Assembly (NCBI RefSeq): GCF_019800885.1
Contig: NZ_JAHVKE010000001.1
Span: forward strand, 62,001 to 126,000
Direction: 5' to 3'
DNA: 64,000 nt
Origin: Maritalea mobilis
Lineage (GTDB): Bacteria; Pseudomonadota; Alphaproteobacteria; Rhodobacterales; Rhodobacteraceae
The notes under the pieces are model-generated. The model saw only the letters and a program-made list of their open reading frames with translations, had not been told where the DNA came from and did not search any database. A program made the translations under genes and the position numbers. Positions 1 to 64,000 of this stretch are shown here, in pieces (positions within the stretch are counted from its first letter, which is position 1; every line of letters starts with the position of its first letter).

Positions 1-949
1 GATACAACGCCTTCTGCGGCGCGCCGGCGCATTTGATCGGCATCGGCGGCTGGGTGAAGATGGCGCGCCCCTGCCGCATCTTGCTGACCAGTTCCCAGGT
101 GTAGGGGGCAAGGTCGTAGCGGTAGTTCGAGGTGACGCCGTTCTTGCCGAGCGTATCCACGAGACCGTCGATCTTGTGCCAGTCGAGCTTGAGGCCGGGG
201 CAGACGACGAGGCGCTTGTATTTCACCACGCGACAGCCATCGAGGACGACCACGTCTTTGTCGGGTTCAAAGGCCGCGACGGCGGACTTGATCCAATGCA
301 CGCCCTGCGGGATCAGGCTGCCCATAGTCTTGGCGGTCTTGGGGGCCTCGAAGATACCGCCGCCCACCATGGTCCAGCCCGGCTGGTAATAGTGGATGTC
401 GGCCGGGTCGATGATGGCGATGGTCTGGCCCGGCTTGCGGGACTTGAGGCTGGAGGCGACCGAGACGCCAGCGGCGCCCGCGCCCACGATGACCACGTCG
501 TATTCCGCATCCGCGCTGTCGGTCGGCGTCTTGCCGCCGTTCACGATGCGGCGCACCACGCCCGCCATGTCGTAGCCCGCGGCCTTGGTCGCGGCGAGGA
601 TATCGGCGACCGACAGGCGCTGCGCCTGGCTCAGCGACCAGAGCGTCGCCGACCGCGTACCCGAGCGGCAATAGGCCAGAACCGGCCCGGGCAATTCGCC
701 CAGCATGTCGTCGAACGACTGGGCGTCTGCCTCCGTCACCTTGCCGTGGGTGATCGGCAGGTAGCGGGCTTCCATGCCCAGTTCGTTGGCGCGGGCTTCG
801 ATTTCCTCGAAGTTGGGCTGGTCCATGCCCTCGCCGTCGGGGCGGTTGCAGATGATTGCGCGAAAGCCCTGGTTCTTGGCTTTCTCGACGTCATCGGCGG
901 TGATCTGCGGCGCGACCGACAGTTTGGCTGAAATGGCCTTGGCGTCCAT
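1..949 (-). CDS. DUF442 phosphatase/rhodanese-like domain fused to sulfide:quinone oxidoreductase-type flavoprotein (partial)
   Basis: The C-terminal end lies beyond the left edge. The start is ATG at 949-947, preceded by an AGGAGGAGC-like ribosome site. Residues 1-110 read as a DUF442 domain with a P-loop-type active site YCRSGTRS (Cys94, Arg99). From about residue 150 a Rossmann FAD-binding motif (VIVGAGAAG) opens a sulfide:quinone oxidoreductase-type flavoprotein. Fusions of this kind (family knowledge) oxidise sulfide to sulfane sulfur and feed the quinone pool at the cytoplasmic membrane. It is followed in transcription order by nothing visible, but sits downstream of the persulfide dioxygenase-like and YeeE/YedE genes on the same strand, which supports a sulfide or persulfide detoxification role. 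Exact substrate is inferred. Confidence 0.85.
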   Translation of the reverse strand, partial: MDAKAISAKLSVAPQITADDVEKAKNQGFRAIICNRPDGEGMDQPNFEEIEARANELGMEARYLPITHGKVTEADAQSFDDMLGELPGPVLAYCRSGTRSATLWSLSQAQRLSVADILAATKAAGYDMAGVVRRIVNGGKTPTDSADAEYDVVIVGAGAAGVSVASSLKSRKPGQTIAIIDPADIHYYQPGWTMVGGGIFEAPKTAKTMGSLIPQGVHWIKSAVAAFEPDKDVVVLDGCRVVKYKRLVVCPGLKLDWHKIDGLVDTLGKNGVTSNYRYDLAPYTWELVSKMRQGRAIFTQPPMPIKCAGAPQKALY

Positions 950-1073
950 GTGGGATGCTCCTCCTGAAATCCCGGTGGGTGGTCGTTCGCACCCGGGAAA
1001 GTAAAACTGGCCCGCCCCCTCAACCTTCGGATGGTCGAAGGGTCTCTCTTTCGGCGGCGGGCCTTTGGGGTGG

Positions 1074-1958
1074 TTACAGCGCGTTGACCGGCACTTTCAG
1101 CATCGGGCGGCCATCCTTGTCGGTGGGCACCTCGCCCGCGCGCATGTTCACCTGCAGCGAGGGGATGATCAGTTTGGGCATGTCGAGTTGCGCGTCCCGC
1201 TCGGTGCGGAACTTGACGAAATCCTCTTTCGTTTTGCTGCCGCCGACATGGATGTTGAACTCTTTCTCCTCGGCGACCGTGGTCTCCCACTTGATGTCGC
1301 GGCCGTTCGGGCCGTAGTCGTGGCACATGAAGAGGCGCATGTCGTCGGGCAGCGACAGGACCTTCTGGATCGAGTCATAGAGGGTCTCGGCATCGCCGCC
1401 GGGGAAGTCGGCACGGGCCGAGCCGCCATCGGGCATGAACAGCGTGTCGCCGACGAAGGCCGCGTCGCCCATCACGTGGGTCATGCAGGCGGGCGTGTGG
1501 CCGGGCGTGTAGATCGCGAAGGCGCGCATGCCGCCGATCTCGTAGCTGTCGCCATCCTCGAACAGGGCGTCGAACTGGCTGCCGTCGCGCTGGAACTCGG
1601 TGCCTTCGTTGAAGACCTTGCCGAACGTATCCTGCACCACGGTGATGTTCTTGCCGATGCCGATCTTGCCGCCCACCTGCTCCTGGATGTAGGGCGCGGC
1701 CGACAGGTGGTCGGCATGGACATGGGTCTCGATCAGCCACTCGACGGTCAGGCCCTTGTCCTTGACATAGGCGATGATCGCGTCGGCGTTGTCATAGGTG
1801 ATGCGGCCGGCGGCGTAGTCGATATCCATCACCGAGTCGACGATGGCGCAGCTCGTCGAGTTGGGGTCCTTCACGACATAGGAGATCGTGTTGGTGGCCG
1901 GGTCGAAGAAGGGCTCGACCTCGGGGTGGACGTTCATGTTGACGGGATAGGTGGTCAT
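1074..1958 (-). CDS. MBL-fold hydrolase, persulfide dioxygenase (ETHE1)-like
   Basis: A 294-aa metallo-beta-lactamase-fold protein. The metal-binding motif THVHADH is at residues 78-84, followed by further histidine and aspartate motifs (YTPGHTPAC, GDTLF, FMCHDY). This arrangement fits the ETHE1/persulfide dioxygenase and Blh group, which oxidise glutathione persulfide to sulfite using one iron. The start at 1958 has a strong GGAGGA ribosome site. It lies between the split YeeE/YedE genes and the DUF442-SQR fusion, all on the minus strand, so the cluster probably oxidises sulfide to persulfide and then sulfite. In some bacteria the DUF442 domain is fused to this hydrolase instead of to the SQR. 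A generic hydrolase role cannot be excluded. Confidence 0.82.
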   Translation of the reverse strand: MTTYPVNMNVHPEVEPFFDPATNTISYVVKDPNSTSCAIVDSVMDIDYAAGRITYDNADAIIAYVKDKGLTVEWLIETHVHADHLSAAPYIQEQVGGKIGIGKNITVVQDTFGKVFNEGTEFQRDGSQFDALFEDGDSYEIGGMRAFAIYTPGHTPACMTHVMGDAAFVGDTLFMPDGGSARADFPGGDAETLYDSIQKVLSLPDDMRLFMCHDYGPNGRDIKWETTVAEEKEFNIHVGGSKTKEDFVKFRTERDAQLDMPKLIIPSLQVNMRAGEVPTDKDGRPMLKVPVNAL

Positions 1959-1988
1959 GGGTGGTCTCCTCCAAGATACCGGAATGTC

Positions 1989-2447
1989 TTACGCGCCGCT
2001 GGTGGCGGTCGGCGTGGTGCGGGTGCGCAGCCAGGCCTGGATGCCCTTGGCCGCGAAGATGCCGGCCAGAAGCGCGGCAGTGAACAGGATGACCTCGACC
2101 CGGCCGGTGCCGAGCGCGGGCAGGGCGCCGCCGGGGCAGAAGCCCGCGATGCCCCAGCCGATGCCGAACACGGCCGAACCGCCGATCAGCTTGGCGTCGA
2201 GCCTGGTTGCGGTCGGCAACTGGAAGCGGCCCTCGAACAAGGGGCGCGGGCGCGGCAGGACAAGGCGGTAGCCCACGAAGGCCACGGTCACGGCACCACC
2301 CATCACGAAGATCAGGCTCGGGTCCCAGATGCCAAAGAAGTCAAAGAAGTTCAGGACCTTGGCCGGGTTCGCCATGCCCGAGATGACGATGCCGATGCCG
2401 AACACAAGGCCGATCAGGTAGATCGAAAGGATACGCAGGACGTTCAT
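1989..2447 (-). CDS. YeeE/YedE family membrane protein, C-terminal-type half (DUF6691-like)
   Basis: A 152-aa integral membrane protein with about four hydrophobic segments. It contains the family motifs SGMANPAKVLNFFD and the cysteine motif GFCPGGALPALGTG. YeeE/YedE proteins (TsuA-like) are thought to carry thiosulfate or other sulfur species across the inner membrane, passing sulfur between conserved cysteines. Here the usual single chain is split into two half-size proteins; this is the second half, starting six bases after the first half stops. The start chosen is ATG at 2447, just after the stop of the upstream gene. Its role in sulfur import or export for the neighbouring persulfide enzymes is inferred. 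Confidence 0.82.
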   Translation of the reverse strand: MNVLRILSIYLIGLVFGIGIVISGMANPAKVLNFFDFFGIWDPSLIFVMGGAVTVAFVGYRLVLPRPRPLFEGRFQLPTATRLDAKLIGGSAVFGIGWGIAGFCPGGALPALGTGRVEVILFTAALLAGIFAAKGIQAWLRTRTTPTATSGA

Positions 2448-2452
2448 CGCGC

Positions 2453-2887
2453 TTACCCTCCGAACACGTGGCGGACGACATAGACGGTGGCCGCCGTCGT
2501 CACCATGAAGCTGAGCGTCGCCACGATGGAGCGCTTCGACAGGCGGGCCATGCCGCAGACGCCGTGGCCGCTGGTGCAGCCCGACCCGAAGGTGACGCCG
2601 ACGCCCACGATGAACCCGCCGATCAGCAGCATCGGCGTCGAGATCGGAACCTCGATCGGGGGCATTTCGCCCATGACGGCGAAATAGGCGATGGGGCCGG
2701 TGGCCATGCCGGCCAGAAGGGCGGCGCGCCAGCCGAAGTCGTAAAGCGACGCGGGGGCCAGCAAACCGGCCAGGATGCCGGTCGCGCCCATCACGCGGCC
2801 AAGGGTCCACATCAGAAGCGTGGCGGCCAGCCCGATCAGGACGCCGCCAGCAAGCGATTGGAAGGGGGTGAATGCTGTTTCGATCAT
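2453..2887 (-). CDS. YeeE/YedE family membrane protein, N-terminal-type half
   Basis: A 144-aa hydrophobic protein with the motif [17 protein letters not shown], the cysteine signature of YeeE/YedE sulfur transporters. The start at 2887 (MIETAF) was chosen because GAGG lies just upstream. An in-frame ATG at 2938 would add 17 polar residues that look unlike the family. It is the first gene of the minus-strand sulfur module, and the 166-bp gap upstream, before the Crp/Fnr-type gene, must hold the promoter. Pairing with the second half gene suggests a two-chain transporter. Confidence 0.82.
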
Positions 2888-3005
2888 GCCTCGTTTCCTG
2901 GGTGATTCTGCGTCATGGCTGCATGTTTTCCTTTGCAAGCAAGCCCTTGCAGAAAGTTTCTCCTGTTCGCATCCGAATGCATACCGAACCGGCGCGTGCC
3001 GTTCA

Positions 3006-3018
3006 GTGATCTAGTCAC
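3006..3018 (-). promoter_or_regulatory. candidate operator for the sulfur module
   Basis: The intergenic sequence contains the interrupted palindrome GTGATCTAGTCAC, about 120 bp upstream of the YeeE/YedE start. GTGA...TCAC half-sites are typical of Crp/Fnr-family regulators, and a gene for one lies next to it. The spacing is five bases rather than the six usual for Crp, so the assignment is tentative. A second imperfect palindrome, GCATCCGAATGC, lies at 2969-2980. Confidence 0.35.
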
Positions 3019-3053
3019 ACAAGACCGTTCCAGGGGATCGGGTAAGGTGTCGC

Positions 3054-3719
3054 TCAGCCTTGGGTTGCGGCGAGCTTTTCCAGTCCGGCGCGGTCCGTCA
3101 GCCGGATCGTGCCGCGCGACTGCTCGATCCAGTCGCGGCGCTGAAACTCGCTGAGCTGGCGCGAGATGACCTCGCGCGCGGTGCCCAGCTCGGCCGCCAT
3201 CTGCTGGTGCGTGGCCTTGACCGTGTCGCCCTCGGCGCGTTCCAGCAGCTTTTGCGCAAGGCGAATATCCATGCGGCGAAAGGCGATCTCCTCGACCACG
3301 TGGAACAGGTCGGTGATCCGCTTGGAATAGGCCGAGAAGACGAAGTTGCGAAACTCTTTGGAGGCCGCGATCAGGTCGTCGAACACGTGGCGCGGAATGG
3401 CGGCGGCGCGGATGTCGGTCTCGGCCACGCCCTCGGCCGAGTAATCCTCGTAAGCCAGCAGACAGGCGGTGGTCAGCACGCAGCTTTCGCCCGCCGTGAC
3501 ACGGTAGAGCACCACCTCGCGCCCGGTGTCCGAGGTCTGCTGGACGCGCACGGTGCCTTCGAGAAGCAGAAGCAGGTTTTGCGGCGCACGTCCCGGCCCG
3601 AACAGGACCGTCCCGGCCTCCACATCGATGACGGTCGAGCGCGACAGAAGGATCTCCTGGATGCGCGGCTCCAGCCGGCTCAGGCCGTCGAAACGGGTGA
3701 TCCAGGATTCATCGGTCAT
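3054..3719 (-). CDS. Crp/Fnr-family transcription regulator, possible thiol-based sulfur sensor
   Basis: A 221-aa protein with an N-terminal cyclic-nucleotide-binding-like beta-roll (residues 20-120), a long dimer helix and a C-terminal winged helix (HQQMAAELGTAREVISRQL, about 170-190). The Fnr iron-sulfur cysteines are absent. Two cysteines lie close together in the sensor domain (GESC80VLTTAC86), which would suit a disulfide or polysulfide switch; that is inference. ATG 3719 is preferred over a TTG further upstream that would add 15 residues. Next to the YeeE/YedE, persulfide dioxygenase-like and SQR genes, it probably regulates them. Confidence 0.8.
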   Translation of the reverse strand: MTDESWITRFDGLSRLEPRIQEILLSRSTVIDVEAGTVLFGPGRAPQNLLLLLEGTVRVQQTSDTGREVVLYRVTAGESCVLTTACLLAYEDYSAEGVAETDIRAAAIPRHVFDDLIAASKEFRNFVFSAYSKRITDLFHVVEEIAFRRMDIRLAQKLLERAEGDTVKATHQQMAAELGTAREVISRQLSEFQRRDWIEQSRGTIRLTDRAGLEKLAATQG

Positions 3720-3820
3720 GCGGCGCGTCTTTCGTGCTGTCTCGCCTTTCACATGGCGGTCCAAGGCCCACGGGTCAATCGCCCGCAGTCTTCAAAGCGG
3801 CGTGCGTACCGGGTGCGGGC

Positions 3821-3863
3821 GGAAATCTCGAGATTTCCGGCCAGATTTCCTCGAGGAAATCTG
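3821..3863. repeat. two adjacent perfect palindromes sharing one core
   Basis: Two perfect palindromes lie three bases apart: GGAAATCTCGAGATTTCC (3821-3838) and AGATTTCCTCGAGGAAATCT (3843-3862, extendable by one base on each side). The 8-mer AGATTTCC and its complement occur four times in alternating orientation, so several mutually exclusive hairpins are possible. The element begins seven bases beyond the ugpC stop and about 100 bp before the start of the Crp/Fnr gene. It could be a terminator, a REP-like element or an operator. No T-tract follows on the minus strand. Confidence 0.75.
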
Positions 3864-3870
3864 CGCCGCG

Positions 3871-4923
3871 CTATTGCGCGGCGGCCATGACGGGGGAAAT
3901 GGTCCGCTCTTCGCGGTTGAAGAAGGTCACCGCGTCGGCATCCCCGCCCAGATGCACCGTTTGCCCTTCCTGAACATGGGTGCCTTCGTGGCCCGCGCGC
4001 AGGATGACACGGTCTTCGCCCATGCGCAGGTGGATCAGGCTTTCCGCGCCAAGCGCCTCGACCAGCGTGACGGTCCCTTCCGGTCCGTCATGCGCCAGCC
4101 GCAGCGACTCGGGGCGGATGCCGATCAACGCGGCGCCCGGTGGCGTGTCATTGGCCAGTTCGGCCAATGCCCGGCCCGCCGGCGCGCCCAGGTCGAACAC
4201 ATTCATCGGCGGGGCGCCGATGAACTCGGCCACGAATTTGCTGGCCGGGTTGCGGTAGAGGTCCATCGGCGTGCCGATCTGTTCGATCCTGCCCTCGGAC
4301 ATGATGACGATCCGGTCGGCAAGGCTCATCGCCTCGACCTGGTCATGGGTGACGAAGACGAAGGTCGCGCCAAGGCGCATATGCAGGTCCTTCAACTCGG
4401 CCCGCAGCTGCGTGCGCAGCTTGGCGTCGAGGTTCGACAGCGGCTCGTCGAACAGGAACACCGCCGGTTCGCGCACGATGGCGCGGCCCATGGCGACGCG
4501 CTGGCGCTGCCCGCCCGACAGAGCGCGCGGCTTGCGGTCGAGATACTGCGTGATCTGCAAGGTCTCGGCGGCCTTGGCGATGCGCTCGGCGATCTGGTCG
4601 CGCGGCATGCCCTGGTTCTTGAGGCCGTATTCCATGTTCTTGCGCACCGACATGTGCGGGTAGAGGGCGTAGTTCTGGAACACCATGGCGATGTCGCGTT
4701 CACCCGGCTCCAGCGTGTTCACGACACGGTCACCGATCTGCACCTCACCCTCGGTGATTTCTTCCAGACCGGCGATCATGCGCAGGATCGTGGACTTGCC
4801 GCAGCCCGAGGGCCCGACCAGCACGACGAATTCGCCGTCCTCGATCTCGACATTGGCGCCCGATACGGCGGTCACTCCGCCCGGATAGGTCTTGCCCACG
4901 TTTTTCAGGATCAGCTCGGCCAT
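3871..4923 (-). CDS. ugpC: ABC transporter ATP-binding protein, UgpC/MalK type
   Basis: A 350-aa ATPase with Walker A GPSGCGKST (residues 37-45), Q-loop region VFQNYALYPHMSV, signature LSGGQ (135-139), Walker B FLFDEP (156-161) and switch histidine THDQVEA. The C-terminal TOBE-type region is typical of the MalK/UgpC subfamily. It energises import through the two permeases encoded directly upstream; its start is three bases after the ugpE stop. The gene order B-A-E-C matches sn-glycerol-3-phosphate transporters, so the ugp name is used, but closely related systems import other sugars or sugar phosphates. Confidence 0.85.
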   Translation of the reverse strand: MAELILKNVGKTYPGGVTAVSGANVEIEDGEFVVLVGPSGCGKSTILRMIAGLEEITEGEVQIGDRVVNTLEPGERDIAMVFQNYALYPHMSVRKNMEYGLKNQGMPRDQIAERIAKAAETLQITQYLDRKPRALSGGQRQRVAMGRAIVREPAVFLFDEPLSNLDAKLRTQLRAELKDLHMRLGATFVFVTHDQVEAMSLADRIVIMSEGRIEQIGTPMDLYRNPASKFVAEFIGAPPMNVFDLGAPAGRALAELANDTPPGAALIGIRPESLRLAHDGPEGTVTLVEALGAESLIHLRMGEDRVILRAGHEGTHVQEGQTVHLGGDADAVTFFNREERTISPVMAAAQ

Positions 4924-4926
4924 GTC

Positions 4927-5775
4927 TTACTTCTCGCTTTCCACAAGGCCCTTCACGAAGAGCCGCTGCATCGCCAGGACCACGATCACCGGCGGGATCA
5001 TCGCCAGGATCGCCGTGCCCATGGTCAGGTGCCAGATCGGCAGGCCCTCGCCCACGTTCACCATGCGCTGAATGCCCATGACGATGGTGTAGAGGTCCTG
5101 GTCTGTGGTGATGAGGAACGGCCAGAGATACTGGTTCCAGCCGTAGATGAACAGAATGATGAACAGCGCCGCGATATTCGTGCGCGACAGCGGCAGCAGG
5201 ATATCCCAGAAGAACCGCAGCGGCCCGGCGCGGTCGATGCGCGCGGCTTCGACCAGCTCGTCCGGTACGGTCAAAAAGAACTGCCGGAACAGGAAGGTCG
5301 CGGTGGCCGAGGCGATCAGCGGCAGGATCAGGCCGGTATGGCTGTTCAGCATGCCCAACGACGCGACGACATCATAGGTGGGCAGGATCCGCACCTCGAC
5401 CGGCAGCATCAGGGTGATGAAGATCAGCCAGAAGAACACCATGCGGAAGGGGAAGCGGAAATAGACGATCGCGTAGGCCGACAAGAGGCTGATCGCGATC
5501 TTCCCGATGGTGATGCCCAGCGCCATGATCAGCGAATTCCACATCATCTGCGCCACCGGGACGCCGCCCGTGGCGGGCACGCCCCCGGTCAGAAGCTGGC
5601 GGTAATTCTCGAAGCCCTGGTCGCCGAACCACATCGGGATGGGGCTGCGGGCCAGCGCCTCGCCAGGGTGGGTCGAGGCCACGAGGGCCATCCAGACCGG
5701 GAAGCACAGGAAGACGATCCCGGCGATCAGCACCAGATGGGTGAGGATGTTCAGGAGGGGACGATTTTCGACCAT
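4927..5775 (-). CDS. ugpE: ABC transporter permease, UgpE type
   Basis: A 282-aa inner-membrane permease with six predicted hydrophobic segments and the EAA loop ELVEAARIDRAGPLRFFWDI that contacts the ATPase. The start ATG 5775 overlaps the ugpA stop by one base (TGATG), which indicates translational coupling. It belongs to the MalG/UgpE family (CUT1 carbohydrate importers) and pairs with UgpA to form the channel. The frame further upstream has no family similarity and was not used. Confidence 0.85.
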   Translation of the reverse strand: MVENRPLLNILTHLVLIAGIVFLCFPVWMALVASTHPGEALARSPIPMWFGDQGFENYRQLLTGGVPATGGVPVAQMMWNSLIMALGITIGKIAISLLSAYAIVYFRFPFRMVFFWLIFITLMLPVEVRILPTYDVVASLGMLNSHTGLILPLIASATATFLFRQFFLTVPDELVEAARIDRAGPLRFFWDILLPLSRTNIAALFIILFIYGWNQYLWPFLITTDQDLYTIVMGIQRMVNVGEGLPIWHLTMGTAILAMIPPVIVVLAMQRLFVKGLVESEK

Positions 5776-6656
5776 CAGTAGTTCACCCTCCGTTCGACAA
5801 AGCGGAACTGGATCACTGTCATCCCGATGACCAGCGCCATGAGAACGACCGATTGCGCAGCGCTCGACCCGTAATCCTGCCCGACGAAGCCGGTGTTGTA
5901 GACGCGATAGACGAGGATCGAGGTCGCGTCCGCGGGCCCGCCCGAGGTGGTCGCGTGGATGATCGCGAAGGTGTCGAAGAACGCGTAGACGAGGTTCACG
6001 ACCAGCAGGAAGAAGGTGGTCGGCGACAGCAGCGGAAAGACGATGGTCCAGAACCGCCGCGCGGGGCTGGCCGCGTCGATGGCCGCCGCCTCGATCAGGG
6101 ATTTCGGGATGGATTGCAGCCCGGCGAGGAAGAACAGGAAGTTGTAGCTGATCTGTTTCCACGCCGCGGCGATGGTCACCATGATCAGCGCCTCGGTGCC
6201 GCTGGTATAATGGTTCCAGTCATAGCCGAACATCGCCTCAAGCCAGTAGGCGACGATGCCGAGCGTCGGGTTCATCATGAAGAACCACAAGACGCCCGCC
6301 AGCGCCGGGGCGACGGCATAGGGCCAGATCAGGAAGGTGCGATAGGCGGTGGCGCTGCGGATCACCCGGTTGGCGGCGACGGCCAGGCCAAGCGCCATCG
6401 ACATCGACAGGAAGGTGACCGACAGGCCGAAAATCAGCGTGGTCTTGAACGACCGCAGGTAGCCGGGATCGCTGAACAGCTGTTCGAAATTCTCGAACCA
6501 GACAAAGTTGCGCGAGAAGCCGAACGCGTCCTCGATATAGAGCGAGCTTTCCAGGGCCTGGTAGGCGGGCCAGATGAAAAAGATCAGCGTGATCGCGATC
6601 TGTGGCGCGACCAGAAGGTATGGCAGCCACCAGCTGCGAAAGACAACGCGTTTCAT
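5775..6656 (-). CDS. ugpA: ABC transporter permease, UgpA type
   Basis: A 293-aa inner-membrane permease beginning [10 protein letters not shown], with six hydrophobic segments and the EAA motif [20 protein letters not shown]. It belongs to the MalF/UgpA group and forms the channel with UgpE. It follows the binding-protein gene after 79 bases, which contain a strong hairpin likely to lower expression of the membrane components relative to UgpB. Confidence 0.85.
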
Positions 6657-6685
6657 ATGTCGGATCGTGCCCGGGTTCGTCGGAT

Positions 6686-6720
6686 TGGAAAAGGGCCGGG
6701 CGACATTTCTCGCCCGGCCC
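6686..6720 (-). terminator. intercistronic hairpin between ugpB and ugpA
   Basis: A perfect 11-bp stem, GGGCCGGGCGA (6693-6703) and TCGCCCGGCCC (6710-6720), closes a six-base loop. In the direction of transcription it is followed by TTTTCC. Hairpins after the binding-protein gene are common in ABC importer operons, where they stabilise the upstream mRNA or cause partial termination. Confidence 0.75.
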
Positions 6721-6735
6721 GCTCATGTGATGCGA

Positions 6736-8058
6736 TCAGTTCGCGGCTTCGAAGCGGCGCAGAAGCTCGTTGCCACGCTCGACGGCGGCATCGAGGGCTT
6801 CCTGTGCGGTCTTGTCACCGGACCAGACGGCTTCGAGCTCTTCGTTGATCACGTCGCGGATCTGCACGAAGTTGCCGAAACGCACGCCACGGCTGTTCGG
6901 CGTGGGCTGGTTCAGCGTCAGCTGCTGGATGGCGACGTCGGTGCCCGGGTTCTCTTCGAAGAAGCCCTGCTCGCCCATCAGTTCATAGGCGGCCGTGGTG
7001 ATCGGCACGTAGCCGGTCGACCCTGCCCAGTCGGCCTGCTGCTCGGCCGTCGAAAGGAACGACAGGAACTGCGCGGTGCAGGCGTACTCGGCCTCTTCAC
7101 CGCCTCGCAGAACCCACAGGGTTGCACCGCCGATGATCGAGTTCTGCGGCGCGTCGGCAACCGCGGTGTCGAGCGGCATCATCGCCTGGCTGAACTCGAA
7201 CTCGGTGATGTCGTTCACGAAGCCACCATAATAGGCCGAGGAGTTGATCCACATCGCGGTTTCGCCGTTCACGAACATCCCGCGCGAATCGCCGCGACGG
7301 CCGCCATAGGTGAAGAGGCCTTCCTCACCGGCATCCGCGATGGCCTGGATGTGGTTCACGACCGCTTCGTTGTTGAAGGTGAACTCGGTATCCGTGCCGG
7401 CAAAGCCGTTTTCCTGCGTGCCCATGGGCAGGTCGTGCCAGGCCGAGTAGTTCTCGATCTGCGTCCAGGATTGCCAGCCGAAGCCGACGGGCGAGGGCAC
7501 ACCGGCGTCGCGCAGGACGCGGGCCGCAGCCCAGACCTCGTCCCAGGTGGTCGGAACGTCGAGGCCGTTCTCTTCCAGCAGGGTGGCATTGTACCACATC
7601 ACCGGCGTGGACGAGTTGAAGGGCAGCGACAGCAGGTTGCCATCGGTGTCCGAGTAGTAGGAGATCACGCCGGGCAGGTAGGCGGCTTCGTCGAACTCGA
7701 TGCCCGCGTCTTCCATCAGCTGGTGGACGGGGTAGATGGCGCCGTTGTCGGCCGCCGACATCATGGTGGCGGTGCCCACCTCGAAGACCTGCACGATATG
7801 GGGCTGTTCACCTGCGCGGAACGCCGCGATGGCCGAGGTCATCGTCTCGGTATAGTTGCCCTGGTAGACGGCGGTGACGGTGCAGCTGTCCTGCGTGGCG
7901 TTGAAGTCCGACGCGAACTGGTCGACGCGCTCGCCCAGCTGGCCGCCCATTGCGTGCCAGAAGTCGACTTCGGCACGGTCTTGGGCGAAAGCGGGCAGGG
8001 CGGCCGAAAGGGCGACGGCGCTGGCCGCGGACGCCGCGGCAAGGATACGGAAGGTCAT
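6736..8058 (-). CDS. ugpB: extracellular solute-binding protein, UgpB type
   Basis: A 440-aa protein starting with a Sec signal peptide (MTFRILAAASAASAVALSAA, cleavage near ALPAFA-Q). The mature part has the family-1 extracellular binding protein fold, with UgpB-like segments VDFWHAMGGQLGERVDQF and NSSTPVMWYNATLL. It captures the substrate in the periplasm and delivers it to UgpAE. Glycerol-3-phosphate or glycerophosphodiesters are the expected ligands from operon order and sequence. It is the first gene of the operon and has the ribosome site AGGAGA just upstream. Confidence 0.87.
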   Translation of the reverse strand: MTFRILAAASAASAVALSAALPAFAQDRAEVDFWHAMGGQLGERVDQFASDFNATQDSCTVTAVYQGNYTETMTSAIAAFRAGEQPHIVQVFEVGTATMMSAADNGAIYPVHQLMEDAGIEFDEAAYLPGVISYYSDTDGNLLSLPFNSSTPVMWYNATLLEENGLDVPTTWDEVWAAARVLRDAGVPSPVGFGWQSWTQIENYSAWHDLPMGTQENGFAGTDTEFTFNNEAVVNHIQAIADAGEEGLFTYGGRRGDSRGMFVNGETAMWINSSAYYGGFVNDITEFEFSQAMMPLDTAVADAPQNSIIGGATLWVLRGGEEAEYACTAQFLSFLSTAEQQADWAGSTGYVPITTAAYELMGEQGFFEENPGTDVAIQQLTLNQPTPNSRGVRFGNFVQIRDVINEELEAVWSGDKTAQEALDAAVERGNELLRRFEAAN

Positions 8059-8162
8059 ATGTCTCTCCTAAAGACCGTGCGCGTCAGAGGCACACGGCCC
8101 TCCTGTTGGGTTCAATCAGGTGGACGGGCGGCGCGAAGGCCACCCGACGTGGCGGTTATCGT

Positions 8163-8184
8163 TGTTATGTGACGGTAATGTTAC
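8163..8184 (-). promoter_or_regulatory. candidate Pho box upstream of ugpB
   Basis: On the minus strand the 11-mers GTAACATTACC and GTCACATAACA follow one another directly, matching at eight of eleven positions. Pho boxes recognised by PhoB are tandem 11-bp direct repeats with cores like TGTCACA or TGTAACA. The site is about 105 bp upstream of the ugpB start, and ugp operons are classic PhoB targets. The call is tentative. Confidence 0.4.
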
Positions 8185-8189
8185 GAAGC

Positions 8190-8559
8190 CGCCCCGATCT
8201 GGCAAGAGTTTGCCTTACGTCAGGTCGATTTCCACCTTGGGGCTGGCACCGGGCGGGGCGCACGCCCTTGGGTTGAGTAACCGTTTCCATGCGTGAAATC
8301 AGAGCATTACCGATAGGGGGAGCCGGGCGTGTGAGCGCTGCGGCAGCCCATGGTCTGCCCGGTCAACATCGCCTCCCACGCTGCGACCCGCGATCGCCGC
8401 GTCCGGTTCGCTTTGCGGTGCGGTGCGCCCACGGTCCCGGGCGACCCCGTCTGCCGCGCTCCAGCCGTGCCCGCACGCGACGATGGCGTCGCGAAACCAG
8501 AGATACCGGGACAGGGGATGCCCCTGTAAGGCGGGGGGCAGAGGGGATAAACCGGCGCC
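8190..8559. other. non-coding gap between ugpB and the AbrB-family gene
   Basis: About 370 bp without a convincing gene on either strand. The short frames crossing it lack ribosome sites and any family resemblance. A small hairpin, ACAGGGG-ATG-CCCCTGT, lies at 8511-8527, about 30 bp before the start of the next gene. The gap presumably holds the divergent promoters. Confidence 0.6.
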
Positions 8560-9606
8560 ATGCACCCGCGAAAACTCTTGTCACAGGTCAGGCCCGTGGC
8601 CGCCGCGCTTTTTGCCGGGGCGGTGGGCGCGGTACTGGGGTGGGCCTCGGGCGTGCCCGCGCCCTTCCTGACGGGGCCGGCCGCCGTGGTGACGGCGGTG
8701 TCCCTCTGGGGCGTCGAGACGCATATCCCTGACTGGCTGCGCAATACCTGTTTCGTGATGATCGGCCTGGGCCTCGGTGCGGGGATCACGCCCGAAGTGG
8801 TCGCCTCCCTCCCGCAATGGCCGGTGCCGCTGGCCGCCTTGACCCTTGGCCTTGTGCTGATCGTCTTCGGCGGCGGCACGCTGGTGCAGCGGATGTTCGG
8901 CTTCGACGCGGCCACGGCGCGGCTGACCGCGATGCCCGGGCACCTGAGTTTCGTGATCGCGCTCTCGGCCTCGATCCGCTCGGACGTGCGGGTGGTGACG
9001 GTGATCCAGTCGCTGCGGGTGCTGCTGCTGACGCTGGTCGTGCCGGTCGTGGTGGCGCTGGCCAGCGATGCGGACCTGTCCATGACCGCCCCGATTGTCG
9101 AGACGCTGGAGCTCGCCACCATGCTGCTGCTGACCGTGTTGGGCGTTGCGCTGGGGCTTGTCTTCCTCCGGCTGAAGGTGCCCGCCGCGCTGGTGATGGC
9201 GGGCATGGCGGTCTCGGGCCTCGCCCACGGGGCGGGCTGGGTCACGGGCGCGCCGCCCGCCTGGGTCGCAATCCCGACCTTCACCATCATGGGCAGCCTG
9301 ATCGGCACGCGGTTCAACGGCGTGACCTTCGCCCTGATCGCCCGCGCGGCGGCGGCCTCGGGCGTGCTGACGGGCCTGGCCGTTGCCGTGACCCTGGGCG
9401 CGGCGCTGTTCGTGCGGGCGGTCACGGATCTGCCGTTGACCGACCTGCTGATCGCCTTCGCCCCCGGCGGCTTGGAGACGATGGCCGCCCTCAGCATCAT
9501 GCTGGGCGCAGACCCGGCCTTTACCGCCGCGCACCATATCTACCGGCTGTTGTTCCTGTCGGTGCTGGCCCCCCTCGCCATCGCGAAGATCAGCAAGCTG
9601 GACTAG
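8560..9606 (+). CDS. AbrB family (ammonia monooxygenase-like) membrane protein
   Basis: A 348-aa protein with about ten hydrophobic segments arranged as two similar halves. It fits the Gneg_AbrB_dup family, often labelled putative ammonia monooxygenase or AbrB. Family hallmarks seen here are PAPFLTGPAA, ATARLTAMPGHLSF, IPTFTIMGSLIGTRF, APGGLETMAAL and the C-terminal HHIYRL. Its function is unproven; despite the name it is not the DNA-binding AbrB and is more likely a transporter. Its stop codon overlaps the xthA stop on the other strand by two bases, so the genes are convergent with no spacer. Confidence 0.78.
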   Translation: MHPRKLLSQVRPVAAALFAGAVGAVLGWASGVPAPFLTGPAAVVTAVSLWGVETHIPDWLRNTCFVMIGLGLGAGITPEVVASLPQWPVPLAALTLGLVLIVFGGGTLVQRMFGFDAATARLTAMPGHLSFVIALSASIRSDVRVVTVIQSLRVLLLTLVVPVVVALASDADLSMTAPIVETLELATMLLLTVLGVALGLVFLRLKVPAALVMAGMAVSGLAHGAGWVTGAPPAWVAIPTFTIMGSLIGTRFNGVTFALIARAAAASGVLTGLAVAVTLGAALFVRAVTDLPLTDLLIAFAPGGLETMAALSIMLGADPAFTAAHHIYRLLFLSVLAPLAIAKISKLD

Positions 9607-10385
9607 GCGGCGAGGTCGATCCAGACCGGCACGTGATCCGAGGGTTTGTCCCGCCCGCGCACATCCTTGTCGATGCCGGCCTCCGTCATCAGGTCCGCCG
9701 CCTGCGGGCTGAGAAGCAGGTGGTCGATGCGGATGCCATTGTTCCGCTGCCACGCGCCTGCCTGGTAATCCCAGAAGGAATAGAGCCCCGGCGCGCCGGT
9801 GCGCGCGCGGATCGCCTCGGTGAAGCCGAGGTTCAGGATCCGGCGGAACGCGTCGCGGCTTTGCGGCAGGGCCAGCGCATCCTCGGTCCAGGCTTCGGGC
9901 TTGGCGGCATCCTCGTCCTGCGGGATGATGTTGTAATCGCCCGCCATCACGATCGGCATCTCGGTTTCCAGCAATCCGGCGGCGTGGCGGCGCATCCGCT
10001 CCATCCAGGCCAGCTTGTAGTCGTATTTCGGCCCCGGCACCGGGTTGCCGTTGGGCAGGTAAAGGCCGCAGATCCGCACCGATGTGGTGTCACCGGTCAC
10101 CGTCGCCTCGATCCAGCGGGCCTGTTCGTCCTCGTCATCGCCGGGCAGGCCGCGCGACACATCCTCAAGCGGCAGTTTCGACAGGATCGCGACGCCGTTG
10201 AAACTCTTCTGGCCATGCGTTTCGACGTTGTAGCCGCGATCCTCGAACAGCTCGCGCGGGAAATTCTCGTCGACCGACTTGATCTCCTGCAGCAGCGCGA
10301 CGTCGGGCGCGGCCTCGTCCAGCCAGGCGCACAGCGCCTCGGCCCGCGCCTTGATGCCGTTGATGTTGAATGTCGCGATGCGCAT
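9603..10385 (-). CDS. xthA: exodeoxyribonuclease III (AP endonuclease family)
   Basis: A 260-aa metal-dependent phosphodiesterase with the complete exonuclease III motif set: FNINGIKAR near the N-terminus, LLQEIK (metal-binding Glu), GLYLPNG, AGDYNI (Asp and Asn) and the C-terminal SDHVPVW with the catalytic histidine. It nicks DNA at abasic sites and removes 3' blocking groups in base excision repair. The length is normal for the family. The 166-bp upstream gap is shared with a divergent small gene. Confidence 0.9.
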   Translation of the reverse strand: MRIATFNINGIKARAEALCAWLDEAAPDVALLQEIKSVDENFPRELFEDRGYNVETHGQKSFNGVAILSKLPLEDVSRGLPGDDEDEQARWIEATVTGDTTSVRICGLYLPNGNPVPGPKYDYKLAWMERMRRHAAGLLETEMPIVMAGDYNIIPQDEDAAKPEAWTEDALALPQSRDAFRRILNLGFTEAIRARTGAPGLYSFWDYQAGAWQRNNGIRIDHLLLSPQAADLMTEAGIDKDVRGRDKPSDHVPVWIDLAA

Positions 10386-10552
10386 GGAGGCCCCCCGGTC
10401 GTTTGGCCCTTTCTGCCCGCCCGGCGCGCCCTTGCCAAGCCCGTCATCGGCAAGGCTTGGCCGATCTGCCCCCGTGAGACGATGCGAACGGTTTTCCGCG
10501 CTGCAGCATAAGCTAGAATAACTCTCGTCTTGTCAAAAAACTGGGAATCCCG

Positions 10553-10909
10553 ATGTTCAACTTCTTCCGTGGCGGCGCCAAGTCCGCCCCGAAATCCGAA
10601 AGCCAGCGCGACAGGTTCAAGCGGCTGGTGCGCGAGCTGAACGAGATGATCGACGCCATGCCGACCAAGCCGCGCGTGATGATCGACCTCGAAACCGGGC
10701 GGATCGTGCCCGAGGTGCCGGACCAGTTCCAGGACGAGGCGCTGGCCCTGCCCAAGCCCGATGCGGCGACCGCGCCCGAGGCCAAGCCCGACGCCAAGAC
10801 CGAGTTGAAGCCGAACGTGCCGCAGCCGCGCGTGCCCGCGGCCCGCGTGCCGGAGCCGCGCGTGGGCCAGCCCCGCGTCGGGGCCGCCAAGGAAAACGAA
10901 GAGGCCTGA
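10553..10909 (+). CDS. conserved-looking small protein with proline-rich tail, function unknown
   Basis: A 118-aa protein beginning MFNFFRGGAK. Residues 17-60 are a well-formed amphipathic region (RFKRLVRELNEMIDAMP). The C-terminal half is low-complexity, alternating Pro, Ala, Lys and Glu, with repeated RVP/PRV units (VPQPRVPAARVPEPRVGQPR). There is no signal peptide or membrane segment. I do not recognise the family. It stands alone between divergent xthA and a convergent STAS-like gene, four bases from the latter's stop. Confidence 0.55.
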   Translation: MFNFFRGGAKSAPKSESQRDRFKRLVRELNEMIDAMPTKPRVMIDLETGRIVPEVPDQFQDEALALPKPDAATAPEAKPDAKTELKPNVPQPRVPAARVPEPRVGQPRVGAAKENEEA

Positions 10910-10912
10910 GCG

Positions 10913-11314
10913 TTACGCCGTCGCGTCCTGGCTGAGCGGTTCGGCCAGCCAGGCGCGCGCGGCGTCTTCCTGGTCCGGGGCAAAGGCCCGGATCACGAGG
11001 TTGGGGATCAACGCCGACTCGATCGAGGCGATGGTGCGCACCCAGCCCTCGTCGGTCAGTACCGCGACCTTGTCGAGTTTCTCGACCATCGCCATCATCT
11101 GGACCCAGTGCCGGATCTCGACACCGATCGCGCCAAGGCTCGGCCATTCGACGCCTTCCGCCCGCACAAGGCAGGCGCCGTGATGCATCCCCTCCATCTC
11201 GTCGACCAGCATGGTCAGCGCGACTTCCATCGCGCGGGCATCCAACGCGCCATGGGCCTCGATCACCAGAAGGGTGTCGCTTTCGCGGGTGGAATGAAAC
11301 AGCGGCGTGGTCAT
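10913..11314 (-). CDS. STAS/SpoIIAA-like domain protein
   Basis: A 133-aa protein that reads as a single SpoIIAA-like (STAS) domain: an initial beta strand (TLLVIEAHGALDA), a helix (EVALTMLVDEMEGM), then alternating strands and helices ending AARAWLAEPL. Such proteins bind small hydrophobic molecules or act as anti-anti-sigma-like adaptors; this one has no known role. ATG 11314 was chosen for its AAGGAGAG ribosome site; the extra eight residues upstream are unsupported. Confidence 0.65.
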   Translation of the reverse strand: MTTPLFHSTRESDTLLVIEAHGALDARAMEVALTMLVDEMEGMHHGACLVRAEGVEWPSLGAIGVEIRHWVQMMAMVEKLDKVAVLTDEGWVRTIASIESALIPNLVIRAFAPDQEDAARAWLAEPLSQDATA

Positions 11315-11391
11315 GGGCGCTCTCCTTGGGTCCGACACGGATCAGCGTCGCGCGGCCAAGCGGCTGGCGCCTTGACCGGGGTCAAGATCGC

Positions 11392-11730
11392 TTACATCGA
11401 GAAAGACGTGCCGCAGCCGCAGGACGAGGTCGCGTTCGGGTTGTCGATGGTGAACCGCGCGCCGATCAATTCCTCTGTGAAGTCGATCACAGCATCGGCC
11501 AGGAAGGGCAGGGAGACGCTGTCGACCACGACCTTCTGCCCATTGTGTTCCAGCACCAAATCATCCTCGGCCGGATCGTCCAGCTTGATGTCGTATTGAA
11601 AACCGGAACAGCCGCCGCCCTCGACCGCCACGCGTAGGGCCTTCGCCTCGCCCGAGGCATCGTTGATCTCGGCCAGCCGGGCAAAGGCGCGGTCGGTCAC
11701 TTTCGGGGGCACTGTCAGGGTCAGCGTCAT
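11392..11730 (-). CDS. A-type iron-sulfur carrier (ErpA/IscA/HesB family)
   Basis: A 112-aa protein with the three conserved cysteines of A-type carriers: GGGCSGFQY near residue 40 and SSCGCGTSF at the C-terminus. It accepts Fe-S clusters and passes them to apoproteins in the cytoplasm. ErpA is the likeliest subtype because no isc or suf genes adjoin it, but IscA-type cannot be excluded. ATG 11730 was chosen because the family begins close to VTDRAFARLAEI. The gene is divergent from dgt. Confidence 0.82.
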   Translation of the reverse strand: MTLTLTVPPKVTDRAFARLAEINDASGEAKALRVAVEGGGCSGFQYDIKLDDPAEDDLVLEHNGQKVVVDSVSLPFLADAVIDFTEELIGARFTIDNPNATSSCGCGTSFSM

Positions 11731-11855
11731 GCGCGTTCTCCTCGGGCGTTCGGCTGTCGCATTTCTCTGCAATCGAATATATGAGGACGCCCAAGCGCAA
11801 ACAAGGCGGCGCAGCCCGGGCAGGGGATGCGACAGGAACAAGGGGACCAAAGGGG

Positions 11856-13034
11856 ATGCGTGCACCCTATGCCAGCGATCCGGCTCAAAGCCGCGGGCGT
11901 CTGATGCCCGAGGATCTGAGCACGTTTCGCACACCGTTCCAGCGGGACCGCGACAGGATCATCCATTCCTCGGCGTTTCGGCGGCTCAAGCACAAGACGC
12001 AGGTCTTCGTCGAACACGAGGGCGATTATTTCCGCACCCGCCTGACCCATTCCATCGAGGTGGCGCAGGTGGCGCGCACCATGGCCCGCGCCCTCAACCT
12101 CGACGAGGAACTGACCGAAGCCGTGGCGCTGGCCCATGACCTCGGCCATCCGCCCTTCGGCCATACCGGCGAAGACGCGCTTCAGGCCGTGATGGACCCC
12201 TATGGCGGGTTCGATCACAACGCGCAGGCCATTCGCATCGTCACCCATCTCGAACGCCATTATGCCGAATTCGACGGGTTGAACCTGACCTGGGAAACGC
12301 TGGAAGGGATCGCCAAACACAATGGCCCCGTGCCCGCGCCCGTGCCATGGGCGCTTGCCCATTACACCGCGCGCCATGATCTGGAGCTGGACACCCATGC
12401 CAGCGCCGAGGCGCAGGTTGCCGCGATCGCTGATGACGTGGCCTACAACCACCACGACCTGCATGACGGGCTGCGGGCCGAGCTGTTCTCGACCGACGAA
12501 CTGGCCGAATTGCCGATCCTGGGCGCCTGTTTCGCCGAGGTCGATGCGCGCTATCCCGGCCTCAACTACTATCGCCGACGGCACGAGGCGCTCCGGCGCT
12601 TCTTCGGCGTTCTGGTGGAGGACGTGATCGGTCAGGCGCAGGCGACCCTTGCCGATCTGGCCCCCGAGACGGTGCGCGATGTCCGCGAGGCGGGCCGCCC
12701 CATCGTGCAATTCTCCGACGCGCTCTTCACCGATCTGAAAGTGATCCGGGACTTCCTGTTCCACCGCATGTATCGCGCCCCCGCCGTGGTCGAGATGCGC
12801 GTCGAGGTCACGCGCGTGGTCATGGAGCTTTTTCCGTTCTTCATGGCCCATCCCGAGGAACTGCCCAAGCAATGGCGCAAGGATGTCGAAGACGTCGCGG
12901 GCGATGAAACCCAACTTGCGCGGATCGTGTCGGATTACATCGCCGGCATGACCGACCGCTTCGCCCTCCAGACGCATCAGCGGATCTTCGGCGACAAGGG
13001 CGTGGAGATCATCCGACCGCTGGAAAACCTCTAG
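11856..13034 (+). CDS. dgt: deoxyguanosinetriphosphate triphosphohydrolase-like protein
   Basis: A 392-aa HD-domain hydrolase of the dGTPase family, which cleaves dNTPs to the nucleoside and triphosphate. Visible motifs: RTPFQRDRDRIIHSSAFRRL, RLTHSIEVAQVAR (His65), AHDLGHPPFGHTGE (His94-Asp95) and GGFDHNAQAIRI. ATG 11856 (MRAPYASDP) matches the usual family N-terminus and has AAGGGG upstream; an ATG at 11781 would add 25 atypical residues. The gene is divergent from the iron-sulfur carrier gene, an arrangement I recall as common in alphaproteobacteria, and lies before a small secreted protein. Confidence 0.87.
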   Translation: MRAPYASDPAQSRGRLMPEDLSTFRTPFQRDRDRIIHSSAFRRLKHKTQVFVEHEGDYFRTRLTHSIEVAQVARTMARALNLDEELTEAVALAHDLGHPPFGHTGEDALQAVMDPYGGFDHNAQAIRIVTHLERHYAEFDGLNLTWETLEGIAKHNGPVPAPVPWALAHYTARHDLELDTHASAEAQVAAIADDVAYNHHDLHDGLRAELFSTDELAELPILGACFAEVDARYPGLNYYRRRHEALRRFFGVLVEDVIGQAQATLADLAPETVRDVREAGRPIVQFSDALFTDLKVIRDFLFHRMYRAPAVVEMRVEVTRVVMELFPFFMAHPEELPKQWRKDVEDVAGDETQLARIVSDYIAGMTDRFALQTHQRIFGDKGVEIIRPLENL

Positions 13035-13093
13035 TTACAGGCGCGCGCCCATCTGCAATCGTTGAGCATCCAACGAGATCAGGGAGCGTTCGC

Positions 13094-13441
13094 ATGATGA
13101 CGAGATCTTTTCTTTTGCGCCTGGCCGGGGCGGCCCTTCTGGTGCCCACGGCTTTGGCCGCCGAGGGGTTCGACGGCAGCTATGAATACGGCTACTGCTC
13201 GGGCGAGGCCGATGCCGTGGCGCTGCGGATCGAGGGCGAGACCGTCGCCTATTACGAGACGCCCTGTACCCTGACCGACCCGGTCGCACAGGACGCCCCC
13301 GAAGGCGCGGTGCAATACACCTTGACCTGCGATTACGGGTCCGGCCCCAGCCCCGAGACGGTGGTCTTGTCCTTCGACGCTGACGGAAACCTCGTGATGC
13401 GCACGGGCGATCTGGAAGATACCTTCGTCTCTTGCGACTAG
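13094..13441 (+). CDS. small secreted four-cysteine protein, family member 1
   Basis: A 115-aa protein with a Sec signal peptide (FLLRLAGAALLVPTALA-A). The mature part carries cysteines in the pattern YGYC, TPCTLTDPV, TLTCDYG and FVSC. The same layout, including the C-x-L-T-D/N-P-V core and a C-terminal Cys, recurs in the protein at 15997-16344 and more loosely at 15557-16000. It is probably periplasmic with two disulfides. I do not recognise a named family. A short hairpin (GCCGGT-CTA-ACCGGC, 13442-13456) follows the stop. Confidence 0.65.
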   Translation: MMTRSFLLRLAGAALLVPTALAAEGFDGSYEYGYCSGEADAVALRIEGETVAYYETPCTLTDPVAQDAPEGAVQYTLTCDYGSGPSPETVVLSFDADGNLVMRTGDLEDTFVSCD

Positions 13442-13640
13442 GCCGGTCTAACCGGCATTGCGTCCACGCAGTTGCCCAACCTGCGGCGAGCGCCACCTTT
13501 TTGAGATCATGGAACCGCAACGCTCTCACGGGGTTGGGTTGCATCGGGGCGGGCGATAGGTTCGGCCCGTTCGGTGTAGGGCAAGGGGTAACGGGTATGG
13601 TTGATCGAGTGGTTCACGTGATGCCGAAGGGGGCTGTCTG

Positions 13641-15497
13641 ATGGCGGTCACCCCGGCGGATGGCGCCTTGTCCCCCGTCACGGCGCTGGCCCTTGTCGGT
13701 GTCGTGGGCGTTGGTGCGCAATGGATCGCGTGGAAACTGCGCCTGCCCGGTATCGTGCTGATGCTGGTCGCGGGCGTTCTGATCGGCCCGGCTTTCGGAG
13801 TGCTCGACCCGGCGCGCGATATCGGGCCGCTGACCCAGCCGCTGATCGCCATCGCGGTCGCCGTGATCCTGTTCGAGGGCGGGCTTACGCTAAATTTTAG
13901 GTCGCTGTCGGACGCGGCGGTGGGGGTCAAGCGCCTCGTCTTCGTGGGCGCGCCGCTGGGATGGCTCCTGTCGACGCTGGCGTTGCGCTACGGCGCGGGG
14001 CTCAGTTGGGAAAGTTCGGCCGTTTTCGGCGGCATCATGATCGTCACCGGCCCGACCGTGATCGCGCCGCTGCTCAGGCAGGCGCGGCTGTCGCGCCGTC
14101 CGGCGGCGCTTCTGCAATGGGAGGCGATCGTCAACGACCCGCTCGGCGCGCTTGCCGCCGTTCTGGCCTTCGAGGTCGTGCTGGTCCTCAACAGCGCCAC
14201 CTCCGTCGGCAGTGCCGCGGGCGAGTTGGTGATGGGCGTGGCCGTGGCCACCATCACGGGCGTTGCGGCGGGCTATGGCCTTGCCCGCGCCTTCCGCCAT
14301 GGGCAGGTGCCCGAGCATATGAAAGTGCCGGTCCTGTTCGTGTTGTTGATCGCCATCTTCGCGCTCTCGGACTCGGTTTTGCATGAAAGTGGCCTTCTCG
14401 CCGTTACCATCATGGGCCTTGTCATCGCCAATGCCGACCTGCCCAGCTACGAGGAACTGCGCCGCTTCAAGGAACACGCGACGATCCTGCTGGTCTCGGG
14501 CGTGTTCATCCTGCTGGCGGCCTCGCTCGATTTCTCGGCCCTTGGACGCTTGGACTGGCGCGCGGCGCTATTCGTCGCCGCCGTGGTCTTGGTCGCGCGG
14601 CCCCTGACCGTGATGGCCTCGCTCATCGGGTCTGGCATTCCATACCGCGAGCAATTGCTGGTGGCCCTGACCGGTCCACGCGGGGTGGTTCTGGTCGCTG
14701 TCGCGGGCCTGTTCGGCGAGCGGCTGGTCCAGCTTGGCGTCGAGGATGGCGCGCTGATCGGCCCGCTGGCCTTCGTGCTGGTGGCCGCGACGGTGGTGCT
14801 GCACGGCTTCACGCTCGGCCCCTTCGCCAAGGCGCTGGGCCTGACCGCTGCGGGCACACCCGGTGTGCTGATCGTCGGCGGCTCGCGCTGGACGACCCTT
14901 CTGGCCGAGGCGTTGAAAAAGGCCGAGGTGCCCGTGTTGATCGCCGACGCGAACCGCGGCCACCTGCGCCGCGCGCGCGAGGCGGGCATTCCCACCTTCT
15001 TCGGCGATGTCCTGTCCGAGGCGGCCGAGCATCGCATCGATTTCGTCGGCTACTCCACCCTGATCGCGGCCACCGACAACGATGCCTACAACACGCTGGT
15101 GGCCACCGACCTTGCGCCCGAGATGGGGCGCGAAAAGGTGTTCCAGGTCACGCGCGAGAAAAGCGAACAGGTGCGCCATGCCTTGCCGGCCACGTTGGGC
15201 GGGCGGCCCCTGGGGGATGGGGCGACCTATCGCGAGATGGAGTTGCGCGTCTGGCAGGGCTGGCAGTTCCGCCTGACCGGCCTGACCGAGGAATTCACGC
15301 TTGAGGATTGGCGCGCCAAGCGGCCCGACGCCATGCTGATCGGCGTGATCGGGGCGGGTGGCGCCCTGCGCCTCGTCGGCCCCGAGGACAAGGTCGAGGC
15401 CGGGGCGGGCGCGCGCCTGCTGACGCTGCGACCCGAGGATGCAGGCGAGCAGCCGCCGCCGGACGTGAATGGCAAAAAGGCTGCAGCCGACAGTTGA
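13641..15497 (+). CDS. cation:proton antiporter with TrkA-N-like nucleotide-binding domain
   Basis: A 618-aa protein. The first 400 residues have about twelve hydrophobic segments of the CPA1/NhaP type (LPGIVLMLVAGVLIGP, ILFEGGLTL, TGPTVIAPLLRQ, QWEAIVNDPLGAL with the ND exchange motif). From about residue 410 a Rossmann-type TrkA-N domain follows (GVLIVGGSRWTTLLAEALKK), then a TrkA-C-like tail. It likely exchanges Na+ or K+ for H+ at the inner membrane, gated by a nucleotide. The start has AAGGGGG eight bases upstream. It is flanked by three related small secreted proteins. Confidence 0.85.
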   Translation: MAVTPADGALSPVTALALVGVVGVGAQWIAWKLRLPGIVLMLVAGVLIGPAFGVLDPARDIGPLTQPLIAIAVAVILFEGGLTLNFRSLSDAAVGVKRLVFVGAPLGWLLSTLALRYGAGLSWESSAVFGGIMIVTGPTVIAPLLRQARLSRRPAALLQWEAIVNDPLGALAAVLAFEVVLVLNSATSVGSAAGELVMGVAVATITGVAAGYGLARAFRHGQVPEHMKVPVLFVLLIAIFALSDSVLHESGLLAVTIMGLVIANADLPSYEELRRFKEHATILLVSGVFILLAASLDFSALGRLDWRAALFVAAVVLVARPLTVMASLIGSGIPYREQLLVALTGPRGVVLVAVAGLFGERLVQLGVEDGALIGPLAFVLVAATVVLHGFTLGPFAKALGLTAAGTPGVLIVGGSRWTTLLAEALKKAEVPVLIADANRGHLRRAREAGIPTFFGDVLSEAAEHRIDFVGYSTLIAATDNDAYNTLVATDLAPEMGREKVFQVTREKSEQVRHALPATLGGRPLGDGATYREMELRVWQGWQFRLTGLTEEFTLEDWRAKRPDAMLIGVIGAGGALRLVGPEDKVEAGAGARLLTLRPEDAGEQPPPDVNGKKAAADS

Positions 15498-15556
15498 TCG
15501 AAACCCGCCCGCGCGGCACCATGGACCCACACCCCTGTTGCCGCCGGAGTGCCGCC

Positions 15557-16000
15557 ATGCGCCGCCTGATCCCCGCTATCGCCTTTGCCGTCATGCCTTT
15601 TTCGGCTGCCGCCTTTCCCGCGAACGGCACCTATTATTCCGTCTGCGCCGAGGGCGGCGGGCCGGCCGAGGGCGCGGTCGAGGCCACGCTCACCTTTCCC
15701 GAACTGTGCTTCGACGGCGCCTGCTGCGAGCTTTACAACCCCACGCGCCTGCGCCTGCTGGACGAGGAATTCCTCTATGACGGCAATTGCGAGGACGCGG
15801 ATGGCACGTTCGAGGCGCGCATCTATTTCGGCGAGGGGCCGGAGCCGGACTCGATGGTCGTCGTCCTGCGCGGCCTGGGCGAGACGCTCTATTCCTGCGA
15901 AGGGGGCGGGGCCGCCGACCCGGTCCCTGTGAATGATGCCGCCGAAGACGGGGCGGACGATGCCGCCGAAGAGCTTGAAGAGGAGGTCACCGACCAATGA
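15557..16000 (+). CDS. small secreted cysteine-rich protein with acidic tail, family member 2
   Basis: A 147-aa protein with a signal peptide (LIPAIAFAVMPFSAAAFP). The mature region has cysteines at SVCAEG, ELCFDGACCEL, GNCEDADG and LYSCEG. The last part aligns with the protein at 13094 (FGEGPEPDSMVVVLRGLGETLYSC). A roughly 35-residue acidic Asp/Glu/Ala tail (AAEDGADDAAEELEEEV) is unique to this member. It overlaps the next gene by four bases (ATGA), so the two are co-translated. Function unknown. Confidence 0.6.
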   Translation: MRRLIPAIAFAVMPFSAAAFPANGTYYSVCAEGGGPAEGAVEATLTFPELCFDGACCELYNPTRLRLLDEEFLYDGNCEDADGTFEARIYFGEGPEPDSMVVVLRGLGETLYSCEGGGAADPVPVNDAAEDGADDAAEELEEEVTDQ

Positions 16001-16344
16001 AACTGACGACCGTTGCCGCCATGGCGACCATCCTGTCCTCGACCCTGATGGCCAGCGCACAGCAGGTGGCCCCGGGGCGGTATCATCCCGACAGTTGCCC
16101 GGCGGGGATCAGCGACGGCATGGTCACCGTCAGCCCCGGTCGGCTTGAGTTCTGGGAATCCACCTGCCAGCTGACCAACCCCGTCCCGGTGCGGGGGATG
16201 GCAGGGGCGATCCTGTTCGACGGTCAGTGCGGCGGCGAAGGTCAAACCTGGACCCGGCGCTACATGATCATGCCCTCGTTCGAGGGCGGCATGGTCCTCG
16301 TCGGGGAGCAATGGTCGCGCACCTATGTCTGGTGCGGGCCGTAA
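15997..16344 (+). CDS. small secreted four-cysteine protein, family member 3
   Basis: A 115-aa protein with a signal peptide (MATILSSTLMASA-QQ). The mature cysteine pattern is DSC, STCQLTNPV, GQC and YVWC. The central STCQLTNPVPV aligns with TPCTLTDPVAQ of the protein at 13094, and the two have identical length, so they are paralogues. It is translationally coupled to the preceding member. Periplasmic location is predicted; function unknown. Confidence 0.65.
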   Translation: MKLTTVAAMATILSSTLMASAQQVAPGRYHPDSCPAGISDGMVTVSPGRLEFWESTCQLTNPVPVRGMAGAILFDGQCGGEGQTWTRRYMIMPSFEGGMVLVGEQWSRTYVWCGP

Positions 16345-16433
16345 CGACGCGGCGGGGCGACCTGAGCGTGCGATCCTGTTGAACCCGCCGTGCGGCGTGA
16401 TAAACCCCGCACAACTCCAAGGGATCTTCCGCC

Positions 16434-18164
16434 ATGAACATCTTCGCCGATATCCGTGCGCTCGTGATCGAGAGCCTTGACGCCATGACCGCCGAGGGCG
16501 CGCTGCCCGAGGGGCTGGATACGCGCAACGTGGCAGTCGAACCGCCCCGTGACGCGGCGCATGGCGACATGGCCACGAACGCCGCGATGGTGCTGGCCAA
16601 GCCCGCCCAGAAAAAGCCCCGCGACATCGCCGAGGCGCTGGCCGAGAAGCTGCGCGGCGACGCCCGCATCGCCAGCGCCGAAGTGGCGGGGCCGGGGTTT
16701 TTGAACCTGCGCCTGTCGGGCGACAGCTGGCGCGCGCAGGTGCGCGCCGCGCTCGAGGCCGGCGCGGGCTATGGCCGGTCCGATCTGGGGCAGGGGCGCA
16801 AGGTCAATGTCGAGTTCGTCAGCGCCAACCCCACCGGCCCCATGCATGTGGGCCACACGCGCGGCGCGGTGTTCGGCGACGCGCTGGCCAGCCTGCTGGA
16901 CTACACGGGCCATGACGTCACCCGCGAATATTACATCAACGATGGCGGCGCGCAGGTCGATGTCCTCGCGCGGTCGGTCTACCTGCGCTATCTCGAAGCG
17001 CTGGGCCAGACCGTCGCTTTCGAGGAAGGCACCTATCCCGGCGACTACCTGATCGCCGTCGGCGAGGCGCTGGCCAAGGAAGTGGGCGAACAATGGGTCG
17101 ACCAGCCCGAGGCCGTCTGGCTGGAAGAGATCCGCGACTACGCCACCGACGCGATGATGGACCTGATCCGCGCCGACCTGAAGGCGCTCGGCGTCGAGAT
17201 GGACGTGTTCTTCTCGGAAAAATCGCTTTACGGCACGGGGCAGATCGAGGCCGCGATCAAGGACCTCGACGCCAAGGGCCTGATCTATCGCGGCACGCTG
17301 GAGCCGCCCAAGGGCAAGACCCCCGAGGATTGGGAGCCGCGCGAACAGACGCTGTTCAAATCCACCGAGTACGGCGATGACGTGGATCGCCCGATCATGA
17401 AATCCGATGGCGGCTGGACCTATTTCGCCCCCGACATCGCCTATCACTACGACAAGGTCAGCCGTGGCTTCGACGAATTGATCGACATCTTCGGGGCCGA
17501 CCACGGCGGCTACGTCAAGCGGATGAAGGCCGCCGTCGCCGCGCTCAGCGCCGAACGCGTGCCGCTCGACATCAAGCTGATGCAGCTGGTCAAGCTCAAG
17601 CGCGGCGACCAGGAATTGAAAATGTCCAAGCGCGCGGGCACCTTCGTCACCCTGCGCGACGTGGTCGAGATGGTCGGCGCGGACGTGACCCGCTTCGTCA
17701 TGCTGACGCGCAAGAACGACGCGCCGCTCGATTTCGACGTGGACAAGGTGCTGGAGCAGTCCAAGGACAACCCGGTCTGGTACGTGCAATACGCCCATGC
17801 CCGCATCCACTCGGTCCTGCGCAAGGCCGAGGAGGCGGGGCTGCCCACCGACACGCCCGCCGACCTGTCCGCCATCGCCGATCCGGCCGAGTTCGCGCTG
17901 GTCGCCAAGCTCGCCGAATGGCCCCGCCTGGTCGAGATCGCGGCCGAGGCGCATGAACCCCATCGCATCGCCTTCTACCTCTATGACCTCGCGTCGGAAT
18001 TCCACGCGCTGTGGAACAAGGGCAACGCCAATCCCGCCCTGCGCTTCATGCAGGAGGACGATCCGGCAACAACCGCCGCGAAACTGGCCCTTATCCGGGC
18101 CGTGGCGATTGTCATTTCCAACGGTCTTGGTATCTTGGGCGTAACTCCGGTCGAGAAGATGTAA
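16434..18164 (+). CDS. argS: arginyl-tRNA synthetase
   Basis: A 576-aa class I aminoacyl-tRNA synthetase. It has the HIGH-type motif HVGH (residues 138-141) within [14 protein letters not shown], the KMSKR motif at 396-400 followed by AGTFVTL, the arginine-specific N-terminal domain (first 110 residues) and the C-terminal anticodon-binding DALR domain. It charges tRNA-Arg in the cytoplasm. The length is normal. It is followed, on the same strand, by a SPOR protein, nagZ, scpA and scpB, a layout I recall as common in Rhodobacteraceae. Confidence 0.95.
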
Positions 18165-18263
18165 GGCGAAAACGCCACGACGGCCGGGACGAGCAGTCAA
18201 GTCACCCCGGCCGGGTCCGTGCTTTGCACACCCGAGGCATGGGGCGCGAAGTTGAGGGCAGGC

Positions 18264-19346
18264 ATGGCGGATATCGATTATTTCGAAGACGACGCGGAGT
18301 CTTATCGCGACTACGACGCCTATGGGGAACACCACCCCCAGCGTGGCGCGTCCACGATCGGGACCCTGGTCAACTGGGCCGGGGCGCTTGTGTCGATCGG
18401 CCTCGTGGTCGGCCTGGGCGTCTGGGGCTGGCAGTTGACCATGCGCGACGTGTCCGGCGTGCCGGTCGTGCGGGCGCTGCAAGGCCCGATGCGCGTCGCC
18501 CCCGAGGATCCCGGCGGCACGCAGGCCCCGCACCAGGGCCTTGCCGTCAATCGCCTTGCCGAAGGGGAGGAGGCCGCGCCGGTGCCCGACCAGCTTGTCC
18601 TCGCGCCCCCGCCGGTCCAGTTGCAGGAGCTTGATTTCGACAATGCCTCCGCCGCGGCCGTCGCGGCACCCGCGTCTGAACCCGCCGCGGCCCCTGAGCC
18701 CGCGGACCCGTCCGTGCCGGACGCGACGCAGGCCCTGATCGAACGCCTGTTGGCCTCGAGCGTCCCCCTGGACGAGACGCCCCCGGCAGCCGCCGTCACC
18801 CCGGAAGAGGGCGTCGAAGCCGAGATCGCAGCCGCCGCGCCGCAGGCCGATCCTGCGCCCGAGCCTGTCGCAACCCCGGCTGTCACGCCCGCCGAGCCGC
18901 AATTCGCCGTCATCCCCGCCTCCGTTCCGGGCGTGCGCACCTCGCTGCGCCCGATGATCCGCCCCGCCGGCTTCGCCCGCGCCGTGAACCCCGATGCGCC
19001 CGCCGTTCTGGAGGGAACCAGCGCAGACGTGGCGCTGGAGGTCAGCACCCCCGGCGGCACCGGCGTGCGAGAGATCGCCCCCGCCGACCTGCCCGAAGGC
19101 ACGCGGCTGGTGCAATTGGGCGCCTTCGACACCGCCGAGATCGCGCGCTCGGAATGGGAGCGCCTTTCAAGTCGCTTCCCCGATTTCATGGCGGGCCGCC
19201 CGCGCGTGATCGAGGAGGCCTCCTCCGGCGGGCAGCGCTTCTACCGCCTGCGCGCGGCTGGGTTCGACGATCTGGCCGCCTCGCGCCGGTTCTGCGCCGC
19301 GCTTGTGGCGCAAGGGGCCGCCTGCATCCCCGTGACGGTTCGCTGA
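18264..19346 (+). CDS. SPOR domain-containing membrane protein
   Basis: A 360-aa protein with an acidic cytoplasmic N-terminus (DYFEDDAESYRDYDAYGEHH), one transmembrane helix near residues 35-55 (GALVSIGLVVGLGVWGW), a long Ala/Pro/Glu-rich periplasmic linker and a C-terminal SPOR domain (about 275-360; GTRLVQLGAFDTAEIARSEW). SPOR domains bind denuded septal peptidoglycan. ATG 18264 has GAGGG just upstream. It ends one base before the nagZ start, which fits joint work on cell-wall turnover at division. Confidence 0.85.
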   Translation: MADIDYFEDDAESYRDYDAYGEHHPQRGASTIGTLVNWAGALVSIGLVVGLGVWGWQLTMRDVSGVPVVRALQGPMRVAPEDPGGTQAPHQGLAVNRLAEGEEAAPVPDQLVLAPPPVQLQELDFDNASAAAVAAPASEPAAAPEPADPSVPDATQALIERLLASSVPLDETPPAAAVTPEEGVEAEIAAAAPQADPAPEPVATPAVTPAEPQFAVIPASVPGVRTSLRPMIRPAGFARAVNPDAPAVLEGTSADVALEVSTPGGTGVREIAPADLPEGTRLVQLGAFDTAEIARSEWERLSSRFPDFMAGRPRVIEEASSGGQRFYRLRAAGFDDLAASRRFCAALVAQGAACIPVTVR

Positions 19347-19347
19347 C

Positions 19348-20364
19348 GTGACCACGGCGATGTCGGCCACGATCCTCGGGCCGTCCGGGCCGACCCTCGG
19401 GCCGAGTGAACGCGACTTTTTCGCCGAGGTGCAGCCCTGGGGTTTCATCCTTTTCGCCCGCAACATCGAGGATCCCGCGCAACTGCGCGCCCTGACCGAG
19501 GATCTGCGAGAGGCCGTGGGCCGCGACGCCCCCGTTCTGATCGATCAGGAAGGGGGCCGTGTGCAGCGCATGCGCCCGCCATATTGGCGGCAATGGCGCC
19601 CCGCGCTCGACCAGATGGCGCAGGCCGGGCCGGGCAAGGCCGCCCGCACGATGTATCTGCGCGCGCGCCTCATCGCGCATGAACTGCGCGAGGTGGGCAT
19701 CGACGTGAACTGCATGCCGCTGGCCGACGTGGCGCGTGACACGACGCATCCGATCCTGCTGAACCGTCTTTATGGCACAACGCCCGACGCGGTGATCGGC
19801 GCCGCCCGCGCCGTGGCGGAGGGGCTGTTCGACGGTGGCGTGCTGCCGGTGCTCAAACACCTGCCGGGCTATGGCTTGGGCGAGGTCGACAGCCATCTCG
19901 ACCTGCCGCGCGTCACCGCCTCGGCGGACGAGTTGCGCAGCACCGATTTCGCGGCCTTCAAACCGCTGGTAGACCTGCCCTTGGGCATGACGGCCCATAT
20001 CGTCTACGAGGCGCTCGACGAAGAGGTGCCCGCCACCCTCTCGCCCGCCATGATCGAGCTGATCCGCTCCGAGATCGGCTTCACCGGCCTTCTGATGACC
20101 GACGACCTGTCCATGGGCGCCTTGCCCGGCCCCATCGGCGAGCGCGCCACGCGGGCGCGGGCCGCCGGGTGCAACCTGATCCTGCATTGCAATGGCGACC
20201 GGCCCGAGATGGAGCAGGTCGTGGTCGGCGCGGGCGACCTCGACAGCGCCGAGATCGCCATGGGCGAGGCCGCGCTGGCGCTGCGCAACCGCCGCCAGCC
20301 GCTTGACATCGAGGCCGCCGAGGCCGACCTTGCCGACCTTCTGGACGGAGAGGTCTATGGCTGA
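19348..20364 (+). CDS. nagZ: beta-N-acetylhexosaminidase (NagZ)
   Basis: A 338-aa glycoside hydrolase family 3 enzyme. It has the substrate-binding loop KHLPGYGLGEVDSHLDLP with the His/Asp dyad, the FARNIEDPAQL and IDQEGGRVQRM motifs, and the catalytic Asp in LMTDDLSMGAL. It removes GlcNAc from 1,6-anhydro-muropeptides during cytoplasmic peptidoglycan recycling. The GTG at 19348 lies one base after the SPOR stop; an ATG at 19360 is an alternative start. It overlaps scpA by eight bases. Confidence 0.9.
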   Translation: MTTAMSATILGPSGPTLGPSERDFFAEVQPWGFILFARNIEDPAQLRALTEDLREAVGRDAPVLIDQEGGRVQRMRPPYWRQWRPALDQMAQAGPGKAARTMYLRARLIAHELREVGIDVNCMPLADVARDTTHPILLNRLYGTTPDAVIGAARAVAEGLFDGGVLPVLKHLPGYGLGEVDSHLDLPRVTASADELRSTDFAAFKPLVDLPLGMTAHIVYEALDEEVPATLSPAMIELIRSEIGFTGLLMTDDLSMGALPGPIGERATRARAAGCNLILHCNGDRPEMEQVVVGAGDLDSAEIAMGEAALALRNRRQPLDIEAAEADLADLLDGEVYG

Positions 20365-21154
20365 CACGCCGACCCCGGCAAACGACGCGCCCGACTGGGA
20401 TGCCGTCGCCTCGCGCCGCGCGGCCGAGGCGCTGATCGTCGACGTGGACGGGTTCGAGGGGCCGCTCGACCTGCTCCTGTCGCTGGCGCGCACGCAGAAG
20501 GTGGACCTGCGCAAGATCTCGATCCTCGCGTTGACCGAGCAATACCTCGTCTTCATCGAGAAGGCGCGCAAGCTGCGCATCGAACTGGCCGCCGATTACC
20601 TGGTCATGGCGGCCTGGCTGGCGTTCCTGAAATCGCGCCTCCTGCTTCCGCCCGACCCGACCGAGGAGGGGCCTTCGGCCGAGGATATGGCGGCCCATCT
20701 CGCCTTCCAGCTGGAACGCCTGTCGGCCATGCGCGATTGCGCGGCCAAGCTGATGGCCCGGGACCGCCTTGGCCGCGACCGCTTTCCCCGCGGTGCGCCC
20801 GAGGTGATGACCACGGCCAAATCCGTGACCTATACCGCCGGGCTGATCGACCTGTTGCAGGCCTATGCCCGTATCCGCACCCGCGACGATTTCCGCCCCT
20901 ACGTGATGGACCGCGAAGACGTCTTCACCATGGAGGAGGCGCTGGACCGCCTGCGCCCGCTGGTCGGCTTCGCCGGTGAATGGACCGACCTGATGAGCTA
21001 CCTTCCCGAGGGCTGGCAGATGGACCCGAAACGCCGCCGCGCCGCCACCGCCGCCCATTTCGCCGCGTCGCTGGAACTGGTGAAGGCCGGCCGCGTCGAG
21101 ATCCGCCAATCCGAGACCTTCGCGCCCATTCACCTCCGTCGGAGAGAGGAATGA
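20357..21154 (+). CDS. scpA: segregation and condensation protein A
   Basis: A 265-aa kleisin subunit of the SMC-ScpAB complex. The N-terminal family motif DGFEGPLDLLLSLARTQKVDLRKISI is clear, followed by YLVMAAWLAFLKSRLLLP. The C-terminal kleisin winged helix binds the SMC head (less conserved here). It bridges SMC heads to compact and separate chromosomes. Start ATG 20357 overlaps the nagZ stop; its own stop overlaps the scpB start (ATGA). Confidence 0.92.
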   Translation: MADTPTPANDAPDWDAVASRRAAEALIVDVDGFEGPLDLLLSLARTQKVDLRKISILALTEQYLVFIEKARKLRIELAADYLVMAAWLAFLKSRLLLPPDPTEEGPSAEDMAAHLAFQLERLSAMRDCAAKLMARDRLGRDRFPRGAPEVMTTAKSVTYTAGLIDLLQAYARIRTRDDFRPYVMDREDVFTMEEALDRLRPLVGFAGEWTDLMSYLPEGWQMDPKRRRAATAAHFAASLELVKAGRVEIRQSETFAPIHLRRREE

Positions 21155-21837
21155 CCGAAACACCGCAAACGCCCGAGGACAGCCGCGCGCCGACCGAGGA
21201 AAGCCTGTTCCGCGCCCCGCCCCTGGGCGAGCAGGAGCGCATGGTCGAGGCGATGCTGTTTGCCACCGCCGAGCCGCTGTCTGTGTCCGAGATGGCCGCG
21301 CGCATGCCCCATGGCTGCGACCCGGCCGAGGCGGTGCAACTGCTGCGCCGCCGCTACGAGGGGCGGGGTGTGGGCGTGGTGCGCGTGGGCGATGCCTGGG
21401 CGATCCGCACCGCGCCGGACCTCGGTTTTTTGATGGCGCGTGAAACCGTCGAGACGCGGAAACTGTCGCGCGCCGCGATCGAGACCTTGGCCATCGTCGC
21501 CTATCACCAGCCCGTCACCCGCGCCGAGATCGAAGAGATCCGCGGCGTCTCGGTCAGCCGCGGCACGGTGGACCAGTTGATCGATCTGGGCTGGGTGCGG
21601 TTCGGCCGCCGCCGCATGACGCCGGGCCGGCCCGTCACCTATGTCGTGACCGAGGGGTTCCTCGACCATTTCGGGCTGGAAAACGCCCGCGACCTGCCGG
21701 GGCTGAAGGAACTGCGCGAGGCCGGGCTTCTGGAAAGCCGCCCGCCCGATGCAGAAGGCCCGGAATTGCCGCGGGATCAGACCGGCGACATGTTCGGCGA
21801 AGACGGCCCCGAGGCCGAGGATGACGACGACCTCTGA
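21151..21837 (+). CDS. scpB: segregation and condensation protein B
   Basis: A 228-aa ScpB with two winged-helix domains (MVEAMLFATAEPLSVSEMA and KLSRAAIETLAIVAYHQPVTRAEIEEIRGV), the latter being the family signature. It dimerises and binds ScpA. It is coupled to scpA by a four-base overlap with GGAGAGAGGA immediately upstream. The acidic C-terminus (EAEDDDDL) is a normal variable tail. Confidence 0.92.
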   Translation: MTETPQTPEDSRAPTEESLFRAPPLGEQERMVEAMLFATAEPLSVSEMAARMPHGCDPAEAVQLLRRRYEGRGVGVVRVGDAWAIRTAPDLGFLMARETVETRKLSRAAIETLAIVAYHQPVTRAEIEEIRGVSVSRGTVDQLIDLGWVRFGRRRMTPGRPVTYVVTEGFLDHFGLENARDLPGLKELREAGLLESRPPDAEGPELPRDQTGDMFGEDGPEAEDDDDL

Positions 21838-21943
21838 CCGCGCAACGTATCGGGGCGGGGGCCTGAATTTCGCCAGATTGGTGTTATATCGCCTCGCAAG
21901 AACCGGGGAGACCCCGACAACCAGAGCAGAAGGGGCACCGCCC

Positions 21944-22153
21944 ATGGACCGCATTCTTCACATGATCCTGCGCCCGCTGATCAACAAGCTGGTGCACAAG
22001 GGCGTCGATGCCGGGGTCGAACAGATCGCCCGCCGCCGCAATGGCGGGCAGCCCGGCGAAGAACCATCGCCCGAGCAACGCGCCAGCCTGCGCAACACGC
22101 AGCGCAACGCGCGGCAGATGATGCGCACCGCACGCCGGTTTACGCGCTTCTGA
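21944..22153 (+). CDS. short basic protein, function unknown
   Basis: A 69-aa protein (MDRILHMILRPLINKLVHKG at the start) with a hydrophobic or amphipathic N-terminal helix and a very basic C-terminus (NARQMMRTARRFTRF). ATG 21944 has AGAAGGGG upstream. It lies after scpB, where many alphaproteobacteria have tatA; it is not TatA. Similar short proteins occur in relatives from memory, but no function is known to me. Confidence 0.55.
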   Translation: MDRILHMILRPLINKLVHKGVDAGVEQIARRRNGGQPGEEPSPEQRASLRNTQRNARQMMRTARRFTRF

Positions 22154-22230
22154 AGACAGATTCCGCGCGCAAGCTGCTCGGATCGGTGTAGGCTTTCCCT
22201 GTTTTACGCGTGAACAGGGGAATTGATTTG

Positions 22231-22824
22231 TTGAAACACATGATACTTGCCGCCTTCGGGAGCCTCATCTTTGCGGCTTCGGCGCAGGCGAACACGGAAT
22301 ACGATTGCGGCAGCCATGACGGCATTGGCATCCGCGCCACCTATTTCGAGGAAGAGGATGTCGTCGGCGCCGACGTCACCCAACTTGCGACCGGGCAGCA
22401 GCGGCGCCTGATCCTGCAACCCGCCGTGTCCGGCAGCGGTATCCGCTATGCCGATCCGGGCTCCGGGGTCGAATTCATCGAGCACCAGGGACAGGCATTC
22501 TTCATTGCCGAGGGCGTGCAGTTGTCCTGCCGCGTGGTGGCGACCTCCACCCCCGGCGGCGGCACGATCGGGGTACCGGTTCAGACCTTCGCGGGCTTCT
22601 CCTTCGGCGGCAACCTGCGGGCGGGGCCGGGCGTCCAGTTCCAGGACGTGGGCAGCCTGCCCGAAGGCACGCCGGTGACGCTGATCGAGGATTCGGGCCA
22701 GTTCTTCAACGGCTTCAGCTTCTGGCTGATCCAGATGCCCAATGGCCAACAGGCCTATCACTGGGGCGGCATCCTGTGTGCGCCGGGCTTCGATCTGCCG
22801 GGTGTTTTCAACGACGGTTGCTGA
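22231..22824 (+). CDS. secreted MliC-like plus bacterial SH3 domain protein
   Basis: A protein of about 197 aa with a signal peptide (HMILAAFGSLIFAASAQA). The first mature domain (roughly residues 22-95) resembles MliC/PliC lysozyme inhibitors: YDC at the start, SGSGIRYADPG in the middle (MliC S-G-x-x-Y/SGARY-like), HQGQAFFI and a closing LSC. The second domain (about 115-185) is a bacterial SH3 domain (GNLRAGPGVQFQDVGSLPEGTPVTLIE...). TTG 22231 is preferred because AGGGG lies nine bases upstream; ATG 22240 is also possible. Probably a periplasmic or cell-surface protein binding lysozyme or peptidoglycan (inference). Confidence 0.62.
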   Translation: MKHMILAAFGSLIFAASAQANTEYDCGSHDGIGIRATYFEEEDVVGADVTQLATGQQRRLILQPAVSGSGIRYADPGSGVEFIEHQGQAFFIAEGVQLSCRVVATSTPGGGTIGVPVQTFAGFSFGGNLRAGPGVQFQDVGSLPEGTPVTLIEDSGQFFNGFSFWLIQMPNGQQAYHWGGILCAPGFDLPGVFNDGC

Positions 22825-22847
22825 TCGCGACCTAACCGCACAAACGA

Positions 22848-22874
22848 AAAGGGGCGCCAAACCGGCGCCCCTTT
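22848..22874. terminator. bidirectional terminator between the MliC-SH3 gene and glnA
   Basis: A perfect 11-bp stem, AAAGGGGCGCC (22848-22858) with GGCGCCCCTTT (22864-22874), closes a five-base loop between convergent genes. A-tract and T-tract flank both sides, so it can work in both directions. Confidence 0.85.
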
Positions 22875-22894
22875 CCCTGTTTCGTGACCCGCGA

Positions 22895-24301
22895 TCAGCA
22901 GGAGTAGTACATCTTGTACTCGACCGGGTGCGGGCAGTGTTCGAAGGCGTAGACCTCTTCCCACTTGAGCTCCATGTAGCCCTCGATCTGGTCCTTCGTG
23001 AACACGTCGCCCTTGAGCAGGAAGTCGTGATCGGCTTCCAGCGCCTCCAGGGCTTCGCGCAACGACGCGCAGACGGTCGGGATGCCGGCCAGTTCCTCGG
23101 GCGGCAGGTCGTACAGGTCCTTGTCCGACGGCTCGCCGGGGTGGATCTTGTTCTGGATGCCGTCGAGGCCAGCCATCAGCAGGGCCGCGAAGCACAGGTA
23201 GGGGTTTGCCGACGGGTCGGGGAAGCGGGCCTCGACGCGCTTGGCTTTCGGCGATTCCGTCCACGGGATACGGACACAACCCGACCGGTTGCGGGCCGAG
23301 TAGGCGCGCAGAACCGGGGCTTCGAAGCCGGGGATCAGGCGCTTGTAGCTGTTGGTGGAGGGGTTGGTGAAGGCGTTCAGCGTCTTGGCGTGCTTCAGGA
23401 TGCCGCCGATGAAGTACAGCGCCTCATCCGACAGGTCGGCATACTTGTCGCCGGCAAAGAGCGGCTTGCCGTCCTTCCAGATCGACATGTTGACGTGCAT
23501 GCCGGTGCCGTTGTCGCCCGAGATGGGCTTGGGCATGAAGGTGGCCGACTTGCCGTAGGCATGCGCCACGTTGTGGATGACGTACTTGTACTTCTGCAGC
23601 TCGTCGGCCTGCTTGGTGAGGCTGTCGAAGATCAGGCCAAGCTCGTGCTGGCACGAGGCCACCTCGTGGTGGTGCTTGTCGACCTTCATGCCGATCTGCT
23701 TCATTGTCGACAGCATTTCCGAGCGCAGGTCCTGCGCCGCGTCGGTCGGGTTGACCGGGAAGTAGCCGCCCTTGATGCCCGGACGATGGCCCATGTTGCC
23801 CATCTCGTACTCGGTGTCGCCGTTCCAGGCGGCATCCTGGGCGTCGACCTCGTATGACACCTTGTTCATCTCGACCGAGACGCGGACGTCATCGAACAGG
23901 AAGAACTCGGCTTCGGGGCCGAAATAGGCCGCGTCACCAATGCCCGAGGACTTCAGGTAGGCTTCGGCCAGCTGGGCCGTGCCGCGCGGGTCGCGGTTGT
24001 AGGGTTCGCCCGTGTCGGGCTCGACGACCGAGCAGTGCAGGCAGATGGTCTTTTCCGCGTAGAAGGGATCGACATAGGCGCTTTCGGTGTCGGGCATCAG
24101 TTTCATGTCCGATGCCTCGATGCCTTTCCAGCCCGCGATCGACGAGCCGTCGAACATGAAGCCTTCCTCGAGGAAGTCTTCGTCGACCTGATCGGACATC
24201 ACCGTGACGTGCTGCAGCTTGCCGCGCGGATCGGTGAAGCGGATGTCGACATAGGCCGCATCCTCATCCTTGATCATCTTCAATACGTTTTCTTTGCTCA
24301 T
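22895..24301 (-). CDS. glnA: glutamine synthetase type I
   Basis: A 468-aa GSI-beta enzyme of exactly the usual length, making glutamine from glutamate, ammonia and ATP. Motifs: [47 protein letters not shown], and the adenylylation site DLYDLP with Tyr397, so GlnE-type adenylylation is expected. Start ATG 24301 has AGGGAAGGTCACG upstream. It lies 100 bp downstream of glnB on the same strand, the classic alphaproteobacterial glnBA operon. Confidence 0.97.
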
Positions 24302-24401
24302 CGTGACCTTCCCTTGACGTTTTGGTCGGATCGCCGGGCGCAGGGCCCGAACAGGTTGCAGCATGTGGCCAGCCCTGGCGCGGGCCGACCGCGAAAATCG
24401 C

Positions 24402-24821
<420 letters not shown>

Positions 24822-24881
24822 CTAGCCTGTTCGTTGGGCAAACCGACGCGGGATTCCGCGAATGGCGATCAAGGATTGAGC

Positions 24882-24935
24882 ATGGCGCACAAAAATACAG
24901 CAGTTTTGAATCTCAGGCCCGGGCGAGTCCTGTGA
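24882..24935 (+). CDS. possible 17-aa leader peptide overlapping the nnr start
   Basis: An ATG at 24882 with a good AAGGA site seven bases upstream opens a 17-codon frame (MAHKNTAVLNLRPGRVL). Its TGA stop overlaps the GTG start of the nnr gene (GTGA). The nnr GTG itself has only a weak ribosome site. This fits translational coupling through a short leader, or alternatively a true start of nnr displaced by a frameshift. It is supported only by site quality and overlap. Confidence 0.4.
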   Translation: MAHKNTAVLNLRPGRVL

Positions 24936-26476
24936 CGGGGCTTCTGACCGCCGCACAGATGCGGGATTTCGAGCGCGCCGAGATGGCCGCCGGGCGCGCA
25001 GAGGGACTCGCCTTGATGGAGCGCGCCGGGCGCGGGGTGGTGGACGCGATCTTCGCGCGCTGGCCCGACCTGGCCGCCGCCCCGCGCCGCGCCGTGATCT
25101 GGTGCGGCCCGGGTAACAATGGTGGCGATGGCTATGTCATCGCCCGCCTGCTGCACGATTGGGGTTGGCAGGTGTCGGTCTGGGCCTTGGGGGACCCGGC
25201 CAACCTGCCGCCCGATGCCGCCGAAAACCACCGCCGATGGATCGAACGCGGGGGCGTCCTGTCCCTTGCGGACCTGTCCGAGGCAGAGTTCGCCGCGGTC
25301 CGGGCGGCCCCCCCCGATCTGTTTGTCGACGCCGTGTTCGGAACCGGCCTCGCACGCCCGCTGAGCGACGCGTTGAGCCACGCTTTCGCCCAGATGCTGG
25401 GGCTGCGCGACAACGAGCCGGGCTTTGCAGCCGTCGCGGTGGACATCCCGTCGGGCCTCTGTTCCGACAGCGGGCGGCGCATGGGCCTTTCGCACGCGTT
25501 CGATCTGACCGTGACCTTCCACACGGCCAAGCCGGGGCACTACCTTGCCGATGGCCCCGAGGCGTGCGGCGCGGTCGAGATCGTGGATATCGGCCTGCAC
25601 CAGCCTGCACCGCCGAGCGATGCGATCCGGCTGGTGACACGCCCCGGTCCGGTCCAAAAACGCGCCGGTCACAAATACGACCACGGGCACGCGCTGGTCC
25701 TGGCCGGTCCGATGGGGCGCACCGGTGCGGCACGGATGGCGGCGCGCGCGGCGCTGAGGGTGGGGGCGGGCCTGGTCACCGTGGCCGCGCCCGGATCGGC
25801 GATGATGGAATGTGCGGCGCAACTGACCGCGATCATGCTGCGCCGCTGCGACGGGGCCGAGGATCTGGCCGCGCTGTTGGAGGATGGACGGCTGAACGCG
25901 CTCTGCCTCGGGCCGGGCCTTGGCGTGGGGCAGGGGACGTGCGCGCTGGTCGGCGCGGCGTTGCAGGACCCGGGGCGCGCGGTCGTGCTGGATGCCGATG
26001 CGCTGACCTCCTTCGCCGAGGACCCGTCGGCGCTTTTCACGCAGCTGCACGACCGGGCAGTCCTCACGCCCCACGACGGGGAATTCGCACGGCTGTTCCC
26101 CGATCTGTCCGAGCGATTGCGCGGCGAGCCGGACACCGGGCCGGCCTATTCCCGCGTGGATGCCGCCCGCGACGCGGCGGCGCGGGCGGGCGCTGTGGTT
26201 CTGCTCAAGGGGCCGGATACGGTGATCGCCGCACCCGATGGATGGGCCGCCATCCATGCCGCCGCTTATGACCGCGCCGCGCCTTGGTTGGCGACGGCAG
26301 GGGCCGGCGATGTTCTGGCGGGGTTGATCACGGGGTTGCTGGCGCGCGGTCTCGCGCCCGTCGAGGCCGCGGCATCCGCCGCATGGCTGCATGTCGAGGC
26401 TGCGCGCGCCGTCGGTCCTGGCCTGATCGCCGAGGATTTGCCCGAGGCACTGCCGTCCGTTCTGGCGACGCTCTGA
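24932..26476 (+). CDS. nnr: bifunctional NAD(P)H-hydrate epimerase / ADP-dependent dehydratase
   Basis: A 514-aa fusion of the metabolite-repair enzymes for damaged NAD(P)H. Residues 1-215 form the epimerase (YjeF N) domain with CGPGNNGGDGYVIARLL and the aspartate of VDAVFGTGL. Residues 225-514 form the ribokinase-like dehydratase, with GHKYDHGHALVLAG, LTPHDGEFARLFPD and the anion-hole motif TAGAGDVLAG. Together they return R- and S-NAD(P)HX to NAD(P)H. The start is GTG, overlapped by a short leader frame. It is divergent from glnB and convergent with a Hint-domain gene. Confidence 0.9.
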   Translation: MTGLLTAAQMRDFERAEMAAGRAEGLALMERAGRGVVDAIFARWPDLAAAPRRAVIWCGPGNNGGDGYVIARLLHDWGWQVSVWALGDPANLPPDAAENHRRWIERGGVLSLADLSEAEFAAVRAAPPDLFVDAVFGTGLARPLSDALSHAFAQMLGLRDNEPGFAAVAVDIPSGLCSDSGRRMGLSHAFDLTVTFHTAKPGHYLADGPEACGAVEIVDIGLHQPAPPSDAIRLVTRPGPVQKRAGHKYDHGHALVLAGPMGRTGAARMAARAALRVGAGLVTVAAPGSAMMECAAQLTAIMLRRCDGAEDLAALLEDGRLNALCLGPGLGVGQGTCALVGAALQDPGRAVVLDADALTSFAEDPSALFTQLHDRAVLTPHDGEFARLFPDLSERLRGEPDTGPAYSRVDAARDAAARAGAVVLLKGPDTVIAAPDGWAAIHAAAYDRAAPWLATAGAGDVLAGLITGLLARGLAPVEAAASAAWLHVEAARAVGPGLIAEDLPEALPSVLATL

Positions 26477-26482
26477 CCCCGA

Positions 26483-27010
26483 TCAGGCCTTGGCGTTGAC
26501 CGGTCCGGTCGGCCGTGCGCCCTTCGGCAGCGGATCGGCCGAGGCCAGTTCCAGCCCATCGGCATAGAGGATCTCGGGCTGGCCGAAATAGAGCTGCAGA
26601 ACCGCCTCCGGCCCATCCTCGACCCAGCGGATATACTGGCCGTCGACCAGCTGTCGCAACTCTGGCGCGGCGGCCTCGCGGCCCCACATCGCCTTGGCCC
26701 GCCAGTCGCGGATCAGCACCCGCTGGCCGGGCAGCAGAACCACGTCGCGCTCGGGCTTGCCGCCAAGCGCGTCCTTGCTGACAAGCACACAGGGCGCGCC
26801 GGGCCGAAGGCTGCGGCGCAGGATGGCGCGCAGCGGGCGTATCCCGCGCCGCGTGATGATCCTGTCGCCAGCGGAAAGATAGGCGGCGGGGATGATCCCG
26901 TCCGCCGTCATGATCTGCGCGTCAGGCGCAACGCCACCGGCCCCCTGGCCGATCCGCAACGCCGACACGGCGCGCGACCCCGAGGCCGCGCCGGTCTGTG
27001 ATGGGTTCAT
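26483..27010 (-). CDS. Hint (Hedgehog/intein)-domain protein
   Basis: A 175-aa protein with a Hint_2-type domain as found widely in Rhodobacteraceae. From residue 30 it reads APDAQIMTADGIIPAAYLSAGDRI and later VLLPGQRVLIRDW, LVDGQYIRWV and LQLYFGQPEILYADGLE, all family hallmarks. The usual first Cys of a self-splicing Hint block is replaced here by Ala (APDAQIMTADG), so splicing is unlikely. Typically such domains end RTX-type proteins; this one stands alone, without repeats. ATG 27010 has AGGTGG upstream. Confidence 0.7.
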   Translation of the reverse strand: MNPSQTGAASGSRAVSALRIGQGAGGVAPDAQIMTADGIIPAAYLSAGDRIITRRGIRPLRAILRRSLRPGAPCVLVSKDALGGKPERDVVLLPGQRVLIRDWRAKAMWGREAAAPELRQLVDGQYIRWVEDGPEAVLQLYFGQPEILYADGLELASADPLPKGARPTGPVNAKA

Positions 27011-27296
27011 GGAACCACCTGCTCGATTTTGCGGGCACTCCGTGCCTCGTTCTTTATGGGGCGAGCATAGGGCATCGGGACCGTTCGGCACAGTGTTTTG
27101 TGGCGCCGGGCGCAAAACAGGAAAGGAGCGGCGGAACTGGATCGACATGGCGACATCGTCTCCGGGCAGCGGTTCGACCATTGGGGGCGAAGCCTGTCCA
27201 TTCACCGAACAGGCCAATTGCGCCGAATTCGCGGCAGGGGCGGGGCTGAAATGGGCCTCGCCACCGCCCGAAGGCTCTGCTAAAGACGCCCGCGAT

Positions 27297-27381
27297 GCGG
27301 GTGTGGCGGAACTGGTAGACGCACCAGATTTAGGTTCTGGCGCCGCGAGGCGTGGGGGTTCGAGTCCCTTCACCCGCACCA
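27297..27381 (+). tRNA. tRNA-Leu (anticodon UAG)
   Basis: The 85-nt sequence folds as a class II tRNA. Acceptor stem: GCGGGTG with CACCCGC, followed by encoded ACCA. Anticodon stem CCAGA/TCTGG with loop TTTAGGT, anticodon TAG at 27331-27333. The variable arm CGCCGCGAGGCG and T arm GGGGGTTCGAGTCCC follow. It reads CUN leucine codons. Confidence 0.97.
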
Positions 27382-27491
27382 ACCTGCCGTGTTGCAGATA
27401 AGGGCAGGACGCCGTCCTATCAGCACCCGCGCGACACGGCTGTCCCCAGCAATCCATGCGCTTGCGATGGACGCATCCGGCGCGGGCCGCT

Positions 27492-28439
27492 ATGCAACCC
27501 GGCATGAACGTCGCGCCCCCCCGATTTCCCCTGCACCTGCTGATCCGGCCCCGCAACTGGCCGATCCTGCTGCTGCTTGGCGGCGCTTTCGTTGTGGCAT
27601 GGCTCCCCGAGGGCGCGCGGCGGGCGCTGGCGCGTCCGTTTGGATGGGGCCTGTGGCGCATCAAGCGGTTCCGCCATGTCACGACCCGCAACCTCGAGGT
27701 CTGCCTGCCCGAGTTAGACGGCGCGGCCCGTGCGCGACTGGCGCGGGATACAACGCGCCGCTTCGCCCTGTCGCTTCTGCAAAGCCTCAAGGTCTGGATC
27801 CGCCAGCATCGCAGGCGCCCGGCCTACCCGTTGGCCCGGATCGACGGGCGGGAGCATCTCGACGCCGCGCTGGCGACGGGGCAGGGGGTGTTGCTGCTCA
27901 CCGGGCATTACGGCGCGCCCGAGGTGCATGGCAGCCTGACCGGGCAGCTTCCCCTTGGCGGGCGTCGCCTTGTCGGCGTCTACCGTCAGCCAGGGCAGGA
28001 CGCCGCCGACGCGGTGCTGCGTTGGGCGCGCTCGGGTTATTGCGACGGGATCATCCCCGGCAAGGACATCCGCAGCATCGTGCGCGAATTGCGCTCGGGC
28101 AGCGTCGCGTGGTTCGCGCCCGATCTCGAAAAGGCCAGGAAGGGCGCGGTCTACGTGGATTTCTTCGGCGTTCCGGCGGGGACCACCACGGCCACCGCGC
28201 GCCTGGCCGGCATGGGGCGGGCCATCGTTCTGCCCGTCCGCTACCGCGAAGACCCCGACGGCGCGCTGGTCTATGACATCCGCCCGCCGCTGGCGGATTT
28301 CCCCTCGGACGATATCGAGGCCGACACCCGCCGCGTGAATGCCGCCATCGAGGACCTGATCCGCGACGATCCCGCCCCCTATTGGTGGTGCCTCGAACGC
28401 TTCCTGCACCGGCCCGAGGGCGCACCGCCCGTCTACTGA
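27492..28439 (+). CDS. LpxL/HtrB-type lysophospholipid acyltransferase
   Basis: A protein of about 315 aa with an N-terminal hydrophobic anchor (PILLLLGGAFVVAWLP) and the lipid A late acyltransferase fold. The catalytic H-x4-E motif is GHYGAPEVHG, and the second conserved block is WFAPDLEKARKGAVYVDFFGVPAGT (normally Q/D-x-x). It transfers an acyl chain to lipid A precursors or to a related lipid (ornithine lipid synthesis is an alternative) at the inner membrane. The start is uncertain: ATG 27492 or ATG 27504. It follows the tRNA gene and precedes tig. Confidence 0.72.
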   Translation: MQPGMNVAPPRFPLHLLIRPRNWPILLLLGGAFVVAWLPEGARRALARPFGWGLWRIKRFRHVTTRNLEVCLPELDGAARARLARDTTRRFALSLLQSLKVWIRQHRRRPAYPLARIDGREHLDAALATGQGVLLLTGHYGAPEVHGSLTGQLPLGGRRLVGVYRQPGQDAADAVLRWARSGYCDGIIPGKDIRSIVRELRSGSVAWFAPDLEKARKGAVYVDFFGVPAGTTTATARLAGMGRAIVLPVRYREDPDGALVYDIRPPLADFPSDDIEADTRRVNAAIEDLIRDDPAPYWWCLERFLHRPEGAPPVY

Positions 28440-28576
28440 CCGCCGAGCCGCGCGCGTCGTGCCCATTCCCCCTTGCACACCTTCCACACGGCACCTAGAA
28501 GGGCCCCTGATTTTAAAGACCCAACGCGTGCCGCGCCGGAAAGCCCGGTTGCGGCCCCGATCCCGTGAGGACCCCT

Positions 28577-29905
28577 ATGCAGATCACCGAGACCCTGAAC
28601 GAAGGCCTCAAGCGCGAATACCAGATCACCATCACCGGTTCCGATCTGGAGGCGCGCGTGACCGAGAAACTGGCCGAGGCGCAGCCCGAGGTGCAGATGA
28701 AGGGCTTTCGCAAGGGCAAGGTGCCCATGGCGCTCCTGCGCAAGCAGTTCGGTCCCCGCGTGATGGGCGAGGCCATGCAGGAAGCCGTCGATGGCGCGAT
28801 GCAGGGCCATCTCGATGAAACCGGCGACCGCCCCGCGGCCCAGCCCGAGATCAAGATGGTCAACGAGGACTGGAAAGAAGGCGACGATGTCGTCGTGTCC
28901 ATGGCCTACGAGAAGCTGCCCGAGATCCCCGAGGTGGATTACAAGGCCCTCAAGCTGGAGCGGATGACCGTCGCCCCCGCCGATGAGGATGTGGACGACG
29001 CGCTCAAGAACCTTGCCGAAAGCGCGCAGAACTTCGCCACCAAGAAGGGTGGCAAGGCCGCCGATGGCGACCAGGTCGTGATCGATTTCGTCGGCAAGGT
29101 CGATGGCGAGGCCTTCGAAGGCGGCGCAGCCGAGGATTACCCGCTGGTGCTGGGCTCCAACTCCTTCATCCCCGGCTTCGAAGATCAGCTGATCGGCGTG
29201 AAGAAGGGCGAGGAAAAGGCCGTCGAGGTCACCTTCCCCGAGGAATACGGCGCCGAGCACCTGGCCGGGAAGGCCGCGGTCTTCGACGTGACCGTCAAGG
29301 AAGTGAAAAAGCCCGTCCCGGCCGAGGTCGATGACGAGCTGGCCAAGAAATATGGCGCCGAGGATCTCGACGCGCTGAAGGGCCAGATCACCGAGCGCCT
29401 GAAGGCGGAATATGCGGGCGCCGCCCGTGCGGTGATGAAGCGCAAGCTGCTCGACCAACTGGACGAGCAGGTGAGCTTCGAGCTGCCCCCCAGCCTCGTC
29501 GAGGCCGAGGCAGGCCAGATCGCCCACCAGCTGTGGCACGAGGAAAACCCCGATGTGCAGGGCCACGATCACCCCGAGATCGAGCCGACCGACGAGCACA
29601 AGAAACTGGCCGAGCGCCGCGTGAAGCTGGGCCTTCTGCTGGCCGAGCTTGGCCAGAAGAACGAGGTGCAGGTCACCGACGCCGAAATGACCCAGGCGAT
29701 CATGAACCAGGCCCGCCAGTACCCGGGCCAGGAACGCGCCTTCTTCGAGTTCATCCAGCAGAATCAGGCCGCCCAGCAGCAGCTTCGCGCGCCGCTCTTC
29801 GAGGACAAGGTCGTCGACTACGTCTTCGAACTGGCCGAGGTCTCCGAGAAAGAGGTCTCGAAGGACGATCTCAAGGCCGCCGTGGACGCGCTCGAAGACG
29901 AGTAA
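28577..29905 (+). CDS. tig: trigger factor
   Basis: A 442-aa ribosome-associated chaperone. The N-terminal ribosome-binding signature [17 protein letters not shown] is present (about residues 43-60). An FKBP-type prolyl isomerase domain follows ([20 protein letters not shown] to FPEEYG, around 160-240), then the helical C-terminal chaperone arms. It shields nascent chains at the ribosome exit. ATG 28577 has GAGGA six bases upstream. A strong terminator follows. Confidence 0.94.
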
Positions 29906-29934
29906 GCCCTAGGCGCCACATCAATCGCTTTTCG

Positions 29935-29966
29935 AAAGGCGGCCCCCAGCGGGCCGCCTTTTTTCA
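29935..29966 (+). terminator. intrinsic terminator of tig
   Basis: An 11-bp stem, AAAGGCGGCCC (29935-29945) with GGGCCGCCTTT (29951-29961), five-base loop, followed by a run of six to seven T. Confidence 0.9.
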
Positions 29967-30168
29967 TTGGGCTTGTGCGGTGTCTCCGCTGTGCGGGGCA
30001 GGGCGGTTCCGACCCCGCGTCAGGCGATAGCGCCGCCCCGATATTGGATAACAGCGCGCCTTGGGTGCAGGGTTTCCCCATCGCCGCCACCCCCGGCGGT
30101 GCCTTTCAGAACTCAAGACCCTTTCGACCCGATCCATTCATCACCTGATTGACACACGAGGCAGCGAA

Positions 30169-30303
30169 ATGACGTTCACCAAGCTCTTTTTCATCGGTAT
30201 CGGCCTGGGCCTGTCCCTCGGCGTGTCCGTCTCCGCGGTCCAGGCCGATACCCTTTTTCATCCCGAAGCCCCTGTCATCCCGGCGCACGCGCCCCTGCGC
30301 TGA
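30169..30303 (+). CDS. very short exported protein
   Basis: A 44-aa frame whose first 27 residues are a good signal peptide (FFIGIGLGLSLGVSVSAVQA-D), leaving a mature peptide of only about 17 residues rich in Pro and Ala (TLFHPEAPVIPAHAPLR). ATG 30169 has GAGGCAGCG upstream. It lies 42 bp before another small exported protein, so the pair may be co-transcribed. Function unknown. Confidence 0.45.
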   Translation: MTFTKLFFIGIGLGLSLGVSVSAVQADTLFHPEAPVIPAHAPLR

Positions 30304-30345
30304 GCCCTCCAAGCCCTAAAAATCGAGCAGCAGAAAGACCCTCCC

Positions 30346-30756
30346 ATGACCCGCCCCATCCTCCTCCGCCCGGTCCTTGCCGCCGCCACTTCCATGGCCC
30401 TTCTGGCCGCGCCGGTCGCCGCCGACACCATCGTCACCTACGAGGCCGCGCCCATGGCCGCCGCCCCCGCGACCGCCCCGGTCGAGCCCGTAGAAGAACC
30501 CGGCTTCTTCACGCGTCTCCTGATCGCCATCGGCCTTGCGCCCGCGACCTCGCTGCGCCCGGTGGAGCGCCCCGCCGCGATCGCCGCCCTGCCAGAGACC
30601 GCGCCCCTCGGCGCGAATGTGGCGACCATCGTGCAGAACGGACAGCGCCACACGGTGATTAGCCATGGCAGCGGGCTGGTCGCCCCCTCGGGGGACCGCG
30701 ACGCGATGATCCGCGCCATCCCCCTCCCGTCGGAGGTGTTTGCCCGCCTGCGCTGA
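30346..30756 (+). CDS. small exported protein with possible membrane segment, function unknown
   Basis: A 136-aa protein with a signal peptide (ILLRPVLAAATSMALLAAPVAA-D). The mature part is Pro/Ala/Glu-rich, then has a short hydrophobic stretch (FFTRLLIAIGLAPATSL) and a basic end. I do not recognise the family. It sits between another tiny exported protein and the large PPC-like repeat protein, in a stretch made up almost entirely of exported products. Confidence 0.5.
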   Translation: MTRPILLRPVLAAATSMALLAAPVAADTIVTYEAAPMAAAPATAPVEPVEEPGFFTRLLIAIGLAPATSLRPVERPAAIAALPETAPLGANVATIVQNGQRHTVISHGSGLVAPSGDRDAMIRAIPLPSEVFARLR

Positions 30757-30767
30757 GCGCGCCCGGC

Positions 30768-30941
30768 ATGGCGCATCGCTTCGACTACAATTTCGAGCCG
30801 GCCCCGCGCGCGGATTGGCCCTGGATCTCGCCCGGTCTAAAGTCGCTGGGGCACTTGTCGGCCCTGTGTGACGCACTCGGCGCGGAGTGCTCGGCCGTTC
30901 CCTTCGGCGCGGCCCCCCACCTGAGGTGGCCACGCCACTGA
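30768..30941 (+). CDS. possible 57-aa protein
   Basis: An ATG frame of 57 codons (MAHRFDYNFEPAPRADWPWI at the start) with protein-like composition, two Cys and five Trp/His-rich turns, but no good ribosome site. It may be a degenerate or non-expressed frame. It is noted because it fills part of an otherwise empty 385-bp gap; the remaining 200 bp before 31142 is less GC-rich and likely holds the promoter of the repeat protein. Confidence 0.25.
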   Translation: MAHRFDYNFEPAPRADWPWISPGLKSLGHLSALCDALGAECSAVPFGAAPHLRWPRH

Positions 30942-31141
30942 AGCCAATCAGGAGACAAGGTTTTTCCTATGAGAAACCAGGACCCCGCAGTATCGTCACG
31001 GTTGCATGCAAAAAGGTCAGGGTTTCCGCAATTACGACAGAAACTGCGAACACATAGACTTGAAGCATCCAACAGAGACGTGAGTCCGCCGCCCATGATT
31101 TTGGCCGGAAGGCTCTCGCGCAGCGAGGAAGGAACCGAACC

Positions 31142-33085
31142 ATGCGTCTTCTCACCCTCAGCGTGATCGGCTTTGCCGCGATGGGAGGGGCCGCCATGGC
31201 CTGTCCCAGCGGCCTGCTGGCCACCGGAGCGCAACCCTATACCGGCGAAGCCGCAGCCCCCGGCAGCGTGCAGAGCTTTGCCGTCACCGCCGGGGGCGAT
31301 CAGACGCTCGATGCCTGCGGCCTTGGCGTTCTGGGCACGGGCCAGTTCCGCTCGGCCCCGGATTATTCGTTCGATATTTTCGGAATGGAGGGGCGCACGG
31401 TCACCTTCGCGGTCGAAAGCGACTGCGACCCGGCCATGCTGGTCTACACCTCGGACAGCCAGTGGCTGTTCAACGATGACACCAACGGCCTGAATCCCGC
31501 GATCACCATCGAGGACCCCGCCCAGATGACCGGGACGGTGAATGTCTGGGTCGGCACCTTTTTCGGTGGCGGATGTGACGCGACGCTGACGCTGACCAAC
31601 GAGATGGCAGGCGGCGGCGAGCCCGCTCCGATGCCGGCCCCCGCACCGGCCCCGGCCCCGGCCCCCGCGCCTGCGCCAGCACCCGCTCCGGCACCTGCTC
31701 CGGCCCCCGCACCGGCCCCCGCTCCCGCGCCAGTTCCGGCCCCGGCTCCCGCACCCGCCCCGATGCCCGCCCCGGCCCCCGCGCCGATGCAGCAGGCGGT
31801 CTGCCCCAACCCGTCCATGACCGGCCAGCCGCTCAGCTTCGCCGCCGCCCAGCTTCTGCAACCGCAAAGCTTCCAGGGCATGGCGATGGGCTCGGAAACC
31901 CGCGTGAACAGCTGCCCGAACGTGACCGGCGGCGGCACCGCCACCATGGCGCCGCAATACACGATGTACCTGTCCGGCATGCAGGGCTACGAATTGCAAC
32001 TCGAAGCCAACGGGTCCTGTGACACCACGCTTCTGGCCTATGGCGCAGATGGCCAGTGGTATTACAACGATGATGGCGCAGGCAGCCTTCAGCCCCGCCT
32101 GACCGTTCCGGCCTCGGCCGCCAATGGCCAGCTCAATGTCTGGGTCGGCACCTTCGGCGGTGGACAGAGCTGCCCGGCGACGATCACCGCGCAGGCCATC
32201 CCGCTGGCACCGCCCGCGCCGCAAAGCTGCCCGAACCCCACGATCGCGGGCCCGGCGCTGACCTTCACCGCGGGCCAACTGATCCAGCCGCAAGCCTACA
32301 CGCTGACGGCCATGGGCTCTGAAACCCGCGTCTATGACTGCCCCGGCGTCGAGGGGGGCGGCACGGCCACCATCGCCCCGCAGACGAGCCTCTACCTGTC
32401 GGGCATGCAGGGCTACAGCCTGCAACTCGAAGCCAACGGATCCTGCGATACCACGCTTCTGGTGCATGGCGCCGACGGCCAGTGGTATTACAACGACGAC
32501 GGTGCCGGCAGCCTTCAGCCCCGCCTCAACGTCCCCCAGCAGGCGCTGAACGGACGGGTCGATGTCTGGGTCGGAACCTTCGGCGGCCAAAGCTGCCCGG
32601 CGACCTTCACCCTGCAGGCCATGCCGACCGTGCAGCCGCAGCCGATCCCGCAGCCGATGCCGCAGCCCATCGGCGGATGCCCCAACCCGCAGCTTCAGGG
32701 CATGGTCATCTCGTCGACCGGGTCGGACCTCTATGGCCCCGACACGTTCCAGACCATGGCCGGAGGCAGCACGCCGCTTTCCAACTGTGCCGGTCTGCCG
32801 GGGCGTGGCTACGCCAACGCAGCGCCGAACTTCACCATGTATCTCAGCGATATGGCCTCTTACGGGCGGCTCGAGATCGAGGTGAATTCCGACTGCGACA
32901 CCACCCTTCTGGTCCGTGACGCCTTTGGTCAGTGGCATTTTGACGACGACTCGGGCGGCAACCTCACCCCGGAGCTGAACTTGACCAACACGCAGGCCCT
33001 GAACGGCCGGGTGGATGTCTGGGTCGGCACCTATGGCGGGACCAGCTGCCCGGCCAGTGTCGAGTTCGAAACCTGGAACTTCTAA
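31142..33085 (+). CDS. secreted protein with four PPC-like cysteine domains and a (PA)n linker
   Basis: A 647-aa exported protein (signal peptide LTLSVIGFAAMGGAAMA-C). Domain 1 covers about residues 21-155, then a 56-residue Pro-Ala linker (161-216), then domains 2, 3 and 4 (about 220-338, 345-475, 500-647). Each domain repeats the order CPxP, an Asn-Cys before GxG, LSGMxGY, S/G-x-CDTTLLV, W-Y/F-x-N/D-DD-x-x-G, LNG-x-V/DVWVGT-x-GG-x-x-CPA. The layout resembles pre-peptidase C-terminal (PPC) domains with a probable Ca-binding Asp cluster and two disulfides. One-domain relatives lie at 33205 and 39409. Likely surface or periplasmic; function unknown. Confidence 0.72.
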   Translation: MRLLTLSVIGFAAMGGAAMACPSGLLATGAQPYTGEAAAPGSVQSFAVTAGGDQTLDACGLGVLGTGQFRSAPDYSFDIFGMEGRTVTFAVESDCDPAMLVYTSDSQWLFNDDTNGLNPAITIEDPAQMTGTVNVWVGTFFGGGCDATLTLTNEMAGGGEPAPMPAPAPAPAPAPAPAPAPAPAPAPAPAPAPAPAPVPAPAPAPAPMPAPAPAPMQQAVCPNPSMTGQPLSFAAAQLLQPQSFQGMAMGSETRVNSCPNVTGGGTATMAPQYTMYLSGMQGYELQLEANGSCDTTLLAYGADGQWYYNDDGAGSLQPRLTVPASAANGQLNVWVGTFGGGQSCPATITAQAIPLAPPAPQSCPNPTIAGPALTFTAGQLIQPQAYTLTAMGSETRVYDCPGVEGGGTATIAPQTSLYLSGMQGYSLQLEANGSCDTTLLVHGADGQWYYNDDGAGSLQPRLNVPQQALNGRVDVWVGTFGGQSCPATFTLQAMPTVQPQPIPQPMPQPIGGCPNPQLQGMVISSTGSDLYGPDTFQTMAGGSTPLSNCAGLPGRGYANAAPNFTMYLSDMASYGRLEIEVNSDCDTTLLVRDAFGQWHFDDDSGGNLTPELNLTNTQALNGRVDVWVGTYGGTSCPASVEFETWNF

Positions 33086-33204
33086 GGAAGATTCCTCGAC
33101 AAAACGGCCTGGGCCGCCGCAACAGCGGCCCCGGCCACCCCCGAACCGGACCTGAGCCTGGGTCCACCAACGAAAAACACGTCTAAGTCCAAGGATATCT
33201 TCCC

Positions 33205-33660
33205 ATGAAACGTCTTCTCGCCGCCGTCCTGTTCCTCATCGGCATGACCGGCATCGCGGCCGCTTGCCCGAACTATCAGCTTCCCGGTGTGCAATCCTAT
33301 TACACCACCGGCCAGGACCTCTGGACGCCGAACAGCTACTCGGTCACCGCCGGTGGCGACCAGTACCTGCGCAACTGTGGGTTCAACTACTCGGGTTATG
33401 TCATCTCGCGCCCTGATTTTGAGTTCCGCATCGACGGTCTGCAGGGCTACAACCGCCTGAACATCCGCGCCGTGGGCAGCTGCGACACCGTCCTGCTGGT
33501 CAATGACTCGACCGGCGGCTGGTGGTTCAACGATGACGGGCTGGGCAACCTGAACCCCTCGATCGACGTCTACAACCCGGTCAATGGCGTGTGGGACATC
33601 TGGGTCGGCACCTATGGCACGGGCTACTGCTCGGCCACGCTGACGCTGGAAACCTTCTGA
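33205..33660 (+). CDS. secreted single-domain PPC-like protein
   Basis: A 151-aa protein with a signal peptide (LLAAVLFLIGMTGIAAA-C) and one complete copy of the same domain: CPNYQLPG, YLRNCGFN, LQGYNRLNIRAVGSCDTVLLV, WWFNDDGLGNLNPSIDVY and WDIWVGTYGTGYCSA. It lies 119 bp downstream of the four-domain protein on the same strand and closely resembles its repeats, so it arose by duplication. Periplasmic or extracellular. A terminator follows. Confidence 0.72.
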   Translation: MKRLLAAVLFLIGMTGIAAACPNYQLPGVQSYYTTGQDLWTPNSYSVTAGGDQYLRNCGFNYSGYVISRPDFEFRIDGLQGYNRLNIRAVGSCDTVLLVNDSTGGWWFNDDGLGNLNPSIDVYNPVNGVWDIWVGTYGTGYCSATLTLETF

Positions 33661-33681
33661 TCCAAGACGGTCAGACATGCG

Positions 33682-33709
33682 AACGGCCCGCCAGTTGGCG
33701 GGCCGTTTT
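33682..33709 (+). terminator. terminator after the single-domain PPC-like gene
   Basis: An 11-bp stem, AACGGCCCGCC (33682-33692) with GGCGGGCCGTT (33697-33707), four-base loop, followed by TTTT on the plus strand. It lies between convergent genes. Confidence 0.85.
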
Positions 33710-33727
33710 GCGTTTCGGACAAGCGGA

Positions 33728-34960
33728 TCAGTCCTCGCGCACCAGGCGCACCAGCGGCGCATCGGGCAAGTCCAGCACGGTCACGATCGCGCCATCCTCA
33801 TCCACGGCCACGTCGCGTACGCGGCCGATCCCCCGCATCAGCCATTCCTCGCCCGCGACCGTGTCGCCGTTCAGGTCCAGCCGCACGATCGAGGCCGCAA
33901 CCAACCCCGAGGCGAGAATATCGCCCTGCCATTCGGGGAACATCTCGCCCTCGTAGAACACCATGCCACCGGGCGCGATCACCGGGTCCCAGTAATAGCG
34001 CGGTTCGACGAAGGCCGGCGCGTGGGCGGTCTGCTCGGCGCCGATGGGCGTGCCGTCGTAGTTCACGCCATAGGTCACGATGGGCCAGCCGTAATTCGCC
34101 CCCGCCTCGATCAGGTTCAGTTCGTCGCCGCCCGCTGGGCCATGCTCAATGGTCCACAACGCGCCCGTCTCGGGGTGCAACGCCGCGCCCTGCACGTTGC
34201 GATGGCCCAGCGTCCAGATCTCGCCGAGGGCCGCATCCGCTTCGACGAAGGGGTTGTCACCGGGCACGTCTCCCTCGGGCGTCACGCGCACCACCTTGCC
34301 ATAGGTGGTCGAAACCGCCTGCGCGAGGTCCCGCTCGGCGCGGGTGAAATGCTCGCCCGTGGTGATGAAGAGGTGGCCGTCCCCGGTCGGCACCACGCGG
34401 CTACCGAAATGCATGGGCGAGGGGGAGGGGGGCGATTGCACGAAGATGTCCTCGACCCCGCTCAGGGCCGTCATGTCCTCGGACAAGCGGGCGCGGGCGG
34501 CGGCGGTGGCCGTCATGCCGTCGCCCATCGGGCGCGCATAGGTCAGGTAGATCACCCGGCTGTCTTCGAAATCCGGCGCGATGGCCACGTCCAGCAAGCC
34601 GCCCTGGCTGCGGGCGTCCACCTCGGGCACGCCGCTGATCGGGTCCGAGATCTCGCCGTCGCGGGTGATGTGGCGCAACCGGCCCGGGCGCTCGGTCACG
34701 AGATAGCCCGCTCCGTTCGGCAGCACCGCCACCGCCCAGGGGTGCTCCAGCCCCGTCGCCACGTCCTGCCGCGCCAGCGTCAGGTCGCTGATCTGTTCGG
34801 GCGCGTCGGTCTGTTCGGCAAAGGCCGGCTCGGCCGAGGGCAGGTTCTCGCCGCCTTCCACCACCGGGGTCTGAGCCAGGGCGGGCAGGGCCATCAGCCC
34901 GGCCATGGAGAGCGAGAAGATCGGGCGAAAGAGGGTCGTGCGCGTGCGCATAAACGGCAT
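33728..34960 (-). CDS. PQQ-dependent sugar (glucose/sorbosone) dehydrogenase family protein
   Basis: A 410-aa exported six-bladed beta-propeller of the soluble aldose sugar dehydrogenase (Asd/YliI, GSDH) family. A signal peptide ends near LMALPALA-Q. Typical motifs: GLEHPWAVAVLPNGAGYLVTERPGRL, QGGLLDVAIAPDF, TTGEHF, GHRNVQGAALHP, IEHGPAGGDELN and GANYGWP. It oxidises aldose sugars in the periplasm with PQQ and passes electrons on; substrate unknown. ATG 34960 has AAGGAC upstream; the frame upstream lacks a signal peptide. Confidence 0.87.
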   Translation of the reverse strand: MPFMRTRTTLFRPIFSLSMAGLMALPALAQTPVVEGGENLPSAEPAFAEQTDAPEQISDLTLARQDVATGLEHPWAVAVLPNGAGYLVTERPGRLRHITRDGEISDPISGVPEVDARSQGGLLDVAIAPDFEDSRVIYLTYARPMGDGMTATAAARARLSEDMTALSGVEDIFVQSPPSPSPMHFGSRVVPTGDGHLFITTGEHFTRAERDLAQAVSTTYGKVVRVTPEGDVPGDNPFVEADAALGEIWTLGHRNVQGAALHPETGALWTIEHGPAGGDELNLIEAGANYGWPIVTYGVNYDGTPIGAEQTAHAPAFVEPRYYWDPVIAPGGMVFYEGEMFPEWQGDILASGLVAASIVRLDLNGDTVAGEEWLMRGIGRVRDVAVDEDGAIVTVLDLPDAPLVRLVRED

Positions 34961-35081
34961 GTCCTTTCTGCAAGTGGTCGTATTCTTCCACAGCCCAACA
35001 CGCCCCAGCATGGGCCAGTTCCCGCCGCTCACGCAATCGTTGGATCGGCGCGAGGATCCGGGCGCCTTGCGCAACGGACAA

Positions 35082-35103
35082 GGCCGCCCCTGAGGGAGCG
35101 GCC
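35082..35103 (-). terminator. terminator-like hairpin after the barrel-protein gene
   Basis: GGCCGC (35082-35087) pairs with GCGGCC (35098-35103), extended inside by CCC/GGG. In minus-strand direction it follows the stop of the outer-membrane-type gene. A nearly identical hairpin lies at 37353-37374, after rplI. Confidence 0.6.
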
Positions 35104-35138
35104 TGTGACTTTGCCGTCAAACCATGGGCTCGTCTGTT

Positions 35139-37133
35139 TCAGAACTCCATCGACAGGCCGATCTCGGCGCCGTAGGTCATGAAGTCGCCCGAGCCGATCC
35201 CGTCGACGAACAGATCGCCGCTCAGCATCAGCCCGGCATCGCCCATGAAGCGGTAGCCGAGGTCCAGCCTCGCACGGCCGCCTTCGCTGTCGTCGATATA
35301 GGCCGAGGCCGCGCCGTCGCCTTCGACCCGCGACCAGATGCCCGACAGGCCCCAGGTCAGCAGGTGACCGCTGTCCTCGCCAAAGAGCGGGGCCTCGAAA
35401 TCGACCCCTGCCGACACCTCGCTCAGGCGGACGGTCTGTTCGGGCACAAGGTTCGCCAGTCCGTCGACATAGGCCAGTTGCGTGTCGACGGCGTGGCTGA
35501 GCTGCAGACGGGGGAAATACCGGAGCACCTCGGTCTCGTAGGAGCCCTCGATGGCCAGCATGGTCAGCCAGCGCTCGCTTTCGAAATCGTCGGTGAAGGT
35601 GCCAAAGGGCGAGACCTCGTTGTCGCTTTCGCCGTAGAGCAGGCGCCCCTCGAAAAAGAGCGGCTGGTCGCCCAGTTGCGCCACCACGTAGGGGCCAATC
35701 AGCCAGCCCGTGCCGCGCGTTTCCACGCCGCCCCCCATGTCGTCCTCGGCATGGTCGAACTGCAGCATGCCACCCACGATCAGCCCATCACTCACCTCCA
35801 CATGACCGCCGAGCGTGGCCAGCGCATAGGCGCTGTCGCCGCCGTCGTCGAATTCGGTGGCCGAGCCGCTGAGGCTGAACCAGACGGGGCCTGCCCCGGT
35901 ATGGATGTCGATATCGCCGAAGCCGCGGGTGACCTGTGCGTTGAACTGGCCGCCATCCTGACCATTCAGGAACCGCGTCAGACCGGGCTGGTTGGCGATC
36001 AGGTTACGCGCCCGGGTTTCCATGAAATCGGCGATCATCTCGCTTGCGACTGGGACGCTGTCGAGCGCCGCCGTCACCGTTGCAGCGGTCGACGGGTTGC
36101 CTGCCCCATCCTGCGCCGCACCATCGGGAACGCTGACGCTGATATTGCCAGTGCCATCGGCAGTCAGGGTCATGGTATAGACATCGAGCCCCCCGGTTAG
36201 CGGCCCGGCCGTCGCCCCGGTGATGACGACGTCGGAGGCATCGAAGCCGCTTACGGCCTCGCCAAAATTGAAGCTCACGTTGAACACGTCGCCTGGCTGG
36301 AAACTGGCCGGAACCCCCGTGATGCTAAGCGCCGGGCCTGTCCGATCTACACTGACCGCGCTCGTGTCCGTGGTCGAAGTGACGGGGGCTGCCGTGTTGC
36401 CGGCGGTGTCCTCGATTCCGCTCACCTCGAAGGTGACGTTGCCCTCGGGCGTTGTCGCCCCGACCGTCAGGCTGGCGGTCCAACTGGTGCCGGCGCCGGT
36501 GACTTGTGCGGTTTGTCCCTGGATCGTTACACTCGGCGCCACCACGTCCTCGTCAAAGGTCAAGGACAGGGTGATCGTGTCGCCCTCGGTCGCAAGGGCC
36601 GGGTTGGTATTGTCCGAGGCGAGGGTGACCGCGGTCGCAGTCGGCGGCGTGCCGTCCCCAGTGTCGCCGATATACGAAACCGTGACGTAAATGTTTGCGT
36701 CATCCCCAGGACGGCTGTCCCGGCTGTCACCGAGCCGCGTTGTCCAACTGACTGTTGCCGGGGTGGGCGGGAACGGGACGGACACATCAAACTCATGCCT
36801 TCCATCGCTAGCTGGTAGTCCGAGTGCCGTATTGTCTATTCGAATCGATTCCCCTGAAGAGGCTTGAATTACAATGTACGTTTCACTGGCAAGCGAGCCG
36901 GGATAATGGGTCACGTGGCCATTGACCCTTATCGTGTCGACCGTCCCGGCGGGTAGGGTGCTGACGAAGTTCACGGCCTCGTTCACGCCGTCAAGGAATC
37001 GAAATAAAGTATACGATGCAATGACATCACCTGGCGTTTCGGCCTGCGCCCGATCTGCACCGCCAAACACGGCAACGGCCATTGCCAAAAGCAAGATCCG
37101 CCCGAACAGCCCCAAATTCATCGCAACGCGCAT
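35139..37133 (-). CDS. autotransporter-like outer-membrane protein with Ig-like repeats
   Basis: A 664-aa protein with a signal peptide (LGLFGRILLLAMAVAVFGG). Residues 170-400 hold two Ig-like/SwmB-type repeats (TITLSLTFDEDVVAPSVTI and VFNVSFNFGEAVSGFDASDVVITG), as found in Rhodobacteraceae surface proteins. From about residue 410 a predicted beta-barrel follows (alternating VWFSLSGSATEF..., ending GLSMEF with the terminal Phe typical of barrel proteins assembled by BAM). The likely role is display of the Ig-like region outside the cell, perhaps for adhesion. ATG 37133 has GGGGGA upstream. Base composition near its 5' end (36.7-37.3 kb) is less GC-rich than the surroundings, hinting at a different origin. 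Confidence 0.7.
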   Translation of the reverse strand: MRVAMNLGLFGRILLLAMAVAVFGGADRAQAETPGDVIASYTLFRFLDGVNEAVNFVSTLPAGTVDTIRVNGHVTHYPGSLASETYIVIQASSGESIRIDNTALGLPASDGRHEFDVSVPFPPTPATVSWTTRLGDSRDSRPGDDANIYVTVSYIGDTGDGTPPTATAVTLASDNTNPALATEGDTITLSLTFDEDVVAPSVTIQGQTAQVTGAGTSWTASLTVGATTPEGNVTFEVSGIEDTAGNTAAPVTSTTDTSAVSVDRTGPALSITGVPASFQPGDVFNVSFNFGEAVSGFDASDVVITGATAGPLTGGLDVYTMTLTADGTGNISVSVPDGAAQDGAGNPSTAATVTAALDSVPVASEMIADFMETRARNLIANQPGLTRFLNGQDGGQFNAQVTRGFGDIDIHTGAGPVWFSLSGSATEFDDGGDSAYALATLGGHVEVSDGLIVGGMLQFDHAEDDMGGGVETRGTGWLIGPYVVAQLGDQPLFFEGRLLYGESDNEVSPFGTFTDDFESERWLTMLAIEGSYETEVLRYFPRLQLSHAVDTQLAYVDGLANLVPEQTVRLSEVSAGVDFEAPLFGEDSGHLLTWGLSGIWSRVEGDGAASAYIDDSEGGRARLDLGYRFMGDAGLMLSGDLFVDGIGSGDFMTYGAEIGLSMEF

Positions 37134-37346
37134 CGTGTCCCCCACACATCTGTCGATCAGTGTCACGACTCGCGATGCGTCCCACGCCATCTGTCGTGAC
37201 CCAGTGTGCCTGAGAAAAGATCGCTCGATGCAATTGGGGCAAGCGAGAAAATTGTTTCGTGTAACTATTTTGAAGTGCGGTTGTCGTCCGGTCACACAAC
37301 CAGGTGACGGGCGGGCGAGCGGCCCCCGGGCCAGATCCCGAACATA

Positions 37347-37374
37347 GAAAAAGGCCGCCCCCGAGGGAGCGGCC
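37347..37374 (-). terminator. intrinsic terminator of the rpsF-rpsR-rplI operon
   Basis: The stem GGCCGC (37353-37358)/GCGGCC (37369-37374), with CCC/GGG inside, is followed on the minus strand by TTTTT. It lies just past the rplI stop. Confidence 0.85.
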
Positions 37375-37402
37375 TGATCGTGTCGCGTGGAGGGGCTGAG
37401 GA

Positions 37403-38032
37403 TCAGTCCTCGTCGCCCTCGGTCTCGGTCGTCTCTGCGGCCGGGGCTTCGGCGCCCTCGTCCATATCGTCCAGCTGCGCGGCGCCTATATCGTCGAAGA
37501 GTTCCGCGATCTCGAATTCCGCGGCGGCTTCTTCCTCGGCGGCCAGTTCCTGGATCGACTTGCCCGACGCCTGCAGCTCGGCCTCTTCGGGCGAGCGGGC
37601 GACGTTCAGTTCGATATTCGCCTCGACCTCGGGGTGCAGGACGACATGCACGGTGTGCAGGCCCAGTTCCTTGATCGGGCGCGACAGGACGACCTGCTTG
37701 CGGTCGACGCTGAAGCCGGCCTCGGTTGCGGCGTCGGCGGCGTCACGGGTCGAGACCGACCCGTAGAGCGCACCGGCGTCCGATGCCGAGCGGATGATGA
37801 CGAACTGCTGACCGTCCAGCTTCTCGGCGAGGCTTTCGGCCTCTTTCTTGCTTTCGAGGTTGCGGGCCTCGAGCTGGGCTTTCTGCTGCTCGAACGCGGC
37901 GAGGTTCATCTCGTTCGCGCGCAGGGCCTTCTTCTGCGGCAGAAGGTAGTTGCGGGCGTAGCCGTCCTTGACCGAGACGACCTCGCCCATCTGGCCCAGC
38001 TTGGCCACGCGTTCCAGAAGGATAACGTCCAT
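37403..38032 (-). CDS. rplI: 50S ribosomal protein L9
   Basis: A 209-aa L9. The N-terminal domain ([31 protein letters not shown]..., family signature) binds 23S rRNA, followed by the long connecting helix and C-terminal domain ending near residue 150. The last 55 residues form a very acidic extension ([17 protein letters not shown]...) beyond the roughly 150-aa bacterial norm; similar extensions occur in related alphaproteobacteria. It is the third gene of the rpsF-rpsR-rplI operon. Confidence 0.95.
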
Positions 38033-38044
38033 GACTTGGGCTCC

Positions 38045-38272
38045 TTATTTCACGCTGTAGGGCAGGAGCGCCAGGAACCGGGCACGCTTGATCGCCTTGG
38101 CGAGCTTGCGCTGGTTCTTGGCACCCACGGCGGTGATGCGGGCAGGCACGATCTTGCCGCGCTCGGAAATGTAGCGCTGCAGGAGGCGGGTGTCCTTGTA
38201 GTCGATCTTGGGGGCGTTCTCGCCCTCGAACGGATCGGTCTTGCGGCGACGGAAAAACGGTTTGGCTGCCAT
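38045..38272 (-). CDS. rpsR: 30S ribosomal protein S18
   Basis: A 75-aa S18 with [43 protein letters not shown] and [19 protein letters not shown], all hallmarks of the family. It binds 16S rRNA with S6 in the 30S platform. It lies 15 bp after rpsF and 12 bp before rplI. Confidence 0.96.
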
Positions 38273-38287
38273 TGTCCTGTCCTCTCC

Positions 38288-38641
38288 TTAGCGGCGTTCG
38301 CGGCGCGTTTCGCGCTCGTCGCGTTTCTGCATCTGAACCGAGGGGCCCTCGTCGTGCTCGTCGACCTTGATGGTCATGACGCGCATCACGTCATCATGCA
38401 GGCGCATCAGGCGCTCCATCTCCTGCACGGCCGTCGCCGGGGCGTCGGTGCGCATGTAGGCATAGTGGCCCTTGCGGTTCTTGTTGATCTTGTAGGCCAT
38501 GGTCTTGACACCCCAGTACTCGGTGCCGACCACTTCGCCGCCATTGTCCTTGAGGACGGTGCCGAAATGCTCGATCAGGCCTTCGGCTTGCGCGTTCGAC
38601 AGGTCCTGACGCGCAATGAACACATGCTCATAGAGAGCCAT
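38288..38641 (-). CDS. rpsF: 30S ribosomal protein S6
   Basis: A 117-aa S6 (MALYEHVFIARQDLSNAQAE start), with EYWGVKTMAYKINKNRKGHY and the C-terminal basic tail. It pairs with S18 in the 30S platform. Start ATG 38641 has GGAGATGAC upstream; the frame further upstream is not S6. First gene of the operon. Confidence 0.96.
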   Translation of the reverse strand: MALYEHVFIARQDLSNAQAEGLIEHFGTVLKDNGGEVVGTEYWGVKTMAYKINKNRKGHYAYMRTDAPATAVQEMERLMRLHDDVMRVMTIKVDEHDEGPSVQMQKRDERETRRERR

Positions 38642-39018
38642 GTCATCTCCAGTGCTGTTTCGGGCGTCTTTCAAAGGCCGGATGCTTCCATCTCCGCCCC
38701 CCGGCCACGAGGGAGCACGCCGTTCAGATTGACTTGGCGGAGATTGCGCCGCGTATACGCGCGTGCAGGCAGGATGGCAAGTCCCGCGCGGCACCGCTGC
38801 GTCGCCCGTGGCCCTGGTGGGCCGGCCCGGCGCGTGCGGGCCACATCTTGGGGTCGTACCGGCGGCTTCCCCATAGATGCCATTCTTTTGCCGCCAGCCG
38901 GCCCAATTCGCGCCGTGATCTGCCCCTATATTGCCCAAATCGGGTCTGCCAACCCGACCGTTTCGCGTCTCAAGTCTGCAGCCGTAGTGCTGCGTTACCT
39001 GGGAAAGGAGATGCCCCC
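38642..39018. other. intergenic region between rpsF and the pilin-like gene
   Basis: About 375 bp with no convincing gene. It must hold the divergent promoters. Frames read across it have poor coding character. A weak hairpin (CGGGT/ACCCG, 38941-38956) lies near the right end. I see no RNA gene or conserved operator. Confidence 0.6.
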
Positions 39019-39222
39019 ATGCGCGTTGCGCAGTTCATCTGGCGCCAGGATGGCGTCGTCACGGTCGATTGGGTCGTTCTTCTGGGCGCGCTCACGGTGG
39101 CCGGTTTGTTGGTGCTCAGCATGATGACTGGCTCACTCGGTGATCACTCGACCACCGTGGCCAGTGAATTGCAGGACCCCCATTTCAACACGACCTGGAC
39201 CTTGCCGGCCGAAAGCGACTGA
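39019..39222 (+). CDS. short Flp/Tad-pilin-like membrane-anchored protein
   Basis: A 67-aa protein with AAGGAG upstream. It reads DGVVTVDWVVLLGALTVAGLLVL near the N-terminus: a charged start, the motif DGxVTVDWV seen in Rhodobacteraceae Flp/pilin-like proteins, then one hydrophobic helix and a 35-residue polar tail. The N-terminal 45 residues are clearly homologous to the start of the 335-aa protein 187 bp downstream (DGGVATIDWLVLLGALTTSG). No tad secretion genes are nearby. Confidence 0.6.
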   Translation: MRVAQFIWRQDGVVTVDWVVLLGALTVAGLLVLSMMTGSLGDHSTTVASELQDPHFNTTWTLPAESD

Positions 39223-39408
39223 CGCCACGAAGCCTGTGCCGGCCTCCGGACCGGTTTCCTGTCCGTGTCGCGCCGCCGTTCGGGGCGGAAACCATGACGT
39301 CTCCCCACCCCTGCCGCAATTCAGCCCGATTTCCCGGAGATTTTCGCCTCCATGACTACGTGCGTCCACGACAGGTGATCGTCGGGCGCGATTCTGGAGG
39401 TATTGCCC

Positions 39409-40416
39409 GTGACACGCCGGCTCAGCACCATGACCCGTTTCATCCAAGCCGAAGATGGCGGCGTCGCCACCATCGACTGGCTGGTGCTGCTGGGCGCCTT
39501 GACCACCTCGGGCCTGATTGTGTTCGACATGGGCATCGGCTCCATGACCGAGCACACCGGCAACGTGCGTGACGAGATCCAGGCAGAGGAATTCGTCTCG
39601 GACTGGGATGAGTACATTCCCGTTGCTGCCGATCCGGTGGATGACGGCTCCCAGTCGGGCAACGGCAACAACGGTCACGGCAACGATTCTGACCATTGCG
39701 ACGCGTCGAACCCCGGCAACGCGCATTGGTGCTGGGGGGATTTCACGGATGATGACGGGGCTCCTCCGGGGCAGGATGACGGTGGGACCGATGTCGTGGT
39801 TGTCGATCCCGTCACGGATCCCGACCCTGTGACGGATCCAGACCCGGTGACGGACCCCGATCCGGTGACGGACCCCGATCCGACCACCGACCCCGTCACA
39901 GACCCGGGCGCTGGCGACGGCACCTCCGATCCAGACCCGGTGACAGACCCCGACCCGGTGACAGACCCCGACCCCTACAACCCGGCCACCCCCGTCGTCG
40001 GCTGCCCGAGCACCAATTACCTTGGCGATCCCTATGCCAATAACGGTCCCGATCTCGAAGACGACCAGATGTGGATCCGAGATGTCAGCGCCGGCGGCGG
40101 CACCCATCTCAGCCAATGCCCCGGGATCGACGGAACCGGTTATGTCTACGCCGATCCCACCATCTCGCTGACCCTGTCCGACATGGATGATTTCAGCCGT
40201 TTCGAGGTGCGCCTCTATAGCGACTGCGACACGACCCTGCTGATCCGCGATGCCAACGGCACCTACTACTTCGACGACGACAGCGGCTCTGGCCTCAACT
40301 CCCGCCTGCGCCTCTACGATATGCTGGCGCTGAACGGGCAGGTCGATATCTACATCGGCACCTACGGTGGGGACACCTGCGACGACGTGGATATCCGCAT
40401 CCGCCTCAAGGACTGA
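39409..40416 (+). CDS. pilin-like anchor, VTDPDP repeats and C-terminal PPC-like domain
   Basis: A 335-aa protein with three parts. Residues 1-60: pilin-like N-terminus (FIQAEDGGVATIDWLVLLGA, one hydrophobic helix). Residues 65-205: acidic, low-complexity, with VTDPDP-type repeats. Residues 200-335: one PPC-like domain with the same pattern as at 31142 and 33205 (CPSTNYLG, LSQCPGIDGTG, SDCDTTLLIRD, YYFDDDSGSG, LNGQVDIYIGTYGGDTC). GTG 39409 was chosen for the GGAGG eight bases upstream; ATG 39430 is possible. It could be a minor-pilin or tip-adhesin-like surface protein. Confidence 0.65.
   Translation: MTRRLSTMTRFIQAEDGGVATIDWLVLLGALTTSGLIVFDMGIGSMTEHTGNVRDEIQAEEFVSDWDEYIPVAADPVDDGSQSGNGNNGHGNDSDHCDASNPGNAHWCWGDFTDDDGAPPGQDDGGTDVVVVDPVTDPDPVTDPDPVTDPDPVTDPDPTTDPVTDPGAGDGTSDPDPVTDPDPVTDPDPYNPATPVVGCPSTNYLGDPYANNGPDLEDDQMWIRDVSAGGGTHLSQCPGIDGTGYVYADPTISLTLSDMDDFSRFEVRLYSDCDTTLLIRDANGTYYFDDDSGSGLNSRLRLYDMLALNGQVDIYIGTYGGDTCDDVDIRIRLKD
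39804..39976 (+). repeat. tandem repeats encoding VTDPDP
   Basis: In-frame, imperfect 12- to 18-nt units (such as GTGACGGACCCCGATCCG) encode repeated VTDPDP, broken by GAGDGTS. They form the flexible, negatively charged linker of the pilin-like protein. Copy number may vary by slippage. Confidence 0.8.
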
Positions 40417-40436
40417 GCCGGCCGCCCCGCGCGGCA

Positions 40437-40454
40437 GCAAGCGGCGCCGCTTGC
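40437..40454. terminator. hairpin after the PPC-like protein gene
   Basis: An 18-nt perfect palindrome, GCAAGCGGCGCCGCTTGC, lies 20 bp after the stop codon and 70 bp before fabD. No T-tract follows, so terminator function is tentative. Confidence 0.4.
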
Positions 40455-40525
40455 CGATTGCCCCGGCGCAGGCTTTGCGATAGCCCCCTCGGTCAAGTGA
40501 TTGACCGCCCGAGGGAGAGCATACC

Positions 40526-41467
40526 ATGACCCGCGCCTTCATCTTTCCCGGCCAGGGGGCCCAGACCATCGGTATGGGACGCGACCTGGCCGAGGCCTAT
40601 CCCGAGGCCCGCGCCGTTTTCGACGAGGTGGACGCCGCGCTGGGCGAGAAACTCTCGACCCTGATCTGGGAGGGCGAGCAGGACGACCTGACCCTCACGC
40701 GCAACGCCCAGCCCGCGCTGATGGCGACCTCGATGGCCGCGATGGCCGCGCTCAGGGCCGAAGGGGTCGAGGTCGGCCGCGCGGCCTATGTCGCGGGTCA
40801 CTCGCTGGGCGAATATTCCGCGCTGGCCGCCGCGGGCGCACTCAGCATCGGCGATGCCGCGCGGCTTCTGCGCGTCCGGGGCGAGGCGATGCAACAGGCC
40901 GTTCCGGCGGGCGAGGGCGCGATGGCCGCGCTTCTGGGCCTCGATTTCGACACCGCGACCGCGGTCGCCGCCGAGGCCGCGCAAGGCGAGATCTGCGAAG
41001 CCGCCAATGACAACGACCCGGCGCAGGTCGTGATCTCGGGCCACCGCGAGGCCGTTGCCCGCGCGACCGAGATCGCCAAGGAGCGCGGCGCCAAGCGCGC
41101 CGTGATGCTGCCCGTCTCCGCCCCGTTCCATTGCGCCCTGATGCAGCCCGCCGCCGACGCCATGGCCAAGGCGCTGGCCGAGGTCGACATGAACGCCCCG
41201 GTTGTGCCGCTGGTCGGCAATGTCACCGCGCAGGCCGAAAGCTCGCCCACAGTGATCCGCACCAACCTCGTCGCGCAGGTGACGGGCCGTGTCCGTTGGC
41301 GCGAAAGCGTGATGTGGATGGCCGCCCATGGCGTGACCGAGATGTGGGAGATCGGCGCAGGCAAGGCGCTGTCGGGCATGGTCAAGCGCATCGACCGCGC
41401 CGTCGCGACCCGCGCCGTCAGCACCCCCGACGAGGTTAAGGCCGCCGCCGCCGCGCTCGATGCGTAA
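40526..41467 (+). CDS. fabD: malonyl-CoA:ACP transacylase
   Basis: A 313-aa alpha/beta hydrolase-fold acyltransferase. The nucleophile motif GHSLGEYSAL places the active Ser at residue 93; the N-terminal FPGQGAQ and the SAPFHCALM histidine motif complete the active site. It loads malonyl groups on AcpP for fatty acid chain extension in the cytoplasm. It overlaps the next gene by eight bases and begins the fabD-fabG-acpP-fabF run. Confidence 0.94.
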   Translation: MTRAFIFPGQGAQTIGMGRDLAEAYPEARAVFDEVDAALGEKLSTLIWEGEQDDLTLTRNAQPALMATSMAAMAALRAEGVEVGRAAYVAGHSLGEYSALAAAGALSIGDAARLLRVRGEAMQQAVPAGEGAMAALLGLDFDTATAVAAEAAQGEICEAANDNDPAQVVISGHREAVARATEIAKERGAKRAVMLPVSAPFHCALMQPAADAMAKALAEVDMNAPVVPLVGNVTAQAESSPTVIRTNLVAQVTGRVRWRESVMWMAAHGVTEMWEIGAGKALSGMVKRIDRAVATRAVSTPDEVKAAAAALDA

Positions 41468-42035
41468 AAGACTCCTATACTGGGCGCTCGGCCTTGTCGT
41501 GGCCGTGGGCGGCACCGCCGCGTTGCTGGTGCTTGCCATGGCGGGGGCGACGACATTCCGCGTCGAGGATGGCACGCGGCTCCATGTCGAGGGCAAGATC
41601 ACCGGTGCCAGTACGGAGCGTGTCACCAACCTGCTGGAGCAGCACCCCGGCCTGACCGAGGTGGTTCTGGGCGACATCATCGGCACCGATGACGCCAACT
41701 GGCTGCTGGCCATCGGCTACCACTTTCGCAATGCCGGGCTGACGACGCGGGCGGTCGGCACGCTGGACAATGACGCGATCCTGCTGTGGCTGGCAGGTGT
41801 TGAACGGCGGATCGACGGCGGCACCCTGCGCGTCACCGATGCCGAAAGCGCGCGTGAGCTTGGCCTTCCATTCGACCGCAGCCCGGTCGCGGCGGCCGAA
41901 CGGCGGCGCTTTTCCACCGCGATGCTCGGCGACGAGGGGGTCGCCCTCGCCATCGAGGCGCTGCGGGCCGAGGGCGGTCTTCACCTTCTGGAGCCGGACA
42001 GCGCCCTGATCCGCCCGCTTCTGTCGGCTGACTAG
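41460..42035 (+). CDS. membrane-anchored ClpP/crotonase-fold-like protein, function unknown
   Basis: A 191-aa protein with an N-terminal anchor (LLYWALGLVVAVGGTAALLV) and a periplasmic domain. The segment VEGKITGASTERVTNLLEQH through GTDDANWLLAIGYHFRNAGLTTRAVG resembles the ClpP/crotonase-like periplasmic proteins (COG3904 type), where the strand-loop-helix is formed by L-x-S-x-G-G-x-x-x-x-A. The catalytic Ser/Gly-Gly are not evident here. It overlaps fabD by eight bases, so it is part of this operon despite having no obvious link with fatty acid synthesis. Confidence 0.5.
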   Translation: MRKRLLYWALGLVVAVGGTAALLVLAMAGATTFRVEDGTRLHVEGKITGASTERVTNLLEQHPGLTEVVLGDIIGTDDANWLLAIGYHFRNAGLTTRAVGTLDNDAILLWLAGVERRIDGGTLRVTDAESARELGLPFDRSPVAAAERRRFSTAMLGDEGVALAIEALRAEGGLHLLEPDSALIRPLLSAD

Positions 42036-42114
42036 GCGCGGCAGCCCGGGCTATGGAACGCCGCGCCGCGACCTGCTAGGGAAAGCCGCAAATCCACGGA
42101 GCGGAGGCACGGGT

Positions 42115-42852
42115 ATGTTCGAGCTGAATGGGAAAACGGCGCTGGTCACCGGCGCATCGGGCGGCATCGGGGCCGAGGTGGCGCGCGCGCTGCACGCGGC
42201 GGGCGCAACGGTCGGCCTGTCGGGCACGCGGGTCGAACCGCTGGAGGCGCTGGCCGCCGATCTGGCCGAGCGCGCCCATGTCCTGCCCTGCAACCTCTCC
42301 GACCCCGAAGCCGTCGAGGCGCTGCCGAAACAGGCCGTCGAGGCGATGGGATCGCTCGATATCCTCGTGAACAACGCCGGGATCACCCGCGACAACCTGT
42401 TCATGCGCATGTCCGACGAGGAATGGGCGCAGGTGCTCGACGTGAACCTGACCGCCGCCATGCGCCTGTGCCGCGGCGCGTTGCGCGGTATGATGAAGGC
42501 CCGCTGGGGCCGCATCGTGAACATCACCTCGGTCGTGGGCGCCACCGGCAATCCGGGGCAGGGCAACTACGCCGCCGCCAAGGCGGGCATGGTCGGCATG
42601 TCCAAGTCGCTCGCCTACGAGGTCGCCAGCCGCGGCATCACGGTGAACTGCGTCGCGCCGGGCTTCATCGAAACGGCGATGACGGACAAGCTCAACGACG
42701 ACCAGAAGGGCAAGATCCTGTCGCAGATCCCGGCGGGCCGCATGGGCAGCCCCGCCGAGATCGCCTCGGCCGTGCTCTACCTCGCCAGCGCCGAGGCGGG
42801 CTACGTCACGGGCGCCACGCTGCATGTCAACGGCGGCATGGCGATGATCTGA
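42115..42852 (+). CDS. fabG: 3-oxoacyl-ACP reductase
   Basis: A 245-aa short-chain dehydrogenase. Motifs: TGASGGIG (residues 12-19, NADPH binding), NNAG (86-89), catalytic Ser139, Tyr152 and Lys156 in NYAAAKAGM, and the family end YVTGATLHVNGGMAM. It reduces 3-oxoacyl-ACP to the 3-hydroxyacyl form. GGAGG lies just upstream. It is the second fab gene here, followed by acpP. Confidence 0.94.
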   Translation: MFELNGKTALVTGASGGIGAEVARALHAAGATVGLSGTRVEPLEALAADLAERAHVLPCNLSDPEAVEALPKQAVEAMGSLDILVNNAGITRDNLFMRMSDEEWAQVLDVNLTAAMRLCRGALRGMMKARWGRIVNITSVVGATGNPGQGNYAAAKAGMVGMSKSLAYEVASRGITVNCVAPGFIETAMTDKLNDDQKGKILSQIPAGRMGSPAEIASAVLYLASAEAGYVTGATLHVNGGMAMI

Positions 42853-42901
42853 GCCGAGGGATGGGGGCCTGACGCGGCGTCATTTTGCCCGGCTCTCCCC
42901 A

Positions 42902-42929
42902 TTGCCTTCGAAAAAATCTGTGATATGAG
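42902..42929 (+). promoter_or_regulatory. candidate promoter of acpP
   Basis: TTGCCT (42902-42907), a 16-base spacer and TATGAG (42924-42929) fit a moderate sigma-70-type promoter, giving a leader of roughly 130 bases. The 210-bp gap before acpP is unusually long for this operon, in line with an extra promoter for the very abundant carrier protein. Confidence 0.4.
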
Positions 42930-43063
42930 CGGCGCAGATTTGCCGGGGGCATGTTGTCTCCCGGTCGGCCCCCTCGGGGGCGAGTGAGCGGCCGGAGAGG
43001 CAGAACGCAAACCTAGAGCGCCCGAAGAGACGAGGGGCGCGACCAAGGAATGAGGACATCAAG

Positions 43064-43297
43064 ATGAGCGACGTCGCAGATCGCGTGAAGAAAATCGTTG
43101 TCGAGCACCTGAGCGTGGAAGAGGACAAGGTGACCGAGAACGCCTCGTTCATCGACGACCTGGGTGCCGACTCGCTGGATACGGTCGAGCTGGTCATGGC
43201 CTTCGAGGAAGAGTTCGGCATCGAGATCCCCGATGACGCCGCCGAGACGATCCAGACCTTCGGCGACGCGGTCAAGTTCATCAAGGAAGCGCAGTAA
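43064..43297 (+). CDS. acpP: acyl carrier protein
   Basis: A 77-aa acidic four-helix carrier. The phosphopantetheine attachment site is Ser37 in [13 protein letters not shown]. It carries growing acyl chains between Fab enzymes. An intrinsic terminator follows directly. Confidence 0.97.
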
Positions 43298-43321
43298 GCG
43301 CCTGTCCTGATCGAAGTTCGG

Positions 43322-43352
43322 AAAACGGCGTCCCGCCCGGGGCGCCGTTTTT
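43322..43352 (+). terminator. intrinsic terminator after acpP
   Basis: A nine-base stem, AAAACGGCG (43322-43330) with CGCCGTTTT (43343-43351), with further G-C pairs inside and a T-run after it. Confidence 0.88.
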
Positions 43353-43479
43353 CGTTTCCGACCGGATTTCGTTTGCAGGGCAAGCGCATCCTTGCCGAGG
43401 TCAGGTCGGGCAGGGGATTGCCCCCGGTCCCCCTCTGACGGTATCAGGACGCGGAGTTTCGAACGAAGGGGCGAGAAAC

Positions 43480-44736
43480 ATGCGTCGAGTGGTTGTGACG
43501 GGGCTGGGGCTGGTGACGCCGCTGGCCTGCGGGGTCGAGGAAACCTGGTCGCGTCTGTTGGCCGGAGAGTCGGGCGCAGGCCCGATCACGCGGTTCGATA
43601 CGACGGGCTATGGCACCACCTATGCCTGCGAATTGCCGCGCGGGGACGGGTCGAACGGCACCTTCAATCCCGACGACTGGATGGAGCCCAAGGAGCAGCG
43701 CAAGGTCGATGAGTTCATCCTCTACGGCCTCGCCGCCGCCGACCAGGCGATCAAGGATGCGGGCTGGACGCCCGAAGACACCGACGCGCTGGAGCGCACC
43801 GGCGTCCTGATCGGCTCGGGCATCGGGGGCTTGAGTTCCATCGCCGACACCTCAATCACCCTGAACGAAAAGGGGCCGCGCCGCGTGTCGCCCTTCTTCG
43901 TGCCGGGCGCGCTGATCAACCTTGTCTCGGGTCAGGTCTCGATCCGCTACGGTTTCAAGGGACCGAACCACGCCGTCGTCACCGCCTGCTCGACCGGGGC
44001 GCATGCCATCGGCGACGCGGCCCGCCTGATCCAGTGGGGCGATGCCGACGTGATGGTCGCGGGCGGCGCGGAATCGCCGATCTGCGGCATCGGCATCGCG
44101 GGGTTCAACGCCTGCAAGGCGCTCTCGACCAAACGCGCCGACGATCCGACCAAGGCCTCGCGCCCCTGGGATGCCGATAGCGACGGCTTCGTCATGGGCG
44201 AGGGCGCGGGCATCGTCGTGCTGGAGGAATACGAACACGCCAAGGCGCGCGGCGCCAGGATCTACGGCGAGATCCTCGGCTACGGCCTGTCGGGCGATGC
44301 CTATCACATCACCGCCCCGCCGCCCGATCACGAAGGCGCCGAGCGCGCCATGCGCGCGGCGCTGAAACGCGCGGGGCTACAGGCCTCCGATATCGACTAT
44401 GTCAACGCGCATGGCACCTCGACCATGGCCGACACGATCGAACTGGCCGCCGTCGAGCGTGTGATGGGCGATCACGCCTCCAAGGTGCTGATGTCCTCGA
44501 CCAAGTCGATGACCGGCCACCTTCTGGGGGCTGCCGGCGCGATCGAGGCGATCTTCTCGATCCTCGCCCTGCGCGACCAGGTGGCCCCGCCCACCATCAA
44601 CCTCGACAACCCCGCCGCCGAGACGTCGATCAACCTCTGCGCCAATGCGGCGGTCAAGGCCGAGATCAACACGGTGCAATCCAACAGCTTCGGCTTCGGC
44701 GGCACCAATGCCTGCCTCATCATGGGCAAGGTGTAA
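43480..44736 (+). CDS. fabF: 3-oxoacyl-ACP synthase II
   Basis: A 418-aa condensing enzyme with the Cys-His-His triad: Cys170 (HAVVTACSTGAHAIG), NAHGTSTMADTIE and TKSMTGHLLGAAG. The N-terminus MRRVVVTGLGLVTPLA is typical. It extends acyl-ACP with malonyl-ACP. It follows the acpP terminator, so it has its own promoter or relies on read-through; mltG follows after six bases. Confidence 0.95.
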   Translation: MRRVVVTGLGLVTPLACGVEETWSRLLAGESGAGPITRFDTTGYGTTYACELPRGDGSNGTFNPDDWMEPKEQRKVDEFILYGLAAADQAIKDAGWTPEDTDALERTGVLIGSGIGGLSSIADTSITLNEKGPRRVSPFFVPGALINLVSGQVSIRYGFKGPNHAVVTACSTGAHAIGDAARLIQWGDADVMVAGGAESPICGIGIAGFNACKALSTKRADDPTKASRPWDADSDGFVMGEGAGIVVLEEYEHAKARGARIYGEILGYGLSGDAYHITAPPPDHEGAERAMRAALKRAGLQASDIDYVNAHGTSTMADTIELAAVERVMGDHASKVLMSSTKSMTGHLLGAAGAIEAIFSILALRDQVAPPTINLDNPAAETSINLCANAAVKAEINTVQSNSFGFGGTNACLIMGKV

Positions 44737-44742
44737 CCGGCC

Positions 44743-45900
44743 ATGTGGAAATCCGTTGCCGCGAACGGGATGAGCTTTCTGATCGTGGCGCTGATCGCGC
44801 TGGCGGGCGTCATCGGCTGGGGACAGCACCAGTTCGAGGCCGAGGGCCCGCTCGATCAGCCGGTCTTCTACGAGGTGCCGCGCGGCGCCTCGCTGTCCGA
44901 GGTCTCGGCCGGGCTGGAAGAGGCGGGCGCCATCACCAACGCCATGATCTTCCGCCTCGGCACCGAGTATGCCGACCGCGCGGGCGATTTGCGCTTCGGC
45001 AATTACGAGATCCCGGCCGGTGCCTCCATGGCCGAGATCCTCGATATCGTGACCACCGGCGGCCCCTCGACCTTCCGCTACCTCGCCACCTATGTCCTGC
45101 GCATCGACGGCACGGGCGAGTTGCGCCTGCGCGAACGCGTGCCGGGGGAAGAGGCGCTGCGCGAACTGGCCGATTTCTCCTATGACGACGAGATCCCCGC
45201 GATCTACCGCGAACTGGTCGAGAGCGACTCGATCAATTTCTACCGCGTGGCGATCCCCGAGGGCCTGACCAGCTGGCAGATCGTCGAGGGGTTGAACCGC
45301 GCCGATTTCCTGACCGGCGAGGTGACCGAGATCCCGCCCGAGGGGATGCTGGCCCCCGACACCTACGAGATGCGCCGCGGGGCCGACCGCAACGAGTTGC
45401 TGGCCCAGATGCAGGAGGCGCAGGCGGCGATCCTGGCCGAGGCATGGGAGAACCGCGTCGACGGCCTGCCGCTGGCCAGCCCGGAAGAGGCGCTGATCCT
45501 CGCCTCGATCATCGAGAAGGAAACCGGCGTGCCCGAGGAACGGCGGCAGGTGGCCAGCGTCTTCGTCAACCGCCTGAACCGCGGCATGCGCCTGCAGACC
45601 GACCCGACGGTGATCTATGGAATCACGAACGGGCAGGGCGTGCTGGGACGGGGGATTCGCGCCTCGGAACTGCGGGCCGAGACGCCCTACAACACCTATG
45701 TCATCGACGGTCTGCCGCCCACGCCCATCGCCAATCCGGGCCGCGCGGCGATCGAGGCGGCGCTTGACCCCGACGAAACGCCCTACGTGTTCTTCGTCGC
45801 CGATGGCACGGGCGGGCATGCCTTTGCCGAGACATTGGCCGAGCATAACGAGAATGTCGCCCGCTGGCGGCAGATCGAGGCCGAACGCGCCAACCAGTGA
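44743..45900 (+). CDS. mltG: endolytic murein transglycosylase MltG
   Basis: A 385-aa YceG/MltG family enzyme. An N-terminal membrane anchor (FLIVALIALAGVIGW) is followed by a LysM-like subdomain and the catalytic domain, with the active Glu at residue 258 in ASIIEKETG, then QTDPTVIYG, YNTYVIDGLPPTPIANPG and YVFFVADGTGGHAFA. It cleaves nascent glycan strands at the inner membrane. It marks the left border of the GTA cluster. Confidence 0.93.
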   Translation: MWKSVAANGMSFLIVALIALAGVIGWGQHQFEAEGPLDQPVFYEVPRGASLSEVSAGLEEAGAITNAMIFRLGTEYADRAGDLRFGNYEIPAGASMAEILDIVTTGGPSTFRYLATYVLRIDGTGELRLRERVPGEEALRELADFSYDDEIPAIYRELVESDSINFYRVAIPEGLTSWQIVEGLNRADFLTGEVTEIPPEGMLAPDTYEMRRGADRNELLAQMQEAQAAILAEAWENRVDGLPLASPEEALILASIIEKETGVPEERRQVASVFVNRLNRGMRLQTDPTVIYGITNGQGVLGRGIRASELRAETPYNTYVIDGLPPTPIANPGRAAIEAALDPDETPYVFFVADGTGGHAFAETLAEHNENVARWRQIEAERANQ

Positions 45901-45963
45901 AATCAAGGGCTTGGCCCTGGACGGGTCGCGCGCGCGCGGGGTCTTGACCCCCGCCCGCGCGCG

Positions 45964-45982
45964 GCGGCCTGTGGCCGCTTTT
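45964..45982 (+). terminator. terminator after mltG
   Basis: GCGGCC-TGT-GGCCGC followed by TTTT. A larger GC-rich inverted repeat (about 45927-45962, GCGCGCGCGGGG...CCCCCGCCCGCGCGCG) precedes it. Confidence 0.75.
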
Positions 45983-45983
45983 C

Positions 45984-46005
45984 GAGTTTTCTTGCCAAGA
46001 TGAAG
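45984..46005 (+). repeat. flank motif, left copy
   Basis: The 22-nt motif begins GAGTTTT and ends GCCAAGATGAAG; a copy with 19 of 22 matches lies at 61371-61392, on the far side of the GTA. From memory, similar GGCCAAGATGAAG sequences are scattered widely in Rhodobacteraceae genomes, so this may be a dispersed 3'-UTR repeat. Confidence 0.6.
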
Positions 46006-46014
46006 CAGGGGCCG

Positions 46015-46052
46015 GGTTAACAAGTCGTTACCGTGCGGTGCGTGTGTTAACC
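46015..46052 (+). promoter_or_regulatory. candidate CtrA box / GTA promoter region
   Basis: TTAA (46017-46020), seven bases, TTAC (46028-46031): a near-consensus CtrA site (TTAA-N7-TTAA). A second TTAA at 46047-46050 makes an inverted repeat GGTTAAC...GTTAACC (46015-46021, 46046-46052). A TTGACC hexamer follows at 46073-46078, without a clear -10. CtrA is needed for GTA expression in Rhodobacter capsulatus and relatives, which fits the position about 180 bp before g1. Confidence 0.5.
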
Positions 46053-46128
46053 ATTTGAAAACACAAAAACTCTTGACCCTGCGCACGGTCCATGGCACCT
46101 CTTTAGGCACGCTGGATGACGTGGGTGA

Positions 46129-46161
46129 ACGGCCCGGGGGAAACCCTTGGGGCCGTTTTTT
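46129..46161 (+). terminator. intrinsic-terminator-like hairpin in the GTA leader
   Basis: ACGGCCC (46129-46135) pairs with GGGCCGT (46150-46156); inside, GGG and CCC pair around GAAA. Six T follow (46156-46161). It lies downstream of the CtrA-like box and 50 bases before the g1 start, so a transcript begun at the upstream promoter must pass it. It may be an attenuator or a read-through control point. Confidence 0.7.
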
Positions 46162-46211
46162 CATGTCCTGTTCGTTCCCGGGAGGCGGTTTCAACCCACG
46201 GGGACATTTCA

Positions 46212-46568
46212 ATGACCGAAAACATTCAACTCGAACTCACCCTGGACCAGGCGGAGAAGGTCGTCGCCTACGCCATGGAGGCGTTCGAAACCACGATCGA
46301 AGCGCTCAGGGACACCGTCCGCGTGCTCAAGAGCATGCCGGAGACCGGGGAAAAGGAAGTCATGAAGGACGTCAAGGCGATGAACAACGCCCTGATGTTC
46401 ACCATGGAGATGCAGGAGAAAGCCCGTGCTGCAGGAAGCAAGAGATTCGGCGCCGACCGAAACGGATGCATGCTCGACCTCGACGGGGCGCGCGCCGAGA
46501 TCGACTTTCGGCTCGCTTGCCTCCGCGACGCAGGAGGCGCAGGCGGCGTTTCTGGACAGCCTGAGTGA
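46212..46568 (+). CDS. GTA small terminase subunit (g1)
   Basis: A 118-aa mostly helical protein (MTENIQLELTLDQAEKVVAY start). The first protein of the Rhodobacter-type GTA cluster is g1, identified as the small terminase, and the position and N-terminal helical repeat (AEKVVAYAMEAFETTIEALRDTVRVLKSM) fit it. It recognises DNA for packaging together with the large subunit; GTA packaging is not sequence-specific. Start ATG 46212 follows GGGGAC. Its last 143 bases overlap the most upstream possible start of g2. Confidence 0.72.
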   Translation: MTENIQLELTLDQAEKVVAYAMEAFETTIEALRDTVRVLKSMPETGEKEVMKDVKAMNNALMFTMEMQEKARAAGSKRFGADRNGCMLDLDGARAEIDFRLACLRDAGGAGGVSGQPE

Positions 46569-47838
46569 CAACGCGCTGGCGGCGCTGCCTTGGCTCTTCG
46601 AGTTCTGGGCGCTGCCGCACCAGCTGGCGCCGGACGGGGACTGGCGCAGCTGGGTTGTCATGGGCGGGCGCGGCGCGGGCAAGACCCGCGCCGGCTCCGA
46701 ATGGGTGCGGTCCATGGTCGAGGGCTCGGGCCCGCGCGACCCGGGCCGCGCCCGCCGCGTGGCGCTGATTGGTGAAACCTACGATCAGGCGCTGGCCGTG
46801 ATGGTGAAAGGGGAGAGCGGGATCCTCGCCTGCTCTCCCCCCGACCGCAAACCGCGCTGGGTGGCGTCCGAACGGATGCTGCTCTGGCCGAACGGGGCCG
46901 AGGCGCGGCTGTTTTCGGCCCACGACCCCGAGGCCCTTCGCGGCCCGCAATTCGACGCCGCCTGGGCCGATGAACTGGCCAAGTGGCCCAACGCGCAGGA
47001 GACTTGGGACATGCTGCAATTCGGCCTTCGCCTCGGCCAGCACCCGCAGGCCGTGGTCACCACCACGCCGCGCAACGTGCCCGCGCTGAAGGACCTGCTG
47101 GCGCGGCCCTCGACGGTGATGACCCACGCGCCGACCGAGGCCAACCGCGCCTTCCTCGCCCCCTCCTTCCTGGAGGAAGTGCAGGCGCGCTATGCCGGCA
47201 CCCGGCTGGGGCGGCAGGAACTGGCGGGCGAGCTTCTGGACGATGTCGAGGGCGCGCTGTGGCAACGGGCGCAGATCGACCGCACACGCACCGGGGTCTA
47301 CCCCGAGGGCATGCGCGTGATCGTCGCCGTCGACCCGCCGGTCACGGGCCACGATGCCTCGGACGCCTGCGGCATCGTCGTGGTCGGGATCGTCGAACAG
47401 GGGCCGGTGCGGGACTGGCGCGCCGTGGTGCTGGAGGACTGCAGCCTGCGCGCCGTCAGCCCGACGGAATGGGCCGAGGCCGCCAGCGCCGCCTATCACC
47501 GCCACGACGCCGCCCGCATGGTGGCCGAGGTGAACCAGGGCGGCGATCTCGTCGAAACGCTGATGCGGCAGGTGGACCCGCTGGTGAATTACCGCGCCGT
47601 GCGTGCCGCCCGTGGCAAGGCCGCCCGCGCCGAGCCCGTCGCCGCGCTCTACGAACAGGGGCGCGTCGCGCATCTGGGCAGCCTGCCCGAGTTGGAAGAC
47701 GAGATGTGCCGCATGACGCTGACCGGCTACCAGGGCGGGCGCAGCCCTGACCGGCTCGATGCGCTCGTCTGGGCGCTGACCGATGGGCTGATCGCGCCCG
47801 CCGCCCGCCAGTTGACCCCCGCGATCCGCGGGCTCTGA
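46426..47838 (+). CDS. GTA large terminase (g2)
   Basis: A DNA-packaging motor, up to 470 aa. Walker A is GGRGAGKTR (residues 80-88), Walker B region QFDAAWADEL, and the C-terminal nuclease domain carries aspartates in VAVDPPVTGHDASDACG and DRLDALVWAL. It pumps host DNA into GTA heads. The start is uncertain: the GTG at 46426 overlaps g1 by 143 bases, and no ATG exists in frame before the ATPase domain; the protein may begin nearer LDSLSDNALAALPWLF, at a CTG or TTG. Confidence 0.9.
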   Translation: MLQEARDSAPTETDACSTSTGRAPRSTFGSLASATQEAQAAFLDSLSDNALAALPWLFEFWALPHQLAPDGDWRSWVVMGGRGAGKTRAGSEWVRSMVEGSGPRDPGRARRVALIGETYDQALAVMVKGESGILACSPPDRKPRWVASERMLLWPNGAEARLFSAHDPEALRGPQFDAAWADELAKWPNAQETWDMLQFGLRLGQHPQAVVTTTPRNVPALKDLLARPSTVMTHAPTEANRAFLAPSFLEEVQARYAGTRLGRQELAGELLDDVEGALWQRAQIDRTRTGVYPEGMRVIVAVDPPVTGHDASDACGIVVVGIVEQGPVRDWRAVVLEDCSLRAVSPTEWAEAASAAYHRHDAARMVAEVNQGGDLVETLMRQVDPLVNYRAVRAARGKAARAEPVAALYEQGRVAHLGSLPELEDEMCRMTLTGYQGGRSPDRLDALVWALTDGLIAPAARQLTPAIRGL

Positions 47839-47928
47839 CCCACATTTGACCCGACGGCGCCCCGGCGCCCGTCACGCGGCACCACCCGGTCGCCGCGCCT
47901 ATTCGCATGGCTTGAGGAGAGTAAGCGC

Positions 47929-49092
47929 ATGGTTTTGGATTTCCTGAGGAAAAACGAACCCCAGACGCCCGAGCGCAAGGCCTCGGCCAGCGCGCGCGTC
48001 GCCGTCTGGGGCAGCGCGGGCCGCGTCGCCTGGTCCCCGCGCGACACGGTTTCGCTGACGAAGAACGGCTTTCTCGGCAACCCGGTCGGCTACCGCGCCG
48101 TCCGCCTGATCGCCGAGGCTGCCGCTGCCCTGCCCATCGTGGCGCAGGACAGCATGCGCCGCTACGACACCCACCCCGCGCTGGGCCTCATCGCGCGGCC
48201 CAATGCGGGCCAGGGCCGGGCCGAGTTGCTCGAGGCCGCCTTCGCCCAACTGATGCTGTCGGGCAACGCCTACATTGAGGCCGTCACGCCCGAACCCGGC
48301 TGGCCGGTCGAGCTGCATGTCCTGCGCTCGGACCGCATGGCGCTGGTCCCCGGCGCCGATGGCTGGCCCATGGCCTATGATTACACCGTCGGCAGCCGCA
48401 AGCACCGCTACGCGCCCGAGGTGATCTGCCATATCAAGGGCTTCCACCCGCAGGACGACCATTACGGTCTCGCCCCGATCCAGGCCGCCGCCACCGCCAT
48501 CGACGTCCACAACGCCGCCGCGCGCTGGTCCAAGGCGCTGCTCGACAACGCTGCCCGCCCCTCGGGCGCCATCGTCTATCGCGGCGTGGATGGGGCCGGG
48601 TCGATGACGCAGGACCAGTTCGACCGCCTGCAGATGGAGTTGGAAAGCCACCACCAGGGCGCGCGCAACGCGGGCCGTCCGATGCTGCTGGAGGGGGGGC
48701 TGGATTGGAAGCCGATGGGGTTCAGCCCCTCGGACATGGAGTTCCAGAAAACGAAAGAGGCCGCCGCCCGCGACATCGCGCTGGCCTTCGGCGTGCCGCC
48801 CATGCTACTCGGCATCCCCGGCGATGCGACCTACGCCAATTACGCCGAGGCCAACCGCGCCTTCTACCGCCTCACGGTGCTGCCCTTGGCGCAGAAGGTG
48901 CTGGCGACGCTGTCCTTCTGGCTTTCGGGGCTGGGGGGCGAGCCGATCGACCTCAAGCCCGACCTCGACCAGGTCCCGGCGCTCTCGGTCGAGCGCGAGG
49001 CGCAATGGCGCCGCGTGGCCGAGGCCGATTTCCTGACGGAGGGAGAGAAACGCCGCATGCTCGGCCTGCCCGAGCGCCCGGAGGAGGCATGA
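47929..49092 (+). CDS. GTA portal protein (g3)
   Basis: A 387-aa HK97-type portal. It reads FLGNPVGYRAVRLIAEAAAALPI near the start, then QLMLSGNAYIEAV, IKGFHPQDDHYGLAPIQAA and GVPPMLLGIPGDATYANYAEAN, all typical. Twelve copies form the DNA entry channel at one head vertex. GAGGAGAG lies just upstream. It overlaps g3.5 by four bases. Confidence 0.92.
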   Translation: MVLDFLRKNEPQTPERKASASARVAVWGSAGRVAWSPRDTVSLTKNGFLGNPVGYRAVRLIAEAAAALPIVAQDSMRRYDTHPALGLIARPNAGQGRAELLEAAFAQLMLSGNAYIEAVTPEPGWPVELHVLRSDRMALVPGADGWPMAYDYTVGSRKHRYAPEVICHIKGFHPQDDHYGLAPIQAAATAIDVHNAAARWSKALLDNAARPSGAIVYRGVDGAGSMTQDQFDRLQMELESHHQGARNAGRPMLLEGGLDWKPMGFSPSDMEFQKTKEAAARDIALAFGVPPMLLGIPGDATYANYAEANRAFYRLTVLPLAQKVLATLSFWLSGLGGEPIDLKPDLDQVPALSVEREAQWRRVAEADFLTEGEKRRMLGLPERPEEA

Positions 49093-49337
49093 GTGGCCGC
49101 GAGGCGACGGGCGGCTCGCGCTATCTCTACGCGCCTTTCGACGCCGCCAACGCCCGGATCGAGGCGAATGAACGGGTTCTGGAAGAACGCTGGCAGGCGC
49201 TGAGCTTTCGCCTTCAGGGCATCGAAACCGCGCTGGAGCGGCTGGAAAAGCGGCTCTGGCTGGCGGTGTTCGGCGTCGTCAGCGTGATCCTCGCCCAGGG
49301 CATCAACCACCTGCTGAACCTCAATGTCGGCGGATAG
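49089..49337 (+). CDS. GTA g3.5, small protein with C-terminal membrane segment
   Basis: An 82-aa protein with a charged helix (ANARIEANERVLEERWQALS) that looks coiled-coil-like, and a hydrophobic C-terminus (LWLAVFGVVSVILAQGI). It matches the position and size of the g3.5 gene between portal and protease in Rhodobacter-type GTAs, whose role is unclear. ATGA overlap with g3. Confidence 0.7.
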   Translation: MSGREATGGSRYLYAPFDAANARIEANERVLEERWQALSFRLQGIETALERLEKRLWLAVFGVVSVILAQGINHLLNLNVGG

Positions 49338-49346
49338 GAGACGGAA

Positions 49347-49907
49347 ATGAATGGACTTTTCGAAACAGGGCTTGAGACCAAGTTCTGCCGCTTCGACGCG
49401 GATCTGACCCTGAAGGACGGCGTGCGGATCGAAGGCTACGCCTCGCTTTTCGGGGCGGCGGACCAGGGCGGCGACGTGGTGGAGCCCGGCGCCTACGCCC
49501 GCAGCCTGAGCGCCGATCGCCGGGTCAAGATGCTCTGGCAGCATGACCCGCGCGAACCCATCGGCATCTGGGACACGGTCGCCGAGGACGCCAAGGGCCT
49601 GTTCGTGACGGGCCGCCTGCTGGATGACGTCGCCCGCGCCCGCGAGGCCGCGGCCCTGATCGAGGCAGGCGCGATTGACGGGCTGAGCATCGGCTATCGC
49701 ACGGTGCGCGCCCACAAGAACGACAAGGGGCAGCGTCTCCTGTCGGAAGTGGAGCTGTGGGAGGTGTCGCTCGTGACCTTCCCCATGCTCCCCGAGGCGC
49801 GGGTTGCCGCGGCCACGGCGCCCGCCGCCAAGGCCAGCGACCTGCGTGACCTGGCGACGGTGTTCGAGGACGCCCGCCGCAAACTGGCGGCGCGTACGGC
49901 CCGCTGA
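49347..49907 (+). CDS. GTA prohead protease (g4)
   Basis: A 186-aa HK97-family prohead protease. The conserved start EGYASLFGAADQGGDVVEPGAY, the catalytic His in MLWQHDPREPIGIW and the Ser in IDGLSIGYRT are visible. It cleaves the capsid N-terminal arm during head maturation. GGAG lies eight bases before the start. Confidence 0.92.
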   Translation: MNGLFETGLETKFCRFDADLTLKDGVRIEGYASLFGAADQGGDVVEPGAYARSLSADRRVKMLWQHDPREPIGIWDTVAEDAKGLFVTGRLLDDVARAREAAALIEAGAIDGLSIGYRTVRAHKNDKGQRLLSEVELWEVSLVTFPMLPEARVAAATAPAAKASDLRDLATVFEDARRKLAARTAR

Positions 49908-49932
49908 TCCCACCGTAAGAGAGGTGTTCGTG

Positions 49933-51102
49933 ATGACCGAGACGGAACCTTCGGCCTCGCTGGCTGAGGTGAAATCGGCGATTGCCGGTTTCATGAATGA
50001 AATCAGCCAGTTTCAAGATGAAATGCAAGTGAAGCTTCAAAAACAGGAAGAGCGGATTTCCATGCTGACCACCAAGACCATGAGCCATGCCCGCCCCGCG
50101 TTGGCCACCGAGATCGACACCGGCGCGCCGCACAAGAAGGCGCTGTCGACCTACCTGCGCTGCGGCGAAGATGACGCGCTGCGCGGCCTCGAGCTTGAGG
50201 GCAAGTCGATGAACACCGCCGTCAATGCCGAGGGCGGCTACCTCGTCGACCCGCAGACGGCCGAAACGATCCAGTCGGTCCTGCGCTCGGCCTCCAGCCT
50301 GCGCGCCATCGCCAATGTCGTGGCCGTCGAGGCCAGCAGCTTCGACGTGCTGATCGACACCACCGAGGCCGGGGCCGGCTGGGCCGACGAGGCCACCGCC
50401 ACGGGCGAGACCGGCACGCCGCAGATCGAGCGCATCTCGATCCCGCTGCACGAGCTTTCGGCGCTTCCCAAGGCCAGCCAGCGCCTGCTGGACGATGCGG
50501 CCTTCGACATCGAGGGCTGGCTCGCCGCCCGCATCGCCGACAAGTTCGCCCGCGCCGAGGCCGACGCCTTCATCAACGGCAACGGCTCGGGCAAGCCCAC
50601 CGGCCTTCTGACCCACCCGATGGTCGCCAATGCCAGCTGGGCCTGGGGCAGCCTTGGCTATGTCGCGACCGGCACGGACGGCGATTTCGACGCCACCAAC
50701 CCCGCGGATGCGATCGTCGATCTGGTCTATGCGCTCGGGGCCCGCTACCGCGCCAATGCGAGCTTCGTGATGAATTCCAAGACCGCAGGCGCCGTGCGCA
50801 AGATGAAGGATGCCGACGGCCGCTTCCTGTGGTCCGACGGCCTCGCGCAGGGCGAACCGGCCCGGCTGATGGGCTACCCGGTGCTGATCGCCGAGGACAT
50901 GCCCGATATCGCGTCCGACGCCACCGCCATCGCCTTCGGTGATTTCGGCGCGGGCTACACCATCGCCGAACGCCCCGACCTGCGCGTGCTGCGCGACCCG
51001 TTCTCGGCCAAGCCGCATGTCCTGTTCTACGCCACCAAGCGTGTCGGCGGCGACGTGACCGACTTTGCCGCGATCAAGCTGATGAAGTTCGGCGCGTCGT
51101 AA
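49933..51102 (+). CDS. GTA major capsid protein (g5)
   Basis: A 389-aa HK97-fold capsid. The first roughly 100 residues form the coiled scaffold arm (FMNEISQFQDEMQVKLQKQE) removed by g4. The mature body begins near AVNAEGGYLVDPQTAETIQS and includes INGNGSGKPTGLLTHP and LMGYPVLIAEDMP. ATG 49933 was chosen after AGAGAGGTG; a GTG three bases upstream is also possible. The 224-bp gap after it is the longest inside the cluster. Confidence 0.95.
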   Translation: MTETEPSASLAEVKSAIAGFMNEISQFQDEMQVKLQKQEERISMLTTKTMSHARPALATEIDTGAPHKKALSTYLRCGEDDALRGLELEGKSMNTAVNAEGGYLVDPQTAETIQSVLRSASSLRAIANVVAVEASSFDVLIDTTEAGAGWADEATATGETGTPQIERISIPLHELSALPKASQRLLDDAAFDIEGWLAARIADKFARAEADAFINGNGSGKPTGLLTHPMVANASWAWGSLGYVATGTDGDFDATNPADAIVDLVYALGARYRANASFVMNSKTAGAVRKMKDADGRFLWSDGLAQGEPARLMGYPVLIAEDMPDIASDATAIAFGDFGAGYTIAERPDLRVLRDPFSAKPHVLFYATKRVGGDVTDFAAIKLMKFGAS

Positions 51103-51326
51103 CCCCTCGGGCTTGCCCCCAAGGTTCCTCGCCCCGCGCCATTTCCGGCCGGGGCGGGGACGGCGGCGACGGGGGGCGATCCAGCTGCGCGTCTCCCCGC
51201 ATGAGCAGCGCACGCCGTCGCCGTCACCCCAAGACGATCCCCGCATCGCGAGGCCAAGTCCCCGCATAACAACACCAATTCCCGGCGCCCCATGGCCCCG
51301 AGCAGGATATCCCGGAGATGATTCCC
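51103..51326 (+). other. non-coding gap between GTA capsid and adaptor genes
   Basis: 224 bp without a gene. A GC-rich imperfect hairpin (CCCCGC 51132-51137 with GCGGGG 51154-51159) lies about 30 bp after the capsid stop. It could reduce transcription of the tail genes relative to the capsid, which is needed in many more copies. Capsid genes often have such a downstream element. Confidence 0.45.
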
Positions 51327-51914
51327 ATGATGATGGTCGAACTGACCACGGTGCAAAGTGGCATCCTACCCATTGCCGCCCTGGCAGATCACCTGCGCCT
51401 TTCACGCGGCTTCACCGATGACGCGGACCAGGATGCGCGGCTGGAAAGCTGCCTGCGCGCGGCGGCCTCGGCCATCGAGGCGCGCACCGGCAAGGCACTG
51501 TTTTCCCGTCGCTTTCTCCTGACCGTGATGCATTGGTCCGAGGACGGGCTGCACCGGCTGCCGATCGCGCCCGTCTCCTCCATCGAGGAGGTGCGGCTGG
51601 TCGGGCGCAACGGGTCCGAGACGGTGGTCGACCCCGCCGCCTATCACCTTGTCGAGGACGCGCACCGCCCGCAACTGACCGCGACGGCCGCGCGCCTGCC
51701 CACGATCTCGCTGGGTGGGTCGGCCGAGATCGAGTTCATGGCCGGTTACGCCGATGACTGGCCGCTTATGCCCGCCGACCTGATGCAGGCGCTGATCCTG
51801 CTGGCGGGCGAGTTCTATGGCCAGAACATCAACACCGACGCGGGCATCCCCTTTGCCGTCTCCGTCCTGATCGAGCCGCATCGCTCGGTCCGGCTGCGGG
51901 GGGCGGGGGCATGA
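51327..51914 (+). CDS. GTA head-tail adaptor (g6)
   Basis: A protein of about 195 aa of the gp6/gp15-like head-completion family (LADHLRLSRGFTDDADQDARLESCLRAAASAIEARTGKALFSR opening helix bundle, split here by conserved residues). It binds below the portal ring. Three ATG codons in a row begin at 51327, nine bases after GGAG; the first is chosen. It overlaps g7 by four bases (ATGA). Confidence 0.85.
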   Translation: MMMVELTTVQSGILPIAALADHLRLSRGFTDDADQDARLESCLRAAASAIEARTGKALFSRRFLLTVMHWSEDGLHRLPIAPVSSIEEVRLVGRNGSETVVDPAAYHLVEDAHRPQLTATAARLPTISLGGSAEIEFMAGYADDWPLMPADLMQALILLAGEFYGQNINTDAGIPFAVSVLIEPHRSVRLRGAGA

Positions 51915-52240
51915 GCGCGCCTGTCCTGTCGCGCCGCCTGACGCTGGAGGCGCCCAACCGGGTGCCCGACGGCGCGGGCGGTTTCACCGAAAGCTGGGCG
52001 GCGCTTGGCAAGCTCTGGGCCGAGGTCGTGCCCCGCGGCGCCGGGCGCGAGGCCGACGCGGCCTCGGAACTGGCGTTGAAGATCACCATTCGCGCAGCCC
52101 CGCCCGGCGCGCCGTCGCGCCCCACGGCAGAGATGCGCTTTCGCGAGGGCGCGCGGATCTTCCGCATCGAGGCGGTGACCGAGGCCGACGCCACGGGCCG
52201 CCACCTTTTGTGTTTCGCCAAGGAGGAGACGGGCGCATGA
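51911..52240 (+). CDS. GTA head-tail stopper (g7)
   Basis: A 109-aa SPP1 gp16-like head-tail joining protein (LSRRLTLEAPNRVPDGAGGF and LWAEVVPRGAGREADAASEL; beta-rich). It plugs the head after packaging. Overlaps by four bases with both g6 and g8, so these genes are translated in series. Confidence 0.85.
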   Translation: MSAPVLSRRLTLEAPNRVPDGAGGFTESWAALGKLWAEVVPRGAGREADAASELALKITIRAAPPGAPSRPTAEMRFREGARIFRIEAVTEADATGRHLLCFAKEETGA

Positions 52241-52641
52241 GCTATGCCGCCAGCGAGGCCCTTCAAACGGCCATTTTCACCGCGCTTTCGGGCGATCCGA
52301 CCGTCGTCGCGCTGTCGAACGGCGCGATCCATGACGCGCTGCCGCCCGGTCCCGTGCCCTCGCTCTACGTGAGCCTCGGGCCCGAACGCGCGCGGGCGCG
52401 GGCCGACAAGACCGGGGCCGGGGCGGTCCACGATCTGCCCGTTTCGGTCATCACCGACGGGGCGGGCTTCGCCACCGCCAAGACGCTTGCCGTGGCGATT
52501 TCCGACGCGCTGGACGGGGCCGCGTTGAGCCTTTCGCGCGGGCATCTCGTCAGCCTCGATTTCCTGCGGGCGCGGGCCCGCCACTCGGGCGAACGGCGCG
52601 AGATCGAGATCTGGTTTCGCGCCAGAATCGACCTCGCGTGA
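52237..52641 (+). CDS. GTA tail terminator (g8)
   Basis: A 134-aa DUF3168 protein (SEALQTAIFTALSGDPTVVAL, GAIHDALPPGPVPSLYVSLG). Members form the ring that caps the tail tube at the head side. Its start overlaps the g7 stop (ATGA). Confidence 0.85.
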   Translation: MSYAASEALQTAIFTALSGDPTVVALSNGAIHDALPPGPVPSLYVSLGPERARARADKTGAGAVHDLPVSVITDGAGFATAKTLAVAISDALDGAALSLSRGHLVSLDFLRARARHSGERREIEIWFRARIDLA

Positions 52642-52687
52642 TGCTTGAAGAACGCATTACAACCCATTTTCAAAATTGGAGAAAGAT

Positions 52688-53101
52688 ATGACTGCTCAAA
52701 GCGGCAAGGATCTGCTGGTCAAGGTCGACATGGACGGCTCGGGCCAGTTCGAGACCATCGCCGGGCTGCGCGCCACGCGGCTCAGCTTCAACGCCGAAAC
52801 GGTGGATGTGACCAGCCTGGAATCCACCGGCGGCTGGCGCGAGTTGCTGTCCGGCGCGGGTGTCCGTACGGCGGCGATCTCGGGCTCGGGCGTGTTTCGC
52901 GACGCGACGACGGACGAACGCGCGCGGGCGATCTTCTGGTCGGGCGAATTGCCCGATTTCCAGGTCGTCATCCCCGATTTCGGCATCATCGAGGGGCCGT
53001 TCCAGATCACCTCGATCGAATATGCCGGGTCGCATGACGGCGAGGCCAGCTACGAGATGGCCATGGCCTCGGCCGGCGCGCTGACCTTCACCGCGATCTG
53101 A
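52688..53101 (+). CDS. GTA tail tube protein (g9)
   Basis: A 137-aa TP901-1-type major tail protein: AQSGKDLLVKVDMDGSGQFE, LRATRLSFNAETVDVTSLES and YEMAMASAGALTFTAI. Stacked hexamers form the GTA tail tube. ATG 52688 has GGAG seven bases upstream. Confidence 0.92.
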   Translation: MTAQSGKDLLVKVDMDGSGQFETIAGLRATRLSFNAETVDVTSLESTGGWRELLSGAGVRTAAISGSGVFRDATTDERARAIFWSGELPDFQVVIPDFGIIEGPFQITSIEYAGSHDGEASYEMAMASAGALTFTAI

Positions 53102-53112
53102 GGCGCGGGACC

Positions 53113-53427
53113 ATGGCCAACCCCCATGCCGGTGAGGTCGCGCTGGTCATCGACGGCCAGCGCCATGTTGCGCGCCTGACCCTCGGCGCGCTGGCCGAGT
53201 TGGAGGACCGTCTTGGCGCGGGCAGCCTGCCGGCGCTGGTCGAACGCTTCGAGGGCGAGGGACCGCGCGCGGGCGATGTCCTTGCGCTGATCTGCGCGGG
53301 GCTGCGCGGCGGCGGCTGGCAGGGCGATCTGCGTGACCTCGCCCATGCCGAGATCGAAGGCGGCGTGATCGAGGCTGCGCGGGTCGCCGCGCGGCTTCTG
53401 GCGCTGGCCTTCCGGGGGGCGGAATGA
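53113..53427 (+). CDS. GTA tail assembly protein (g10)
   Basis: A 104-aa GTA-gp10 family protein (HAGEVALVIDGQRHVARLTLG, ALAELEDRLGAGSLPALVERF). Assumed to be a tail assembly chaperone acting before the tape measure is built in. It overlaps the following gene by four bases. Confidence 0.82.
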   Translation: MANPHAGEVALVIDGQRHVARLTLGALAELEDRLGAGSLPALVERFEGEGPRAGDVLALICAGLRGGGWQGDLRDLAHAEIEGGVIEAARVAARLLALAFRGAE

Positions 53428-53651
53428 GGGCGCGGGCCGGCTTCGACTGGCCCGCCCTGATGCGGGCGGGCATCCAGGGCCTCGGCCTGCGCCCGGCCGA
53501 GTTCTGGGCGCTGACCCCCGCGGAACTGCTTCTGATGCTGGGCGAGGGGACCGGCGCCGCGCCGATGCGCCGCGACACGCTGGACGCGCTGCTGGCGCGC
53601 TTCCCCGACCAGCCAACCGAAAAGGAGAGGGCCGATGGCCGACATGAGTGA
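53424..53651 (+). CDS. GTA tail assembly chaperone (g10.1)
   Basis: A 75-aa protein with FDWPALMRAGIQGLGLRPAEFW and LTPAELLLMLGEG, the signature of the short phage tail assembly chaperone family found between g10 and g11. It overlaps g11 by 17 bases in another frame. Confidence 0.85.
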   Translation: MRARAGFDWPALMRAGIQGLGLRPAEFWALTPAELLLMLGEGTGAAPMRRDTLDALLARFPDQPTEKERADGRHE

Positions 53652-54300
53652 CGACCTCGACGGGTTCGAGGCGCAGATCGCGGAGTTGGAGACGACGCTG
53701 TCCGGCGCGACCTCCATCGCCGCGGCCTTCCAGGCGGAGCTGGAGGGGATGCAGGGCGCGATGCTCTACACCAACCGCGAGGTGCAGAGCATGAGCCGCG
53801 CCATCGGCGGCGGGCTGCGGCGCGCCTTCGACGGGCTGGTGTTCGACGGGATGCGCCTGTCGGACGCGCTGCGCACCGTCGCGACCAGCATGATCGACGC
53901 CGCCTACAACGCCGCGATGCGCCCGGTTCAGACCGCGATCGGCGGGGTGATTTCCAACGGGATCAACGGGTTGATGTCCTCGATCCTGCCCTTCGAGAAA
54001 GGCGGCGCCTTTTCCGGCGGTCGCGTCACGCCCTTTGCGCGCGGCGGCGTGGTCAGCGGGCCGACGCCCTTCGCCATGCGTGGCGGCCTGGGCCTTATGG
54101 GCGAGGCCGGACCCGAGGCGATCATGCCGCTGACGCGCGGCCCGGACGGGCGGCTCGGCGTGCAGGCGGCGGGTGGCGGCGGGGCCGTTTCCGTCACCAT
54201 GAACATCACCACGCCCGATGTGCAGGGCTTCCGCCGCAGCCAGAGCCAGATCGCCGCCGAGATGGGCCGCGCGCTGGCGCGTGGCCAGCGCAATCGCTGA
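53635..54300 (+). CDS. GTA tape measure protein (g11)
   Basis: A 221-aa short tape measure. The start is acidic and helical (DDLDGFEAQIAELETTLSGA). The central part has a hydrophobic stretch (QTAIGGVISNGINGLMSSIL). The C-terminal half carries FEKGGAFSGGRVTPFARGGVVSGPT and GLMGEAGPEAIMPL, found in tape measure ends. Its short length sets the short GTA tail (about 220 aa in Rhodobacter as I recall it). Confidence 0.9.
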   Translation: MADMSDDLDGFEAQIAELETTLSGATSIAAAFQAELEGMQGAMLYTNREVQSMSRAIGGGLRRAFDGLVFDGMRLSDALRTVATSMIDAAYNAAMRPVQTAIGGVISNGINGLMSSILPFEKGGAFSGGRVTPFARGGVVSGPTPFAMRGGLGLMGEAGPEAIMPLTRGPDGRLGVQAAGGGGAVSVTMNITTPDVQGFRRSQSQIAAEMGRALARGQRNR

Positions 54301-54315
54301 GAAAGGCCAGGAAAC

Positions 54316-54948
54316 ATGGGATTTCACGAGGTTCGCTTTCCCGCCAACCTGAGCTTCGGCTCGGTCGGCGGGCCCGAGCGGCGCACCGAGGTGGTGACGC
54401 TGACCAACGGGTTCGAGGAACGCAACACCCCCTGGGCGCAGTCGCGCCGCCGCTATGACGCGGGCGTGGCGATGCGCTCGCTCGACGATATCGCGCGGCT
54501 GATCGCGTTTTTCGAGGCGCGGCGCGGGCAGCTTTACGGGTTCCGCTGGAAGGATTGGTCGGATTTCAAATCCTGCCTGCCCTCGGAAACGCCGGCCTTC
54601 CGCGACCAGCGGATCGGCACGGGCGACGGGGTGACGACGACCTTTCCCCTGTCGAAACGCTATGCATCGGGCGACATCCATTATGACCGCCCCATCGCCA
54701 AGCCGGTGCAAGGCACGGTGCTTGCCGGTGTCTCGGCCGAGGAACTGGTGCAGGGCGTCCATTACACCGTCGATCACGCGGCAGGGATCCTCACCTTCGC
54801 CGACGCCCCCGAGGCCGGCGAAGAGGTGACGGCTGGCTTCGAATTCGACGTGCCCGTGCGCTTCGACACCGACACGATCCAGGCCAGCGTCGCCTCCTTC
54901 CAGGCGGGCGAGGCCTTGAGCGTGCCCGTGGTGGAGATCCGGCTATGA
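54316..54948 (+). CDS. GTA distal tail protein (g12)
   Basis: A 210-aa DUF2460 protein: FHEVRFPANLSFGSVGGPER, YDAGVAMRSLDDIARLIAFF and YGFRWKDWSDFKSC are family hallmarks. It forms the ring joining tail tube and baseplate. Overlaps g13 by four bases. Confidence 0.9.
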   Translation: MGFHEVRFPANLSFGSVGGPERRTEVVTLTNGFEERNTPWAQSRRRYDAGVAMRSLDDIARLIAFFEARRGQLYGFRWKDWSDFKSCLPSETPAFRDQRIGTGDGVTTTFPLSKRYASGDIHYDRPIAKPVQGTVLAGVSAEELVQGVHYTVDHAAGILTFADAPEAGEEVTAGFEFDVPVRFDTDTIQASVASFQAGEALSVPVVEIRL

Positions 54949-55832
54949 GCGGGGTCGAGGGGCTCGACGCGCATCTGGCGACCGGCACGACCGGCGTCGC
55001 GCGCTGCTGGAAGCTGACCCGCGCCGATGGCGTCAGCTACGGCTTCACCGACCATGACCGCGACCTGAGCTTCGACGGGGTCACCTTTCGCGCGGGCACG
55101 GGCCTGTCGGCGGCGGCGCTGAGCCAGACCACGGGCCTTGCGGTCGACAATACCGAGGCCGTCGGCGCGCTGTCGGATGCCGCCGTCACCGAAGAGGACA
55201 TCAAGGCGGGCCGCTTCGACGGCGCGCGGATCGAGGCGTGGCTGGTACAATGGGCCGCGCCCGAGAACCGCGCGCTGACATTTCGTGGCACGCTGGGCGA
55301 GATCAGCCGGGGCGAGGGTGCCTTCACCGCCGAGTTGCGGGGCCTGTCCGAGGCGCTGAACCGGCCGCAGGGGCGCGTCTACCAGCGCGCCTGTTCCGCC
55401 GTTCTGGGCGACGCGGCCTGCCGCTTCGACCTGTCCACCCCCGGCTACGGGACCGAGGCCGCGCCCATCGCCGTCGAGAACGCGCGCGTCTTCACCTTCG
55501 ACGGCGCGCTGCCCTTCGAGCCGCGTTGGTTCGAACGGGGCCTTCTGCGCGTTCAGGACGGCCCCGGCGCGGGCCTTGGCGGGGCGATCAAGCGGGATCG
55601 GCTGGACGAAGACGGGAACCGCCGGGTGGAACTTTGGGACAGCCTGCGCGCCGAGGTGACACCGGGCACGCCCCTGCGTCTGAGCGCCGGCTGCGACAAG
55701 CGGATGGAGACCTGCAAGCTGAAATTCGCGAACTTGCTGAATTTCCGCGGCTTTCCCGACATTCCCGGCGAGGATTGGATGGCCGCGCACCCCTCGCGGC
55801 GCTCCGACAGTTTCGGCGGCTCTCGCAGATGA
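54945..55832 (+). CDS. GTA tail hub protein (g13)
   Basis: A 295-aa DUF2163 protein: CWKLTRADGVSYGFTDHDRDL, the four Cys near YQRACSAVLGDAACRFD and GCDKRMETCKLKF that bind an Fe-S cluster or metal in this family's known structure (as I recall), and NFRGFPDIPGEDW at the end. It forms the hub under the distal ring and overlaps g14 by four bases. Confidence 0.9.
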   Translation: MSGVEGLDAHLATGTTGVARCWKLTRADGVSYGFTDHDRDLSFDGVTFRAGTGLSAAALSQTTGLAVDNTEAVGALSDAAVTEEDIKAGRFDGARIEAWLVQWAAPENRALTFRGTLGEISRGEGAFTAELRGLSEALNRPQGRVYQRACSAVLGDAACRFDLSTPGYGTEAAPIAVENARVFTFDGALPFEPRWFERGLLRVQDGPGAGLGGAIKRDRLDEDGNRRVELWDSLRAEVTPGTPLRLSAGCDKRMETCKLKFANLLNFRGFPDIPGEDWMAAHPSRRSDSFGGSRR

Positions 55833-56269
55833 GCGCGCCCGAGATCGTCACCGCCGCGCGCGGCTGGCTGGGCACGCCCTACCTGCACCAGGCCTCGTGC
55901 CGGGGGGCGGGGACGGATTGCCTGGGCCTGATCCTCGGGCTTTGGCGCGACCGCTTCGGCGCGCTGCCCGAACCGGTGCCCGGTTACACGCAAGACTGGT
56001 CCGAGGCAGGCCGCGAGGAACGGCTCTGGCAGGCCGCGCGGCGGCACATGACCGAGAAACCCGCGGCCGAGGCCGCACCCGGCGACGTGCTCCTGTTCCG
56101 GATGCGGGCGGGCTGCGTCGCGAAACACATGGGCGTTCAGGCCGAGGCCGCACCGGGCCGGGCCAGCTTCATCCACGCCTGGTCGGGCCATGGCGTCGTC
56201 GAGACGCGCCTGACCGGCCCCTGGGCGCGGCGCGTCGTGGCGCGCTTCGCCTTTCCTGAAAGGATCTGA
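55829..56269 (+). CDS. GTA tail peptidase (g14)
   Basis: A 146-aa NlpC/P60 family peptidase. The catalytic Cys is in GAGTDCLGLIL, the His in AKHMGVQ, with a further FIHAW motif. It presumably opens recipient peptidoglycan during DNA entry. It is tied to g13 by overlapping start and stop (ATGA). Confidence 0.9.
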   Translation: MSAPEIVTAARGWLGTPYLHQASCRGAGTDCLGLILGLWRDRFGALPEPVPGYTQDWSEAGREERLWQAARRHMTEKPAAEAAPGDVLLFRMRAGCVAKHMGVQAEAAPGRASFIHAWSGHGVVETRLTGPWARRVVARFAFPERI

Positions 56270-56272
56270 GAC

Positions 56273-59200
56273 ATGGCGACACTCCTCCTCTCGGCGGCGG
56301 GCGCGGCCCTTGGCGGCATGACGCAGGCCTCGGTCTTCGGCCTGACGGGCGCGGTTCTGGGCCGCGCCGTTGGCGCCACGATCGGCCGCGTGATCGACCA
56401 ACGCCTGATGGGCGCGGGCTCCGAGGCGATCGAACAGGGCCGCGTCGAGCGCTTTCGCATCACCGGCGCGGGCGAGGGCGCGCCCGTCGCGCGGCTTTTC
56501 GGGCGGATGCGCCTAGGCGGTCAGGTGATCTGGGCCACGCAATTCGTCGAGCACCGCAAGAAATCGGGCGGCAGCAAGGGCGCGGCCCCGCAGCCCAAGA
56601 CCGTCCGCTATTCCTATTCCGTCAGCCTTGCCGTCGCGCTCTGCGAGGGCGAGATCGCGCGCGTGGGCCGGATCTGGGCCGACGGGGTCGAGATCGACCG
56701 CGAGACCGTCACCATGCGCCTGCACAAGGGCGGCGAGGACCAGCTGCCCGACCCGCTGATCGAGGCGGTCGAAGGCGCGGGCGAGGTGCCGGCCTATCGC
56801 GGCATCGCCTATGTCGTGTTCGAGGACCTGGACCTCTCGCCCTATGGCAACCGCGTGCCGCAATTCGCCTTCGAGGTGGTGCGCAACCCGCGGGTCGAGG
56901 CCCCCCACACCCCGCAAGCCGCCGAGATGATCCGGGCCGTGGCGATGATGCCGGGCACGGGGGAATACGCGCTCTCCACCAGCCGCGTCGCCTATGACGG
57001 CGCGCTCGGGTCGGGCGGGGCGGCCAATGTCTCAGCCGAGGGCGGCTTGTCGGATTTTTCGCAATCGCTGGCCACGCTGCGCGACACGCTGCCCAACCTC
57101 ACATCGGTCTCGCTGATCTATTCGTGGTTCGGCGACGACCTGCGCGCGGGGGCCTGCACGGTGAAACCCAAGGCCGAGGACCGCGACCGCAAGACGAAGA
57201 AACATCCCTGGACCGTCGGTTCGCTGGAGCGCAGGCAAGCCGAAGAGATCGCCCGCGACGCCGAGGGGCGGCCGATCTACGGCGGCACGCCCGCGGATGA
57301 AAGCGTGATCGAGGCCATCACCGCCGTTCGCGACGGCGGGCAGGAGGTGATGTTCTACCCCTTCCTGCTGATGGAAATCCTCGAAGGCAACGGCATGCCC
57401 GACCCGTGGGGCGGGGCCGAGCAGGCGCATCTGCCGTGGCGCGGGCGCATCACCGGCGATCTTGCCCCCGGCCAGCCGGGCGGCCCCGATGGCACCGCCG
57501 CCAACGCCGTCGCCACCGCGTTCTTCTTCGGCACGGTCACGGCTGCCGATTTCACGGTGACCGAGGGCAGGGTCGCTTATCACGGCCCTGACGAATGGTC
57601 CTATTCGCGCTTCATCCTGCACTGCGCCGCGCTCTGTGCGGCGGCGGGCGGCGTCGAGGCCTTCTGCATCGGTTCCGAGATGCGCAGCCTGACCCAGATG
57701 CGCGACGCCCTGGGCTTTCCGGCGGTGGACCGGCTCCGCGATCTTGCCGCCGAGGTGCGCACGCTTCTGCCAGAGGCCAGGCTGACCTATGCCGCCGATT
57801 GGTCGGAATATTTCGGCTACCACCCGCAGGACGGCTCGGGCGACGTGTATTTCCATCTCGATCCGCTCTGGGCGGACGAGAACATCGATTTCATCGGGAT
57901 CGACAATTACATGCCCGTGGCCGACTGGCGCGACGGGCACGACCATGCCGATGCGGCCGAGTGGAACACGATCCACGACCTTGCCTACCTGCGCGCCAAT
58001 ATCGAGGGCGGCGAGGGCGGCGACTGGTACTACCCGAGCGCCGAGGCCCGCGCCGCGCAGCGCCGGGTGCCGATCACCGATGGGCTTTTCGGCAAGGATT
58101 GGGTGTTCCGGGTCAAGGCATTGCGCGATTGGTGGGAGCAGCGCCACTACGACCGCCGTCGCGGTGTCGAGGGCGACATCCTCGACGCGGGCGACGCCCT
58201 GTCGGACACCTTTCGCGCAACCGCCATGGGCATTGAGGATCGCGTCGCCGTCAACGATGCCGGACGCTTTGCCTCGCGCGTCTTCGGCCTGTCCGGCGCG
58301 TCCTACTGCTACGCCAATCTCGATGTCGTTCCCGGGGCGCTCTATACCTTCCGCCTGCTGGTCAAGTCGGCCTCGGGGGCGCCGGAAACCGCGAGCCTGA
58401 ACTATTTCGACGGCGCCCATCACCGGCAGCTCTTTACCGCCGACGGCACGTGGCAGGAGGTTCAGCTTACCTTTCGGCCGGATCGCGACACGGTCAACCT
58501 CTACCCGGTCGACATGCGCGCGCCCGGAACCGATGCCGAAGCGTTGCTGATCGCGGATGTCGCGCTCATCAGCGATGCGTCCTCGACCCCCTGGGTGCCG
58601 CGCTCGAAACCCATCCGTTTCACCGAGTTCGGCTGCGCGGCCATCGACAAGGGTGCGAACCAGCCCAACGCCTTTCTCGACGCCAAGAGCGCCGAAAGCG
58701 CGATGCCGCGCCACTCCAACGGGCGGCGGGATGATCTGATGCAGGCGCAATACCTGCGTGCGGTCCTGTCCTACTGGGACGATCTGGCGACCAATCCGGT
58801 CTCCGAGATCTATGGCGGCCCGATGCTGGAGATGGACCATGCCCATGCCTGGGCCTGGGACGCGAGACCCTGGCCGGCCTTCCCGAACGACCGCGCGCGC
58901 TGGTCGGATGGCGAGAACTGGCGCCGGGGTCATTGGCTGACCGGGCGGCTCGATGCCGCGCCGCTGGACCTGGTGGTGGCCGAGATCTGCGAAAGCGCCG
59001 GGCTGGGGGCCGAGGACTATGACGTCTCGCGCCTGCATGGCCTTGTCCGCGGGCACCTGTCGGGGGAAACCGAACCGGCCCGCGCGCGGCTGCAATCGCT
59101 GATGCTGGCGCACGGCTTCCACGCGGTGGAGCGGGAGGGCAAGCTGGTTTTCCTGCCCCTGCCATCGCGCCCCGCCGCGGTGATCGAGGGGGAGAGCACC

Positions 59201-60583
59201 GCCATCGACGAGGACGGAAAAAGCGGGCTTACCCGCATCCGTGCCCCCGAGGCCGAGACCTTGGGCCGCCTGCGCATCGGCTATACCGAGGCCGAGGCGG
59301 CTTACGAGGCACGCGTCTCCGAGGCCGTGCATCCCGGCGACGGGGCGGACGTGGTCAACGACTCCAACCTGCCCATGGCGCTGACCGGCCCCGAGGGGCA
59401 GGCCATCGCCGAACGCTGGCTGGCCGAGGCGCGGGTGGCACGCGACGTGGTGAAACTGGCGCTGCCGCCCTCGCGCCGGTCGCTCGGCGCGGGCGACATG
59501 GTGGCGCTGGAGGACGGCAGCACATGGCGCATCGACCGGGTCGAGGCGGGGGCGCTGCGGCAGATCGAGGCCGTGCGGGTGGAACCGACGACGACCGACC
59601 CCTCCGACGAGGTCGAAGAGGCGATCAGCCAATCACTGTTCGTGCCGCCGCTGCCGGTTTCCTCCATCTTCCTCGACCTGCCGCACTTGACCGGCGACGA
59701 GGTCGCGCACGCGCCCCATATCGCGGTCGCGGCCGATCCCTGGCCCGGGTCGGCGGCGGTTTACGCTGCGCCCGGCCCGGACGGGTTCGAGTTGAACAAG
59801 CTGGTCGAACAGGGGGCGGTTGCGGGCACGCTGGAGACCCCGCTTTTCGCGGTGAAACCCGGCATCTGGGACCGCTCGGGCGCGGTGCGCGTGCGGATCG
59901 CCACCGGCGCGCTGTCCTCGGCCGAGGCGGAGGCGGTGCTCAACGGCGCGAACCTCGCCGCGATCGGGGCGGGGGACGGCGCGGGCTGGGAGGTGATCCA
60001 GTTCCGCGACGCGACGCTGGTCGGCCCCGAGTTGTGGGAGATCGGGCTGCGCCTGCGCGGTCAGCAGGGCACAGATGCCGACATGCCCCCGATCTGGCCG
60101 GAGGGGAGCCTTTTCGTCCTGCTCGACGGGGCGGTGGGGCAGGTCGATCTGCCCGCCTCGGCCCGTGGGCTGGCGCGCTACTGGCGCGTGGGGCCGGCGC
60201 GCCGCGCGCTCGACGATGCCAGCTATACCGAGAAGGTGCTGGCCTTCGAGGGCGTGGGCCTCAGACCCTACAGCCCCGCGCATCTGCGCAGTCGGCGGGT
60301 GGGGGCCGCGCGCGAGGTCACGTGGATCCGCCGCTCGCGCATCGACGCCGACAGCTGGGAAGGGCTGGACGTGCCGCTGGGCGAGGCGAGCGAGATGTAC
60401 CTGGTGCGGATCGTGGATGCCGGGGGGCTGCGCCGTGAGGCGACGCTGGGCAGCCGCGCCTTCACCTATACCGACGCGATGCGCGGGGCCGATGGCACCG
60501 CGCCCGCCTATTCCATCGAGGTTGCCCAGGTCTCCGACCGGTTCGGACCGGGCCCGTTTGCAAGGATCGAGATCAATGACTGA
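56273..60583 (+). CDS. GTA megatron / host-specificity protein (g15), with inserted carbohydrate-binding-like domain
   Basis: A 1436-aa baseplate protein. The first 50 residues are small and hydrophobic (membrane-active: LSAAGAALGGMTQASVFGLT). A GTA_TIM glycosidase-like barrel spans about 425-830 (FIGIDNYMPVADWRD around 540; FTEFGCAAIDKGANQPN near 780). Residues about 632-770 look like an insertion between YDRRRGVE and STPWVPRSKPI, which are adjacent in the family as I remember it. The insert (SYCYANLDVVPGALYTFRLL, ADGTWQEVQLTFRP) resembles a jelly-roll carbohydrate-binding module. The Phage-tail_3 part follows. It overlaps the next gene by eight bases. Confidence 0.9.
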   Translation: MATLLLSAAGAALGGMTQASVFGLTGAVLGRAVGATIGRVIDQRLMGAGSEAIEQGRVERFRITGAGEGAPVARLFGRMRLGGQVIWATQFVEHRKKSGGSKGAAPQPKTVRYSYSVSLAVALCEGEIARVGRIWADGVEIDRETVTMRLHKGGEDQLPDPLIEAVEGAGEVPAYRGIAYVVFEDLDLSPYGNRVPQFAFEVVRNPRVEAPHTPQAAEMIRAVAMMPGTGEYALSTSRVAYDGALGSGGAANVSAEGGLSDFSQSLATLRDTLPNLTSVSLIYSWFGDDLRAGACTVKPKAEDRDRKTKKHPWTVGSLERRQAEEIARDAEGRPIYGGTPADESVIEAITAVRDGGQEVMFYPFLLMEILEGNGMPDPWGGAEQAHLPWRGRITGDLAPGQPGGPDGTAANAVATAFFFGTVTAADFTVTEGRVAYHGPDEWSYSRFILHCAALCAAAGGVEAFCIGSEMRSLTQMRDALGFPAVDRLRDLAAEVRTLLPEARLTYAADWSEYFGYHPQDGSGDVYFHLDPLWADENIDFIGIDNYMPVADWRDGHDHADAAEWNTIHDLAYLRANIEGGEGGDWYYPSAEARAAQRRVPITDGLFGKDWVFRVKALRDWWEQRHYDRRRGVEGDILDAGDALSDTFRATAMGIEDRVAVNDAGRFASRVFGLSGASYCYANLDVVPGALYTFRLLVKSASGAPETASLNYFDGAHHRQLFTADGTWQEVQLTFRPDRDTVNLYPVDMRAPGTDAEALLIADVALISDASSTPWVPRSKPIRFTEFGCAAIDKGANQPNAFLDAKSAESAMPRHSNGRRDDLMQAQYLRAVLSYWDDLATNPVSEIYGGPMLEMDHAHAWAWDARPWPAFPNDRARWSDGENWRRGHWLTGRLDAAPLDLVVAEICESAGLGAEDYDVSRLHGLVRGHLSGETEPARARLQSLMLAHGFHAVEREGKLVFLPLPSRPAAVIEGESTAIDEDGKSGLTRIRAPEAETLGRLRIGYTEAEAAYEARVSEAVHPGDGADVVNDSNLPMALTGPEGQAIAERWLAEARVARDVVKLALPPSRRSLGAGDMVALEDGSTWRIDRVEAGALRQIEAVRVEPTTTDPSDEVEEAISQSLFVPPLPVSSIFLDLPHLTGDEVAHAPHIAVAADPWPGSAAVYAAPGPDGFELNKLVEQGAVAGTLETPLFAVKPGIWDRSGAVRVRIATGALSSAEAEAVLNGANLAAIGAGDGAGWEVIQFRDATLVGPELWEIGLRLRGQQGTDADMPPIWPEGSLFVLLDGAVGQVDLPASARGLARYWRVGPARRALDDASYTEKVLAFEGVGLRPYSPAHLRSRRVGAAREVTWIRRSRIDADSWEGLDVPLGEASEMYLVRIVDAGGLRREATLGSRAFTYTDAMRGADGTAPAYSIEVAQVSDRFGPGPFARIEIND

Positions 60584-61286
60584 CACGCCCAACCTGAGCC
60601 TTCCGATGCTGGCGCCCGCGCAGGCGCAGAAACATGTGACCGTGAACGAGGCGCTGGGCCGTCTGGACGGGCTGACGCAGCTGGTGCTGGCCTCGGTCAG
60701 CGAGGTGACGCCGCCGGCCTCGGCGCCCGAAGGGACATGCTATGGCGTGCCGGTTGGTGCGGTGAACGACTGGGCCGGGCAGGCGGGGACGGTGGCCATC
60801 GCGCTGGGCGGCGGCTGGGTCTTTGCACCGGCCCGGCGGGGCTGGCGCGCGATGGTGCTGGATGCGGGCGAACCCGCGATGTTCGACGGGGCGGGCTGGC
60901 GGATGGGGGCGCTGACGCTTTCGCCCGGGGGGGCGGCGCTGGCGATGCGGGCGGTGGAGATGGAGGTGGCGCTGACGCCCGGGGCGTCCGTCACGACGCC
61001 CATCGCCTTCCCGGCCCGCGCCATTGCCTTCGGCGTCACCGGGCGGGTCGTGGCCGAGATCGCCGGGACGGCGACGAGTTGGACGCTCGGCGTGGCGGGC
61101 GACCTGGCGCGCTATGGCTCGGGGCTGGGATTGGCGCAGAACTCGTGGGTCAACGGACCCGGCGCGCCGCAGGTCTATTGGGCGCCCGCGGCATTGGAGA
61201 TCACCGCCACGGGCGGCGAGTTCACGGGCGGCACCCTGCGGCTGGTGGCCCATTTCGCGGAATTGTCGCTGCCGGACCCGGTCTGA
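60576..61286 (+). CDS. DUF2793 protein, putative GTA spike or fiber
   Basis: A 236-aa protein. The N-terminal 110 residues are a DUF2793 domain (TPNLSLPMLAPAQAQKHVTVNEALGRLDGL), known from GTA-associated and phage fiber-like proteins; the rest is beta-rich (GVAGDLARYGSGLGLAQNSW). It overlaps g15 by eight bases and closes the operon. It likely forms a surface spike or fiber for binding recipient cells; which one is not certain from sequence. Confidence 0.75.
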   Translation: MTDTPNLSLPMLAPAQAQKHVTVNEALGRLDGLTQLVLASVSEVTPPASAPEGTCYGVPVGAVNDWAGQAGTVAIALGGGWVFAPARRGWRAMVLDAGEPAMFDGAGWRMGALTLSPGGAALAMRAVEMEVALTPGASVTTPIAFPARAIAFGVTGRVVAEIAGTATSWTLGVAGDLARYGSGLGLAQNSWVNGPGAPQVYWAPAALEITATGGEFTGGTLRLVAHFAELSLPDPV

Positions 61287-61320
61287 GGGATTGCGCCGCG
61301 TATCACGCGTCGTCCGGGGG

Positions 61321-61357
61321 AAGCACCGCAAGGGGCATCGAGCCCCTTGCGGTGCTT
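61321..61357 (+). terminator. long hairpin at the end of the GTA operon
   Basis: A perfect 15-bp stem: AAGCACCGCAAGGGG (61321-61335) with CCCCTTGCGGTGCTT (61343-61357), one more C-G pair inside. No T-run follows immediately; a second short hairpin CTCC...GGGAG followed by TTTTT lies at 61362-61378. Together they probably end GTA transcription. Confidence 0.8.
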
Positions 61358-61370
61358 ATGCCTCCGGCGG

Positions 61371-61392
61371 GAGTTTTTCAGCCAAGATGAAG
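61371..61392 (+). repeat. flank motif, right copy
   Basis: Right-hand copy of the motif at 45984-46005: GAGTTTT then, after three differing bases, GCCAAGATGAAG (19 of 22 identical). It lies 85 bp after the last GTA gene. See the left copy for the caveat that it may be a dispersed genomic repeat. Confidence 0.6.
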
Positions 61393-61491
61393 AGGGCGGG
61401 TCACCTCTGCGTCATTCTGTCCATTCAACCTTGGACCGCAGAGCGGGGATGCGCTATATGGCGTCGGGCGCGAGAATGACAGGAGGGCACC

Positions 61492-62310
61492 ATGGCCCGG
61501 ACACGCAGCCACCCGATGGAACTCGACCCGGTCTGGCGCCGGATCACCGACGAAGCCGAGGCCGCGATCGCGGCCGAGCCGCTTCTGGGCGGGTTGGTGC
61601 ATGCCTGCATCCTGCATCACGCAAGCCTCGAGGACGCCCTGGCCTATCGCCTCGCGCAGAAGCTGGCCTCGGGCGACATGTCGGAGCAGTTGTTGCGCGA
61701 GATCGCGGACGACGCCTACGCGGCCGACCCCAGCCTTGGGCAGGCGGCGCGGGCGGATATCACCGCCGTCTACGACCGCGACCCGGCCTGCCACCGTTAC
61801 ATCCAGCCCTTGTTGTTCTTCAAAGGGTTCCAGGCCGTGCAGGCCTATCGCGTGGCCAATTGGCTGTGGCGGCAGGGGCGCGCGGACATGGCCTATTTCA
61901 TCCAGATGCGCATGTCCGAGATCTTTTCGGTCGACATCCACCCGGCCGCGCGGGTCGGCAAGGGCATCATGATCGACCATGCCCATTCCATCGTCATCGG
62001 TGAAACGGCCGTGGTGGGCGACAATGTCTCGATGCTGCATTCCGTGACGCTGGGCGGGACCGGAAAGGAAGAGGAAGACCGCCACCCCAAGATCGGCGAT
62101 GGCGTTCTGATCGGGGCGGGTGCGAAGGTTCTGGGCAATATCCACGTGGGTCATTGCAGCCGCGTGGCCGCCGGGTCGGTGGTGTTGCACGAGGTGCCGC
62201 CCTGCACCACGGTGGCGGGCGTTCCAGCCAGGATCGTGGGCGAGGCGGGCTGCGATCAGCCGTCGTTGAACATGGATCATCTCTTTGCCGGAGGGGCGAA
62301 GAAGAGTTGA
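61492..62310 (+). CDS. cysE: serine O-acetyltransferase
   Basis: A 272-aa enzyme making O-acetylserine for cysteine synthesis. An N-terminal helical domain (WRRITDEAEAAIAAEPLLGG, HHASLEDALAYRLAQKL) is followed by left-handed hexapeptide repeats with the catalytic DHAHSIVIGETAVVGD, LHSVTLGGTGK, and the C-terminal tail that usually binds cysteine for feedback inhibition. GGAGGG lies six bases upstream. In R. capsulatus and relatives cysE commonly borders the GTA cluster. Confidence 0.95.
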   Translation: MARTRSHPMELDPVWRRITDEAEAAIAAEPLLGGLVHACILHHASLEDALAYRLAQKLASGDMSEQLLREIADDAYAADPSLGQAARADITAVYDRDPACHRYIQPLLFFKGFQAVQAYRVANWLWRQGRADMAYFIQMRMSEIFSVDIHPAARVGKGIMIDHAHSIVIGETAVVGDNVSMLHSVTLGGTGKEEEDRHPKIGDGVLIGAGAKVLGNIHVGHCSRVAAGSVVLHEVPPCTTVAGVPARIVGEAGCDQPSLNMDHLFAGGAKKS

Positions 62311-62353
62311 GGCGATGCCCGAGCGTCGCCGCGCAAGCATCTGACCTGGAATA

Positions 62354-62383
62354 AAAAAGCTGCGGGGATGCCTGCGGCTTTTT
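62354..62383. terminator. bidirectional terminator between cysE and the HELAH-motif gene
   Basis: AAAAAGCTGCGGG pairs with CCTGCGGCTTTTT, with two G-U pairs, between convergent genes. The T-run works on both strands. Confidence 0.85.
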
Positions 62384-62396
62384 CGCGTTTCTGGGC

Positions 62397-63101
62397 TCAG
62401 AAATGCTCGTAGTCGAGCAACACCTCGCCGCGCGCGACCTGGCCCAGGAAGCCGCAGGGATCGGGGCGGTCGCGGAAATGCAGCCAGGCTTTGCGCGCAA
62501 AGAGGCCCGGCGCCATGAACAGGATCATCGGGTGCAACTCGTCGCGCGAGATCGGGCGCGCGACCTCGGGTTGTGTGGCGAGAAAGGCGTCGCGATCGGA
62601 CGCGGGCAGGAACTCGATCTGGAGGGCGTAGGCCACGTATTCCTGTCCCACCAGGCAATTCGGCAGGGGACACTCCATCAGGTCGTCCATCGCGGCATGG
62701 GCCAGTTCATGGCGCAGGACGCTTTCGAAATAGGCGCCCGGGGTGATCATGGAAAACTCGCCCGTGGCCGACATGGCCGTGTCGTTATTATAGGTGTCGG
62801 GCGGCAGAAGCTCGATCCGGTGCTCGCCACAATGGTAAAGGCCGACGCAATTGAGGCCCAGATCGGGATTGATCGCGATCTCGATGTCCTCGGGGATCGT
62901 GAGGCCGCCGCATTGGTCGAACTGCCGTTGCGTGGCCGCGACGATGGCGCAGATCCGCCCGGTATCCTCCCCCGCGCCCTCGACCAGCACATTGCTGTCC
63001 GGGCAGGCGAGGGGCTGCGGCTGCGCCGGCGTGGCCAGGAAAAACGCGCAAGCCGCCACCGCGGCGCGCGTCTGCCTGTCCGGAGTGCCGCGTTTCCTCA
63101 T
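62397..63101 (-). CDS. secreted protein with HELAH metalloprotease-like motif, function unknown
   Basis: A 234-aa exported protein (signal region AAVAACAFFLATPAQPQPLA). It has the zinc-binding HExxH-type motif in VLRHELAHAAMDDLMECPLPNC, and paired cysteines (LACPD, GRICAIV, QCGG, NCVGLYHCGEH, CPLPNC, DPCGF) suggesting several disulfides. The HELAH sequence and a downstream Glu-rich segment (GQEYVAYALQIEFLP) would suit a metallopeptidase, with the Glu of EYVAYA as possible third ligand. Similar proteins occur in Rhodobacteraceae as uncharacterised family members. Activity is not proven. Confidence 0.6.
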   Translation of the reverse strand: MRKRGTPDRQTRAAVAACAFFLATPAQPQPLACPDSNVLVEGAGEDTGRICAIVAATQRQFDQCGGLTIPEDIEIAINPDLGLNCVGLYHCGEHRIELLPPDTYNNDTAMSATGEFSMITPGAYFESVLRHELAHAAMDDLMECPLPNCLVGQEYVAYALQIEFLPASDRDAFLATQPEVARPISRDELHPMILFMAPGLFARKAWLHFRDRPDPCGFLGQVARGEVLLDYEHF

Positions 63102-63162
63102 GCACGCAGATTGCGGGGCCGCTTGGGTTGGGTCAAGCGGCCCTTGGCGAAATCGTCGCGGA

Positions 63163-64000
63163 TCAGACCGTCGCGCGGGCCTGGCGCTTGCGCTCGTGCG
63201 GGTCGAGATAGCGTTTGCGCAGGCGGATGGCGTTGGGCGTGACCTCGACCAGTTCGTCATCGTCGATATAGGCGATGGCTTCTTCCAGCGACATGCGGAC
63301 CGGCGGGGTGAGGGTGACGGCATCATCCTTGCCCGACGCGCGCACGTTGGTCAGCTTCTTGCCCTTGAGCGGGTTCACCTCGAGGTCGTTCTCGCGCGAG
63401 TGCTCGCCCAGGATCATGCCCTGGTAGACATCCTCCTGCGGGCCGATGAAGAAGCGCCCGCGATCCTCGAGGTTGAAGAGCGCGTAGGCCACCGAGGTGC
63501 CGTTTTCCATCGAGATCAGAACGCCCGCGCGACGGCCCGGGATGGCGCCCTTGTGCGGCGCCCAGGAATGGAACACGCGGTTCAGCACGCCCGAGCCGCG
63601 CGTGTCGGTCAGAAACTCGCCATGGTAGCCGATGAGACCGCGCGAGGGGACCAGCGCCACAATGCGGGTCTTGCCCGCGCCGGCCGGCTTCATCTCGATC
63701 AGTTCGCCCTTGCGGGGGCCGGTCAGTTTCTCGATCACCGCGCCGGTGTAGTCGTCGTCGACGTCGATCGTGACCTCTTCGATGGGCTCGACCGTGACGC
63801 CGTTTTCCTCGCGCAGGATGACCTGTGGGCGGGAGATCGACAGTTCGAACCCTTCGCGGCGCATGTTCTCGATCAGAACGCCCATCTGCAATTCGCCGCG
63901 GCCCGCGACCTCGAAGGCCTCGCCGCCGGGCGTGTCGGTGACCTTGATGGCGACGTTCGATTCCGCCTCTTTCATAAGGCGTTCGCGGATGACGCGCGAT
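63163..64000 (-). CDS. typA: GTP-binding ribosome-associated protein TypA/BipA (partial)
   Basis: Only the C-terminal 279 residues lie in the window; the N-terminal G domain is beyond the right edge. The part seen has the EF-G-like domain V and TypA-specific C-terminal regions: GRGELQMGVLIENMRREGFE, RKGELIEMKPAGAGKTRIVALVPSRGLIGYHGEFLTDTRGSGVLN, and NVRASGKDDAVTLTPPVRMSLEEAIAYI DDDELVEVTP. It acts on ribosome assembly and stress adaptation. The protein ends QARATV. Confidence 0.95.
   Translation of the reverse strand, partial: SRVIRERLMKEAESNVAIKVTDTPGGEAFEVAGRGELQMGVLIENMRREGFELSISRPQVILREENGVTVEPIEEVTIDVDDDYTGAVIEKLTGPRKGELIEMKPAGAGKTRIVALVPSRGLIGYHGEFLTDTRGSGVLNRVFHSWAPHKGAIPGRRAGVLISMENGTSVAYALFNLEDRGRFFIGPQEDVYQGMILGEHSRENDLEVNPLKGKKLTNVRASGKDDAVTLTPPVRMSLEEAIAYIDDDELVEVTPNAIRLRKRYLDPHERKRQARATV

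Follow-up and report, generated by a model that had tools for sequence, protein, structure and literature searches.

The window analysed here is a stretch of 64,000 nucleotides of Maritalea mobilis DNA, in which a gene transfer agent (GTA) operon follows mltG on the same strand (mltG stop at 45900). The first gene of the operon, g1, gave no Pfam or PHROG match at an E value of ≤0.01. The features of the leader and of the genes around it are collected in Table 1. All of the letters that an earlier note had described in the leader were confirmed, namely TTAA-N7-TTAC (TTAACAAGTCGTTAC), a second TTAA (in GTTAAC, 46046-46051), the TTGACC hexamer, and a hairpin starting at 46127/46128 with six T (46156-46161), which are separated from the ATG of g1 at 46212 by exactly 50 bases. 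The inverted second TTAA is present as described, but it is readable as part of an IHF-like site on the minus strand, and the assignment is corrected to that extent. For the scoring of these boxes, TTAA-N7-TTAA was taken to be the CtrA consensus and WATCAANNNNTTR that of IHF; motif scoring gave a second 8/9 IHF-like site at 46018. The -10 position is poor, which fits what an activator-dependent promoter may look like.

Table 1. Features of the GTA leader and neighbouring genes in the window
Feature	Position	Strand	Basis
Terminator-like site GCGGCC TGT GGCCGC TTTT between mltG and the GTA promoter	45964-45989	+	By eye; overlapping site in terminator scan
CtrA-like box TTAA-N7-TTAC	46017-46031	+	7/8 positions
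IHF-like site TTTCAAATGGTTA	46048-46060	-	8/9 to WATCAANNNNTTR, by eye
-35 element TTGACC	46073-46078	+	TTGAC near-invariant in hairpin-bearing leaders
GCGCACG between -35 and -10, putative GafA-binding element	46081-46087	+	Conservation; within the GafA-bound R. capsulatus fragment
-10 position CACCTC (poor)	46096-46101	+	17 bp from the -35 element
Initial transcribed block ACGCTGGATGACGTGGGT	46109-46126	+	Probable +1 at A46109, placed by spacing
Promoter-proximal terminator-like hairpin with six T (46156-46161)	46127-46161	+	Terminator scan, fold, comparison
Extended hairpin, GACGTGGG paired with TTTCATGTC across and past the T-run	46118-46167	+	Folds
g1, small terminase by position, first GTA operon gene	46212-46568	+	Position
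g2, large terminase (terL)	46426-47838	+	Query for finding related loci

The hairpin has the sequence features of an intrinsic terminator, with a GC-rich stem, a short loop, and a T-run directly after it. A fold of positions 46100-46170 gave -35.7 kcal/mol (z -4.3), and none of 200 shuffles was as good. The hairpin was the only plus-strand site in a terminator scan of 44500-62000 and the strongest of seven plus-strand sites at ≤-12 kcal/mol when our own scanner was run on 45900-61400. The total of terminator-like sites on both strands of 44500-62000 was at the chance level (8 versus 7.0 ± 3.0), and the case therefore rests on comparison rather than on a single sequence. An Rfam covariance-model search of the window at the gathering score detected no riboswitch or leader family, the sole match being a tRNA at 27297-27378.

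We assembled two similarity sets of related loci. The first held the best 80 of 446 relatives found with the terL query (L004-L083) plus a same-genus locus (L003). The second came from a search with the capsid under strict cut-offs, which gave 145 matches in 395 family genomes and 17 in 18 genomes of one genus; 40 leaders were taken from it (L087-L126), with terL present in 39. Some species occur in both sets, and L001 and L002 are copies of the window locus. A hairpin of ≤-12 kcal/mol with a T-run was found upstream of g1 in 77 of the 81 loci of the first set (79/83 with L001 and L002) and in 36/39 of the second. Over both sets, with the first limited to the best 80 of 446 plus L003, 113 of 120 loci have a hairpin and T-run between the promoter and g1, and these leaders amount to 110 distinct sequences. 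At ≤-15 kcal/mol, a site was present in 77 of 83 leaders (two being the window-locus copies) versus 6/83 on the antisense strand, while control stretches gave 79/808 and 17/305 and dinucleotide shuffles 28/249. Close relatives did not lack the hairpin, as it is present in the same-genus leaders read, those of the window, L003, and L011 (L011 placed in the genus by contig position; G003 and G004 lie outside this count).

Because the similarity sets lean to close relatives, an even family sample was added. Seventy family genomes were drawn evenly, terL was found in 66, and the 59 new ones were read. A hairpin with T-run at ≤-12 kcal/mol preceded g1 in 42 of these 59 loci versus 4/59 antisense, and at ≤-15 kcal/mol in 37/59 versus 1/59. 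A slightly longer stretch gave 43/59. TTGAC lies no more than 75 nt upstream in 37 of these 43 leaders, the spacer motif described below is present in 29, and a GCTRGR block in 31. With the window and six further loci, all of which have the terminator (L093, L110, L111, L112, L124, and L125), the even sample came to 49/66 in all. The leader terminator is strongly conserved among close relatives and present in about three-quarters of evenly drawn loci. The hairpin with T-run is shared by most of the Rhodobacteraceae GTA leaders examined, but 17 of the 59 evenly drawn loci were without a terminator. The 17 include broken loci, with stops (L352) or a split (L353), and one with a distant terminase (L354), and some of the rest resemble intact GTA starts. 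By eye, the stem is kept and the T-run absent in L334 and L350 of the even sample. A common alternative g1 leader, with ACAGGCAA.AAAGGT.TCGAG before the ATG (by eye) and no leader terminator, was seen in L324, L331, L338, L339, and L342.

We additionally searched viral contigs with a DNA pattern made of the promoter and the initial transcribed block, in which the hairpin was ignored, and 80 of the 100 matches were examined. Seventy-nine of these 80 sit 300-600 nt upstream of terL, the exception being L219, which has no terL; the promoter pattern is thus a sharp signature of GTA starts. Among the 78 distinct leaders in this set, a terminator was present in 77 at ≤-10 kcal/mol and in 75 at ≤-15 kcal/mol, compared to 8/390 and 2/390 shuffles. 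Where the promoter module is present, the terminator is nearly always present as well. The viral contig entries found by the pattern (L169-L248) themselves have the appearance of GTA clusters that were catalogued as viruses.

The similarity-set loci without a T-run terminator (7/120) are L026, L027, L077, L078, L100, L115, and L121, and the terminator of L123 is weak. All eight of these leaders fold a hairpin rooted in or beside the initial transcribed block, with z values from -1.39 (L026) to -4.68 (L115). In L115, L121, and L123, other spacer sequences (e.g., GCGTATTTTCGCG), two of the three palindromic, stand in place of the usual element; their leader hairpin is also altered, and their GafA domain scores low.

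The module is made up, in order, of CtrA-like and IHF-like boxes (in under half of the leaders), TTGAC, a [GC]CGnnCG spacer element, a poor -10, the conserved initial transcribed block, the hairpin, the T-run, and g1. In the 110 hairpin-bearing leaders, each position of TTGAC is kept in 109 or 110, and the spacer element starts with G in 73 and C in 23, continues with C (98) and G (106), and after two free positions ends with C (108) and G (103). The second place of the -10 is A in 108/110, and the initial transcribed block reads ANGCTRGRAGA. With its conserved A taken as +1, the hairpin begins at about +19 and the T-run lies at about +50. A TTAA-N7-TTAA box of at least 7/8 was found in 44/109 leaders (11 perfect) versus 0/109 far-upstream stretches and 23/1,090 shuffles, and an IHF-like site of at least 8/9 in 50/109 versus 4/109 and 47/1,090. 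The CtrA-like box to which the earlier note had drawn attention does stand out in a subset of leaders, where its sequence supports a putative CtrA site. However, the R. capsulatus leader is outside this subset (CtrA box 4/8; IHF-like site 6/9), and R. capsulatus CtrA is reported not to have bound the GTA promoter (PMC6363796).

Since alignment A2 misaligns the hairpin loops, the arms were tested by script. In 110 scored leaders (L123 gave no inner hairpin and was left out), at least 5 T occur within the next 8 bases after the hairpin, and the inner hairpins have a median of -21.1 kcal/mol (range, -1.4 to -32.2). Inner arms paired better with their own partner than with swapped ones, at -13.3 versus -10.2 kcal/mol, the own arm being better in 101/110. 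In 47 non-redundant leaders the values were -13.2 versus -9.8 kcal/mol (45/47), and both comparisons gave 0 of 2,000 permutations, which ignore relatedness. Inner-stem pairs 2 to 9 from the base occur both as G-C and as C-G in the folded leaders, the folding allowing standard pairs only (rank 4, CG 66 and GC 43; rank 6, GC 46 and CG 44). Compensatory pairs are also seen by eye in L122 (GGCACG/CGTGCC), L125 (GGACG/CGTCC), and L052 (GAATTG/CAATTC).

Pairing of the initial transcribed block extends across the T-run and beyond it, and in 99/111 leaders 10 or more pairs lie within or after the run. In this outer helix beyond the T-run the signal was weaker than in the inner arms, and the own arm exceeded the mean swapped arm in 55/110 leaders and in 29/47 non-redundant ones, with permutation counts of 14 and 0 of 2,000, kinship being ignored. 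Opposite G, the run has GT 73 and GC 3 at offset 4, and GC 49 and GT 36 at offset 5. The retention of T at offset 4, and less so at 5, points to selection for a T-run of about five, and the continuation of the stem past the run makes a second role possible. In L087 and other leaders, the T-run is followed by another stem (CTCGTGC..GCATGAG) that adjoins the g1 ribosome site; CTCGTGCGG is exact in 66/110 leaders.

RcGTA of Rhodobacter capsulatus is the model gene transfer agent, and the GTA operon, of about 15 kb, is lethal. One locus was assigned to R. capsulatus because its capsid is 100% identical to that of PDB 6tb9, and the species name is taken from this match. Counted from the ATG of g1, its -35 lies at -129, the hairpin at -76 to -52, and the T-run at -51 to -46. 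The published GafA-bound fragment comprises 76-125 bases upstream of g1, with the -10 and the transcription start site (TSS) confirmed by RNA-seq coverage (PMC6363796), and the C-terminal part of GafA binds this promoter fragment (PMC9638019). The [GC]CGnnCG element is inside the fragment (-125 to -76), and the hairpin begins at its end. As the hairpin comes after the TSS-bearing fragment, the terminator should be transcribed from that promoter. A terminator-like site upstream of the GTA promoter is also present in R. capsulatus.

A second terminator (AAAGGGTCGGGG..., then a T-run) was found at +1734 in R. capsulatus, between terL and the portal gene (gene ends by eye). Sites of ≤-15 kcal/mol wholly between terL and portal occur in 40/82 loci (e.g., L168, 2124-2150), compared to 3/82 on the antisense strand and, in shuffles, 2 and 3; no such second terminator is present in the window. 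Further sites at ≤-12 kcal/mol number seven in the 16-kb R. capsulatus stretch, with mostly poor T-runs, and five inside the window cluster. A terminator within the operon would require some read-through, as in Caulobacter, and the second terminator in 40/82 loci agrees with an antitermination reading.

The genome of the window encodes one DUF6456 protein (GafA; L084, 383 amino acids, E value of 2.6e-60), with a weak hint of an N-terminal helix-turn-helix. A DUF6456 protein was detected in 40/40 and 58/59 genomes examined and, among 14 control genomes, in Caulobacter vibrioides only. It is also kept in 16 of the 17 even-sample genomes without a leader terminator, so that GafA does not imply the terminator. 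DUF6456 scores were lower where the terminator is divergent or missing (4 versus 35, P = 0.003; 16 versus 42, medians 188 and 210, P = 0.0005), but this co-divergence, with phylogeny uncontrolled, is only suggestive. Among PHROGs, GafA matched only phrog_31864, whose function is unassigned there. The Caulobacter study describes GafA as GafY and GafZ fused (PMC11150451), and a published account of RcGTA presents activation as recruitment through the RNA polymerase omega subunit (PMC9638019).

Caulobacter GafZ is a processive antiterminator that associates with RNA polymerase, NusA, NusE, and NusG and lets some polymerase past terGTA and also past rrnB T1; its authors suggest that GafA might have unrecognized antitermination activity (PMC11150451). 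The leaders studied here resemble the GafY/GafZ/IHF control of Caulobacter crescentus in the domesticated GTA operon, the DUF6456 regulator, and the GCGnnCG half between -35 and -10, as well as in an IHF-like site upstream in many leaders and a terminator inside the operon. The Caulobacter ZBE, known from the paper text, has GCGCCCG between -10 and -35 (PMC11150451). From its palindrome GCGCCCG-CTGGCGC, Rhodobacteraceae leaders keep the left half only, as [GC]CGnnCG, and the right half was not seen in the leaders examined. In contrast to the short hairpin and T-run between TSS and first gene in Rhodobacteraceae, the Caulobacter terminator is described as three 150-bp repeats after the first gene, with the start codon at +251 (PMC11150451). 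The GafA/omega account for R. capsulatus concerns the same promoter and activator as the leader module (PMC9638019, PMC6363796). A word search of the main texts of these two papers returned no hairpin, terminat-, or leader, and in PMC9638019 also no palindrom- or inverted repeat. The literature searched, which covered few subscription papers, gave no earlier report of the leader terminator, and one may exist.

In lambdoid phages (lambda, 21, and 82), the late promoter is served by Q and directly followed by the terminator tR', with the structural genes behind it. The GTA leader is similar in having a terminator straight after the late promoter, a putative activator site inside the promoter, and structural genes downstream; a terminator lies between the late promoter and the first late gene, as in Q-type systems, in 42/59 evenly drawn loci. 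GafA differs from lambdoid Q in that no sequence homology to Q proteins was found; a search of the PDB, where Q proteins are presumably represented, returned no relative of GafA at an E value of ≤0.5.

The best explanation, to which we give a probability of roughly 0.55, is a promoter-proximal, phage tR'-like terminator that is passed by GafA-loaded polymerase, with both termination and GafA antitermination inferred. In many Rhodobacteraceae, the GTA late promoter would come with an intrinsic terminator placed some 20-50 nt past the transcription start, and without the activator, polymerase would stop at the T-run and release a leader RNA of about 50 nt. GafA, via its C-terminal DUF6456 domain (the family of Caulobacter GafZ), would bind [GC]CGnnCG and load on polymerase, which could then pass the leader terminator and, in many relatives, the terL-portal terminator as well. 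This would put a double lock on the GTA genes, with GafA needed for both initiation and elongation. The proposal in the earlier note that the operon is gated by read-through gains plausibility from the conservation of the hairpin, its position relative to the R. capsulatus TSS, and the kinship of GafA to a proven antiterminator; its leader-peptide form is unsupported, and protein-mediated antitermination is the likelier of the two. For the all-or-none expression that such gating was to help explain, circuits that act on gafA would suffice as a rival account.

A terminator-like element in this place, ahead of the first gene but behind the TSS, suggests that domesticated GTAs have retained a late gate like that of phages. 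Production of the phage-like particles may thus depend on a dedicated activator that enables RNA polymerase to run past a stop signal.

The main rival, which might instead be a companion role and to which we give a limited chance, is that a long 5' mRNA hairpin is conserved mainly for reasons other than termination, either shielding the 5' end of the long GTA message from decay or serving as an RNase III processing site. The helix running through and past the T-run in 99/111 leaders would suit such an RNA, as would the compensatory pairs in L122, L125, and L052 and the folding of the eight leaders without a good T-run (z -1.4 to -4.7). However, the T kept opposite G at offset 4 (GT 73, GC 3), though not at offset 5, weighs against it, and only 55/110 and 29/47 leaders had outer arms that outperformed the mean swapped arm. 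A further reading is that the leader is a two-state RNA switch of Rhodobacteraceae GTAs, in which an RNA antiterminator is combined with the terminator. With the switch off, transcription would end at the inner hairpin and T-run; after GafA read-through, the initial transcribed block would pair across the T-run with downstream RNA, and the long hairpin would sequester the T-run and itself help in modifying polymerase or in protecting or processing the message. We think this arrangement unlikely.

That the terminator is merely an insulator, blocking read-through from mltG into costly GTA genes, appears quite improbable. The place of mltG upstream on the same strand is in its favor, but the hairpin is downstream of the GTA promoter and would block that promoter too, and both the window and R. 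capsulatus already have a terminator-like site ahead of that promoter. It is very improbable that the N-terminal domain of GafA, which binds R. capsulatus fragments flanking the GafA-C site, uses the inverted repeat as a DNA site. GafA-Nc binds fragments 1 and 3 specifically (PMC9638019), and by its place the hairpin should lie in fragment 3, but a DNA site would keep its letters, whereas the arm letters vary widely with complementarity kept, and the T-run is one-sided. Attenuation by a leader peptide or a ligand has hardly any likelihood. An ATG at the assumed +1 in 75/110 leaders could point to a peptide, but 35/110, the window among them, have none, and in the 75 the first stop falls in the hairpin in 29 and before it in 4, with no stop in the leader in 42. 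The leader peptide was rejected, as no conserved short open reading frame runs over the terminator in the 110 leaders, and the absence of an Rfam match speaks against a ligand.

The TTGAC..GCGnnCG motif was present in none of 20 GTA loci examined from non-Rhodobacteraceae genomes with terL. A terminator of ≤-15 kcal/mol lies between -540 and -400 of terL in 4 of these 20 loci, with one more at -12.5 kcal/mol. A class-wide model search for the module matched 25/387 genomes at an E value of ≤0.001, and only the own genome and G052, of the same family, were below 1e-6; no match came from G070 or G246, which also belong to this family. The own genome (E value of 2e-30) and R. capsulatus (1e-22) have one strong module match each. 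The next full-length matches (0.015 and 0.031) were rejected, L129 being without a terminator there and L130 having a hairpin and T-run but, by eye, no such promoter.

A phage origin of GafA was considered and rejected, as the pattern method gave no relative among viral contigs. The single match in a phage record, MW462191.1 (L269), is named "Bacteriophage sp.", but its annotation is that of a bacterial contig carrying a GTA cluster, in which a GafZ-like gene is located beside a gene for a DNA-binding protein. In a locus from another family (L149, 379-1071), a GafA-like gene with 36% identity is located upstream of the GTA terminase, an arrangement reminiscent of phages, in which Q is located near the late genes. 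The promoter of gafA in the own genome (L084, 725-740) contains TTAAC-N6-GTAAT 55-71 bases before the start codon, near the published CtrA site of gafA promoters.
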